A stretch of 64,000 nt of DNA, taken from NCBI RefSeq assembly GCF_963675165.1, contig NC_087381.1:2418001-2482000 (forward strand), in the 5' to 3' direction. Shown piece after piece: positions 1 to 64,000 of the stretch; within the stretch, counting starts at the first letter, position 1, and every line of letters starts with the position of its first letter. The stretch is from Halichondria panicea. Lineage: Eukaryota > Porifera > Demospongiae > Suberitida > Halichondriidae. The position numbers and the translations under genes are program-made. The notes beneath the pieces were generated by a model that was not told the DNA's origin, made no database searches, and was given only the letters and a program-made list of their open reading frames with translations.

Positions 1-1290
1 GCAGTATGAATTAATTGTGCATTTCAGGGCCGTAGGAACGCCTTGAAGTGCGGGGAAGCCCATGTGACTCTGCAGGCAGTATAGAGGGGGGTATTACGGT
101 TCTTGGATAGTTGCAGCTATAGACCTTGATATAGACTATGCCGGTGTCATAGGCGCGAGTGACTCCCCCAAATAATGACTCCTGGTCACTCTTACCTAGT
201 CACCAGTGACCCCGGCCGGTCAGCAAGGTAAAATCACTTCAGAATAACATAACTGCTATCAAATATTCATAGCTGCTATCACTGTGTTACATAATCCAGC
301 AAGACAAATCCTGACATAGACTTGAAACCCGACCTCCCGTCAGGGACGGTCGGGCCACGCCCAACTAGGTTTTCGCGATTGTGCAAATAATGCTGTCTCA
401 ACAATAATTTCTTGCTAATTCTGGGTGTGACTCTATTCTGGGAGATTATTTTCCATTTACTAAAGCTGATTGGGTCTAGAAAGCTGCTCGTTATACGAAG
501 TACGTGTGGCTGTTCTTGAGAAATTGCTTTACATTGAAGCTATAAAATTGTATAGTTTCAATCCGGACATGTGCTCTTGGGCCGTTATATAATTATAGCG
601 TGTGGTTGCCCTTTGAAAGTGGTCGTTAATGGAGGTTCCACTGTATTGACTAATAGTGGTGCAATGCCTCGACAGCGATCACGCCCGAAGGCGGAGAATT
701 ATTGATAGGTATGCATGGTGAGTACGAATTTGAAACGAACAACCGTTTAAAATAGGTGATTCAGAGCCAGATTAATGCTACCATAAGGGTGGGAAGGGAA
801 TTAAAGGAAGACTTGCAGCTGAGAACTGATCGACTACCGTAGAAACTGGATTAATAGCGCTTACTCGACTATAAGCGTATCTTTATTTTCAACGCATGGT
901 CAACTGCAGGTTTTTTGTACTCGAATTGAAGCGCTTTTCCAATTATGCGAAGGTTAGAATTGATTCAGCTAATTTTGTTTATCTCTAAACTAGCTAACTT
1001 GTACAGTGTATGGCAGCTATACAGCTGGTGATATCCATCTGAAAAGACTCTCTGGGCATGCTGTTACCTTGTCGATCTGATCGTGCTGAGATAATGATGA
1101 GGTCCTTTTGTTCCAGTTCCTGGTCAATATGAATGTTTATAATATGAATTTTTATGTTGTGAAATGAACTGTAAAATGAATTGTAACATAATAGTATGAT
1201 AATAGATCCAGTTAGGGTCCAATCAAACTAATCATAGCTCTTATACTGCAACTAATAATTATAAAATTAATTTTCAAAATCCCTTTTTGA
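1..1290. other. Non-coding stretch with one dispersed repeat
   Basis: No convincing exon was seen on either strand. The segment at about 671-825 contains a block beginning 'cgacagcgatcacgcccgaa' and ending near 'gcagctgaga'. The same block recurs at about 49893-50025, so it is an old dispersed repeat of unknown type. The rest is AT-rich with short palindromes. Confidence 0.5.
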
Positions 1291-1461
1291 CTACACTCGA
1301 TGACCAATATGAAATGTGGAGCCATCATCTGCCCAGCTCACTTCCAGCGTCCCTTCCAACTCGTCAAATGACATGTCCTCAGAGTGTTCCTCACCGTGGT
1401 CATGACGACAGAAAGTGGTAGTCACGTTGCGATTCTTGTCAGATCTCTCCCTCTGACGCTT
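1291..1461 (-). CDS. Candidate alternative last exon of the upstream GABA-B-type receptor
   Basis: The minus strand holds a 57-codon open segment that starts right after a good 3' splice site (cttacag) and ends at a TAG. It encodes a basic then acidic tail (KRQRERSDKNRN near the start, FHIGHRV at the end). Its phase is 0. The receptor's last recognised exon (2446-2267) has a possible weak donor (GAG/gtttaa) just before its own stop, also in phase 0, so the two could be joined to lengthen the cytoplasmic coiled-coil tail. It could instead be the end of another minus-strand gene. No other exon was seen between 1462 and 2266. Confidence 0.4.
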   Translation of the reverse strand, partial: KRQRERSDKNRNVTTTFCRHDHGEEHSEDMSFDELEGTLEVSWADDGSTFHIGHRV

Positions 1462-1550
1462 CTGTAAGCATGGGAAAAATAAATGTCATCATTCAGTATA
1501 ATTATAGCAAACAGTAAAACAAATCATTAAGTGTATTCATGATGCATATA

Positions 1551-1968
1551 CAGTAGACGCTCGCTATTCCGGCTCTCCGAAGTACGGCCACCTCGATATA
1601 CCGGCCATTTGGCTTGGCACGGAATGCTAGCTATAATTATGTTTACTGCACAAAACCTACCCTGAAGTACGGCCACTCGCTATTCCGTAACCCAGTGCTG
1701 GCTGTCCCAAACAAGGTTTTCAATGTACGTATATTACGGCCGGATATGATGTTTTGGGTGTGGTTTAGCAAAAAAAATTGGTTAAATAGAGAACAGAATG
1801 ATTCATTATCCTACATTATCCTCGAGACAAGAACCGCAAAAGTAGTCATTAGATTCGAGGTAAGGTCGTTTTTAAGCCGCGGCTATTTCCTGAGCTGCAG
1901 CCACCTCGCTATTCCGGCCAAGCTGCATGGTCCCAAGGGTGACCGGATTAACGAGAGTCTACTGTAGT
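1551..1968 (-). mobile_element. MITE, family with ends like tacagtagactctcgct (copy 1)
   Basis: The ends are inverted repeats: 'cagtagacgctcgctattcc' at the left and 'gattaacgagagtctactg' at the right. The body is shared, in opposite orientation, with about 37510-37890, and more loosely with about 23380-23995. An open frame crosses it, but the conserved unit is the element and not a protein. Confidence 0.7.
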
Positions 1969-2266
1969 TCAATATAGGTGAGAGATAAAAAAATTATTTC
2001 AAAGTCCTAAGAGTGGGCGTGAAAAACGCTCTTTCGACAAGAGAGAGATAGTGAGTGCGTATAAGTTTTCTAATTGCATGATGGGGTACCCACTTTTTTC
2101 TTATATACTAGCTGTATAATACTGGTTTTCACACAAAGTGCGTGCATGACTGTTTTGGCAAATATTAGTTTTTTCCTGATATAATTATTTGTCACAATAG
2201 TCACACACTTGGGTGAAAACCACACATTATTTTTACAGTGATATGCATCGGAGTACACTTAACAAA

Positions 2267-5200
2267 TTAAACCTCAACAATAGTTTGTTCCAGCTTCTTC
2301 ACTCTGGCCTTCAACTCTTGGCATTCTTTGCAGTCTGATCTCCCAATGTCATTCACAAAGATGGTTGAGAGTGGAGCTACTTTGCCAAGGGGGTCGTTTA
2401 CGCTGAAGATGTGGTTACCCTCCGGATCTCGGTACAAAATCAACATCTACAGAAAATATCATCACAGTTGTAACACTATAGCTGACAGCCTGTATAATTA
2501 TATGCAGGTTGAAAGAATGCTATAGAGACTTTTTGCATACGCTTAGGACAAGGCTAGGGTGCAAGATAAAGTACGTAGCATGTGGTATTGTGGCTGCATC
2601 TAAAAGGCTTATTTTGCTAAATTTGAAGGCCTAGCAAATTGCTCATTGCTTTCAAGTCCCTATTTTGCTAAAAATGTTGTTTTGGTCAAGGCCTACCGGT
2701 AACCACGCCTATAGGTTTTCGTGTGAATAAGTTATGTCGAGACTAGCTTGAATCATTAGTGTAATTGAATGTGAATTTTGTCAATTCTACATGCATACAT
2801 ATAGCTATAATAATTATATAACTGACCAAACTATAAACCTTCATCTTATATATATAATTATTGCACACAAACGCTTTACCTTAGGAATGAATAGCAGTCC
2901 TTGGAGTGCCATTGTTCCCAATAAGACGAACATAGTTAAAACAGCAGGGAAAGTGTCGACTTTATTTCCCAGTGTGAAAGTTACAATTATATGGATTAAG
3001 AACTGGAAGCTTGAAATATATACAATTGCTGCGATGTACTTAGCATCATTTAGACCTTTTATTTGGACCTTTCTTGTCTTGACGGCCATAAACAGAGCAC
3101 AACACAGAAGAATAGCGATTATTCCAAATATGATGCTGATAGTAATTGTTCGTAAGTTGGGAACTCGTCTGCAAATGTAGTATTCATATTTTGTGTTGAT
3201 TTTTTGTTCCTGCAATAAATTTCACCAGTATATATAGCTCTATATATCTTCAATTGGTATAGGAAATGACAGTAGTTATACGTATGGTAGCAAATTAATT
3301 ATGGCCCTCTAGACGTTCACATAATATAATATAATTTGCATCACATTATACAGTCTGTTCACGCAAAATCTTCCATACCCCAACAAGCCCTCTTGGCTGG
3401 TCCTGGTTAGTCACTATATCCAGCTCGTATCCTGGAGCAGCTGTCTCCACACCCACATACACGAGAAATATGGTTATCTCTAAAGCAACCATCAAGAGAA
3501 TGAAAATAAGGAGTTGACAGTCTGTAATAGCTCTCTTCCTGGTGCACTCTGGATTCCTATATGCATGCATGGAAAAGTCAAATCATTTGGATGCAACTAT
3601 AAATGCCTTTAAGTATACATAATTATATGCATGTATACGTATGCATGTGCATGCATACTTGTAATGCTATCGAAGCATACCTGAAAATGTAGTAAATTCT
3701 CCAGAGTTTGGCAACGATGGTGCCCATGACAAGAAAATAGCCACTTCCCAGAAATCCAACTTGAAACTGTAAATGTGACATATGTACATGCAGATTATTA
3801 TGCTCGTAAATACAACTTACACAACAAGCCGTAAGTACTACATCTGTGTTTGTTGATGGAATAAAATACCAGTACACTGAAATATAGATGAACAGACATC
3901 CGATGATTATCAGGTAATTGAGGTTGGGACTTGTTAGTCGAACAATCCTGAAAGTAAACCATGCATGTATACAGTAACTATGATTGATATGAGCAGATTG
4001 TAATTGATAATAAACCCACTTTGTTTTCCTGTAGGCATAATTGAATACACAACAGACTAGTGTTAGTAATAATTTTATCCAGGTAAGGATCGACTCGATG
4101 TGTTTTATCAACTCGATTTTATCCAGGTAAGGATCGACTCGATGTGTTTTATCAACTCTATTTTATCCAGGTAAGGCTCCTCTCTATGTGTTTTATCAAC
4201 TCGATTTCTAGAGGATCGACTCTATTCCAGGCCGCTGGGGGAAAAGGCGAGTTTCGAGGGCGGCTTGATATCTAGGCTATCTATGGCCGGCTGTACTCAA
4301 TTGCAACAAAGGCGCTAGGCTCAGACAAGGCACTGAGACTCTTGAGGCCACAGGCAGGCCTACAGCAGGTCAGAGTAGCTGACCTTCCAGGTACGCCTGC
4401 AGAAGGTCACAGGCTCAGCAGCTTACTTGTGCTGGATCACAGTAAATTAAATCACTAAATGCTTGTCTACTTGACTCTTGAGTTCATGAAACATAGCAAG
4501 TAGCTGCTGTGTGATCTCAGGCTCAGAAGGTCCCCATCTGAGCTACTCTGAGCTGCTGTAGGCGTGCATGTGGCCTCAAGAGTCTGAGTGCCCCTTGTCT
4601 GAGCCTAGCGCCTTTGTTGCAAGAGTATAGCCTCGATATCAAGCCGCCCTTGAAACTCGCCTTTTCCCCCAGCGGCCTGGAATCGAGTCGATCCTTACCT
4701 GGATAAAATCTAGTTGATAAAACACATCGAGTCGATCTTTACCTGGATAAATCGAGTTGATAAAACACATCGAGTCGATCTTTACCTAGATAAAATCGAG
4801 TTGATAAAACACATTGAGTCGATCCCTACCAGATAAAGTCGATAAAATCGAGTTGATAAAACAAATCGAGTTGATTTTTGGGACACCAACACATGGTATT
4901 TTGTATCGCCATTTTGAAACAAAAGGCTCACCATAGCCTTTAAGACTTTAGTGCCATGATTCAACCTGGCTTACTAGGGTGTTAATATAATCATAGACAA
5001 GTTTCAATGTATGTACTTGTAGCTAGTGCATATGGACAATCATAATTATAACACCATTAGCAGGAACGTTTCGTGGGTACAAATTTTCACTATTTGGCTC
5101 GAAAGCCCTCAGAATAAATGTTCGGTAGTTTTAATATTCACGTTTTAATGCCAGGAAACCAAGAGCTTTGTGTTGTGTTTGCTTTACAGTTTTAATTTTC

Positions 5201-7421
5201 GCGTTAACTGCTCGGCCCTTGAAAAACGTGAAATGTTTGCACTTCATGAACATTTCCTGCTACTTATGGTTATGGTCTTACAAAATGAATCCTTATGAAA
5301 TTGATGTTATTGTATGCCAGTTCATTTATTGTTTATTATAATCCACTTACTGTTTTTCCAATGAAGTCAGTTTTCTGAATATTACTGTACAACTGGTTCA
5401 TTTGAGAGTCTTGATAAGTGCAGTCGATATCACCAAACTCTAGATAGAGTTCAAATAATTGGAGCACAATTTAATACTTTTGGTACCTGTCACGGTTTTG
5501 TTGAGTGCCAAAGCAAGTGTCCAGACAGCATCGTAGCAATACTTAGCCTGTGATCCGCAAATAAAGCTAGAGATATCAGGATTCTCAGAAATATTCTGAG
5601 AAAAGCACACAAAGATTAATTAACCTTTTAAAATTACCACATAAATGGATGACTTACAGTGATTACTTATTATTATATAGCTAGCTATACCTCTCAAGAT
5701 AAAGAATAATCTCACTTTAATTATTTTGATTACCTGCTGTTTACGAACAATGTAATCTTGATTTAGTTGCAGTCCAAGTGAATGGCTCAGCACATCAGCT
5801 CGTTGATTAGAAGAGCAGCCGTAACGTCCATCCTCTGATTGTGATGATACCCACCAGTTGCTGTTTTGCTCACTAACCAATACAAACTCATGTTTGGGAT
5901 ACTTTATACTTTGCTTGAATGCCTGTATTCACAATGGGAAAGGATCTATAGTTATCGGAAGAACTAATCAGCATCATGATCTATATACTCAGAATGATAT
6001 TCACGGCTGCTATATTGGTACCTGACAAAGCAAGTGTCGAGTCATTTCCGAAGACATCACCAGTATGAATATCCTTACATCAGAGTCCTGTATTTATTTA
6101 TAAAGTCATAATTATGACAGTAACGAGTGCAGGAAAGATCTTACAAATATATCTTTGCCACAGCTCCCGATCACTTTCAGCGAGTCTCCTTGGAGATCCA
6201 TAGTTGTGACAGAGAGGGTAATGTTCAGGTCCATCACTTCCTCCTTCAACACTTTAATTATCTATAAATATTATGCATGCACATTATTTTAGCATTCTTC
6301 TGTGGTCAAAGCATTTAGCCTCGATTATAAACTCCATTGATTAGTATGAACGGCCGGTCTATACAAAATAGATATTCGTATACACACGGTCACTCCCTTT
6401 TGTATGAGTGAGGAAGAGCATGCGAAGGTGGCTATAAGTATAGGGACAAGTATCATACCACTATAGTGTCCGTTAATACCACGTACTGGTGTGTATTCTT
6501 GCTTGTTCTCCACCATGAGAGCCACTTTTGTCCATTCATAAGAGGCTATGATGCTAACGAGAGCAGGTACAAGCACTAACTTGGAGGGATGAGTTCTGAA
6601 CATATTCAAATCTCTTGCATCACTTTGTACAGTCTGAGAGCACAGTATCTGCTCAACAAAATTATTCGTTTCGATATCACGCCCATGCATGCAGAGACTA
6701 TAATAATGACATGCGATAATGGAGATTGTACAAAACTTTTGTTCGAGACACAAAGTTAATACAGGAAACCTATAGCTATATATAGTTGCCTCTATATAAT
6801 TGCGTACATGCATGGGCATGCATATAATAGTATAGTGAACAATTTCCATACCTCAGGGACATTGAAGTGATTGCCCACATAAGACGAAACAAGTGATGTG
6901 CTGGTGCAACCTGCAGTGATCAAGCCAAGTTTCTTACAGCCATCTGGTCTGCCATCCAGTTGTGTGAAGGTCTTATCCACCAAGTCACTTCCAGAGCACT
7001 GCATTGAAATAAAACTTGTCTCAGTCCCTGCATGTGCAGTCAACCTGCCACTAGAAGAGCAGCATGTATAACTATATAATTATAACATATGTACTGCACT
7101 ATACAGTTATATACACAGTTTACATGTTATATAAAGACATTCATTATTTACACCAGAATAAGTCAGAGTGTAGTGAAGAGAATATCCACTCAAAATGTCT
7201 GAGCGATTATTGATGATGTCGAGAGACAATCTCACAGCTGCAAGTACTGAGCTATTCTCAAGTGAACCTCCAACCAATAATCCAAAGTAAAGGGAACCAA
7301 TGTCAGGATCAGGAGAAACCGTTGGATAAACTGGTAAATCATTATTTTGCCCTTCAGTGCTTCCACCACAGATGAGAGTGAGAGTTACACACAGCAGCGA
7401 AAATAAACTTGAACTAAGCAT
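2267..7421 (-). CDS. GABA-B-type class C G-protein-coupled receptor (interrupted by a fold-back element)
   Basis: Exons in order: 7421-7154, 7027-6852, 6648-6487, 6261-6145, 6087-6022, 5922-5734, 5595-5487, 5439-5351, one starting at 4937, one ending at 4020 (start unclear), 3947-3821, 3766-3681, 3556-3352, 3209-2880, 2446-2267. The flanking phases agree at nearly every join. The product starts with a signal peptide (MLSSSLFSLLCVTLTLI). A venus-flytrap ligand-binding domain follows (FGLLVGGSLENSS, ITAGCTS, FRTHPS). The seven-helix region then shows the GABA-B hallmarks SPNLNYLIIIGC, FAK-like AKLWRIYYIF, KTRKVQIKGLNDAKYIA and LLFIPK. The tail is a short coiled coil. The membrane-proximal exon and the first half of helix 1 abut a fold-back repeat (4072-4880), and about 50 residues expected there were not found. 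The gene may therefore be damaged, or may use element-derived sequence. Ligand unknown. Confidence 0.85.
4072..4880. mobile_element. Large fold-back element with tandem-repeat ends inside the receptor gene
   Basis: Both ends carry tandem copies of a roughly 50-bp unit built around 'aaggatcgactcgatgtg' and 'ttttatcaactcgatttt'. The right-hand copies are inverted relative to the left. Inner arms are also inverted: 'gccgctgggggaaaaggcg' near 4233 matches its reverse complement near 4665, and 'aaggcgctaggctcagacaa' near 4312 matches its reverse complement near 4600. No transposase frame is visible, so it is non-autonomous. It sits exactly at the receptor's first transmembrane helix. Confidence 0.75.
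5057..5264. mobile_element. Small MITE in a receptor intron
   Basis: The ends are inverted: 'tagcaggaacgtttcg' at the left and 'gaacatttcctgcta' at the right. The interior (AAATTTTCACTATTTGGCTC and AGCCCTCAG) recurs in inverted orientation at about 37236-37447. Confidence 0.5.
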
Positions 7422-8112
7422 AGTATTGTCAATAGAAACGAACAGCTATAATTTATATAGCCTATATAGATCTATCAGTCAAATCTCTGCTCACTTGTTA
7501 GCAGGCTGAAATGCTACAGTAAGTATAGATCTATATATACATAGTAATAGTCTGTCTCAATGATAATGATAATTATTGTGTGCAATCCATGCAAACTTAT
7601 ACTAAATGCATGCAAGCACCTTGTTTTCCCTTGTGCGAGAAGTTACAATAAACATCCAAATAACGATTATCATATAGATCTACCGTATATGGTTTGGGAA
7701 TAACCATAATAATAATAACCAATAATAACAATAATAATAATAGTATATCTATAGTATATCTATAGATCTACACTGTAAGCAGATCAATAGATCTAACTCA
7801 CATGCGCTCAATGTCCGTGTGTGCATGGAGCGTAGGCTCAACACCTGAAGGAAAACATACTGACCTCTCGTATAACAGTATAACACATGTCCTACCCTCA
7901 GGAACCTTACTCCACTAGACAACTACCTCCTGCATGCATTGTACTTGTCTGGTGGAGGACCTCTAGCATAATACATAGATTGGGCTATGTTATGGGTGAA
8001 AGTATTGAACAAAGCATTGGACGCATTAAACTGAAGTATAGTGACCTTTAAGAGAACAGATCCAGAAATCTCACTGGCAGCTGTCTTCCCTAGCTTTCAG
8101 TTGTGGTTGTAG

Positions 8113-8196
8113 ATTAGTCTCGAATACCCGCCTCAATCTAAAAGCTTGCAAGCCAAGGTGTAAGCTTTTAGGTTGAGGCGGGTATTCGAGACTAAT
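8113..8196. repeat. 35-bp inverted repeat (hairpin)
   Basis: Left arm 8113-8147 and right arm 8162-8196 match as reverse complements over about 35 bases with one mismatch, around a 14-base loop. The core is 'ctcgaatacccgcctcaa' against 'ttgaggcgggtattcgag'. It is a solo hairpin element. No transcript is implied. Confidence 0.75.
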
Positions 8197-8203
8197 TGTT
8201 ATT

Positions 8204-8230
8204 ATGCCTCGGTGCGCATGTACACGTGTG

Positions 8231-8263
<33 letters not shown>

Positions 8264-8710
8264 AGTAGATCTGCTCAAGGATGCAAGTAAGAGTTTTTAT
8301 AGGATTCTAGTCATGGATTTAATGATTGGTTCTCTAGCCTAGTTTTGCTTTTACTTTGTACTTGGAATGCCATTGCAGCTTTTTCAGAAGAGTGCGTAGA
8401 AAAACTTGGTCCACAGAGTGTTTCTAGTAGTTAGCTCTGCACTAGAACGCTAGCTATTGGTAGCTACAAGAGTAAGAAGAGAGCTGCAAGGCTCTGCGCA
8501 GCACCCATTTGACTTGGACTTTTGGTATCGATCCTAACAACAATCATGCATGGTCGATCATTTCCGACTCTTTGTCAAAGAGTGGGAAATGATGAGTTTC
8601 CCTGATTCTGCAAAAATTAATCATCATGAAATGTGTGTATAGCTATTGCTAATAGCTAGTAGCTTTATGTCATGTAGCTTTGACACCTCCACCGAGGCAT
8701 CAGTACCTGC
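8204..8710 (+). repeat. Interspersed repeat of about 500 bp (copy 1 of 4)
   Basis: It begins 'attatgcctcggtgcgcatg' and ends 'cacctccaccgaggcatcag'. The same order of blocks recurs at 61393-61945 on the same strand, and at 28104-28530 and 29480-29890 on the opposite strand. Shared blocks include 'gttagctctgca', 'gagagctgcaaggctctg' and 'cttggaatgcc'. The ends are inverted ('gcctcgg' against 'ccgaggc'). No protein is encoded. Confidence 0.65.
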
Positions 8711-9389
8711 TTTTCATTTGATCTGGTAATGGACACAATAATACAAGGACAACATGCAGTGCATGTGCATGTGATGACAGATTTAGTCCAAACGATGCAA
8801 ATTTGCAAATTAGGTTTGTGCTCAGCATGAGTATATGCATGTAGACTACATGCACTCAGTATAGACACATTAGGGTAATATGGTGAGTATCACTGCAAGC
8901 ATGTATAATTATGCCTCGGTGCGCATGCATGCATGCACAAGTGAGGTATATATATATATGATTATAGTTATAACTAGTTTATATCCCGAGGGCATAGCAA
9001 CATAACACTGTCCTAGTAGATTCTAACACAATATAAACAGCACACAAAAAAAAGACAAAGACAACTCTAGACACAGCTCCATCTCTTCTCTCTTCTAGAC
9101 GCCAGTATCTGCAGCGTATAAGATTGGCATGACCGACGAATGGCTTGACACAAAATTGTTGGAGTTTCAACTGAAATCTGCAAAACAGCCCCACCCCACT
9201 TCTATATATATATTAGCTGCTGGTCTACGCTCGGCCTCATAACCAAGCCAAGAAAGCTCGCTTCTACACTGCTGCAAAACAGCTCATGCCCCCAGCAAAA
9301 AGAGCCACTTCTAGTGCTACGGTGAAGCAGAATTGACATGCATCACGAGGTCATATTTCCTATGTTACGAGATATCGTAACATAGGAAA

Positions 9390-9800
9390 TATCTCTCCCG
9401 GGGATGCATCGTGTAAACTATGCAACACGGAAGAAGAATCACCTTCACACTTTTTAGTAAGTTGCCCTGCTCTCTCAGCGCGCAGACATGCTCTCTTGCA
9501 GAATGTCCCTACCTGCGTCAGTGTTCACCTCCCCCAAGATCCAAGGGCACTACATGACACCCTCTACAATCTCCTGCAAGGCCTTGTCTGGCTGAAAGAT
9601 GCCCACGCGCAAGAGTGGCTCTTGCTCTTCATCAAAGATCTAAGGCAAACGCGCGCTGATCTTCTCACACGCACATTGGTTTAAAGCTCCACCCTCTTGC
9701 TGCGTGTATAATACCAAATTTCAATATTCTTTTTTGTCTGCCCGCAATGGGCTACTCTTCATTACTTGGAGGCTACAAAGAAGAAGAAGAAGAAGGTCGA
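9390..9800 (+). mobile_element. 3' remnant of a non-LTR retrotransposon
   Basis: An open frame from about 9391 to 9684 encodes a reverse-transcriptase-associated zinc-knuckle end: ASCKLCNTEEESPSHFLVSC, then CP and a Leu/Trp-rich C-terminus (LLQGLVWLKDAHAQEWLLLF). The pattern CxxC, then His, then Cys close before the stop is typical of LINE ORF2 C-termini. A (GAA)n-rich tail follows. No catalytic reverse transcriptase motif lies upstream, so it is a truncated copy. Confidence 0.6.
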
Positions 9801-10005
9801 GGACTAGGTCGATCTAGGAACACAGAATCTTCCGAATCTTGGACAATTTTAAAACCTACATGGTTGCAAGAAGAAACTCCAGCAGTGCTGAACATTCATT
9901 CCTGCATGGCTGGACATACTTTGATACTTGTTATTTCTCATGCGTATTAATTTTTAATTTTAATTTAAGTCTGTCTAATTGCCAGAGGGGTGTTTTGTGG
10001 TTAAG

Positions 10006-10195
10006 TCCATGCTGTGTGTGCATGTGGGGTTGTACTGATATAGAGGTTCCCATGCTGTGTGTGCATGTGGGGTTGTACTGATATAGGTTCCCATGCTGTG
10101 TGTGCATGTGGGGTTGTACTGATATAGAGGTTCCCATGTGCTGTGTGTGCATGTAGGGTTGTACTAGAGGTTCCCATGCTGTGTGTGCATGTGCC
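10006..10195. repeat. Minisatellite, unit about 43 bp, five copies
   Basis: The unit 'catgctgtgtgtgcatgtgg' + 'ggttgtactgatatagaggttcc' is repeated head to tail with small internal deletions. Periodic open frames on both strands here come from the repeat and are not genes. Confidence 0.85.
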
Positions 10196-10649
10196 CACTT
10201 AATGGATGCTCCCCCTCCCCCCTACAGAGAAGAAGCCAGGGAGTCAATTGAAGCATTTTCCCATCATAAATCATCATTCATGAACAGTTCAACCATGCAT
10301 GCATGCATGGAACACTTAAAAACTTTGTTGAATTTTTGTCTTACACCACGTACCTAATTGATTCAATGTTTTGAGAGCCAACGATAATTATGTATCAAAA
10401 TTTAATTATAACAAGTCATTTGGCTATAATAGTACATTGTAAGCTAAGCCACTAGCTATACTGTAACAGTGCACCCAATATAATTATTCCATGCCTCTCC
10501 AATAATTAAGATGAGCCCATTACGGCATGCATGAAAGTGTATTTATTATACTAACAATTTAGTGCATGAAAAAACATGTTACAAAATAATACGATGACAA
10601 TGGTTAATATAAAAATTACTGTTGTCTGTTTGTCTGTCTACGCTTGTGT

Positions 10650-12794
10650 TCATTCAACAAGGAATCCTGTGGAGAGGGGATCGCCCTCCTCCAGCCAGTA
10701 CTCTCCTCGGCCAGTGTAATGACCCCACCCACTCACTTCCACCACAACCGCCAGCTCGTAGGGTCCAAAGGTCACAGTGGAGACCACCCTTCCTCTCATC
10801 TCTGAGCCAACCTTCGGCTGTACAATCAACCTCTCTTGGTCTGAGGGGACAAAAAATAATTCATTTGGGGGTTTTGAGCAAAATACAAACTTTGTGAGGA
10901 GTTGATTTGTGCAAAACTGTTCATTTGGGACTCACTGTATAGCAAGCAAATACCTAATTAATAAATTACTACCATCCCCAAACTTTTTATCTGTCCAAAA
11001 TGATATCATCAACAGGCTGGAGGTACCTAGTTTCACTTGGCCCTTGTGATACTGTACAGCTAGTCGTGCAGTTGTTCCTGAGCCGCATGGTGAGCGATCC
11101 ACCTGTGACCGTGTGTGTGTGGAGGGGGGGGGTTAGAAAAAACAACTAGAAGTTGGGGCCTCTGAATAAAAGACCAGCCACTTTGATAAATCTTATATAA
11201 GGAGGCTAAAGGCATACAAATGGCCGGTGCTTGCCCATTATAATGCATGAGAGTGGCTGTTCTTCTCACGGACATGTGCAATAAGAGCACTACCTCTTCA
11301 GCCTCTCCAAAGAAGCAGATGTTATTAGACACATCCGCTGTATCACAGCCATCAGTGAGAATAACTCCATACAGGAAAGCCAAGTCAGCACTATCAGGGT
11401 GTGTCAGTGTAGTGATGTTTTTAACTCCATGGAATATATCGTTTGCAAGGTGAAGTAATTCTTGAATGGGTGTGGTCTTTAGGTCCACGTTGAACTGCTG
11501 TACACTGACTAGAGCATAGAATGCCCCACCATAGCCGAGGTCATACACCACTGGACCTCTACCACCTGCACGAGAGTCACATAGTACATAAATTAAAGCG
11601 AGCACTTTCATTCTCTAGTTTAAATGGTTATTTCTAAAAAAACACTCTAGAGGAAACAAACAGAGAGTAGCCAGGAAACTGGTTTTGTTGCAAGCGATCT
11701 AAACACATGACTAGTTACATACCGGTGACATATTTTCACAGGCTATTAAAATTCTGCTCAAGTTGTGAAATGAATGTGCATTTCAAATTATTGACACGCA
11801 AGTGGTTTTAATTGCATTTTCCAATCATCTGTGAGTACACATTAATTTTTACAAACTCTCGTTTGCAGAAATAGCTGTATGCATGGACTTACTGATCTCA
11901 ATCTTCTGATTGACGGCAAATGCAAATGCAGGTACACTCTTGAAGCGAACACGCCCACTCTTCCCCGAGGCACTGTCGTACTGCACATGTGCAGTGACCA
12001 GACCACATGGGCACTGTATCTTGACCTCTGTTTCCGGGCTGGCCCGCGGGACTAATCCATAATCAACAGCATATCGTCCCAGGGATAGCATTGCATGTCC
12101 ACACATGGTACCGTAGCCTGTGAGAAAAGGGTTAATGATACGTAGCCTGTGCATGGGAAACAATACAACACTGCATCCATTTTTCACCAGGTAAGTTGAA
12201 TGGAGGGTCTGACGATATTACTTGCAGTAGGTATAAGAGGCACCCCAGGTTCCAATGCCTGACAAACTATGATATAAAGGATACAAGTTCCAGTTTGCCC
12301 CTCAACGAAGGCCACTTCTACCCACAACTATGTCATACTGTACTCAGTAACGTTAGAGGTACACTATTTTTTCTAGCACACCAAAGTTCTGCATTTATAA
12401 GCACATTCAATGCACCTTCACAATGAATGAACAAGACGGCCAGATCTGCCTTGTCAGCATCTTTCTCCACAAGGATAGCCCCGTACATGTCCTTATGACC
12501 TCGAGGCTCAAACATGAGAGCACGGCGGAGGTGGTCCAAGTGATCTCGAGCATAACGGCGTTTGTCTAGGAGAGTGTCCCCACACAAACGAGGGTAACCT
12601 GATCAGTGGGGTGGAGCGAAACGGTCAATACAACACATTTATAAACAGTTGAGCTAGCGATTACGATATCTCTCGGTATTAAGCTTAATATTCTGCTCAC
12701 CGGACACCACCACTCTGAGTGGTTCTCCCCCAGTATGCATCTCCACAGTCTTGATGAGCACACCATCCTTCCCCTGTAGCTCAGGAGATGACAT
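10650..12794 (-). CDS. Proline racemase / hydroxyproline epimerase family enzyme, two-cysteine type
   Basis: Six exons join in phase: 12794-12701, 12598-12416, 12117-11893, 11565-11294, 11102-11027, 10840-10650, giving about 346 aa, close to the family's usual 340-355. The N-terminus has TVEMHTGGEPLRVV. Next come LMFEPRGHKDMYGAIL and GYGTMCGHAML, whose Cys is about residue 98. Later comes VDRSPCGSGTTAR, whose Cys is about residue 264. The C-terminus has EGDPLSTGF. Proline racemases and 4-hydroxyproline epimerases use two such cysteines to remove and add the alpha proton. Vertebrate trans-3-hydroxyproline dehydratase has threonine at the second position. The sequence therefore favours racemase/epimerase chemistry on proline or a hydroxyproline. 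Animal collagen is rich in hydroxyproline, so a catabolic role is plausible. Cytosolic, as no signal peptide is visible. Confidence 0.9.
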
Positions 12795-12885
12795 TATTCC
12801 AGCACACCTCAGCTACAAGATACGTATGTAATTAGTAAAAGTGAGAAATTCTCCATATCCATTTCCAGTCGGCCGACGCCCATAG

Positions 12886-13270
12886 TAACAAATTGATAAC
12901 ATTTAACCACAAGAATGCAGATAGTACGGCTGCAATAATTGCACACGCAATGTTTACAATCACTGTGTGTGCGTTATGTTATAGTTATAACACGGGCACG
13001 AGGCAGGGGCGGGCTAGTAGAAAGGGGGGGGCTAGTAGAAAGGGGCGAAGCCCCGTACGAGGGTGGCAGAGCCACCCAGGGGGTGGGTATGGGAGGGGGA
13101 GCATCCCCCTCCCGCCTCGCCGGAGGCGAAATTTTTTGCTTTTTACAATTTGCTCACACTTTTACCTGGGTGCCCGCACATAGTAACAAATTGACATAAT
13201 TTAACCACAAAAATGCAACGTTTAGATCCTGAGACTTGCACACACAGTATTTAATTTCAATGCGTGCGCT
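12886..13270. repeat. GC-rich hairpin cassette between two diverged direct repeats
   Basis: The flanks at about 12886-12985 and 13181-13272 are related copies sharing 'tagtaacaaattga', 'tttaaccacaa' and a TGTGTGCG-like end. Between them, 13005-13130 is strikingly GC-rich. It is a run of short perfect stem-loops: ggggcgaagcccc, gggtggcagagccaccc, gggagggggagcatccccc, and cgcctcgccggaggcg. This composition is unlike anything else in the window. Confidence 0.6.
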
Positions 13271-13644
13271 AGTATAGTAGTAACCACAAGTAACAACATA
13301 GTGGTTTTGTGAGAATGTCTTCAATTAAATTAACTACAAGCTGCAAAAGAAAATCAGGTAGCTACACAAACTAATAAATCAATAACAAAATAACACAATC
13401 CAATAAATACAGAGCCAGATTTGTAGCAAAGGAGTGCCTTCAGTAGTAGATGGGAGAAACGTAAGTGTGCCAATAGACCCCAGTCTCAGTACAATCAGCA
13501 CGAGTGTCCGAGTTCCTCAACTAGCATTAGTCACACAGCAGGTTGGATTGTCTTTTAATGTTAATACACACTGTCTTCATTTGTGTCGAGTGGAGACGTT
13601 TCACTTCAGTGCTTTAGACGTGTACTATCCACGATTTGAGCTGT

Positions 13645-14028
13645 TCATGGCACTATCCAGTGTTGTCCTTTCTCCTCAATGGCCACCTGCATGTTGATAC
13701 GTCCGGTTGAGTGGCTGGTTGGGTCTTCCACCATGTTCCAGCACACAATGGCATCGCATCCTTCAGAAGCTGGAGATCCTTGCCACCAAGTTAGCAGAAT
13801 GGTCCTGTGGTCAGGTACGAAAAAAATATTGTGAACAGGGGTGATGACAAAAATAAGTTGGTTCCTATGGATGGATTCTACCTGACCCGGTGCCACTACA
13901 TAATTATTCACTGTACATGCACATGTATTGTCCAGATGAAGGGGACAGTCACCTTTCTGGCAAAAAACTTGGGATGGAGGACCTATACTTACAAACACGC
14001 TAGGAACTCGTCTGGAAGGTTGGCAATC
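13645..14028 (-). CDS. Unassigned minus-strand exons (3' end of a possible secreted protein)
   Basis: The best-supported piece is a last exon, 13804-13645. It starts after a good 3' splice site and ends at a TGA. It encodes LLTWWQGSPASEGCDAIVCW and later HSTGRINMQVAIEEKG. Upstream open segments at about 13955-13883 (GDCPLHLDNTCACTVNNYV) and about 14028-13993 are also bounded by splice-like sites. The cysteine and tryptophan spacing suggests an extracellular fold, but the family was not recognised. The phases of the last two pieces do not match, so the model is incomplete. Confidence 0.35.
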   Translation of the reverse strand, partial: DCQPSRRVPSVFVSIGPPSQVFCQKGDCPLHLDNTCACTVNNYVVAPGQVESIHRNQLIFVITPVHNIFFVPDHRTILLTWWQGSPASEGCDAIVCWNMVEDPTSHSTGRINMQVAIEEKGQHWIVP

Positions 14029-14039
14029 TGTGTTATTAT

Positions 14040-14448
14040 TTATTTTATGTATCACACTCACAGAAGCTCATTTCCAGATGTCCTGGCGATGGAGGCAGTT
14101 ACGACACACCATTCACTGATCAGCTGCCTCCCCAACCTCCCTATTCGGTCTGCTAATAAGCAGATGGAGCTGTGTGGACCTCACAAAAGCGGAGGTTCCA
14201 CCAATCTGATGCCCGGGGAAGCCAAGCATTACTGCAGCCCAGACAAAGAGACTGGTCCAACTTGGCCTGGAGCACAGCACTCTGGTGACACTGAGGTCCA
14301 AGAGTGGTATTACACACAGGCTTTCATGGAAGCTCTGAAGGGGAAGGGAGTGAAAAGCAAGGCCCTGTGTATCAAGCTAGCAAAGCTAGTTCATAGTTTA
14401 CCTTCAAAGTCCATCAAAACAGCAGCCAACCCTGGCAGAAGTCTATGA
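14040..14448 (+). CDS. Open segment of about 136 codons, unknown
   Basis: After a splice-acceptor-like 'cacactcacag', a plus-strand frame stays open to a TGA at 14448. It includes ELCGPHKSGGSTNL and MEALKGKGVKSKALCIKLAK. Its composition is protein-like, but no family was recognised and no partner exons were found. It may be an exon or a transposon fragment. It is antisense to nothing recognised. Confidence 0.25.
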
Positions 14449-14831
14449 GCCAGCCAATTGTCAGCGCTGTCTGTAGCCCCAGCGTTGCCTATCTCTTCTC
14501 TTCAGGCTACTAACAAATGGCTCTTATATAATTATATGTATAGTTTCTTCTTATCCTGCATTCTAAGCACCACTCTGTATGCTGTGGTGTTCTTCGGCAG
14601 TTAGTTGTACGTTATAAAAACAGAATTATACAGGCGAATTAATCATAAAGAATAATAGGGTGAACGGAAAAGTTATATAATTATGCATGGGAATCCGCAG
14701 ACACTAGAATAACAGCTTAATTTACGGAGTATATAATCTATCAAGCAAGGCATATAATTATATAGTTGCAGCATCCAAGCCTATATATATACATGTATAT
14801 ACACTACACTGCGCATGTGCAGTAATTTCAA

Positions 14832-14954
14832 GTGGGATGGATCTCTGACCCTTATAATATTTGCATAATAATAATAGTAATTGGCTCAGCTCTTGAAGCT
14901 CAACAGCCGCTGCATTTAATTTCCTATTCCTCTGGATCTACCGGAGGTCTTATT
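14832..14954 (+). CDS. Possible 5' exon of the SRCR receptor kinase
   Basis: The open segment includes a hydrophobic stretch (ICIIIIVIGSAL) and could end at a donor after GGA-G near 14945. That phase (1) is the one needed by the first SRCR exon at 15525. No in-frame ATG is present, so it would have to be joined to a still earlier exon. The evidence is only phase and hydrophobicity. Confidence 0.2.
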
Positions 14955-15018
14955 AGTGCAGCAGGCATGTGCATGGTATATAAGTCAGCAGGAGCACATG
15001 CTCATGAAGTCAGATATA

Positions 15019-15235
15019 CCGCATAGCGCGAAATTTTCGCTGATTTTGTGGGTTAGCAATCCTACATGAAAATTAAGTCCACGAAAATTGAGAATTATCT
15101 TGCTATAAAGTGCAACCATTATAAAGGCGTGGTTTCCAGTAAGCGGTCATTCTACGAACATTGCATGTGCAAAGAAATGCTTTTAGAGGCCATTTCACAA
15201 AATAAAGCTAAAATGCCTCGCGCTATACAGTACGT
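15019..15235. mobile_element. Small MITE 5' of the SRCR exons
   Basis: The ends 'gcatagcgcgaaattttcgc' and 'atgcctcgcgctatacagta' are imperfect inverted repeats around about 200 bp of AT-rich sequence. No coding capacity. Confidence 0.4.
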
Positions 15236-15524
15236 ACTTCTCTAATAAAGAATGCTGTATTGGTTTTGTTGTCGTGCTGGAATGTTTGGTTTCAATTAAA
15301 CAAGATATTAAGTCAACATTGAAAGAATAACAACACTGGTGTAATTGTTGATATACACACATACGGAACTACTAATTGCGATAATCACCATTATTGATCA
15401 ACGTTGAAAGTGAAAGAAGCCTTTAATAATACATAAATCGTATCACAGTAACCACAATAATTATGTGAGTGATGGCTGGCCTATATAATTATTGTGCTGT
15501 CTATAGTTCATTTCGTGCCTGCAG

Positions 15525-18500
15525 GACAATCGAGTGGAGATGTGAGGCTGATAGATTTATCTGGTTCAATAGGATACAGAATTGGTAGACTGGATGTCTA
15601 CTATAATAGCCAGTGGGGGACAGTGTGTCAGGATGGATTCGGTCCAACTGGTGCACTTGTGGCTTGTCGTCAGCTGGGTTTCCTAGGTTACGTAGCCTAT
15701 GGGGTCGTACGGAGGTATAAGTATACCAATAATTATAGCTTGCGTAAAACGAACTACTATTACAGACAGTAATATTGATCCAAATTTTTTCACTCATAAA
15801 TATATGCAGTGCACTAGCAGTGCCAGTATCCACTCCAATATGGTTGGATGACCTTCGCTGCAATGGTTCTGAAAGCAGATTGAACGACTGTCCACGAAAT
15901 CCTATCGGAGTTCATAATTGTGTACATTCTGACCATGTGGGATTAGTGTGTGCAATAAGTGAGTGCTTTCAATAGTTATAATTATATTCATACATCTTCT
16001 GTATTTATAGATCATGTTTTGAGACTAGTAAACACCACTACCAGTGGGATAGCCTCCGCTGGTAGACTGGAATTGTTTTATAATGATCAATGGGGGACCG
16101 TGTGTGATGACAACTTTGGTCCAAATGATGCAATGGTGGCTTGTCGTCAGCTGGGGTACGCAGACTATACTAAGTTTGGAAGGGTAGAAACGTTAGGGTG
16201 AGTGTAACACACTGCATGCACTTGACTACTTTTAGCTCCAATTCCTCGTATATTGTTCTTCCAATCTTCACCCATAATTATTATAATTATATATTAAAGG
16301 ATAATAATTTCCTACAATATAGTTTCTACCAGTCTTCAAATTCCAGTCGGACATGGCTGGATAATCTTCGTTGCATAGGAACTGAAAGAATACTGACTGA
16401 TTGCCCTGCTAACACTATTGGAGTTGAAGATTGCACCCACGCACAAGATGTGGCCTTGGTTTGTACTGTAGGTAAGTTAGATGATAATTATAGTGATAAT
16501 AGTGCATGCATGTGCTGCTTGTACTATAGCATTGCTTTATATCTACAGTTCCAATGATCAAGAGTATATACACTGTAAAAAAAAAAGTGCAGTGAGCGCA
16601 CTAAAACCGTCGCATATAGCACACTTTTTCAAAAAAGCGTGCTATATGCGACGGTTTTAGTGTGTCCACCGCACTTTTTTTCAATCATTTTTTACAGTGT
16701 ATACATGCATGCATGAAATACTCTTGTCAATGATCGTTGCAGAACTGTTTATTATACAGTGCATCGAGTAGATTACCACAAATGTGTGAGTGTTACTTAA
16801 ATATTTGGGAAATGGCCGGTGCTGCATGATACCATTGTGTACGTGAATGAATAAGCTGCAACATTTCTTAACATGCATGAGGTGGTGGATTTGAGGGATT
16901 AATAGAATAACAGCAAATATTATTGTTATAGTGGGTATAATCGGTTAGAGTAACAAACGCTATCTTTAAACAGCTAAGATCTCAGATAATTGTTGAATGG
17001 TTTATGTTTCCTGGCTATCCTTTAATTTCGTGGCCACACCAACTTTTTTGCGTCATTCCTAGATACATGAGTGATTTACAATTGCTCTTGTATATAGGTG
17101 CATGTGGTTTGCAATTAAAACTTCACATCTTCTACTGCACTATAGTCTGCACTTCAGCAGTGCACTATAGTCTGCATTTCAGCAGTGCTACATACAAGCT
17201 TTTAATTTAAAGACATCAACTGCATGTATTAAATAGATAGTCTATACAGCTACTCAGTTGAGTCAGCTATAGTACCAAGACTTCAATCAGCCAATGATTG
17301 AGGCACATAAATTGTCCTTGATCACCCTCTAGCTGCTATACCAGCCTCCTACAGACTAGACTGTACAGTGTACATGCAGTTATACATAATATAATCAGGA
17401 GGGCACAGCTGGAGGGAATACATTAATTTTTTAAGAGACATATTAATAAAGAGCCAATGCACTTGATTTTCATTCTGCACTTCATTTTATCATTCTATAA
17501 AACTCGTAGTCATTCTACAAAACACATTCTAGCTATAATTATATACATTCTCATTATCAATTTAATTTTATGCAGAATGAGTCATATAGACATTCAGACT
17601 CAGTTCTCATGATTGACAATGAAGCATCTGCATGTCACTTGTTCGCTTTGGAATTATTTTGGTCAACACTCTTCGATCTATGCTATATAATAATATGCAT
17701 ACAACTGTGCTTTATGGCAGTCTAGTTCGTAGTACGCAGAAGAATGCCACTGCCATAATTATGTAGGTATATGCATTCCTTTGCCACTCACAAAAGTTTG
17801 CGATACTATAAATTGACTGTATTCCCTCCAGATGGAGACCTGAGGCTTATAAGCAACTCAGGCCAAACAGGAGGCTCCTCTGGCAGACTGGAAGTCTTTA
17901 ACAATGAACAATGGGGTACAGTGTGTGATGATAACTTCAGTCCAAATGATGCAAGGGTGGCTTGTCGTCAATTAGGGTTCTTAACCTACACGCAATACGG
18001 AACAGTTGGAACGCTAGGGTGAGCGTATAATTATATGTATGTTCATCATTGAGTGACTGGAGGGGGAGGGTACCATACAATTTTATTTTTTTGCCTTAAA
18101 ATGTTTGTTGGTATAAAATAACCCTAATGCAAAAAAATGTTCTAAAAATTAAATTGCAAGGGATTCAAAATTGTTCTTCTCCTAAGCATTCGTCAGAGTC
18201 TAAGAATGAACTCAGCGACATTGATGACAGAGACGTACTTACAGTAGGCTCTTCTGGCTCCTACAGATATGGCTCCACAGTTGCCTGCATGTTTCATCTT
18301 CACTGCAGCTTTCTTCATGCTCGACATGCAGATGAGAAAAACTCAACTGGCTTGAATCATGGCTAGAATCAGACTCACTAGATGCAGCCATTCCTTTGTA
18401 TAATATTACGTACTCTCTTACGTCACGTTTGACCTCAACAGGAAGCAACATTTTAAGCCTTTCTTACAATCCTGTTCTCCTCTGAATATTTTCAGCACAT

Positions 18501-21500
18501 CAGATTATTTATACCCCACAAAAAACATTTTAAGGAAAAAATAACACTTTATATTTTCATTCCCTTAACCATAATTATAGCCAGTTCTTTCATGACTCTA
18601 AGATTACTTTATTGAACAGTTTCAATGAAATTTCATCGGACTTTCCAATATGGCTGGACGAGCTTCGTTGCAGAGGAACTGAGAGAAGACTCACTGATTG
18701 TCTTGCTAACACTATCGGAGTTGAAGATTGCACCCACTCACAAGATGTGGCCTTGGTCTGTACTGCAAGTAAGTAAGGGATGAGTACAAATAGTTTGACA
18801 GTGAGTATGCAGTCATGCAATGAACTCGTTTTATACATATATACAGCATAATTATTATTGTGTACTATCAGGCTATTATGACATTGTAGTATATACATTC
18901 ATTATTGATCACTGCATTCAGATGGAGACTTGAGGCTGGTAAGCAACTCAGGCCAAACAAGAGGCTCCTCTGGCAGACTGGAGATCTATTACAATGGACA
19001 ATGGGGGACAGTGTGTGATGACAACTTCGGCCCAAATGATGCAAGAGTGGCTTGTCGTCAACTAGGATTCTCATCCTACAGTCAATATGGAACAGTTGGA
19101 ACGCTAGGGTGAGTGTATAAGCTCATATTAATTAACTTACTCGCCATCACTGAAACACCCATCTTGAAGAGACATGAATCAGAATAATGATTACATTATT
19201 CCATGCACATGTAGTTTCAATGAACTCCTATCGGACTCTCCAACATGGCTGGACGAGATTCGTTGCTTAGGAACTGAGAGCAGACTCATTAATTGTCCAG
19301 CTAACACTATTGCATGGAGTTGAAGATTGTGCCCACACACAAGATGTGGCCTTGGTGTGCAGTTCTACAGGTAAAAGTTGCATAACTTACAACGTTATAA
19401 ACATGTACAGCCGAGTGCATGGCCTATACTGTTGATAGAATCAATTGGGTAAACTGCACAAAACAATTAATGCAGTAATTGCACTAGAATAAGAATTCAA
19501 AATAATATACCTTTGGACAGTAAATGGTTGAAGTAGTAGTCCTATATAAGCATAATTATATGTAATTCTAATAGCACAGAGTCATAAGAATTATACGTAT
19601 AGAATATAATATATAACTAACAGCAAATCATACCCACAAATAAGAAAAAAATGTACATGTGTCCCACCTATATGTAGAATAATTATTTTTTTGCAGGGTG
19701 TATCATATAATAATTATTATTGAAGTGGAGGGGGGAAATAAAGGCACTCGGAGTGTGTCGCCGGCTAGGGGAATCCGGGGCTGGAAAATGTTTGTTAATT
19801 AGGTGCATGGTATATTGGTGAAATCTGGTGAGTTGAGGTTGCCTTTGCATTCTCAGTCATACAACTATACCGTTTTGTTGAACAACACAACGACTTTAAT
19901 AACAGCTTACCAGATCAAACTTTATACTGCAGAGCTCACAGTAACACCACAAACAGCCTCTCCTACCACTACTATACCTACTACCTCTGTAACAACAACA
20001 ACTGCAACAGGTATATGCTTGTGTTATATTAGCCTCGATTCCAAGCCGATTAAAATACGGCCTGGTGTACCTATTGCATGGTGATAGTGCGCATGCGTTA
20101 GAGTTTATTCACCAGAATCTGGGGAATCCTCTTTTTTCTTTCTCTCATCTATTTTCTATCTTTGTACATCAGCTTAGCTCTCTATTGCGTTGTTCCAGAA
20201 GGCTTTAACACTAGTCTGAAGCCAGAAGAGGCTCTCATCTACCTCTATGACGGTTGTATGGTCAGGATGTCTTACCTTGGATCTGTACAGGCTATGGGAA
20301 GTTGTATGGTGCCTCAAACTGCTACTCGCGAAGACAACCCGGCTATAGGACCATCCTAGACGTAGATGAGAGCCTCTTCTGTCATAAAACTAGTGTTCAA
20401 GCCTTCTAGCCAACGCAATAGACGGCATAAGCCACAGCTTCACAGAACTCAGTCATAGAGATAAAGCATTACGGAACATATATTCTTATTTCCTATAATT
20501 TACTAAGGTTTTACGTTTATAGTACAATTACCCATATTCTGGGTAATTTGAAGCGCATGCGCACTATCACCCCTGCAATAGGTACCAGGCTGTATTTTAA
20601 TCGGCCTTGAATCGAGGCTAGTGTTATATATGCCATTGCGTATATATATAGGTATTCAATTTGAGTGGGTATGATTTCTGTGTCGGCTATCTAATTATAT
20701 GATCAGATTTGTCATGCATGCGTGATGCCCCATGCATGACAGGTGCATGTTGGCACATAACATTTCCTTACACACTGCATGCTGATTGTGGATGTGGTGT
20801 TTTGTGTGCATGGCAAATGCATGGTTATAGCAAATTTAGCTTGGAATGTGGTATTTTGATACTTATTAGTCTGTCATGATTATTTGTGGTTCTCTTGCAA
20901 AAGGGCTGTGTTTATATAGCATGGATATAGTTATTGTACATGTATGATTATAAACTATATATACTCATATGCCAATGAACCTATACAATTAACTTTTAAC
21001 TCGGTTCAGATACAACTGGCATCATCATTGGATCTGCTGTTGCGGGGACAGTAATTGTGTTTGTCGCATTGACTTGCTTTATAGTTTGTTGTGTTGGGCT
21101 CCTCAAACGAAGACAGTTGAAAGCAAAACAACTTACAATGATGTAAATTATGCCGTAATAATGCACTTAGACCATGTATGCAGTATACAAAGCCATAGAA
21201 ACACTAAAACTCTATGTAGGTATGATCTTGACGCATTACCTAATAATGCTATCAATCCCTCGCTGTCGACTCCTTTCAATGACACACGACAATCGATCCT
21301 GAGTTCCACCACCAACAAGATGAACAGGACAGAGTTGCCGCCAAAGTTGGTACCACGATTTCCAACAGCCAATGCTTGTACGTATATGTTACATGATGAT
21401 GAGTGTTAATTACGAATGCATGCATAATTTAATTGATTTTTAAGCATTATCGCATGGTATACATGTAGTATAATTTTAAACAATTGCTGGGCCTGTACGA

Positions 21501-24270
21501 AGCAAGCCACATGCAACTTCATGATTTGGTCCAAATGTGTGTCCAGGCTCAAAGATACTTGGTAATACGAAGGAGCTGCCTGAGCTACCACTATCTCTAA
21601 AGATATCAGGATCTCAGTTGAAACTGAGCAGTGGCCTCATTGGACAAGGTGAGAGAAATTTGAATATGTATGTCTCTTCTCTTGCATGCACTTCGTATTG
21701 TGCGCATGATACAGTACCGTTCAAAAAGTGACAGTAAAAATTAATAATGACATTAATGGTTTCCAGGGGAAACCGGTATGGTCTACAAAGGTTTACTGAT
21801 AAACTGGAAAGATAAGCCGTTACAAGGAGTGGCGGTCAAAACATTGAAAGGTATATAGTGACAACTTGCACAATCAGCTACGAAGTATACATACATGTAG
21901 CTATAGTTACAAATAATTATTGGTAGATTATAGTTTTAAAAATGTTTTGTTTTATTTTTAGGTTTGTTTTCTTCTACGGATATTCAATTTCTGATCACTG
22001 AGATTATCAAGATGAAAGATTTCAATCACCCTCACGTCATGCCCCTGATTGGAGTCTGTCTAGATGTCGGACCCGGCATTTCCATGGTGATGCCGTATAT
22101 GGCAAATGGGAGTGTACTGGAGTATTTGAAGAAGGAGAGAAGTGGTCTAAAATTGACTGAAAACTGCAGCAAAGAAGAGGTCAGATAATTATACTAACAA
22201 AAGGTTACCGTAGTTCTCTCCATCTCTCCAAAGCAATTTGCAAAGCAATTTTTTGGTGCCCAGTGAATGAATATTTATTCCTTATACTATATACACAGGC
22301 CCATGCTGTCAGGAAGCTTCTATTGCGAATATGTCATCAGATTTCCTTAGGAATGGAATATCTCTTTCAGCAAAGATTTATTCATCGAGACTTGGCAGCA
22401 CGAAACTGCATGTATGTTTTCAAGCACATTACGTAATTAAGTTTGTAACAATTATACTGTCCAAACTTTTCTAATAGGTCAAGGTTTTCTTTATAATAGA
22501 CACGTGTTTTGAGTGAATTCGTTAGTTTGCCGAATTCCATAGTAAATTCCGTTAGTTTTGCTTCCCACAACCCACAACAAGTCTAAAGGCATAAAACGTA
22601 CCATTTGAGTTATTGGGTGGGATGGTGCGGCATTAGTCAAAAAGCAGTTTCATCCACTGCATGCATTTACACACATGCAGTGTAACATGCTCTCTATATG
22701 TTCTGGTATATTGCAGTGCATGGTAGTGATGTAACATGCCATATAAAGAGCACTGAATTGCTTTGATCTGTCCACTCACTGGGCAACAAGCATGCATGTA
22801 CAATAAATTCACTCGTGCATGCATATTAATTTTAGCACAGTACAGACTATTTCCTCAGACTAAAACCCTTTGTTCAGGTTGGACTCTAGTGGTGATATCA
22901 GAGTTGGTGACTTTGGACTGGCCGAGAATGTGTACAGTACTGGATATTATAGACAGAATGAACGAGCTAATATCAAGCTGCCCTACAAGTGGATGGCATT
23001 GGAGAGTCTAAACGATGCCATCTTTACAGAGAAAACAGATGTGGTATAGATAGTGTTTTGCTATAAGCTGTCCCTTATTACTGTGCCAGTTTTGTTTCTG
23101 GCTAAAGGCTTATAGTACAATTAACATTTAATACCCCCTGCAGTGGTCGTATGGAGTGACTATGTGGGAGGTCTTCAGTGGCGGTCAGATTCCCTATCCT
23201 GGAGTAGACGTTGTGACTCTTGTCAAGTTCCTACAGAGAGGAAGCCGATTGGACTCTCCCGTTAATGCTGCCTGTACTACTGACATGTGAGTTGGTTTGT
23301 TGGATAGTTGTGTATGTAACCAATTTAATAAGAGCTCGTAATTTGTTACTTGCACCCTGATACAGTGCAGTTTGGCTGGAATATATATCGAGGTGGCTGC
23401 ATTTCAGAAAAAATCAGCCGCGGCTAAAAAGCGATCCCCACCTCGAATATAATGACTAATTTGCGGTTCTGTCGCGAGGATAATGAATCATTATTCTCTC
23501 TGTGTAATCCAATTATCTGCCAAACCACACCCAAAACGTCATATCCGGTCATAATAAATGTACAAAACCTGGTTTAGGGTAGCCAGAACTGACCAGTATA
23601 TTAAATAGTGAGTGGCCGCATGCATTTCAGGGCGAGTTTTGTGCAGTAAAAATTAATTAACACTGTATTACTAGAATGTTTTGTGAGCACCAAACATTTG
23701 CGAGCTTTGCGATGGTTGATTAATTCGCAACAATAAAATCCGCAAAACCTAAATAATACACACGATCCTTGCCAGAACACAATAGTTATATCGCAAAGGG
23801 TCAAATTTTCGCTGATTTGGTTCATTCGCCAAGATTTTTCACCCACAAAATATTCTATAATTCGTGCCAAATAAAACGATCAGTATGTCGAGATGATTGT
23901 TCTTCAGAAGCCGGATTAGCGATAGTCTACCGTATATATATAGCTAGAGTGGCCAATTTTAAAAGTGATACACGGTAGACTATCGCTAATCCAGCTCTCT
24001 ATAAAATGTAGTTTTTATAGGCAGGTCTATATAAAATAATGTGTTTTAGCTCATACCTAAACAATGCTGTTCTTAAAGATTGTTCTACGTCACTCCAGCT
24101 CAACAGTGATGCAGAGATGTTGGCTCGAAGATTCTGAAGAGAGGCCATCCTTTGCTGACCTGTCTTCAATAATGGACGCCATGCTCTCCTCTGTGTCTGG
24201 CTATGCTGAACTGAACATGAAGCTCCCTCATAATAGCGATACTGTTGGCACAATTAATGTACGTCACTAA
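15525..24270 (+). CDS. SRCR-domain receptor tyrosine kinase
   Basis: SRCR exons: 15525-15714, 15810-15958, 16011-16197, 16323-16471, 17832-18018, 18620-18768, 18922-19108, 19215-19370. Each pair encodes one SRCR domain ([38 protein letters not shown]), with phases 1-2-1. A Thr/Pro stalk ends at about 20010. The TM exon is 21010-21142 ([20 protein letters not shown]). The juxtamembrane and kinase exons are 21184-21377, 21547-21648, 21767-21850, 21962-22179, 22299-22411, 22878-23043, 23144-23286, 24099-24270. The kinase keeps [43 protein letters not shown] and CW-ERPSF, so it should be active; STGYYRQNE is the likely activation-loop site. Domain 4 carries a 4-bp insertion (19313-19316) that shifts the frame into TGA before the TM helix. 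The first exon and the join from domain 4 to the stalk were not resolved. A final donor at about 24258 could add a short alternative tail. Confidence 0.85.
16568..16703. mobile_element. Fold-back MITE, ends acactgtaaaaaa
   Basis: This nearly perfect inverted repeat lies in an intron of the receptor kinase. The arms include 'cactaaaaccgtcgcatata' against its complement 'tatatgcgacggttttagtg', and the ends are 'cactgtaaaa' and 'ttttacagtg'. A related diverged copy lies at about 24902-24973. Confidence 0.75.
20034..20627. mobile_element. Long-arm fold-back element with probable 9-10-bp target duplication
   Basis: The left end 'agcctcgattccaagccgat' and the right end 'atcggccttgaatcgaggct' are inverted. 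Inner arms also pair, for example 'gaggctctcatctac' near 20230 with 'gtagatgagagcctc' near 20361. The flanks read 'tgtgttatat' on the left and 'agtgttatat' on the right. A duplication of that length suggests a Mutator-like non-autonomous element. It lies in the intron between the stalk and TM exons of the receptor kinase. Related hairpins occur at 55131-55182 and 55443-55524. Confidence 0.65.
23380..23998. mobile_element. Composite MITE region (diverged copy 3 of the tacagtagactctcgct family)
   Basis: Blocks such as 'atcgaggtggctgcatttca', 'gagtggccgcatgca' and 'ttagcgatagtctaccgtat' match the elements at 1551-1968 and 37510-37890. The interior includes an unrelated insertion. The region sits in the last kinase intron, just before exon 24099. 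Confidence 0.55.
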
Positions 24271-25041
24271 CTAATCAGAGGTGTAGGAAGATAGTTTTGA
24301 AAAGGGGTGCTGAGGAGGTGGCCTATATCTATCTATAGCTAGCTGGCTTATTCAAGGAGCATAAGGTAGCCTGAGACAAGGGGTGCTCCAGCACCCTGAG
24401 CACCCATGCTTCCTACGCCCCCCTGTTAGCAACAGTCAACTCAATACCCCATGCATCCTGTCTCCATAAAATAATAATTTAAAGCATGTGTGTTATAATA
24501 TATAGAAGGCCACCTTTTTAATACATGCACTAATTATACCTATACCAAAAGCGACTACAAATTATTATGTTTCGCTTGAAAATCATATATATATTTTTTG
24601 TTGCAGACAAGCATGACAACGATTTAAGCGAGTCACTAATGAACAGAGCAACTAATGTGAGGAGAATTGAACTAACTAACAATTATCTCAATGATAGATT
24701 GATTAAATTTTGTTATAGATTAATGACTATTATAGATTAATGACTGCAATGCAGCATGCAACAACTTTTACTGTGACATTAATTTTTATTGTTTTGCTCA
24801 CAAGTTTATAGCTAGTACAAAAAAACTGCTGTACATAACATAGAAACACATGATATATTATTATAAGAAGTCAGATATACACATGCAGCAAGTGAATACT
24901 ACACTGGGAAAAAGCGTGCTATAATTATATGCAACTGTTTTAGTGTGCTCACCACACTTCATTTTTACAGTGTAATCCTGAAACGGCACTATAGATTTAC
25001 ACCTCTACTTTTATCATAATTATAATTACACGCAACCTTAC

Positions 25042-25427
25042 ATCTTCTTCATAAGACTTTTGTTTCTTTGGTTCCTGCATGGGTAAACAAACATGCATAC
25101 CATGCATGTGTGTATATAGCAGGTGACTGAGCTGATGACCTGGAGATAGGTATAGTGGGGATATACATAATTATAGGTGGGAGGACATAGTTGACAGACA
25201 CATCACATCACCAGTAAAGGAGGGAGGCTGTATTATTAACACGTGCACATACATGCACATACACAACTTGAGAGTTGTCTGGAGGGATGATCGGAGGAGC
25301 ACAGTTTCTTCCAGCTATATAGTTTCGGCAATGGAAAACCATGCTTATTCAATGGGGTGGGTGTCATGGCAACATAAGGGTCTACACGGCCATAGTATTG
25401 TACAACCTGCATGTTCTCGCTCAATAT
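25042..25427 (-). CDS. Two possible exons of an unrecognised minus-strand gene
   Basis: A 33-bp segment (25074-25042) has ideal splice sites on both sides and encodes EPKKQKSYEED in phase 0. Upstream, an acceptor at 25427 opens a frame reading SENMQVVQYYGRVDPYVAM, then LYSWKKLCSSDHPSRQ, until about 25270. Both look protein-like, but neither matches a family known to me, and the donor of the larger piece is unclear. Confidence 0.3.
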
Positions 25428-25509
25428 CTGTGACAGTGTGTGTGGTGTGGTTGTGGAGGGTATATACAGAAGCTCCATGCTTCACTATACTGCATTATAA
25501 TAAGTGTAA

Positions 25510-25960
25510 TTATTATAGCTTTGATCAAGGACATTCAAAAACTGGAGAGACTCCAGAGGAGAGCGCCACCAAATTAATCCTTAAGGATTCTCAAGCTCGT
25601 ACCGATCGAGGCTGTCCAAATTGAAGCTATACTTAGTCTACCTCTAATGTACTGGTTTGAAATACAAGACACAATGTTTCTAGTATAAAGTCATTAAAGG
25701 AACCATCGGATCACTTCAACATAAGAGATCATATAAAATGTGTTACTGCATGGTCTCACCCGCTTCAGTTGCAACAACAAACTCACTGTCAAAGCCAAAC
25801 ACTACAAAGCAAGTAAACACTTTTACCTCAATCGTTGCAACTGCCATGGACATCAGCGCAACAGTATAACTTTAATCAACAATATACCCTCTATCACTCA
25901 CTATACTTTTGCATGAGAGAACTTTAAGCAAAATGTTAACTACAATAAACAGTGCCATTT
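25510..25960 (+). mobile_element. Decayed LINE reverse-transcriptase C-terminal remnant
   Basis: Translation in shifting frames gives typical LINE ORF2 thumb/C-terminal words: IKDIQKLERLQRRA, TKLILKDS, LPLMYWFEIQD, DHFNIRDHIK and HFYLNR. Several frameshifts and stops separate them. No full domain survives. Confidence 0.55.
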
Positions 25961-26331
25961 ATAATGGACTAACACACAGTGAGTCGGTATATTAGACTAG
26001 TGCAGACAGGTTACCTTAATTGACATTATGGGTAGGTGATGACTATAATTATACTATCAATTTGGCGAATCAAGGATACTTCACAACACAATCTCACTTA
26101 GCAATAATGCTATATGCAGCACGATCGTCCGTTTATAGAATAACAGTTCAATTGTCTCATTCGACACTTAAAATTATACCATTATATACAGCACACATTT
26201 CATACTGCAGCAGTCATGCATTGATATACTACGTATATATATACTACATATATCGTCCAATAATAAGAGTAGCTAACAGAGCTATATATGTATGCATGTT
26301 AGATCATTGTTCAGTGTCTCTAAATCATCGA

Positions 26332-27798
26332 TCAGTAGACGTATAGTTCCATTTGTTCAAGAGCAATGTTAGCACTATATGCAGAATTATGCATGCATAA
26401 TCTCATTTCGATATCATCAGTTGTGGGGGTTGGTAGTGTTTTGTTGAACCACGGTGGGTTATTGAACTGACAGCACGGGTTGTCATGGATACACCCCTGA
26501 CCATCCCAGAGAGGATTATCAGAAAAGAGGTGATATCCACGTGCAGAGCGAGAGCTTACGCCACTATCACAGAAATAGTCGTTACTGACAAAAGGAGGGG
26601 GGCCGTACGTGTTGCCCGGGTTACAAGGGCAGCGATAGTGTTCATTTGTACTTTCAATATCAGTTGCATTACTGTTTCCTTGATTGGCACCAGCTGCGAA
26701 TGTCCAAATGTGCGTCCTGGGTGTCCCATGAGTGAAACTTAGTCCATCAACGTACTGTGCACTGATACTATGTGAAGCAGAGTGATACCCCCTAAAGGAA
26801 TACATGTACCCCCACTGATAAGCCCTAGCTCTCCCACATACTCGACTATATTGATATCCACCGACATGAAAGATGACCGAAGAACAAGCGTACGAATTTG
26901 TATTGGTTCGACCACACGATCGGTAGTTTGAGTAGCCAGTCAGTGTTAGTCCTTGAGGGCAGTTTTGGCTTGTATTAGTCATATCAATGAATGCCACCTT
27001 CCTCCATCCTGGACCACCACACAATGATATAGGTCCCGCTGGATCTTGCTCACCTGTCATTCCTTTATCTCCCTTTTGTCCATTATTGCCTCCAAAGCCT
27101 CGATCTCCTTTAACCCCCTTGGCACCCGGCTCTCCTTTGTATCCTGGGTAACCAAGCTGACCTTTCACACCATTCTCACCACGCTCGCCTTTAACCCCCG
27201 TATCACCTTTCACACCGATGTTACCCATATCTCCTTTAACCCCTCGCTGCCCTATTGGGCCGGGACCGCCGATAGGACCCTTTAGACCTACTTCCCCTTT
27301 GTGACCAGGGTAACCAGGGTAGCCATTGTGACCTATGTGTCCTTTAACGCCAGGCTCTCCATGAATTCCCTGAGGACCTTCTTTACCCTGATCACCCAGG
27401 TCTCCCTTATTCCCCTTTGGGCCTGGTTTGAGCGAACAGTCAGTTAAATTATCATCATTTCTAGCACACTCCATTATAGTGTACAGTTTCTTTTCAATTA
27501 GTTCTGTCAGAGCATCAGAAAGTAGATCTGTAGCACTTTGAGAGGAGCTTGATTGTCGTGTTAGTCGCTTTAGTGTGCCCATCACCGTGGCTTCATCACT
27601 CGAGTAGGGGTTTGGATTAGCTTGAACAATATCTTGCAATTTAGTGATTTGGTCCTGTAAGATTGCATTTTCAGACTTGAGAGTCCACACAGCAAAAAAC
27701 AGACCACCAAACAATGAGAATCTCAGTAGCACAAATGCTATTTGAGAGATTATCTTACTGAACTTCACATTCGAGTCCATCTTTGTGTTGTACTGCAT
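26332..27798 (-). CDS. Type II membrane collagen with a cysteine-rich C-terminal domain
   Basis: Intronless, 488 aa. There is no cleaved signal. A hydrophobic helix at about residues 17-42 (IAFVLLRFSLFGGLFFAVW) is followed by a short heptad-like segment (ENAILQDQITKLQDIV), as in trimeric type II membrane collagens. Residues about 128-255 are about 42 uninterrupted Gly-X-Y triplets, with one break (DPA) at the end. The remaining 230 residues have 16 or so cysteines and the words GGPGWRKVAFIDMTNTSQNC, CGRTN, RVCGRARAYQWG and HIWTFAAGANQG. This resembles lectin- or fibrinogen-like recognition heads by position only; I cannot name the domain. A possible role is matrix or cell-surface recognition. 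Confidence 0.85.
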   Translation of the reverse strand: MQYNTKMDSNVKFSKIISQIAFVLLRFSLFGGLFFAVWTLKSENAILQDQITKLQDIVQANPNPYSSDEATVMGTLKRLTRQSSSSQSATDLLSDALTELIEKKLYTIMECARNDDNLTDCSLKPGPKGNKGDLGDQGKEGPQGIHGEPGVKGHIGHNGYPGYPGHKGEVGLKGPIGGPGPIGQRGVKGDMGNIGVKGDTGVKGERGENGVKGQLGYPGYKGEPGAKGVKGDRGFGGNNGQKGDKGMTGEQDPAGPISLCGGPGWRKVAFIDMTNTSQNCPQGLTLTGYSNYRSCGRTNTNSYACSSVIFHVGGYQYSRVCGRARAYQWGYMYSFRGYHSASHSISAQYVDGLSFTHGTPRTHIWTFAAGANQGNSNATDIESTNEHYRCPCNPGNTYGPPPFVSNDYFCDSGVSSRSARGYHLFSDNPLWDGQGCIHDNPCCQFNNPPWFNKTLPTPTTDDIEMRLCMHNSAYSANIALEQMELYVY

Positions 27799-27928
27799 GT
27801 AGCTACATGTGGCAAGATTATAACTTAAGTATACACAATATACAGTAACCTCTACGGTATGCTGTGGGTTTATGTTGTGGTGTATTTGATTCCCTCCTCC
27901 AACATACGGAATGTTGGTGGTATTACTG

Positions 27929-28260
27929 AACCAAAGTTGTAAATTCCAACTGGGAATTCTACTCTTAAACAGTCGCTTCCGGAATCCCCCCCCCTCAAAA
28001 AACTCTTATACGGTAGACTACATGTATACTGTATAATTATCCAGCGGTACCTTTGACCACTATACTGGGCAAATACTGCTGACATACTAGTAATCCATAC
28101 TGGTCAGTGCAGGTGCTGATGCCTCCGTGGAGGTGTCAAAGCTACATAACATACTAGCAATTTATATAGCAATAGCTTTTATACACACATTAAATTATCA
28201 GTTGTAAATTCCAACTGGGAATTCTACTCTTATACTGACAGTCGCTTCCGGAATTCCGGA
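27929..28260. repeat. Local direct duplication
   Basis: The block 'gttgtaaattccaactggga' plus 'attctactctta' and 'cagtcgcttccggaat' occurs at about 27929-27990 and again at about 28201-28258. The second copy is interrupted by 'tactga'. The interspersed repeat end (28104) lies between them. Confidence 0.6.
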
Positions 28261-28530
28261 AATCGATGCCAAAAGTCCAAATCTAAAATGAATCGCTGCA
28301 CTAGCAGAGCCTTGCAGCTCTCTTCTCACTCTTGCAGCTATATACAAATATAGCTAGCGTTCTAGTGCAGAGCTAACTACTATATGAGTAGCAACACGCA
28401 CTCCATGGACAAGTTTTGCTACGCACTCTTCTGACAAGGCTGCAATGGCATTCCAAGTAAGCAAACAACTAGGCATAACTCGAGAACCAAGCATTATTAT
28501 GCAAATCCACGAATCAAAATTCATGTTTAG
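28104..28530 (-). repeat. Interspersed repeat of about 500 bp (copy 2)
   Basis: Reverse-orientation copy of the repeat at 8204-8710 and 61393-61945. It runs from 'gtgctgatgcctccgtggag' to 'cacgaatcaaaattcatg', and carries the second half of the local duplication inside it. Confidence 0.6.
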
Positions 28531-28773
28531 AAGCCTATAATAACTAGTTCTTCATTGAACTAGTTATTGGCTGTAGCAGTCTACACAGACTATAGGCCTG
28601 TGCCAAATATTCCGGAATACCCACATTTTACATTGCAGTAAATGTATTGTTAGTCCAATCAATGTTTGAAACCACATTTTTTGTGCTCAAGTTTGTTATT
28701 TCGCTGCTGAAATTAAAAGTTAATCCCATTTTTGGTGCTATAGTTGTGACACATGCACAAGTGCCACATGGGT

Positions 28774-28840
28774 ATTGGCTCAGTAGTGACGTAAGCCCGA
28801 GGGCCGCAGGCCTCAAGGGCAAACGGCACTACTGAGCCAA
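28774..28840. repeat. 67-bp hairpin, ends ttggctcagtagtg
   Basis: The inverted ends 'ttggctcagtagtg' and 'cactactgagccaa' enclose a GC-richer centre. A solo fold-back element; no gene. Confidence 0.65.
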
Positions 28841-28974
28841 CTAGTGTTCAAGCTGGCGCTGCATGTGCTAATGCCTCTCGCCATGATTTGCTTTCGCTCA
28901 AAAGTATAGAAGAGGAAGTATAGAAGAGGAAAAAGTGTATAAAATAATCTGTCTAAAACTGACTTGCATCTATT

Positions 28975-29370
28975 CAATTGTATAATTATGGTATCATTGT
29001 TGTGTTTTGTGGCTGCTTATACCAGGACCTCAAGGATCTAGGAAGCAACAAAGAAGAAGATTTTGTAATTATAAGCGAAAGTGCATAATTTTACTAATTT
29101 TAGTTTATCTATATAAAGTCACTGAGAAGAAAAGACTTATTACATGCATCTATTGTTGTATTATGTGGCTTTAATACCAGGACCTCAAGAAAGAAGAAAA
29201 TTGATTCTTCCAGGATCTGTAGTAGTTCAGTGTATAATTATAATATCTAAGAAGAAAAGACTTGTGTACATGCATATTATTATCTATATTGTTATATAGT
29301 AGTGTTTTGTGGCTTACCAGGCCCTCAAGAAAAATATGATTCTGCCAGGAGGATCTGGATCTGGACCTTG
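28975..29370 (+). repeat. Three diverged tandem copies of a ~145-bp unit
   Basis: Each copy has 'gtgttttgtggct' or a variant, then 'taccaggacctcaag', an AAGAAGAA-rich block and 'gaagaaaagactt'. The centres are near 29025, 29175 and 29315. The purine-rich block resembles the tail of the LINE remnant at 9780. Confidence 0.55.
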
Positions 29371-29479
29371 GATATCACACATGGGGAATGAGCGCGCATG
29401 CGCATTACATCCATAGGAATAATTAAAGGGTGTGTCCAAAGAGATCAATTTCACAAATGGCTACTGCTAGCTAGCTGTT

Positions 29480-29890
29480 TTAACAGGTATTTTATGAGTC
29501 TTGTAGCTAACAAAAAGCTAGCGCTTTAGTGCAAGGCTAACTCATATGTTGAATAGAAAGTTTGTGCGGACAGATGATGCTATGAAAGATTCTGAAGAGA
29601 CTGCAACAGCCTTCAATGTGAGTCAAACTAGCCATAACTCGAGAAAGAAGCTTTAGTTTGCTAATCCACGAATCAAAATCCAAGAGAACGTGGCTAGAAG
29701 CCTATAGTAGACTCGCAAGCCGTCACTGTTTGCCTGCAACAGTGACGGCTTGCGAGTCTAGCCTATAGAAGCTGTTAGTTTTTGTCGCATTGCAACCGTT
29801 GAGCAGTTACAGCTGGAACAGACACACACACAGACACAGTCAGCTTTACCGTATCCCTCCTGCGGGTACGCCTCGAGGCATAATAATTAT
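29480..29890 (-). repeat. Interspersed repeat (diverged copy 3) with an internal perfect hairpin
   Basis: It matches 28104-28530 in the words 'gctaactcat', 'ccataactcgag' and 'atccacgaatcaaaat'. It ends at the inverted 'gcctcgaggcataat'. At 29707-29760 a perfect palindrome ('tagactcgcaagccgtcact' and its complement) has been inserted. Confidence 0.55.
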
Positions 29891-30330
29891 ATCCAATGTG
29901 CACACAAGTCGAGTGAAGCTGTGTAACAACTGCATTCCTTTCCGTGTACACATCACTCTTTTTATAGGACAACTAGTTTGCAACTACTTGTGGTCGGCTG
30001 TGGAATGCACCAGACGCATGAAAAACGTTTTCTGCCTACCACTGAATCTGTTAACACGTTTTTTTTCAGGTTACTGGCTGGAGGGTGGGCTTTAGATAAC
30101 TTCAGCCAGTTCACCATTTGTGTTTCCTTTGATCTGCCCACTCAAATGCAGTGCAAATGACTATTTTTGGCACACACTAGCTCGAGACCAGGCCGAGTTT
30201 TCGCTTTTATAACGGTAGGGGTTTTCCAACTGCTGAATCAGCGTTTCTTGCTTTACCCCTCCCCCCTCTAGCTCTCTACACTATTGTATACAAGCCAAGA
30301 GACTCTCTTAGCGCTGTGTATAGTAAAATC

Positions 30331-33300
30331 ATGGGCAGTATTGAATCAGTTGCAGCTGCCCCCCCTGCCTGCAGTTCAGTCTCCTTCACACTAAACGGTT
30401 TCCCAGTGAGTGTAGCAGATGCAAGTCCTGGAGTCAGCTTGAACCAATGGTTGAGGTCTCAGCCTGGACTAACTGGAGCCAAGAGGATGTGTGGGGAAGG
30501 AGGCTGTGGGGCCTGTGTGGTGGCCGCAAGTGTACCGCACCATGGTGATGGGGAGACGAGTGTCGCAATCAACTCAGTGAGCTCTAATACTTGCATATAA
30601 ATGGCTATTATAGCATGGCATAATGTCAAGGTACATAGTAAGGTATTATAATTATTGTCTTGCTTTTATAGTGCCTGTGTCCCATCTACTCCATTGAAGG
30701 GTGGTCCATAACCACTGTGGAGGGTATTGGGAGGTAAGATTGTGACTAAACATGCTAGATCTACTTTAATATCTATTAAAGTAAGTATTTCCGTACGGAC
30801 AAGTTTGGGTATAGACCACTAAGTGCATGTCTCAGTATAATATTATATGCTTGGTACATACATCATTATAGAACCATCCTTTGGTGCCAGGAAGTTAAGA
30901 CACAGTGAAATTCAGTGGTACCATGTATATGCATGAAGAAATATGTTTGAGGTTGTTGTATATAGAGAGCCAATCTATACTACCGTGTATAATTATGACT
31001 GTAATCGACCCTTGCACATGCACACACACACACACAGTTCCAAGGTTGGTTTCCACCCAATCCAGACAGCCATTGCTGAGTACAATGGCAGTCAATGTGG
31101 CTACTGCACTCCAGGCTTTGTCATGACCATGTACAGGTGAGTATAGGCTAGCGAAATGCTCTGTATTATAGATCAGAAATATGGGCAGGGAATGTACTAG
31201 CTTCGATTCCAGGCCACTTTCAAAGGAGAAAGACTCTTTCTCCAGTGTTAAAAAGGCAGGTTTTGTTTAATCAACCACGTGGGTGACCATAGGACTATTA
31301 CTGAAACAGTACATGGATATATATACCAGGTCCTCTTTTCACTAAAATTGAGGCCGAAATGTACAGACTGCATTTCATTCTATTTTTGACCTGATTATAA
31401 CTTCCAATCCTTTTATGCTGTAATTATTCGCGAGTGATATTCATTCATTGCATTTTTGTTATCGTATACGAAAAATGTATGTTAAAAATGTCGCCTTAAA
31501 ACATTTTAGCGTTAACACCTACTAAATATCAGGTAATAATTATGTTTTTTACTTAGCTTGCTTCAGAGGAACCCCCAACCTACTGAGAGAGAAGTGGAAG
31601 ACGTGTTCGACGGGAATATTTGCAGGTGTACTGGGTATCGTCCGATCCTGGATGCTATGAAGAGCTTTGCCATTGACCACACCCCCACCACCACCGCCAC
31701 TCACCATATTGCTGATATTGAGGTAAGCAGTCCACGTAACGAAAACAAAGGCTATACTGTTGATTTTTACTTACTCATACCAACAAATAAATTGATGCAT
31801 GTGTCTAATTGCAACTACATGAAGTGCATTATGTACATGTATCACATGGCAGCTATCGGCTAAATCCTGAATTCCATATGAAGCCTCAAGCAATTAACTA
31901 TAATTATTTGCATTAACTGTTTGCAATTCCCCCTTCTCCATGCACAGGACCTTTCTCCCCGAGTGTGCTCTGATGTTGGTGACTTGTGCTTGGATCTAGG
32001 CCGAGGATTGAGGAGGACAATCTTTGACCCTCAGTGGTACCGTCCCTCCTCTTTGTCAGAGCTAGTGGCGGTTGTCAGGGGTAATGAGGGGAAAAGAATT
32101 GGGCTGGTAGCCGGAGACACTGGAAGAGGTCTGTCACACTTTGAGATAATAGTATATAACGTAAAAGCAGAAAATAAACTTATAACTATTTAAGATCGAA
32201 GGGCAATTAAGCTGCTGCTTCAAACTTGTTCTATATCTCAGTGCATGCATGCTTTAATAATTAATTTTATAGCGCTAAATAGAGCAATTGAGCCATTGAG
32301 CATTCTTACCAGCTGGTTGTAACTTCAATCCCCCCCCCCCCCCCCCCCCTCTCTCTCTCCCTCTCTCTCTCTTGCACATGCACATTCAGGGGTATTTAAA
32401 CACTCACCACGAGATGAGGTGCTTATTGATTTAAAGGCTATTCATGAGTTTAGCGAAATAAAGGTCAGTCACTATCAAAATGTGGGTGTGTCTCTGTCAT
32501 GAATATTGTAAGAACTATTGTCAATTAGGTGACAATTTGCTTCTCTGCAACTGTATTGCATGAAATCTTCCTGCTAGCTGTAATGATGTAATCGATCGTC
32601 ACCAGCATATACCTCTCCCTCCACAGGTAACCCCCAGTGTCCTTATAGTGGGTGCCTGTGTGAGCATCTCTCGATTGGTGGAAGTACTCCTTAACAACCC
32701 CACCCCCTCGTTTAAAGTCCTGAGTCAGCACCTGCTCATGGTGGGCAATGTCCCCGTGAGGAACGTGGGTACATGGGCGGGTAACCTCATGTTGGTCCAT
32801 AAGCATAGGGACTTTCCCTCCGATGTCTTCATCACACTGGCCGGACTTGGAACTACAATCACTATCGGTAAAAGGAATGTTTTTGATGTTATAATTCTGA
32901 TATGTAGAGCTTGCTTTCAGGTGCATGTTTAAAATTGAATTTTCCAGGCCATCATAAAATTCATTCCATGTAATAGGTCGCTTGTCAGATCTATCCACTG
33001 TTGACATGACACTGTGGAAGTTTCTGGAGACAGACATAAAAGACAGTGTAAGCATATACATTATAGTGATAGCGTGTATACACATATACATGAATACTAT
33101 AATTACTTGAGGATGTTGTCAAAAACTGTTCACATGAAATTGTCAGTTTATGTTTAATCAGAGTTTCATAATTAGAGTTTCAATTCCACAGATTATTCTC
33201 TCTGCGTCCATCCCTGTCCTTCCTGAGAGTGTAGTCTACCAGAGCTTCAAGATTATGCCCAGAGCTGTGGTATGCATAATGAATTAAGTATTATACATGT

Positions 33301-36300
33301 ATATCTACCATACGGCCATGCATGTAGTAGTACTGTAGCTTGTGTAGTACGTAGCCTCTAGTATTATTTAGTCGGTCAATATATATGCTGTGTGTACATT
33401 GTACAGAGCATAACTGCATTGGCTACGAGTTATATCCATAATGATAAAGCCATGGCTTTGTGTACAGGGCTCATTAAATTTCAAGATTGCATAATTATTA
33501 AGGGTATAAATTATATACTAGTCAGATTGAGAGCACTATAATAATTATCATACTATTATTTTCATCTCCCCAAAGAACTCTCATGCTTACGTCAACGCCT
33601 CCTTCTGTGCCAAGGTGGGGGAGGGCTCAGTGATAAAGGCCACGCCCACCATCATCTACAGCGGACTCACCAACAAACCAGTGTGTCTATATCTGTCTCA
33701 TATGTCATAGTTATGCGATTACTAATACACATACTCAACATTTTTCAGGTTTTAATGACGGCTCTCTGTGATTACTTGGTGGATAAAGATTTCTCTGATC
33801 CGGCCACCCTTAAAGGTGTGCTCTATTTCTTTACATAAGTACAACTTCTCCCTTGTGGTTGAGTTCCTACAAATTTATAATGCTCTCTTTTAATCATTGA
33901 TTGCTTTTAATTTGTTAACATGTCGTACCTAACAGCAATTCTTGATCACTAATTTCCTTCCTTGTTTTCAGATGCTGTGGACATCCTGAGCAGTTTAGTC
34001 TTGCAGGACACACCTCTTTCTGCCTCGTCTGAGTACAGAATGAGCCTGGCAACAACACTGTTCTACAAGGTATAATATGTAATATTCATTTGGCGATAAC
34101 ATTTTTATGATGATATGTATATGCATGGTTACTCAGAGCGTTGACTCTTTAGTGTAAGTGTATATGTAGTACGTACTTTACATTCCCCTAGCTCAGAAAA
34201 TTGTAACACACACACACACACATACATCTAGTTCATCGTTTGTATCCTCCCGAAGCCGCTCCCCCCTTCCCTCCAGTCAGTGGTTGTCCCACCCACCAGA
34301 GCTGTGTCAAGAGGCAAACAGCTGTTTTCTAGTATACCCTCCGAATATCCGATAACACAACCGCTGACAAAACTGACCGCTAAGTTACAGGTTAGAAATA
34401 ATATTATAATGTCACTTATTTAGTTGAGTCTATGATATAATTAACATCTCGGTAAATGCATTGGAGATGTGATTTGTGCAGGCCGGCCAGCTGGGATATA
34501 CAAATACATTATACAAACTGGGCAGAATAAGAATTATAATTTTTGTCTAATACAATTATGTATGTGCCCTGCTTGATTAATCCTTAACCTAGTATCAGGA
34601 GCAAATGAGTAGATGAAGCTATGCATAGTATTGCGGAATCAGTATTGTAACTTGTTTGTAATGTGCTAAGTGCTCTGTACATAACGCGTTTGACTAAATA
34701 ATTATAAGTACAATGAAATGTCAGCACTTAATTAGCGGTGTGACATAATTATAATTACGGCAATATTTGTACACCAGGACAATCAAATCCGCGTAGTAAG
34801 ACACTCTATCTACTCATGTGCTCTTGATAGTACACACATGTTGTGTAGTGTGAAAGTTGCCAGCTGTGCACGCATGTCACCCCCTTATACAGGCGTCAGG
34901 TGAGGCCCAGTATATCAGTGACTGTCCTGTCCTACCCAAAGAACTAGCCGCTGCTTTCGTCCTAACCACTATGGCACGTTAGCACATCCAGTGTATATCC
35001 TGTATTGATAACATCTTTTTTATACTTAGGGCAATGCTGAGATAATATCAATTGACTGCTCCACTGCTAAGGTATGTCTATTATTTTTATGCCCTCTCGT
35101 TTGATGCAATTTCTATATCTGTACTATTCTAGAAACTGCCTGGCTTTGTCAAGATGCTCACATCAAAAGATATTCCCGGTGATAACAACTTCATGTCTGA
35201 TCGAGATGCTGAGATCCCTGAAGAAGTAATTAAGTGATACAATAATTATTCATTTCGTATAATAATGCATGGGGAGGTTTATTAAGACACAACGAAGAAT
35301 GAGGTTAGCACCTCCGTGTTTAAAGGTCCTTTGACATGTACCATGTAAGCATATTAAGTAATTCCATCTACAGCACTTTTTAGGTAAGATAATCACACGA
35401 AGAAGTTATAATGTTGAACTTCCAATAATTGATTGTTCAGAAGCAATTGATGAATTGATACTTTTGTGAATCAGTCAGAAATGCAGCCCGACTTTGCATA
35501 CTTTTAGTTTAGATCATTTTTGAGAACCAACCACCAAAGTACACATATAGCCGCTTGTGTCAATACCACAGATTGTATATATAGTTAATACGGCAAAGTT
35601 GAGCGTATGGTTTTAGCTAAGCCATGAAGTGCAAGTACAGAGTGAGATGGTTCTATTCTAAAGGAGCCCTACTTGTTCTGTTCTGGTTTCTGCTTATCAC
35701 CTTTGTCATCATATCAATGTTCAGAATTTTGCCTCCTCCAATAACACTTTCAGCAAGTTCTTATTGGGTGCCTGATGTTTTGTTACTTCTGTCAGTGTTG
35801 ACGGTGCCACTAACAGGATGGCTGGCTGACGCAAAGTTTGGAAACTATAAAGTAGTAAGATTTGGTGTATTGCTTTTATTCCTTGCTACTATTTTTAATT
35901 GCTTCTATTACTTAATTGAACCATTAAATTTTGTAGTTAACGTTTTGGTTCTGAAATGGTTTGTGTTTGTGATAAACGGTTTGTTTTTGGTAGGATGTGT
36001 TGGTTGCTCTTTAGTATTATTTCAACTGGGTATGGATCAGATGCCTGATGCTTCAAGCTCCAGCATTTGCAGCTTTATCACTTGGTTTTCATGTAGTGGT
36101 GTATTGGGAGCCTATTTAAGCAATGTTTTATATAATCTGAAGGTAGATTGCTTGGATGTTTCATTGCGTACCAACTACCAACAGGTTTGGAGCTTACTTC
36201 TTGTTCTATCTTTAAGCTGTGTTCTTATTTCGGATTTTTGTCTCTCCAAAAATTGGCTAATAATTGAACCAAAGTCACCGAACTCTCTCAAAATTATCTA

Positions 36301-39300
36301 CCAAGTTCTCAAGTTTGCAGCCAAGCACAAAGCTCCCCTCAATCGTAGTGCTCTCACATACTGGGAGGAAAATGTACCTTCAAGAATGGACCTCGGAAAG
36401 TCGAGATATGGTGGTCCATTCACTACAGAGCAAGTTGAAGATGTAAAAACTATGTTTCGTATTTTCTTTGTAGGTGTATCATTAATGGTGATTGGCTTGG
36501 CTATTTCTTTGCATCCAGACGTTGTATTGATGCCCAGTGGTCTGAACTTATGTAATTCGCAAATCGTGAGATTTGTTTCATATGATGAGACTTTATTTTT
36601 CATACTTTGGACTTTATTTCATGAGTTTCTAATATTTCCACTGCTTAGAGACAGGCTTCCAAGTATTCTAAAGAGAATAGGAATTGCTGCATTTCTTTTG
36701 TTTGCTGTGAGTTTGATATGCTTGATTCTGAAGCTCATTAATTATCACTTTGAAGGAAGTTTGATAGCAATTGATTGGACTGTTCCTATACTTTACAAAT
36801 CAATGCAAGGATTGCTTTCTCAAACTTTTGTCACTTCAACAGTTGAATTTCTTTGTTCCCAATCACCATACAGCATGAGAGGTCTGCTTACAGCATGTAT
36901 AACTATCTTAGGTATCTTTTCCTCAATGCTTGGTTTTGGTACAAGGTTTTTTTTGGAGAAATACACTTGTGACACAAGCTTGTGTTTTCCTATTTCTTGG
37001 TGTGTGGAAGTAACTCTAAGCAGTATTGGACTAATCTTTTACTGTGTTGTGGCTCGTCGGTACAAGAGAAGAGTGAGGGGAGATGGTTATTTTGCACAGA
37101 CAATTGTGGAAGAAGTTTATGATCGTTATCTCACTCCTAGAGACAACTAGTGACAGAATGTATATTATATATATAGCTATACGTATAGTACAGAATTGTA
37201 TATAGAAGGTTTAGATGTTTAGATAATTAAATGTTGTATAGCCGGGAAATGTTTGTGAGGTGGCAAAATTTTGTTTTTTCGAGGGCAGAGCAGTGCCAAG
37301 ATTAAAACTCCCACGCACCAGCATTCACATGCAAAGCTACTGGTGGGTGTGGATTCCTTGCAAATATTAAAACCCACCAACATTTCTGCTGAGGGCTCTG
37401 GAGCCAAATAGTGAAAATTTGCACCCATGAAAATTTCCCGCTCTACAGTAGTTAATAATGATAAGATCTACATGGAAACTACAAGAAAAGTGCCTCAGAA
37501 GAGGTATATACAGTAGACTCTCGTTAATCCGGCCATCTTAATTTGTGGCAGTGCAGCTTGGCCAGAATAGCGAGGTGGCTGTATTTCTAATGACTAATTT
37601 TGCGGTTCTGTCTCGAGGATAACGAAGGATATGGATCATTCTACTCTCTAATCCAATTTTATCTGCCAAACCACACCCAAAACGTCTTACCTGGCTGTAA
37701 CAAACGTATAAAATACCTAGTTTGGGGTAGCCAGTGCTGGCCAGTATATACGGAATAGCGAGTGGCCGCATTTTCAGGGCGAGTTTTGTGCAGTAAACAT
37801 ACATCTAGCTAGCAAACTGTGCCAAACCAAATTGCCGGTATATCGAGGTGGCCGTACTTCAGAGAGCCGGAATAGCGAGAGTCTACTGTACTATGAGACT
37901 TAGTATACCTACAACTTACTTATATTATAGTATCCTATTAGCCAAGCCTCGAGGGAAAGGTTTGCGCATGCGCACAGTATGTAAATGAATAAAATCAGAT
38001 GTTTTGTCGGTGTCCATGTGGTTTAGAAGCCCTCAGGCACTCGTAGTACCCTCGTTATGCTCAGGATATACTAAAGCAATACACCTTTGGGCTTCTAAAT
38101 CCCATGCACAGACACCTCTAAAACATATTATGATATTTTGGTTAGTATATATAATAATTATGCTAAGTTAAATAATCATGCTAAAATTGTACTTGACAGT
38201 CGTTTTACTGATTAAATTGTGCACTAATACGTATACTTTTAACAGGTGTTTGCGGAGAAAATATCGCAATATGCTGGTCAACCTGTTGCTCTGGTACTTG
38301 CTGGTGAGTATATCTGTATGAAACTGGCATCATGCACCTGTGTTGTCTTTGTTGCTTCTTACATGCACGTAAAATCTACAAACCTGCAAAGGACTATATA
38401 CATGTACTTTTAGGATTGTGTGGTTCACTCTTGCCTTCTTAATATTGCATGTGTTATATACAATACATGCATGCATGCACGTGTCCATCAAAAATTATGA
38501 ATAGTGAAGCGTGTTAATTTGTTATAGAAAGGCTGCCGTATACAAACGATATAATCATAGAGGTGATACAGTAACTATAATTATGTTCACACATTAACCA
38601 TCCAGGCCGAGTAACACATGCAACCATGCACCCCCTTCTGTATATAGACACACAGGAGCATGCTGATAGGATTGCTTGTGCTGTGGAGGTCACTCACAAG
38701 ACTCTGGGGCCACCCATACTCACTCTGGAGGAAGCCATTCAGAGACAGTCTTTCTTCTCCAGTCCTCGCAGAACCGAGCGGAAAGTGGGAGACACTGAAG
38801 GTGTTAAAAATGCAACAGTGTCGAGTATACCAGTGCCTATAATTTACCTCTATAAGTGTACTAATTATGGTAGTGCATATAATTATGTCTGTTTGTATTT
38901 GTTAAGCATTAAAAAATGACTCTCAGAGTTTCAAGCACTTGAATACATTCAAGAAGTTGCAATTTATCGCTTATTAAAATGACTTGTGTATATAGCTGCC
39001 ATGTCTGGTGCTGATCACGTGATCACGGGCAAAGTGGAACTCGGCTCTCAATACCATTACCACATGGAGACACACACAGCCGTCGTTATTCCGGATGAGG
39101 GTGGGTTTAAAGTCCAATCTGCCACTCAATGGGTCGACAGAGTACAAGCCGCTGTTGCTATGGTGATGAACATCCCAGCAAGCTCTGTAGATGTATCAGT
39201 GAAGAGGATAGGAGGTGCTTACGGTGCCAAGACCACCCGTCCCAATCTGGTAGCTGCAGCTTGTGCACTCGGTGCTTCAGTTACTGGGAGGTAAAATTGG

Positions 39301-42300
39301 CAAATCAATGCAGTCACTGTGGCTTTAATACTAAATGCTATAGCATTGAGAATGGCCCCAAAAGTTTTGTGATCAATTATGGCATGGGTGTTGTATAACT
39401 GGTTATTAAACGCCATGGATAGACATTAATAAATAAATTATAGCTGTTAGGAGATTATTACCTATATACAGCATGCATACAGAGAAGTGCTTTTTAACAT
39501 GCAATCCAATGGTGACATTTTGAATTTGAACAAAGACAACCAACGGCTACAACAAAGTGATGGTAACATTAAGAGGGCCATTCTTAGACTTAAAAATCTG
39601 ACAAATGCTTATTTTCTTGTTTTAAATGAGATTCTATATTAATATCCAGGCCTCATGCAGTTTAATTCGTTTGTTGAGCATTTTTAGCTGATCGTAATTA
39701 TTTTCTCTTTACGGAATAAATCTTACACTATTATATGTAACTGTCAACATGCACCGCTTGTACACAGGCCAGTGCGTATGTACATGGATCTTGAGACGAA
39801 CATGAAGGCCATCGGGAAGAGATTCCCGTACATGGTTAGGTACAAACTAGGCAGCACTAAAGAAGGAGTCATCACGGCTATAGATGTTGAGATATTTGCT
39901 GACTGCGGTGTTGCCCCTAATGAGAATGCTATATCTGTAGTGAGAGACTTCATTGACAATGGTACGCCGCGAGTTTGTCTCTAGTAGTATGTTTACAGTA
40001 TATATACATATGAATGTACGTGCTCTTTGTTATAATTATTGTTGTGGTATATATGGACTGCTAGTATACATAATTATGTGTTGTATACCTTGTTGCTTAC
40101 ATTGTATCCCAATTAAAAGGTATCTCACTCCTTAGCGTACTACGTTCCCAATTGGAAGATTGCTACACAGCCATGCAAAACAAACACACCCGCCAACGTC
40201 TTCTGCAGGTCACCAGGTAATAATGCATGCATGTGTACTCAACTGCATGTGAGGTATACTGCGTGTGAGGTATACATGCAGTGAAATTTAAGTTACAGTA
40301 CATATACATCGAACATTCTTTAATGGCATATTGCATAATAATTATAATAGTATTACTATTATAGTGCACAGTGTGCAAAATAATTACAGGTGGCCACTGG
40401 CCAATTTTCGTGCACTGATGCAATTAACAAATTGCCAGCAAATGATCAGCCAGTGCATCCGATCAATCGTTTTGGGTGTGTGCTTCCTCGCACGCGCAGA
40501 ACAGTTTGCACAAACGTGTTAAAAATTGCTAGATCGTGAGATTATTATACTTAACAGTTCAAGAGATGTATCAAGACGAGTATTTATAGTGTTATGTAAT
40601 TGTTACATTCTCTTTAGGTACTCTACCGAGTATCTTTATGATGGAGACCATGATAGACCACCTCGCCACCTCATTGGGCATGGACGTCGAGGTTGTCAAG
40701 GTAGCCAATCTATACAAGAATGGTCACATGACTCTTGTCGGGAAGGAGCTGACTAACTGTAACATGTCGAGAATCTGGGAACGTGAGTTTTAATGTATTT
40801 ACGACTGTACGTAGAATAAGTTTATGTGAATTGGTATCAGTGAAACAATATTCTCTTGACATGTTATAGTGCGAACACATCTTTCAATTTATTCAGAGCT
40901 GTACCAATCTGCTGAAGTTGACAGAAGAAAGAAAGAGATTTCTGAATACAACAAGGTGCTTGACAGCTAGCTTGTTGTGTTAACTTTTTGTTGTAAAACA
41001 TCATTTACATGCACGATGATGTCATAATTGTTTCACATATACACTGTACAGACGAGTCGGTGGTACAAGCGTGGACTGAACATGATGCCACTGAAGTACA
41101 CTATCAACTGGGCGGAGGCCACACCCTATTACGTGACAGTCAACATTTACGCTGAGGATGGCACAGTGGCCATAGCTCACGGTGGTGTGGAGATGGGCCA
41201 GGGGATAAACACCAAGGCAATTAAGACCTTGTGTGCAGTATAGTATATAGACACTAACATGTATACAACTGCAAAAAGTTTGTATTACATGTGCACATAA
41301 AGGCTTGATTTTATCATTTCTCCGGCGACATAATTATTGATTGTGTAGTCAACTGTTTGAGCCAAGTACTAGATAACTCAGCCGTACAATTACAGCATAT
41401 CAATTGGAATACGTCTATTGGATAATTTACCTGCATGCTCCCTCCTCTGATAGGTAGCCCAGGTGGCATCAAAGGTGTTGGGTGTTCCCTTGGAGAAGAT
41501 ACGCATCAAGCCTACGGACTCCATGCTCAATCCCAATGGCATATGGAGTGGAGCCAGCACCACCAGTGAACTGAACTGTCTGGTGAGCCAAACATAAAAA
41601 TCATACTGTTGAGCCTTCAAAAATTGACCTCTGAGACTTAGCCAATCACTTACGTTCACACTGGCTCTTATATTCACTTTTGTGGCATGTGCAGGGGACC
41701 ATAAATGCTTGCAAAGAGCTGAATAGTCGCATTGACAGTATCAGAGAGCAGATTCCCGGACTGGAATGGGAGGACCTTATACAGATGGCCAGCAGTGCTG
41801 GGGTCAACCTATCAGCAAGGGCATTGTCAGTAATGTCTGTATAATTATCATGCATGCCCACATAATTATATGTACAATGCATGCATGTAGCTATAGTAGG
41901 CTCTAAGTATAATATAAGAGATTGAGTGTGTTGGCAAGAATGGCGCTAACGAGTTAATTCCAGTCTAACGTTTGCACTCAAGTATTGTCTCCTGATAAGT
42001 ATGATAGAAAAAAGTATTACTGTATAATTATAAAGTACCTGACTGAGCTTTTAATAGCGTGATCACGAAATACTTAATCTAATCGTGTCTTTATACCTGC
42101 AGTGTGTCTGAATCTTGTGACGGCAAGTTCAATTACGTTTGCTGGGGTAGTACAGTAACGGAGGTGGGCGTGGACGTGCTGACGGGGGAGACGAGGGTGG
42201 AGAGGGTGGACATCCTCTATGACTGTGGGGACAGGTAGGGGAATAGGAGGAGCTTATATTCACATTTATTTATGGATGAATGTATTGAGATGAGTATAAT

Positions 42301-43727
42301 ATATGGAACTTGTATAATATCTTCATGTACTTATGCAATGTATACATGTACATTCAAGCAAGTATAGTCACCAAATGCACACTACTTTCTCCGTCATTAA
42401 CTTTATAGGCACAATGCATGTGTCATGGTACAATGTTGTATCTATATACTCCCGGGGATCATGTATTTATTGGTCATCTCATTTATGCATATACAGCCTG
42501 AACCCAGAGATAGACATTGGTCAAGTGGAGGGTGCGTTTGTGATGGGTCTGGGCTACTGGCTCTCTGAGAAGATTGTCTACAATAAGGAGACAGGACAAC
42601 TGCTAACTCACAACACTTGGGTAAGTCTATATATACAGCTTAGCTGCTACTAATAATAATTATAGTACACGCGGCAACTAACGTTTTGTGTCCTACATTT
42701 ACAAGAGTACTTTGACACTGTCGAACACATCCTACGCATAATTAACAGAGATTGATATTTTAGCGAAAGTCATTCGGCATAATTATAAGTTAATCAGGCA
42801 TTACGAGCTTTTAATTGTAATTATTTTCTGAATAAGGTTTGACATGATTATGGTGTGTGCATGCATGACTGTGCTGTTTTTCACTTTTCACTTTGCAATA
42901 TTTACAGGAGTACAAGCCCCCCTCTCACAAAGACATCCCCATTGATTTTAGAGTTGAACTGCTCAAGGATGCAACTAATCCATTCGGAGTGCTCGGATCC
43001 AAAGGTATAAGTTACAGTCACGTATACTGTCTATTGTGGTTGGGGTCTAAATTATGCTTCGGATCCATATATAGACTATCCTCAAATATAAAGTTGCCTA
43101 TTATAAACAGAGCCAATGCAGTACTTTAATGTGTACACTACATGACTGTGTTGTTCCTCTAGCTAATGTTCGTAATAATTATATCGTGAGACAGGCTGCA
43201 TACGTAGTTCCTTTGCTTAAATGGTCTGTCTATCTATATAGCTATATAATATACTTGTACTTGGTACATGCACACACACACAGCTGCTGGCGAGCCTCCT
43301 CAGTGTATGAGCTGCTCCGCACTGTTTGCAGTCAAGAGAGCTATTGAGAGTGCTCGAGCAGACGCTGGAATCAGCACACATTTCACACTAGGTGTGATAT
43401 AGTATACTGCATGGACATATAATAGGCACTTTATGCAGGGGAGGGAGGTGTATGCAAATGTTAGTTGGTTATAATTATTGTTAAGATCCACTCTGCATGT
43501 GATTGCTATATGATTAGACCTCTCTTGACTATAGTCTTAGCCACATTTTCATGTAACTTATACACATGCAGTATCGTATCCCCCTTAATCTGTCTACCAT
43601 GTATTACAATAGTGCATTGATCTCTGATTTATCTGACCATCTGTTATTTTCAGATGGACCTGCCACAGTGGAGAATATTCAACAAGCTTGTTTAACATCA
43701 ACAGAACAGTTGAGTATAATAAACTGA
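30331..43727 (+). CDS. Molybdo-flavoenzyme, aldehyde oxidase-like (xanthine dehydrogenase family)
   Basis: 31 exons, 1,275 aa: 30331-30576, 30672-30733, 31038-31136, 31557-31722, 31948-32128, 32390-32463, 32627-32867, 32977-33047, 33192-33269, 33576-33680, 33749-33815, 33972-34069, 34232-34390, 34893-34973, 35030-35071, 35133-35225, 38246-38303, 38648-38800, 38996-39290, 39768-39961, 40136-40216, 40618-40782, 40897-40955, 41052-41216, 41454-41582, 41695-41825, 42103-42234, 42497-42620, 42908-43004, 43284-43391, 43654-43727. Phases agree throughout. The first [2Fe-2S] motif is CGEGGCGAC (54-62); the second is CGYC (122) with CRC (158). The FAD domain has VAGDTGRG and RNVGTWAGN (321). The Moco domain has GSQYH (Q710), EMGQGINTK and GEPP (E1219). 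The residue matching bovine xanthine dehydrogenase E802 is T771, and the arginine loop reads FCRSPG, as in aldehyde oxidases. Introns 14 and 24 appear to use GC donors. Intron 16 contains a transporter gene. Cytosolic. Confidence 0.92.
32333..32371. repeat. Poly-C/CT microsatellite
   Basis: A run of about 18 C followed by (CT)n lies just upstream of oxidase exon 6 and may serve as its polypyrimidine tract. Confidence 0.8.
35380..35623 (+). promoter_or_regulatory. 5' flank module of the nested transporter, repeated across the array
   Basis: Blocks in this flank recur in order near the other transporter copies: 'gattgttcagaagca', 'tcagaaatgcagccc', 'acttttagttt', 'tttgagaa' and 'gcttgtgtcaataccacaga'. 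Related stretches lie at about 54590-54740, 54990-55110, 55850-56080, 58190-58480 and 61960-62125. Its retention beside intact copies makes it the best promoter candidate. No defined TATA box was identified. Confidence 0.4.
35624..37150 (+). CDS. POT/SLC15-like (MFS) transporter, nested in oxidase intron 16
   Basis: Intronless, 508 aa, about 12 hydrophobic segments, on the same strand as its host gene. POT-family features: [20 protein letters not shown] between helices 2 and 3; the central cytoplasmic [39 protein letters not shown]; and [15 protein letters not shown] near helix 10. The proton-coupling ExxER motif usual in helix 1 is not present; helix 1 reads [19 protein letters not shown]. 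Proton-driven peptide uptake is therefore uncertain. Substrate unknown; plasma membrane or lysosome are both possible. The C-terminal tail has a Tyr-rich end ([14 protein letters not shown]). Four related copies lie downstream. Confidence 0.88.
   Translation: MKCKYRVRWFYSKGALLVLFWFLLITFVIISMFRILPPPITLSASSYWVPDVLLLLSVLTVPLTGWLADAKFGNYKVVRFGVLLLFLATIFNCFYYLIEPLNFVVNVLVLKWFVFVINGLFLVGCVGCSLVLFQLGMDQMPDASSSSICSFITWFSCSGVLGAYLSNVLYNLKVDCLDVSLRTNYQQVWSLLLVLSLSCVLISDFCLSKNWLIIEPKSPNSLKIIYQVLKFAAKHKAPLNRSALTYWEENVPSRMDLGKSRYGGPFTTEQVEDVKTMFRIFFVGVSLMVIGLAISLHPDVVLMPSGLNLCNSQIVRFVSYDETLFFILWTLFHEFLIFPLLRDRLPSILKRIGIAAFLLFAVSLICLILKLINYHFEGSLIAIDWTVPILYKSMQGLLSQTFVTSTVEFLCSQSPYSMRGLLTACITILGIFSSMLGFGTRFFLEKYTCDTSLCFPISWCVEVTLSSIGLIFYCVVARRYKRRVRGDGYFAQTIVEEVYDRYLTPRDN
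37236..37447. mobile_element. Small MITE (partner of the copy at 5057)
   Basis: The ends 'gccgggaaatgtttgtg' and 'catgaaaatttcccgc' are inverted. The interior shares 'gagggct', 'gagccaaatagtgaaaattt' with the reverse complement of 5057-5264. Confidence 0.5.
37510..37892 (+). mobile_element. MITE, tacagtagactctcgt family (copy 2)
   Basis: The inverted ends are 'tacagtagactctcgttaat' and 'aatagcgagagtctactgta'. The body matches the element at 1551-1968 in reverse. It lies in oxidase intron 16, 3' of the nested transporter. Confidence 0.75.
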
Positions 43728-43999
43728 CTGATATAGAGAATGGTATATGCTATAATTATATTGCAGTTAATGTAGCCTAAATTTTATATAATTATTTTGT
43801 AATTAATGGTTGACTTGAAATGTGTATAATAATTATTTATAGCTATACTGCTACAATTATATCTAGCAAATAGTAATCCTTGAGATAAATCACTGAGATC
43901 CCCATGCATGTTACCCCACACTTGTCTTTAGCATAAAGAAATGTACCGGTATGTGCTTTATTTTGAGATAATGATTATCTATAAGCTCTCTAAACAAAA

Positions 44000-45190
44000 T
44001 CTTGAGTTCTGACATGAACAACAATTTAGATTCATAATAACAGTTTTTGATTGCGTAACCATAATCTTGTGTTGAATGTCATATCCCATTTCACTTACAG
44101 TTTATTTTACGGTTTATTTTACAGTTTATTTTACAAGATCTTCATTTCCGTTTGTTTGTGTGAAAGACAAGTCATCAGTTTTATTTGCAAAATTATTGTT
44201 TGTTATCACAGTTTATTATGCAAAGTCTTCATTTCCGTTGGTTCGTGTGAAAGAAAAGTCATCTCATTTCACAGTTTTATTACCCTGTGCATGCGTGTAT
44301 GTGTGGAAGCGTTTGAGAAAACTAGACAATTTCATGGACCACTTCAACTGTGATAAAACAGTAGTTGAACGCTATATTTATACTTGAAACTTATATAGGC
44401 GATCCTCGAAAGGCAACAAAACTATGTTTTGCCTCGATCGTTGGCTTTCTTCAATCATTCCCTATTATTATAGTATATCAGGAGCATAATTATGAGGGGA
44501 TGGAGCATCTTACTACGCGGATTCTGTATCGTCTATTTTATAGCTGGATCTATATGTATGTCAATCAATGCAAGTGCTGCTAACATTATTCATTGATATT
44601 CAGGATCAACCAGGTTATCAGATACACATGTACAGAGCACTTAACACGTTACAAACGAAATCTGGTGAATCCTGCTATAAGAGCCTCCCTAAGTGAGGAG
44701 ACTGCTGGACAGATTGTTAATAAGTAGTTAGCTGCCGAGTTTGGAGGTGGCATCGTCGGGTGCAGCATTGGTGTTTCTAAGAACTTATATCTTGAAGCGT
44801 CTAGTTCAAGGCCCGCGTAAGAAGACAAATTCTGAAATTTGATCTGACCTCTGTCTTCTGCATGCCACTGATTGTTTGCATTCTGTCAAAATAATAAAAC
44901 ACGGAAAATCCGTGAAATTAACAATTTGGTGTGGTATATATGCCTAAAATTAATGACATGTCATCCCATTTCAATTAATTTTAATGTTCAAAATCCTTCA
45001 TTTCCGTTTGTTTGTGTGAAAGGTAAGCCATTCAATTTCACAGTTTTATTTGCAAACTCAAGTCACTGGCCATGGTCTAATGATCTATCACCAAATTAAT
45101 ACAAAAACAATGTATAGAATTATGATACAGACTGAAGTGATAATTTAATTATGGAGATAGTTTAAGTATGCAGAGTGCATGTGCATGAAT
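44000..45190. other. Gap between genes with short repeats
   Basis: No gene was recognised. The phrase 'cttcatttccgtttgtttgt' plus 'gtgaaag' and 'cacagttttatttgcaaa' occurs three or more times (about 44145, 44230, 44995), which creates short open frames that are not genes. The segment 44398-44740 has protein-like stretches but no supported exon structure. Confidence 0.45.
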
Positions 45191-45192
45191 CA

Positions 45193-47025
45193 CTATAGAT
45201 CTATATCTGTGTATTTGTGTGAGTCTTTGACATGATCCAGTAAATCAGACAAGGATTCAAATGTTGGCCTTGTCCAAGGATCTAGTTTCCAGCAATCCAG
45301 CATAATTGTGTAAAATGTCCCTAAGCAGTTATGTGGGCGTGGCATGTGGGTTCCTGAGCATATATGTTGTTCTGCTTCTTCAATCGTTAGTCCAGGATAA
45401 GGATCTGTGCCATTTGCAATGACCTGCCATAGAAGAATCCCATATGCCCACACATCAGATTTAAGGCAGAATCGGTGCTCTTTAAGAACTTCAGGAGCAC
45501 ACCATTTAACTCGTAGTTTAAGGGTCTTTTCAGCTATAACCTCTTCATTATAATTCTGCAGGACCACTGCTGAGCTGAAATCAATTATTTTGCATTTCAA
45601 ATTTTCTCCAACTAAAACGTTATCCACTCTAATGCGTCGATGAATGCAAAGATTTTCCTGAAGATATTCAAGTCCATTCGCAAGTTGTTTTCCAACAAAT
45701 ACTTGTTGATGCAGCAGCAAGGGGTTATTGTTTCGTAGGTAATTCTCTAAGCTTCCATTTGACATGTACTCCAATACCATGTACACATCTTCACCTGTTG
45801 TCATCGCAAACATCATACTTACAAGATTGGAATGCACGAGTTTCTCCAAGATATGTATCTCAGTAAGAATTTCAGCTGGAGAGGCACCTGGTACTAGTCT
45901 CTTAATTGCGATTTCAATACTATTGTACTTTCCTTTCCAAATTTCGGTATTTTTCTTACCTCTGTGAATTATTTCAGATTCTAACTTTTGTTCATCTATG
46001 ACTGGTGAACTAATTGCAGAGGGTAAATGATAAAGCCTGCTTAAATTAAATTTTAGTTCGTGATATCTAGATTCAAACTCTTCTGTCAATTTCTCTAGCT
46101 GGCCATTTACTTTTGTTTCTTGCTCTTTCACTTGTTTTTGAATTTCTTCGTCTCTCTCTTTTATCAACTTGTGCAGTGCTTCATCCTTTTCCATCAGCTG
46201 TTGGCTATGTTGTTCAAGCATCTTCTCAAATTGTTCATCTTTTTCTGCAATTAAGTCATGAAGTTGCAATTCCTTATTTTGTAGTTCGTCTTCAAAAAAT
46301 TCGACCAGAAAGGCAATATGTATTTGCCAATTATTTTGGTGATGTTCTGCCAAGTCTTTTCTAAGCATTGTTTTAGAGCAGCCAGCGTAACTAAAATCAC
46401 ATTTGATTTCATGTAATGAACACTCAACCAAGTGATCTTCTAAATTGATTTGTTTGATAGCATTCGCTCCACAGTTGTTAGGGCACTGAATAGAAAGCTC
46501 GGGGCACACATTCTTATGCTCTCCATTAATGAATTCTTGTTTATCTTGTTTGTTGCAGTGATTACAAACGACCAGCCGCTGAGGGCAAAAAAAGTTTAAG
46601 TGCTCAGTTAATTCCTTCTTGTCCAATCTTTCTCCACATCCATTTGTACAAGTGGTAATAACGTATTCACAATCACCAGTAAGAACATCGATATGAGCAG
46701 CTCCTGCTTTTAGTTCCCCAGTCCACAAGCAACCATTGCTAGTAAATGGACACTTAATATCCATTTCTATTATTTTTTTCCATTTTTTTCTGTTGAGAAT
46801 AGCAGCAACGTCCCAAACGTTGCAATCTGGGCACATATACAAATAAGTATAAAAACTATAAGTATAAGGATCTTCTTCCATTATACATGATTCGCAAAAA
46901 GTACTTCCACAGCATTCGATCATCATAGGCTTCCTAAATACTTGCTTGCAGTGGCCACAGATATAATCTTTCGTTGGAGGGTCTATGAAGTCCCATTCGT
47001 ACAGAAAGAGCTTTGTTTCATCCAT
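45193..47025 (-). CDS. RING - TRAF zinc finger - coiled coil - tyrosine-kinase-like pseudokinase (gene A)
   Basis: Intronless, 610 aa from the ATG at 47025. An in-frame ATG at 47124 would add 33 hydrophobic residues and lies in the shared promoter, so it is less likely. RING finger at about 23-70 (CGHCKQVF, CCGSTFCESC, CPDC). TRAF-type zinc fingers at about 95-245 (CTNGCGERL, CPNNCGANA and similar). Charged coiled coil at about 245-345 (KDEALHKLIKERDEEIQKQV). Kinase-like domain from about 355: EIAIKRL keeps the ATP lysine, and KWCAPEVL and KSDVWAYGILLWQV are tyrosine-kinase-like. The catalytic loop reads CIHRRIRVDNV, with Arg in place of the catalytic Asp, and DFG reads DFS. It has no clear glycine-rich loop. 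Likely a ubiquitin-ligase/adaptor scaffold with a non-catalytic kinase fold. Confidence 0.88.
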   Translation of the reverse strand: MDETKLFLYEWDFIDPPTKDYICGHCKQVFRKPMMIECCGSTFCESCIMEEDPYTYSFYTYLYMCPDCNVWDVAAILNRKKWKKIIEMDIKCPFTSNGCLWTGELKAGAAHIDVLTGDCEYVITTCTNGCGERLDKKELTEHLNFFCPQRLVVCNHCNKQDKQEFINGEHKNVCPELSIQCPNNCGANAIKQINLEDHLVECSLHEIKCDFSYAGCSKTMLRKDLAEHHQNNWQIHIAFLVEFFEDELQNKELQLHDLIAEKDEQFEKMLEQHSQQLMEKDEALHKLIKERDEEIQKQVKEQETKVNGQLEKLTEEFESRYHELKFNLSRLYHLPSAISSPVIDEQKLESEIIHRGKKNTEIWKGKYNSIEIAIKRLVPGASPAEILTEIHILEKLVHSNLVSMMFAMTTGEDVYMVLEYMSNGSLENYLRNNNPLLLHQQVFVGKQLANGLEYLQENLCIHRRIRVDNVLVGENLKCKIIDFSSAVVLQNYNEEVIAEKTLKLRVKWCAPEVLKEHRFCLKSDVWAYGILLWQVIANGTDPYPGLTIEEAEQHICSGTHMPRPHNCLGTFYTIMLDCWKLDPWTRPTFESLSDLLDHVKDSHKYTDIDL

Positions 47026-47268
47026 ACTGATATAACTACTTCTGAATAGCAGCAGGCTAGCAGGAATAGTTAAAATTATACTATAGACTCTAGTTTGTTT
47101 TATTTTATAGTCGCAAGAGTGCATGCACGTTGCACATTGCAGTCTATATCAGAGTTAATCAATCTACACTTCCGGGTGCCAATTTCTATATAAACAGCTG
47201 CATGTTATGATAATTATGTGCACAAAACTGTTATAAAGTTGCATGCAGCTAAAGACTCTATAGCTGCT
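47026..47268. promoter_or_regulatory. Shared bidirectional promoter region of the RING-TRAF-kinase pair
   Basis: Only about 243 bp separate the two start codons, so both 5' UTRs and promoters must lie here. A TATA-like 'tctatataaac' lies near 47185 facing gene B. 'ataattat' and 'gcatgcag' palindromes are also present. Confidence 0.55.
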
Positions 47269-49270
47269 ATGGCAAGTTATGATCAGAGAAATGTGTTCGA
47301 TCTACACCAGTATCAGTGGTCTTTTATTGATAATCCAATAACAGAAGACGATTTGTGCAGTCGATGTGGTAAAATCCTCAAGGAACCAATGCTAACTGAA
47401 TGCTGTGGAACACATCTCTGCAGAACATGTGCTGAGCCTGACTTCATTGAAGGAAAACTTAATGAATGCCCTGGTTGTAATCAGCCGTCTGTTACGTGCA
47501 TCCTAGATAGACCAAAATGGAAGAATATTCTTTGTTTAAAAGTGAAGTGCCCAATGAAAGAAAGAGGTTGCCAGTGGAATGGAGACATTCAAAGCATCCA
47601 CGATCACTTGACTGTGGACTGCAAGTATATGGATTTTGAGTGCAGTAATGGATGTGGTGAGAGTCTTGAAAGACATGATCTCCCTGATCATCTAGAAAAT
47701 GCTTGCCCCAAACGCTCTGTGGCATGCCAACATTGCAATCAAGTGGGTGCATTAGAGAACATTGTTGGTGATCATCTTTTTATCTGCTTTGAATATATTA
47801 TTCCTTGCCCCAATGGTTGTGGAGAGCAAATAAAGCAGTTTAGTTACTATAATCAACATTCAGAAGATTGTACCCACTTGATTGTACCATGTCCCTTCAA
47901 TTTCGTTGGTTGTAGTGCTCTATTTGAGAGAAGGTTGATGCCCCAACACCTTATAGAAGACAATCAAAAGCATACTCATCTTCAGTCGAAATTCATCTGC
48001 AGCAAATTAGAAAAGAGAAATAACGAATTTCTTCAGCAGATGGAAGTAAGTGAAAGGCTATACAAATACTATCAAGAGGTGAGCAAAATGAATACTGATG
48101 AAATGAGGGAGTCAATTGAGCAACAGATAGAACGTACTACTTCAAGACGTGCGCAAAAGATTGAAAATGGTACAAAGAAATCAATTCAGAGAATTGTCAA
48201 TTGCGAGAATAGATTTGAACAAACACATAAGCATCTGGAAAACACAGTGAAAATGTTGTTAACAAAAGCACCCAATACACTGTGGGAAATAAACCACAAC
48301 GTGATTCAGTTCGAAAGTAAACTGTATTCTGGTCAATTCAGTGAAATATGGACAGGACTACATCATCGAAAGCATCAAGTTGCTATCAAAAAACATAAGA
48401 CGGGTTCAATGACGCCATCGAAATTCCTTCAAGAAGCGTACATGCTGAGCACTCTACATCATTACAATATTCTGACACTCCATGGTGTAGGCACAAGCCA
48501 AGAACCTCTCCTTATTGTCACTGAATATTTGATTCATGGTAATTTGATCAACTTTTTTAATAGCACGAAGAAGGAAAACTTTAGTGTTGGCCTGAAAATG
48601 ATTGAGCAAGTGCATGGCATCTGGAATGGCTTATCTTGAGAGTGTGAATTGTATTCACAGATGTATTACGTCTCGTTCAATCTTAATTGGCAACAAATTC
48701 CATTGCAAGATAGGAAGCTTCTCGTTAGCTCGAAGGTTGAAAGAAGGTGAATTTGAATATAAAATTCCACAAGGAGAGAGAGTACCAATCAAATGGTCTG
48801 CACCTGAAGTTCTTTCCGAAAATGTATATTCCGTAAAATCTGATATTTGGTCATTTGGAATTTTACAGTATGAGATTATGAGCCACCATACTCTTAAAAC
48901 GTCTAATTCAAATCTCATAAATACAGAATACAATTTGAACCGTCCTGAGGATTGTGAAGAGGAACATTATAAACTCATAGTTCAATGTTGGAGTGGGAAC
49001 CCTGATATGAGACCTTCTATCAGCATGTTTTTAAATTTAAATACTGCAATTTATAGCGTTGCTGACGTAGACAAATTGGCTGAGAATGAAAAAGTTGATT
49101 CCAGCTTAGATCTAAATAATGAAGAACTTTATGTGGATGTAGGATCAGACCCACGAGAAGACAACAGCCAGAAACAAGGCCCCAAGGAAACTCCTTTTGA
49201 CGAGGAAGACCCTTGTGATGACCTGAGCGCTATTGACGAGGAAGAAATTTATGAGAAATTTACCTTTTAA
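47269..49270 (+). pseudogene. RING - TRAF zinc finger - kinase-like gene B, broken by a 4-bp CATG insertion
   Basis: The ATG at 47269 matches the start of gene A. RING (CSRCGKIL, CCGTHLCRTC, CPGC), TRAF zinc fingers (CSNGCGESL, CPNGCGEQI), coiled coil, then a kinase-like domain with VAIKKH. The frame 47269-48612 would continue as MIEQV, but CATG at 48613-48616 shifts it into TGA (48648-48650). Without those four bases the product reads MIEQVASGMAYLESVNCIHR and runs to 49270, about 665 aa. It would still be a pseudokinase: HRC instead of HRD, and SFS instead of DFG. The acidic tail has two possible SH2-docking tyrosines (EELYVDV, EEIYEKF). It may be a true pseudogene, a polymorphic allele or an assembly error; the rest of the frame is well kept. 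Confidence 0.8.
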
Positions 49271-50242
49271 TGTTCTGGAAAATCCCAAGGACGGCATCTA
49301 TATTAGTCGTATAAGTTCTTACCAGATAATTGTTTCACAACAGGAAAGATTGATAGTAAATTTAATTGATGCCATACATACTAGCTGTGTCCAGTCTAGG
49401 GACATTCCACTCTGTAGTATATCTGCATGTCTATACGTACAGAATATATTTAGCATACTAACAAATCGACACTAAGGTGGTGGGTGATGGTCGTGACGGT
49501 AATCGCTTCGCAGAACAGAGGTGGCAACTGCACATGCAGTTGACTCTTTTAAAAATGAAGAAGGTTCTAATAAACAGAAGTATAATAATTATGCATGGTT
49601 TGAGCACTTAGTGCAGCTTCAATGTTTAACATTCATGATGTGGCAATATCCCCCCATTTCCTCGAGGGGAAAAAAGGGAGGGTTTGGTAAACTGCGGGGC
49701 CACTCCCTCACTGTGCTAACATTCATACCACTGCATGCCTGAATAGCAGTTTTTTAAAGCCTTATGCCAATGATTGCTTTGGCCGCTTGGCCACGTCATC
49801 TGCTAAGCCGCTTGGCCATACCACATTCATTATAATTTTATCCTTAATAATTATAATTTTATGCTTAATAATTACCTATACTCTAATCTGACAGCGATCA
49901 CGCCCGAAGGCGGAGAAGTATATATATTATGGTAATATATAAGCGTTAATAACAACATTTTCAAACCATGCTATATAGAATTAAGGGTGGAAAGGGAGGG
50001 GAAGACTCTGCAGCTGACAACTGAATAGGTTTATGCTTGTGATAGAGCTAGCAGTAGCTATAGTGCACAATAATTGTATTATGCACATTATGTGCAACAC
50101 ATGATCCCTTATACCTGGCCTTGCATTTGACCACAATTATGCTGCTAAACAGGAAGTAGCCCCATCTGATGTTAAATGCATCCCTATTTAACTAGTCTAA
50201 TATCATTATTTTAGCTCTGTTAAAATACTTCTAACAGAAAGG
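49271..50242. other. Intergenic, no gene seen
   Basis: It contains the second copy (about 49893-50025) of the repeat at 671-825, and several ATAATTAT palindromes. Short open frames have no recognisable content. Confidence 0.45.
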
Positions 50243-51738
50243 ATGAGGTACAAGTTGCGATATTTCTACTCAAAGGGAACTTTTCTAGTTCTTGTGTAGA
50301 GAATGCTTATAACATCAACATCGACTTTCCTATTTCTTATGCTCACCAAATCAGGAGGTATCCATTGGCAAACCAATAAGGATCCAAATTTCGATGATTG
50401 CATTTATCCCCATAGTGGGCTGGCTAGCTGATGTCAAGTATGGAAACTTCAAGGTGTTTAGGTTCGGTGTACTGCTATTATTTGTTTCAACGGTAATGAC
50501 CTGTATTTTTCTGATAATTAAAGAAGAGGGAGTTCATCCGACTGTTACTAGGGTTGCTACAACTGCAGCTGTGTTAGGTGCTTATCTTGGAGTTAGTGCA
50601 TGCATATATAGTAACAGCTCTTCAGCTATAGGCTTGGATCAGATGCCAGATGCTTCGTCTGCATGACAACATTATAAGTTTTATAAAGTGGTTCATTTTT
50701 TCAGCTCTCTTTGGTGAATGGAGCAGTGAAGTAATCATAAGAAGTACAAAAGTATGTACTTCTGTAGTACAAAAGTATGTACTTCTGTAGATCCTGACAA
50801 TAAATTCAAGTCTCTACCCAGTGTTTGCTATGAGCATTCTGTGCTATAGTATATTTCTTTTAGCCCTCAAATGGCTAATAATTGAACCAAAGCCACCTCA
50901 ATCCCTCAACATCATCTACCAAGTTCTCAAGTTTGCAGCCAAGCACAAAGCTCCCCTCAATCGCAGTGCTCTCACATACTGGGAGGAAGACATACCTTCA
51001 AGAAGGACCTTGGAAAGTCGAGATATGGTGGTCCATTCACTACAGAACAAGTTGAAGATGTGAAAACATTCTTCAAGCTTATTGTTATCCAAATATCATT
51101 ATTTATTGTCTCATTGTCATTTCGGAAATTATTTGTACATATTAATCACCAACCATTAACCTCCTCTGTCGACATAATTATATGCACTGCTTCACTTATT
51201 AGTCTCTTCATTTATCACCCATGTGTCTGTGCAATGTTAGTAATGCTTATCTCAGTTTATAGTCTATCCTCATTAAAATGGAACCACCAAGTATCCTGAA
51301 ACAGATTGGATTTGCTTGCTTCATCATTGTGATAGCATGGAATATTGAGTGCAGAATTTGTGAGCTATTTCCATGATATACAATTGAAATAGCTAGTTCA
51401 ATTATTGATGGTCTTGTTCACATTTCCTTCTTGACAAATACGTACTGTTCTGTTGTTTGCTTGTGCGCAATCTCCATATAACATGCGTGGTTTATTGGTG
51501 GGATTTGCATTATTACTTCACGCCTCATCATTAAACCTTGGTGAAGTTTTCTTCCATACCACGATGAAGTTTTGCGACAAATGCTACTTTTATCAGCCAT
51601 GGTAGCGATCACTTTGTTTTGGTACTGTCTCCTGGCTCGCTGGTATACAAGAGGAGAGTTAGAGAAGTGGAATACAATGCACACAGAGTGGTGGAGGAGG
51701 TCTATGATCGATACCTTTCCAACGACATGTACCACTGA
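50243..51738 (+). pseudogene. POT/SLC15-like transporter pseudogene (copy 2)
   Basis: It is closest to the intact copy at 52704-54209. Breaks include a TAG where the partner has TGG in the first helix, short insertions near 50604 (TATA), 50629 (TA), 50662-50665 (CATG) and about 51438 (TACGTA-like), and a TA near 51649. A 22-bp motif is also duplicated at about 50738-50788 (AGTACAAAAGTATGTACTTC), and there are single-base shifts. Recognisable parts: [50 protein letters not shown]. No full product is possible. Confidence 0.9.
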
Positions 51739-51983
51739 ACAACTAAGATATAATTATAACAGAGCAACCTCGTATAAGTATATGGGTCATAAACTGTTTC
51801 TTTACATATTACGATAGTCATTATTAGCTTTATTTGTCTTTAAGCACATACATACAGTCATGCACTGTGTGGTTTCATTTTCAATCAAAATTATTACAGC
51901 CAATCTTTCCCTCCTCTGGCTTGCGCCCTCAGGCTCGATTGGTTTACTGCTATAAGTACCTATATATAATAAAATATGTATCG

Positions 51984-52474
51984 ATCTTATGGCAAGCGGA
52001 GTGGTTCAAAAATAGAAAGCACAAAACGTACTGTTATTATGCCTAAAAACGTACGTGTTTTCTATAAACGTAAGTGTTTCATTATACCGCTACGTCTCCT
52101 GCAACGTAATGTTATTTATTATAAACATACGTGGTTTTTCATACAAAAACGTACGTGCCAGGTTATATATATCTGAAACACCTAGCAAGTGACATAGAGA
52201 CTTGCACAAAAAGCGTAGCTGGCTAATTATTACATTAATACGTCTCCAAGAATAGGTTTTTGCGTAAAATGAAACACGTATGTTTATAACAAAACACGTA
52301 CGTTTATAATAAAACACCTTACGTTGCAGGAAGACATAATAGCGGTATAATGAAACACGTAAGTTTTTAGGAGAAAACAGGTACGTTTTTAGCCAACACA
52401 CATAGGTTTTAAGGCATAATAAATAACAGTACGTTTTGTGCTTTCTATTTTTGAACCACTCCGCTTGCCATATG
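51984..52474. mobile_element. Fold-back element rich in AAAACGTACG motifs
   Basis: The left arm starts 'tatggcaagcggagtggttc' and the right arm ends 'gaaccactccgcttgccata', a perfect inverted match that continues for well over 60 bases. Inside, the word (A)AAACGTACG or close variants recurs many times on both strands (ACGTACGTG, AACGTAAGTG, AACACGTACG). It lies downstream of the broken transporter. No protein frame. Confidence 0.75.
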
Positions 52475-52703
52475 ATCTCGTCCTCCACACTGTCCAATTG
52501 TGTATATCATTATACAGGTGTTTGAATAACAGAAGCTGTGTAGACTAATTGTGATAGATATTCCCACATGCATTCATACGCACAATTGATACTTGTTTAC
52601 ATGGAAATAGAAAGTGATAAATGTCAAAATGAGAAAATTTAGAGTATAGTTAGCTAGATCATTAATTTTACACTTATTCAAAGAAAAAGAAAAAGAAAAA
52701 AAG

Positions 52704-54209
52704 ATGAAGTACAAGCTGCGATATTTCTACTCAAAAGGAGCTTTTCTAGTTCTTGTGTGGGTGATGCTTATTACATCAGCAATGAATTTCTTATTTCGTA
52801 TACTCAACAATTCATGGAGTATCAAAACCTATCATTCCTACAATGATCAAACAGTTCTTCTGATACCTATAATCACCTTTATCCCCATAGCGGGCTGGCT
52901 AGCTGATGTACGGTATGGAAACTTCAAGGTGTTTAGGTTCGGTGTACTACTATTGTTTATCTCAACAGTATTGACATGTAATTGTTTGATTATTAAAGAT
53001 GTAAGAGTTAATCCGACTGTTACTATGGTTGCTACAACTGCAGCTGTGTTAGTTGCATATCTTGGAGTTAGTGCATGCACAGTAACAGCTCTTCAGCTAG
53101 GCTTGGATCAGATGCCAGATGCTTCGTCTGACAACATTATAAGTTTAATTGAGTGGTTCATTTTCTCAGCTCTTTTTGGTGTATGGATTAGTGACATTAT
53201 CCTAAACAGTACAGTATCTTGTGCTTTCGTGGATCCTGATAATGATTTCATTTTCTTTAGTCTCTACCCAGTGCTTGCTATGAGCATTCTGTGCTGTAGT
53301 ATTTTTATTTTAGCCCCAAAATGGTTAATAATTGAACCAAAATCACCTCAGTCCCTCAAAATCATCTACCAAAATCTAAAGTATGCTGCCAAGCACAAAG
53401 CTCCTCTCAATCGCAGTGCTCTCACATACTGGGAGGAAGACATACCTTCAAGAACGGACCTGGGAAAGTCGAGATTCGGTGGACCATTCACTACAGAGCA
53501 AGTTGAAGATATGAAAACGTTCTTTAAGATTATCGTTATCCAAATACCACTGTTTTTTGTCTCATTATCAATTCGCAAATTACGTGTATATCTTGATCAC
53601 CAACCATTACCATCTATCAACAAATGCACTGCTTCACTTATTAGTTTCACATATCACCCGTGTGTCTGTGCAATGTTAGTAACGCTTATCTCAGAATTTA
53701 TAGTTTATCCTCTAGTTAAAATGGAACCACCAAGTATCCTAAAACAGATTGGATTTGCTTGCTTCATCATTGTGGTAGCAAATATAGGAATATTGAGTGC
53801 AGAAATTGTGAGCTATTTCCATGATATACAAATTTGGATTGAAATAGCTAGTTCAATAATTGGTGGTCTTGTTAACTTATCCTTTTTGACAAACTGTATT
53901 CTGTTGTTTGCTTGTGCGCAATCTCCATATAACATGCGTGGTCTATTGGCGGGATTTGCATTATTACTTCATGTTTCATCATTAGCCCTTGGTGAAGTTT
54001 TCTTCCGTATCACAATGAGGTTTTGCGACAAATGCTACAACTATATAATATATTCATCAGTCATGGTAGCGATTACTTTGTTTGGATTCATCCTGTACTG
54101 CCTCCTGGCTCGCTGGTACAAGAGGAGAGTTAGAGACGAGGAATACAATGTACACAGAGTGGTGGAGGAGGTCTATGATCGATACCTTTCCAACGACATG
54201 TATCACTGA
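52704..54209 (+). CDS. POT/SLC15-like (MFS) transporter (copy 3, intact)
   Basis: Intronless, 501 aa, about 12 membrane segments, following a purine-rich leader (AAAGAAAAAG repeats). It carries the family words [73 protein letters not shown] and FACAQSPYNMRGLL. Its sequence is the most diverged of the intact set, and its tail ends [15 protein letters not shown]. As in the other copies, helix 1 lacks the ExxER proton-coupling motif. Substrate unknown. Next to it are the pseudogene copy 2 upstream and decayed oxidase exons downstream. Confidence 0.87.
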   Translation: MKYKLRYFYSKGAFLVLVWVMLITSAMNFLFRILNNSWSIKTYHSYNDQTVLLIPIITFIPIAGWLADVRYGNFKVFRFGVLLLFISTVLTCNCLIIKDVRVNPTVTMVATTAAVLVAYLGVSACTVTALQLGLDQMPDASSDNIISLIEWFIFSALFGVWISDIILNSTVSCAFVDPDNDFIFFSLYPVLAMSILCCSIFILAPKWLIIEPKSPQSLKIIYQNLKYAAKHKAPLNRSALTYWEEDIPSRTDLGKSRFGGPFTTEQVEDMKTFFKIIVIQIPLFFVSLSIRKLRVYLDHQPLPSINKCTASLISFTYHPCVCAMLVTLISEFIVYPLVKMEPPSILKQIGFACFIIVVANIGILSAEIVSYFHDIQIWIEIASSIIGGLVNLSFLTNCILLFACAQSPYNMRGLLAGFALLLHVSSLALGEVFFRITMRFCDKCYNYIIYSSVMVAITLFGFILYCLLARWYKRRVRDEEYNVHRVVEEVYDRYLSNDMYH

Positions 54210-54417
54210 ACAATACAACTAAGATATAATTATAACAGAGCAACCTAGTATACGTATATGAATGTATTCATAAACTTTTTTCTTCACATAATTATGATAG
54301 TCATTATTAGCTTTATTTGTCTCTTAGTACGTACAGTCATGCACTGTGTGGTTTCATTTTACCTCTGTGTATCCATCTCGTCTTCCACACTGTCCAATTG
54401 TGTATAATTATCATTCG

Positions 54418-54535
54418 ACTAGAAAAACATTTGCAATGTGAAAAATTGCTAGGATTGGTCGGGGGAACCACCAAAAAGCGTGGAAACAAGAAATCAGACG
54501 AGAGCATAACTCCAATCCGTTACTGTTATAATTGT
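54418..54535 (+). repeat. Single diverged arm of the fold-back element at 57688
   Basis: It shares 'aaaaacatttgcaatgtga', 'ttgctaggattg' and 'gcataactccaatccgttac' with the left arm of the element at 57688-58168. Confidence 0.6.
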
Positions 54536-54751
54536 ACATATAATTTTAGTAGGATTATAATGATCACATTAAAAGGTGGTTCATAGGACAACAACTTCAA
54601 AATTGAAGCAATTGAGGAAGCACTTGACACTTAAGTTTAGTGTGCGAACATGGTACATTTAGTTTCATTTGATAAGAACCCACAATCATATACACATAGC
54701 TGCATGTGTCGACTGATTGTGGTGAATACGGTAAAATTAACAATCTTATGG

Positions 54752-54903
54752 GACAATGCCGAGGCAATATTAATTAGCTCTACGGCCTAAAGTAGATGTA
54801 TATTTCTGATATGACATCCCTTCTCTGTTTGAAAAACAAAAGATGTTCCTGGAGAGAATAACTTTATGTGTCTGACTAGGATACTGTATCCCTAAAAAGT
54901 AGG
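54752..54903 (+). pseudogene. Decayed copies of oxidase exons 15 and 16
   Basis: 54752-54793 resembles oxidase exon 15 (35030-35071), for example 'aatgccgaggcaatat' against 'aatgctgagataatat'. 54835-54903 resembles exon 16, with 'aaaagatgttcctggaga' and 'aataactttatgtgtctga'. Stops and indels exclude function. They mark the duplicated block that carried the transporter. Confidence 0.65.
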
Positions 54904-55130
54904 TAAGGATTAATTATTCATTTTTATGTGATTAGGACACATCAAAAAACCAGAGAAAGTTTCCATATCTATGGAAAGACCAATCAAATTTTATGTTGAA
55001 AAGGGTTGATTTTGTTATTCAGAAGCACCTGGTGAATCCCTTGTTATTCATATGCAGTTGTTAGTCTGAATCATAATACTTTTAGTTTCATGTCAACCCA
55101 CATACATGCATGTAGTTGTGGTGAATGGTA

Positions 55131-55182
55131 GCCTCGAATCCAGGCCGATTAGTATTTTAATCGGCCTGGATTCAAGGCTAGG
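55131..55182. repeat. Short hairpin, ends tagcctcgaatccaggcc
   Basis: A near-perfect inverted repeat of about 24-base arms with the same ends as the element at 20034-20627. A second one (55443-55524, arms including 'ccaggccgagttttcgcttt') lies close by. Confidence 0.65.
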
Positions 55183-55265
55183 TGAATGGTGGTCTAGCTT
55201 AAGGGCCACTATGCATGCATCAGGCATTTATTTTGTTGCACTGTGAAAGTTGTACGTGTCCCCCT

Positions 55266-55360
55266 ACAGGGATCAGGTGATGCCTGTATATCAGTGACTA
55301 TCCTGCCGTACCCAATGAACTAGCCGCTGCTTTCGTCCTAACCATGCACTATAATTATTA
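55266..55360 (+). pseudogene. Decayed copy of oxidase exon 14
   Basis: It matches 34893-34973 closely, including 'tatatcagtgact' and 'gaactagccgctgctttcgt'. Two insertions split the end: TGCA (55345-55348) and an ATAATTAT-forming block. The donor after ATG reads gtacgt here, whereas the functional gene reads gcacgt. Confidence 0.8.
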
Positions 55361-56356
55361 TGGTACGTTAAAATAATAAGTAATGGATACGAGTATTACT
55401 ATGTATGAAAAGCAAATATGAGACAGTAGTTAATGCACATCTAGCCTCGATCCCAGGCCGAGTTTTCGCTTTTAGTTCGCCTAACCGTTATAAAAGCGAA
55501 AACTCGGCCTGGGATCGAGGCTAATGCACATCATGCGCGGTAGATTGTACACTCTAAAAAACGACCATCGCACATTCTATATACCGTATAGTTGGTTATT
55601 TTCTTCGATTTATAGAGCATCACACGAAAATGAAATTATTGCACTGCAATAGGTTCAACATCACTATAATTATTGAGCTGTATGAATATTTAAAATACGC
55701 AAATGGTAGTTCATACAAAATAATTTGCACTAATGAAAATTACCCGCTATACGGTACTAAGAAAAGGACGAAAATATAGGTGCAGTCAGACGATAAGACA
55801 GTTATCATACACCTCTGTGTTGAAAAGCCCTTTCCCATGTTAAGTGACGTACATATACGTAGCACTTTCGTTAGTATTCTAATTAGATAAAAAGGTTCAT
55901 GGGACAACAATTCTATCGATTATTCGGAAGCAATTGAGGAAGCACTTGAGAAGCTTGTGAAACATAAAAACGTGGTTACTGTAGCTATAGGTGTAAACTT
56001 AATTTCATTTGAGAATATCATATACATGATGATGTAGCTGCAGCCATGCTTGTGTCAATGCCACAGATTATAACTTCCAATAATTGATTAGTACAACCAG
56101 TAGGTTGTACATAGGATTGACAGTGCAGTAGTGTGTTTTCAATTATTGCACAAATTTTGACTTGTGTTTAGACTGCTCTATTTCTGCAGGGAAGGGCCAC
56201 ATCAAGAAACTGAGTTGACAGATAGCTTAGTTAGCCTTTTATCTGTCTAAATGTGTGAAATTATAGTCAATGAATATACTCATGCATTACTATTGATATT
56301 TGAAAAATTGCACTATTTTCATATTTCACCGCGTTTCGTCTGACTGACTAAGTAAG

Positions 56357-56756
56357 TACCGTATATCTTCTAATTTATCGGACAGTAAAAAATAATTATT
56401 TTGGAAATTGTCCGGGTATAATTGGAACAGATTTTTATAGAGCATGCAAAGTGTCCGGAATAATTAGAACAAGCAAGCAGCTGCATGCGAGCTAGCTAAG
56501 TTTAATAGAACAGTGTGCGACTGAATAGTTGCACTAGCTATCTAAAACTAGCTACTCAAAGCTATCTAACTGCAGCACTCTAAGTCTTACTTGCCGTCTA
56601 TGGAATGAAACTCAACTTTTCAAGGGTATTGTCCGGATATTTAGAACAAATGTAATATTAAAGCACTGGAGTGTCCGTTGTATTAGAACAACGAAAATTG
56701 CCCAAAAGAGTGTCCGGGGTAATTAGAAGTGTCCGATAAATTAGAAGATATACGGT
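56357..56756. mobile_element. MITE with ends taccgtatatcttctaattt
   Basis: The inverted ends are 'taccgtatatcttctaattt' and 'aaattagaagatatacggta'. The body repeats the word TGTCCGG several times in both orientations. It sits in an AAGT-rich target. Confidence 0.75.
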
Positions 56757-56767
56757 AAGTAAGTAAG

Positions 56768-57124
56768 TACCGTATATGCTTGATCAGGAGCCGCGGCTAC
56801 TAAATGTTTCATTTTGCTGGAAGAGGAGGCTACAATTCAAGAGAGGCCACTGTTCAAGAGCGGCGTTTATTAGCTCCAGATAATTTAGTTTGTCATCTAA
56901 AGTTGTTTTCACCTGCATAAACTTGAACTCTGCCATGAGAAAGTCTTTGTGAAGCACTAACAAGCTGCTACTTGTAGCTACGTTTTGGCCCACGTACAGA
57001 AATGCTAGTTCACTGAGGCTACTATTTGAGAGCGGCTACTAAATGTTTCATTTTGCTAGCAAGGGAGGCTACTATTTGAGTGCGGCCTTTATACAAGAGC
57101 GGCCTCTGATCGAGCATATACGGT
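56768..57124. mobile_element. MITE with ends taccgtatatgcttgatca
   Basis: The inverted ends are 'taccgtatatgcttgatcag' and 'ctgatcgagcatatacggta'. The interior repeats 'gaggctac' and 'gagcggc' blocks. It abuts the previous element with only 'agtaagtaag'-type sequence between them. Confidence 0.75.
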
Positions 57125-57129
57125 AAGTA

Positions 57130-57687
57130 ACTTTCTTGGAAAGCATTTCCTCCTTGTACAGACATGTTCAGAAGATGCTAGATTACAGCCTCTAGTCGAC
57201 TAGAACCCCGACCATGGGCGTTTTTCTCAGAATTTCGTCCGCTTCCAAGAGGCAGATGACCTCTCAGGCTCCACTTTTCTTACCTATGCAATTCCGCCAT
57301 CTTTAAATGACTGCCACAGCAACGCACATGGCAACTTATGAGATGGGCGTGGCTGGTTAACCGGCTGTGACATCGATCGGTACACAAACGTAAACAGTCC
57401 CTAGTTGAGTCCTTTTCTCCAACTTCTTTCCATTCCAACTCAGGTATGCTACTGGCTAGATCTACCATAGGCCTCCATGCTTTTGCACTTTGAAGTATAC
57501 ACTCTAGTATATAACATGCATAGATAAATGAACACTGTAATAAGAATTGTGTTCATATATTCCAGTCGAGTCTGCATGGCCTGTCTTCTCTTCTCTTCTT
57601 GAACTTCTCTTGCTTCTTGACATTCCTCTTAGGCATTTCACATATCATTATAAAAATACTGCTGTACTGAAAAAGAAAGGGAATCAA
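57130..57687. other. Intergenic, no gene seen
   Basis: A short minus-strand open frame (57468-57280) has no recognisable features. Nothing else stands out. Confidence 0.4.
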
Positions 57688-58168
57688 ACTAAAAAAACAT
57701 TTGCAATGTGAACGTTGCTAGGATTGCCAGGAAAAGAAAAGCGTGAAAAAGTAAAGAAACAAGAAATTCGGCGAGTGCATAACTCCAATCCGTTACAACG
57801 CCATGAACATGTACAGCCGAGTGGCCTACTGTTGATAATGATTTTAGAATCAAAATACAAATTGGGTAAAAATGAACCACGAATCACTGAATTCACAATC
57901 ATCCACCCACACATCCAACACTTGCATGTTTGCTCAACACTGTAAGGAAAAACATCACAAACATTATATAGCTTGCAAAAAATTCACTATAATTATACTG
58001 AAGGGAAAAGCACAAACTGAACGAACAAAAAAATTGAAACAGTACATGTGAATGAAGTTGTAACGGATTGGAGTTATGCACTCGCCGAATTTCTTGTTTC
58101 TTTACTTTTTCACGCTTTTCTTTTCCTGGCAATCCTAGCAACGTTCACATTGCAAATGTTTTTTTAGT
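57688..58168. mobile_element. Fold-back element with ~113-bp near-perfect arms
   Basis: The left arm at about 57688-57800 and the right arm at about 58055-58168 are reverse complements: 'aaactaaaaaaacatttgca' against 'tgcaaatgtttttttagttt'. They enclose about 250 bp. The identity of the arms implies a recent insertion or gene conversion. A lone arm lies at 54418-54535. Confidence 0.8.
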
Positions 58169-58482
58169 TTGATTGTTTATAAGCATTTGATGAAATTTTT
58201 TGATTGTAAAGCATTCAGAAATGCAGCCCTACTGTGTGCAAACTTTTAGTTTCATTTGAGAATATCGTATACATGATGATGTAGCTGCAGCCATGCTTGT
58301 GTTGATGCCACAGACAATAATTGATTGTTCAGAAGCACTTGATGAATATTTGCTTGTAAAGCATTCAGAAATGCAGCCCTACTGTGTGCGTGCTAAGTTT
58401 CATGTGAGAAGTCAATAAATGTAGCTCTTGTGTCAAATGCAACAGATTGTAGTGAATTCGAATTTGAACGTATGGTTTAGCC

Positions 58483-60012
58483 ATGAAGTGCAAGTACAGA
58501 GTGAGATGGTTCTATTCCAAAGGAGCACTACTTGTTTTGTTCTGGTTACTGCTTGTTACATTTGTCATCATATCAATGAATCAGATGATTTTCTTGCCTT
58601 CCATAAAATATTCAACAGATGGCTATTGGATGTACGGTGTTTTATTGCTTCTGTTAATTTTGACGGTGCCACTAACAGGATGGCTGGCTGACGCAAAGTT
58701 TGGAAACTATAAAGTAGTAAGATTTGGTGTATTGCTTTTATTCCTTGCTACTGTTTTTAATTGCTTCTATCACTTAATTGCACCGTTTGTAGGTAACGCT
58801 TTGGTTCTGAAATTGTTTTTGTTTCTGATTTATGTTTTTTTAATTATAGGATGTGTTGGTTGCTCTTTAGTATTGTTTCAACTGGGTATGGATCAGATGC
58901 CTGATGCTTCAAGCTCCAGCATTAGCAGCTTTATCACTTGGTTTGTATATTGTGCTATATTAGGAAGCTATTTAAGCAATGTTTTATATACTCTGAAGGT
59001 AGACTGTTTGGATGTTTCATTGTATACCAACTACCAACAGGTTTGGAGCTTGCTTCTTGTTCTGTCTTTAAGCTGTGTTCTTATTTCAGATTTTTGTCTC
59101 TCCAAAAATTGGCTAATAATTGAACCAAAGTCACCTAACTCCCTCAGAACCATCTACCAAGTTCTCAAGTTTGCAGCCAAGCACAAAGCTCCCCTCAATC
59201 GCAGTGCTCTCACTGCATACTGGGAGGAAGACATACCTTCAAGAGTTGACTTGGGAAAGTCGAGATATGGTGGTCCATTCACTACAGAGCAAGTTGAAGA
59301 TGTAAAGACTATGTTTCGTATTTTCCTGGTAGGCTTGTCATTAATGGTGATTGGCTTGCCTATTTCCTTGCATCCACACAATGTTGATATACCTAGTGGT
59401 CTGAACATATGTAATTCACATATAGTGAGATCATTTTCATATAATGTGAATTTATGTTTCATAGTTTGGACTTTATTGCACGAGTTTCTAATCTTTCCAC
59501 TGCTTAGAGACAGACTTCCAAGTATTCTAAAGAGGATAGGAATTGCTTCATTTCTTTTTGTTGTCATTAGTTTGATATGCCTGATTCTGAGCCTCATTAA
59601 TTATCACTTTGAAGGAGGTTTGATAGCAATTGATTGGACCGTTTCTGTACTTTACGGATCAATGCAAGGATTGATTACTCAAACTTTTACCACTTCAGTA
59701 CTTGAATTTCTTTGTTCCCAATCACCATACAGCATGAGAGGTCTTCTCACAGCATGTATAGCTGTCTTAATTATTTTATCTTCCATACTCAGTTCTGGTA
59801 CAACTTTTTTATTGAAGAAATATTATACTTGTGAGGCAAGCTTGTGTTTTCCTGTGTCTTGGTGTGTGAAAGTAACTCTAAGCAGTATTGGACTAATCTT
59901 TTACTGTGTTATGGCTCGTCGGTACAAGAGAAGAGTGAGGGGAGATGGTTATTTTGCACAGACAATTGTGGAAGAAGTTTACGATCGTTATCTCACTCCA
60001 AGAGACAACTAG
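58483..60012 (+). CDS. POT/SLC15-like (MFS) transporter (copy 4, intact)
   Basis: Intronless, 509 aa. It is the closest relative of the nested copy at 35624-37150, including the same start region and the tail [14 protein letters not shown]. It keeps [61 protein letters not shown] and [16 protein letters not shown] 3-bp insertion adds an Ala in the central loop (RSALTAYWEED against RSALTYWEE). It lacks ExxER, as do its paralogs. A decayed copy of oxidase exon 17 follows it. Confidence 0.88.
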   Translation: MKCKYRVRWFYSKGALLVLFWLLLVTFVIISMNQMIFLPSIKYSTDGYWMYGVLLLLLILTVPLTGWLADAKFGNYKVVRFGVLLLFLATVFNCFYHLIAPFVGNALVLKLFLFLIYVFLIIGCVGCSLVLFQLGMDQMPDASSSSISSFITWFVYCAILGSYLSNVLYTLKVDCLDVSLYTNYQQVWSLLLVLSLSCVLISDFCLSKNWLIIEPKSPNSLRTIYQVLKFAAKHKAPLNRSALTAYWEEDIPSRVDLGKSRYGGPFTTEQVEDVKTMFRIFLVGLSLMVIGLPISLHPHNVDIPSGLNICNSHIVRSFSYNVNLCFIVWTLLHEFLIFPLLRDRLPSILKRIGIASFLFVVISLICLILSLINYHFEGGLIAIDWTVSVLYGSMQGLITQTFTTSVLEFLCSQSPYSMRGLLTACIAVLIILSSILSSGTTFLLKKYYTCEASLCFPVSWCVKVTLSSIGLIFYCVMARRYKRRVRGDGYFAQTIVEEVYDRYLTPRDN

Positions 60013-60151
60013 CTATTTTAACAGACTGTAACATGTATATAATTATATAGTATTTTGGTATTACAACTTTAGCAGTCATTACTATTATCATAGTTAGTGC
60101 ATGTATACTCACTCGTTACTTTGCTTTATATTTGTGTATGTACATGTTTTT

Positions 60152-60203
60152 AAGAGGTGTTCAGGGAGAAAATATCACACTTGAACAGCTAGGTGCTTGC
60201 TGG
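60152..60203 (+). pseudogene. Decayed copy of oxidase exon 17
   Basis: 'gaggtgttcagggagaaaat' and 'gtgcttgctggtgagta' match oxidase exon 17 and its donor (38246-38310). It lies at the same relative position 3' of the transporter as the functional exon. Confidence 0.75.
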
Positions 60204-60209
60204 TGAGTA

Positions 60210-61390
60210 GTATACTATGCTGTTATCTGTTAAACCAGCATGCATTCCGACTGTGTTGTTAATTCGTGTGTACACCGATGAAGTTGTAGTATAACCGAGT
60301 TACTTCATCTCATAGTTTCATCACCTCGCAAAGAATGGCACTTTTCTTTATAGGATTTTGTGGTTCACCATACTGTATAGCAGGTATAAGGTTTTGAAAA
60401 TGAGACAATTGAACTATATTATTGTTAATTTTAAACTCGACGATTATGGTGCATGGCATTACTTATCACGTGGGATATAATATACTGGGACTGAGTAGTA
60501 GACTATAGTGAGCTAATCAATTTGTAAGAAGAGAGACTCTGCATTACAATACAAAAGCACAAGAATTAATTTCGTATTAGCAAACTATACAAACGACAGA
60601 ACCAAACAACAGAACCAACAACAACTGAAAAGGGTAATGAATGGACAACTATATATTTATAAGAGTCAGGCCCCAGGGGGGTGATGATTGAGAATAATCC
60701 AGAATAGTCCAGAATAATCCGGAGAGGAAGGGTGCATGATAATCGGAAACCAAGGAAAAACTGTGATCACACAACATCATAAATGTGGTATAACAAGTGT
60801 GATAAATACATAACAAAACACATCAGGATAGAATAGGATAGGTCAAGATAGATCACAGCACATCATGAACAATCACGCTCTCGCCAGTACACAGCAACAG
60901 CCTATTCTGATTCAAACTTTGAAAAAATTTTCATGCCTAATCACGTGCTGAGATCCATGAAGTAGTGAATCTGATAATACTGAGTGCATGGGAAAGGTTT
61001 ATGATTAGCATACATATTGAACCACATCAAAGAAAGAGAAAGATAACACCGCCTTTGTGTTGAAAGGTTCTTTGGGAAGCTTCCCAGTGTACTAAGTGAA
61101 TTTGATGTGGCTATTATAATAATAGCACTTTCAAATTGGGGAAATTTCGCTTGTGAATCTCAATGCACATGCATGCAGACTAATGAATTTTAATGAGGCT
61201 CATCATTTAATATAATTATACTGTTAGCAAGAAAGATAAACATTTTTCCGTTTTATCGAGGTTTGATAATCAATATAAATACACACAATTAACACAACAC
61301 TCGTTTTTACACCGTCAATAAGAAAGTTAGACCTTAGACCTTAATTATGTTAAAAGCCTTTCCAAAGCCTTTTGGAAAACCTAATTAGTC
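60210..61390. other. Intergenic, with traces of the duplicated block
   Basis: 60935-60968 ('gctgagatccatgaagtagt') matches the end of oxidase exon 16. The following text ('cctttgtgttgaaaggttct') matches sequence just 3' of that exon. The rest shows no gene. Confidence 0.5.
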
Positions 61391-61392
61391 TA

Positions 61393-61945
61393 TTATGCCT
61401 CGGTGCGCATGCACAAGCGAGGTATACGGTAGTGTGGTTGTGTGTGTGTGTGTGTGGACCGCTACAGCTGCTCAAGGATGAATCAAGTGCAAGTAAGAGT
61501 TTCTATAGGCTTCTAGTCATGTTTACTTGGATTTTAATTCGTGGATTTGCAAAATAATGCTTTGTTCTCGAGTTATGCCTAGTTTTGCTTACTTGGAATG
61601 CCTTTTCAGAAGAGTCCGTAGCAAAACTTGTTCACCGAGTGTTACTACTCTACTTAGTAGTTAGCTCTGCATTAGAACGCTAGCTATTGGTAGCTGCTGT
61701 GCAAGAGTGAGCAGAGAGCTGCAAGGCTCTGCTGACTTGCAGCCATAATTTTAGACTTTTGGCATCGATCGTTTTTAACAACAATCATGGTTGATCATTA
61801 CCCACTATTCGGTTGATTGCATGCAGCAAAATTAAAGATGTTCATCATGATAATTATAATCAATGTGTGTATAAAAGCTAGCTATTAGTAGTTTTATGTT
61901 ATGTAGCTTTGGCACCTCCACCGAGGCATCAGCACCCGCGGTGCT
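61393..61945 (+). repeat. Interspersed repeat of about 500 bp (copy 4)
   Basis: Same-strand copy of 8204-8710. It starts 'tattatgcctcggtgcgcat', contains the (GT)n tract, and ends 'cacctccaccgaggcatcag'. It lies directly 5' of the last transporter copy's flank module. Confidence 0.7.
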
Positions 61946-62127
61946 TTCATTGATACATGCAGCACTAGGTGAATACATGTGTGAATCATTGGAATTGCTG
62001 CCTCACTCTATATGGTATACTTTTAGTTTCATTTGGAAATCATATAGATCTATAGCTATACTTGCGCCATGCCATAATATTATAGCTATAGTGGATACAG
62101 TGAAATTGGACACATGGTAATTAAGCC

Positions 62128-63667
62128 ATGAAGTGCAAGTACAGAGTGAGATGGTTCTATTCCAAAGGAGCACTACTTGTTCTGTTCTGGTTACTGCTTA
62201 TCACCTTTGTCATCACATCAATGCTCAAAGTTTTTCCGAGTCCTTCCACAACATTAACAAATGATTTATACACTTGGATGTATGGTGTTTTATTAATTCT
62301 GTCGCTTTTGGTTGGGCCACTGGCAGGATGGCTGGCTGATGCTAAGTTTGGAAACTATAAAGTAGTAAGATTTGGTGTATGGCTTTATTTCTGGCTACTG
62401 TTCATAATTGCTTCTATTACTTAATTGCAGACAACACTTTGGCCCTGAGATTATTATTGTTTGTGATATACATTTTGTTTATTGCAGGATGTGTTAGTTC
62501 TTTTTTGGTATTGTTTCAACTGGGTACATGGATCAGTCGCCTGATGAGCTAGATGCTTCAAGCTCCAGCATTAGCAGTTATATCACTTGGTTTGCTTGTA
62601 GTGGTATATTGGGAGCCTATTGTAGCAATTTCTTATCTACTTTGAAGTTGTTTTGCTTGCAGGATGTTTCATGGTACTCTAACTACCAACAGGTTTGGAG
62701 CTTGCTTCTTGTTCTGTCTTTAAGCTGTGTTCTTATTTTGGATTTTTGTCTCTCCCGAAAATGGATAATAATTGAACCAAAGTCACCAAACTCTCTCAGA
62801 ACCATCTAATATACCAAGTTCTCAAGTTTGCAGCCAAGCATAAAGCTCTCCTCAATCACAGTGCTCTCACATACTGGGAGGAAGACATTCCTTCAAGAAT
62901 GGACCTGGGAAAGTCAAGATATGGTGGTCCATTCACTACAGAGAAAGTTGAAGATGTAAAGACTATGTTTCGTATTTTCCTGGTAGGCTTGTCATTAATG
63001 GTGATTGGCTTGTCTATTTCCTTGCATCCAGGCTATTTAATATGCCCAGGGGTCTGAACATATGTAATTCACATAATTATAGTGAGATCATTTTCATATA
63101 ATTTGAATTTATGTTTCATAGTTTGGACTTTATTGCACGAGTTTCTAATATTTCCGCTGCTTAGAGTCAGGTTTCAAAGTATTTTAAAGAGGATATAGGA
63201 ATTGCTTCATTTCTTTTTGTTGTCGTTAGTTTGATATGCCTGATTCTGAAGCTCATTAATTATCACTTTGAAGGAAGTTTGATAGCAATAGATTGGACTG
63301 TTCTTGTACTTTACGGATCAATGCAAGGATTGCTTTCTCAAACTTTTTTCACTTCAGCAGTTGAATTTATTGTTCTCAATCACCATACAGCATGAGAGGT
63401 CTGCTTACAGCATGTTTAGTTATTTTGTCTTCCATACTCAGTTCTGGTACAACTTTTTTATTGGAGAAATATACTTGTCAGGCAAGTTGGTGTTTTCCTG
63501 TGTCTTGGTGTGTAAAAGTAACTCTAAGCAGTATTGGACTAATCTTTTACTGTGTTGTGGCTCGTCAGTACAAGAGAATAGTGAGGGGAGATGGTTATTT
63601 TGCACAGACAATTGTGGAAGAAGTTTACGATCGTTATATCACTCCAAGAGACGTACAACTAGACTAG
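62128..63667 (+). pseudogene. POT/SLC15-like transporter pseudogene (copy 5)
   Basis: It starts with the same [20 protein letters not shown] as its intact relatives but is broken many times. There is a deletion near 62385, CA plus a 9-bp insertion near 62525-62552, and an ATATA-type insertion creating a stop near 62809. Further insertions are AATT (63075-63078), TA near 63191 and GTAC (63653-63656), plus loss of bases near 63368. Conserved words survive in pieces ([19 protein letters not shown]). Confidence 0.9.
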
Positions 63668-63799
63668 TGACAGACTGTAACATGTATATACAGTACTTTG
63701 GTATTACAACTTTAGCAGTCATTAGTATTATCATAGTTAGTGCATGTATACTCTTTGCTGATCATGATTAGATTTGTGTATGTGCGCATGTTTTTAAGA

Positions 63800-63850
63800 G
63801 GTGTTCAGGGAGAAAATATCGCACTTGGACAGCTAGGTGCTTGCTGGTGA
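63800..63850 (+). pseudogene. Second decayed copy of oxidase exon 17
   Basis: 'gaggtgttcagggagaaaat', 'atcgcacttgga' and 'gtgcttgctggtgagtat' correspond to 60152-60203 and to the functional exon at 38246. It lies 3' of transporter copy 5. Confidence 0.75.
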
Positions 63851-64000
63851 GTATTATTTTTTAGTCAGTATACTATGCTGTTATCTGTGAAACCAGCATG
63901 TATTCTGACTGTGTTGCTTTAATTTGTTAATTCGTGTGTACACTGATGAAGTTGTTATAACCGAGTTACTTCATCTCATTATAGTATAATTTCATGTGTA

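Follow-up and report, generated by a model that had tools for sequence, protein, structure and literature searches.

The window is a stretch of 64,000 nucleotides of the Halichondria panicea genome (C5:2418001-2482000; assembly of 131 Mb in 39 contigs). Positions given without a contig or locus name are those of the window, on the + strand. Tandem duplicates abound in the region. The segment 39998..52505 recurs as a tandem copy some 34 kb downstream (95.5% identity over 12582 columns), which serves as the main comparison. A very recent duplication is found at 33229-40000 (99.87% identity over 6774 columns); its copy begins at about 63996 and extends past the right end of the window. A RING-TRAF-kinase-like gene at 47194..49270 is split into two frames (47194-48639 and 48602-49270), and its kinase and TRAF zinc-finger matches are distributed over the two pieces. 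The tandem copy of this gene (L006:7193-9220) is intact and consists of a single open frame of 675 aa. Transporter-like frames of about 500 aa form a tandem family, including 35639-37147 and 58480-60009; a Pfam search gave nothing for the first and, for the second, just a weak MFS hit that falls short of its cut-off.

The rule under test is XY -> XY + rc(XY) + XY, by which four bases are gained (rc, reverse complement). The sequence-only reading had proposed it for five named sites and, as a GTAC/TACGTA-like event, for a sixth near 51438; comparison with relatives confirms it at all six. The coordinates of the six words were confirmed by reading the letters back. Any one insertion can be placed in at least three equivalent ways (TGCA, GCAT or CATG in the case of TG). 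The second RING-TRAF-kinase-like gene has TGCATG at 48611..48616, within its kinase domain; the CATG of this word (48613-48616) is absent from the 96% tandem copy and from the copy on C3. An SRCR exon copy carries TGCATG at 19311..19316, with a CATG (19313-19316) that is absent from two other SRCR copies in the window, at 16351 and 18618. The TGCATG at 50660..50665, in a broken transporter-like copy, is found in both tandem copies, and its CATG (50662-50665) is absent from the three other copies compared. The same broken copy carries TACGTAC (which includes ACGTAC) at 51439..51445; three relatives are without the four bases, and two of these have changes at adjacent bases as well. CATGCA lies at 55343..55348 in a putative oxidase-like exon remnant, and the exon copy at 34888-34968, whose letters were read directly, runs on without the TGCA (55345-55348). 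No relative aligned with this site in the automatic search for empty sites, and a second length difference from that exon copy lies just downstream. ACGTAC at 63651..63656 (GTAC, 63653-63656), close to where a transporter-like frame ends, faces an exact four-base gap in four relatives and a nine-base gap spanning the site in two more. AATT and AGCT events, beyond the words reported earlier, occur too: AATTAA in noncoding DNA at 61287..61292 (one carrier, four empty matches) and just upstream of a transporter-like frame at 62119..62124 (one carrier, two empty matches), and AGCTAG downstream of a transporter-like frame at 60187..60192 (six carriers, one empty relative). The last could represent a deletion or else an old insertion.

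Gaps were taken from aligned duplicates on contigs C5, C15, C6 and C3. Those with an identical flank-insert string were merged (289 reduced to 261 in the first set); the merging was repeated for the full set, in which 488 distinct gaps were kept and some of the underlying aligned pairs overlap. Gaps near another gap, which number 5 among the 75 four-base ones, are excluded from the initial length tables and from the arm, flank-word, inverted-copying and direction tests, and are retained in the 488-gap counts, the binomial tests and the shuffle tests. By length, there are 104 gaps of one base, 101 of two, 49 of three, 75 of four, 18 of five, 27 of six, 14 of seven and 26 of eight. The rule is obeyed by 23 of the 75 four-base gaps. 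The others comprise 10 plain tandem copies, 6 of which are self-complementary, 9 ATAT -> ATAATTAT, 8 TATA and a remainder of 25; 46 of the 75 are self-complementary in some placement. When only the non-tandem four-base gaps with a flank match of two or three bases are considered, the rule accounts for 23 of 35 (C5a, 10/13; C15, 5/9; C6, 4/4; C5b, 4/9; C3, 0/0). Omission, from this figure only, of the nine gaps with a self-complementary XY leaves 23 of 26. The words already present in the window predict a share of 0.139 (binomial, 3e-17), and all 35 gaps give 3e-12 against the same share. Inserted words shuffled among 65 sites gave a mean of 4.3 rule-obeying gaps and a maximum of 10 (500 shuffles). 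A position-shift null, in which the word was moved nearby at 65 sites, gave 3.9 and a maximum of 9. The claim of a specific insertion process, made by the sequence-only reading, is strongly supported.

That these gaps arose by ordinary slippage of replication, or by deletion between short repeats, is very improbable. The plain tandem copies speak for it, and some of the rule-obeying gaps (4 of 23) could be deletions. Slippage requires, however, a four-base match, whereas the 23 events match two or three bases at the flank; a pre-existing unit of the inserted length, as in microsatellite slippage, was found in none of them. Deletion between two-base repeats would not select rc(XY) fillers at the share seen here. 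Birth of (TGCA)n microsatellites, which had been put forward as a possible cause, is set aside, since the flank match is of two or three bases only and several words are involved.

The direction of each event was assigned by a crude rule: one carrier and at least two empty relatives, insertion; several carriers and one empty relative, deletion. The 23 rule-obeying gaps are mainly insertional (insertion, 11; opposite, 4; neither, 8). Three of the four opposite-pointing gaps lie in the C15 or C6 arrays and the fourth is the event at 60187 with its six carriers. The 21 other non-tandem four-base gaps divide into 5, 5 and 11, the 8 ATAATTAT gaps into 4, 0 and 4, and the 8 TATA gaps into 2, 4 and 2, respectively. 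The same criterion classes the gap at 51484 as a deletion; its filler is something other than the reverse complement.

Two-base arms dominate, with 23 gaps against two (six-base) gaps with three-base arms, at c15:21456 (within a C run) and L095:7190. Inverted copying of adjacent bases is in excess among three-base gaps (8 against 2.4 expected), four-base gaps (25 against 7.0; excluding the 23, 7 against 2.9) and six-base gaps (7 against 3.0). No such excess is seen among two-base gaps (1 against 1.7), and no clear one was found among five-, seven- and eight-base gaps. These figures bear on a free double template switch at the replication fork, as in short-range template switching, which would need no special two-base end and would leave identical geometry. 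Words with longer arms fit it: three-base-arm words number 73 against 29 at second order (control words, 1.33) and four-base-arm words 15 against 2.8 (control words, 1.51). It would predict, however, a smoother series of arm lengths than one dominated by two-base arms, and its one-base version is not found among the two-base gaps; we regard it as unlikely. The dinucleotides of the 23 events are TG/CA in 14, AA/TT in 5, AC/GT in 3 and AG/CT in 1. TG/CA is preferred, its share of such dinucleotides being 0.203 (binomial, 2.5e-5). Doubling of a single dinucleotide also occurs in the aligned arrays and strongly favours TA (TA, 19; AT, 8; AA, 8; CA, 6; AG, GA, GC and CC, once each).

Two further classes of insertion with a fixed filler were distinguished. 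The first, ATAT -> ATAATTAT, is recurrent: it makes up 9 of the 75 four-base gaps, and 4 of the 8 examined were polarised as insertions. In the window it is found at 54288..54295 (aligned gap) and at 63073..63080 (two carriers, nine empty matches); the latter and position 96493 of the extended region are probably one event. Outside the window it is found at 85713 of the extended region, c15 21994 and 22390, L095:3549 and L096:4042. The palindrome ATAATTAT occurs 88 times (both strands) in random genome samples (L097-L113), against 3.6 expected at second order and 9.2 at third. The second class, TA -> TAGATCTA, has the constant filler GATC and was found at three sites, c15:16021, L091:1933 and L093:8461, which are empty in 2, 6 and 2 relatives, respectively; at L093:8461, ten additional matches differ in other ways. 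This second class resembles the footprint of a transposon.

Excision footprints of DNA transposons are the main rival explanation for the rule-obeying gaps as well. The XY copies would be a two-base target duplication, one flank of which gains two mirror (P-type) bases, and the product would be identical. CACTA-type elements can produce two-base target duplications, and the genome has 26 matches to CACTA-type transposases; the three TA -> TAGATCTA events and the fixed filler of ATAT -> ATAATTAT are what element ends would leave. Against footprints, reciprocal flank pairing at 26 sites, among the relatives covered, found filled loci in 0 of 104 paired loci (carriers included); 20 more left-flank matches were unpaired and carry no information. 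The largest gap inside the aligned pairs is 50 bases, although such alignments break at longer gaps. The filler of the rule-obeying gaps, moreover, is not constant and tracks XY. Footprints are considered improbable for this class.

The rule yields twelve words XYrc(XY)XY, in six complementary pairs, which were compared with other XY..XY words as controls. In the window, the twelve words are 2.68-fold in excess at second order and 1.65-fold at third (controls, 1.16 and 1.21). The second-order excess is 2.87 in noncoding and 1.45 in coding DNA, and the third-order excess 1.62 and 1.56, respectively. The samples L097-L113 are 17 random 3-kb pieces from 17 contigs, one all N and one partly N, so that 16 were readable. 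They give 2.13 for the twelve words against 1.15 for the controls at second order and 1.44 against 1.19 at third, all six words being individually above expectation. With a fourth-order background the contrast falls to 1.18 against 1.05. Since the contrast drops as the order of the background rises, and coding and noncoding DNA are about equal at third order, this imprint supports the alignments yet is weaker evidence than they are. General palindrome statistics show a modest excess and are not relied on, because mirror words and one swapped-letter control set are raised as well. A systematic assembly or polishing fault, already the least favoured cause in the sequence-only reading, is rated unlikely: an excess of the words is seen across samples from 16 contigs, and several insertions are common to duplicated copies (50662 in two copies, c15 11346 in three).

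Two abundant dispersed repeat families have members in the window, at 1545-1853 and 61381-61956 (repeat-family candidates 1145 and 3488, respectively; 40 copies of each were scored). The 40 aligned copies of the first family have 10 insertions; a single one is four bases long, and this is a CATGCA event carried by one copy on C13. The 40 copies of the second have 20 unique insertions, none of which obeys the rule; two are four-base insertions, both tandem copies in one element. The arrays have 15 strict events per 1337 mismatches, from which 4.9 would be expected in the 438 mismatches of nearest-neighbour pairs from both families; 1 is seen there (P 0.04). Fast CpG substitution, or a bias of the best-scoring copies against gaps, could cause this shortfall. 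The second family, being without such insertions, indicates that the insertion rate is not uniform. In the flanks of the first family the word ratio is 0.84, one flank lying inside the repeat itself; its unique left flanks are poor in the words, with 7 over 2145 positions, or 3.3 per kb, where the window has 7.9 per kb.

The reading that we prefer, and hold to be moderately probable, is that a recurrent germ-line process makes two-base inverted micro-triplications, most likely by self-templated copying of a two-base 3' end. The product is exact and is found, with its TG/CA preference, at unrelated loci on several contigs. A staggered break, a nick or a stalled fork would leave a two-base 3' overhang or flap. 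The two bases would then template backwards, self-templated extension adding rc(XY), and joining or resumed synthesis would copy XY forwards again, giving XY-rc(XY)-XY. The length of the overhang would cap that of the arm, so that self-templated extension would yield exactly a two-base product. We infer the two-base overhang, the enzyme and the cell-cycle timing. The genome has 3 matches to polymerase X and 3 to polymerase A families, which indicates that candidate enzyme families are present and nothing more. Of the causes suggested earlier, snap-back or template-switch copying is the best-fitting candidate. More doubtfully, end-processing may be dedicated or unusually active in this lineage; this tentative suggestion is drawn from exact two-base inverted micro-triplications as a main germ-line class of four-base insertions and from the genome-wide excess of all six words. 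If the preferred reading is true, these events give a simple and countable mark of DNA ends or forks at which synthesis is self-templated; such synthesis is otherwise mostly visible through longer or messier events. They could account for the origin of many short palindromes, the four-base events would supply frameshifts, and a search for the signature would be feasible wherever a genome offers close duplicates or population data.

The open-access literature searched yielded no account of exact two-base triplications that form a main class of insertion and leave their imprint genome-wide; short inverted insertions as such are already known. P nucleotides occur at receptor gene joins after hairpin opening. 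They are mirror bases, one to three in number, added at a DNA end (PMC3528771), as in the process proposed for the sponge. Unlike the sponge events, they imply no XY duplicate on the other side. Template switches in great apes likewise copy a local reverse complement and are able to create perfect inverted repeats; the median copied length is 12 in the reported set (PMC7954356), and a two-base zigzag would look like a plain short indel. Foldback inverted insertions in yeast are short inverted templated insertions too, there at broken ends. Most are of 5-34 bp and arise via microhomology with a spacer; for alternative end joining, the same paper mentions inverted insertions, local ones, that span about 2 to 35 bp, and insertions of 1-4 bp were excluded as hard to distinguish (PMC11724301). 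The closest order of parts is that of the small inverted triplication (copy, inverted copy, copy), which is linked to FEN1, flap processing and Okazaki ends (PMC13334657). The product S-rc(S)-S that defines an inverted triplication or double template switch is the one seen in 23 of the 35 flank-matched gaps. The arms of tens of bases, usually with a spacer, that go with such products were not found among these gaps: the small inverted triplication has arms near 150 bp and a spacer, whereas in the sponge the arms are of two bases and the spacer is absent.
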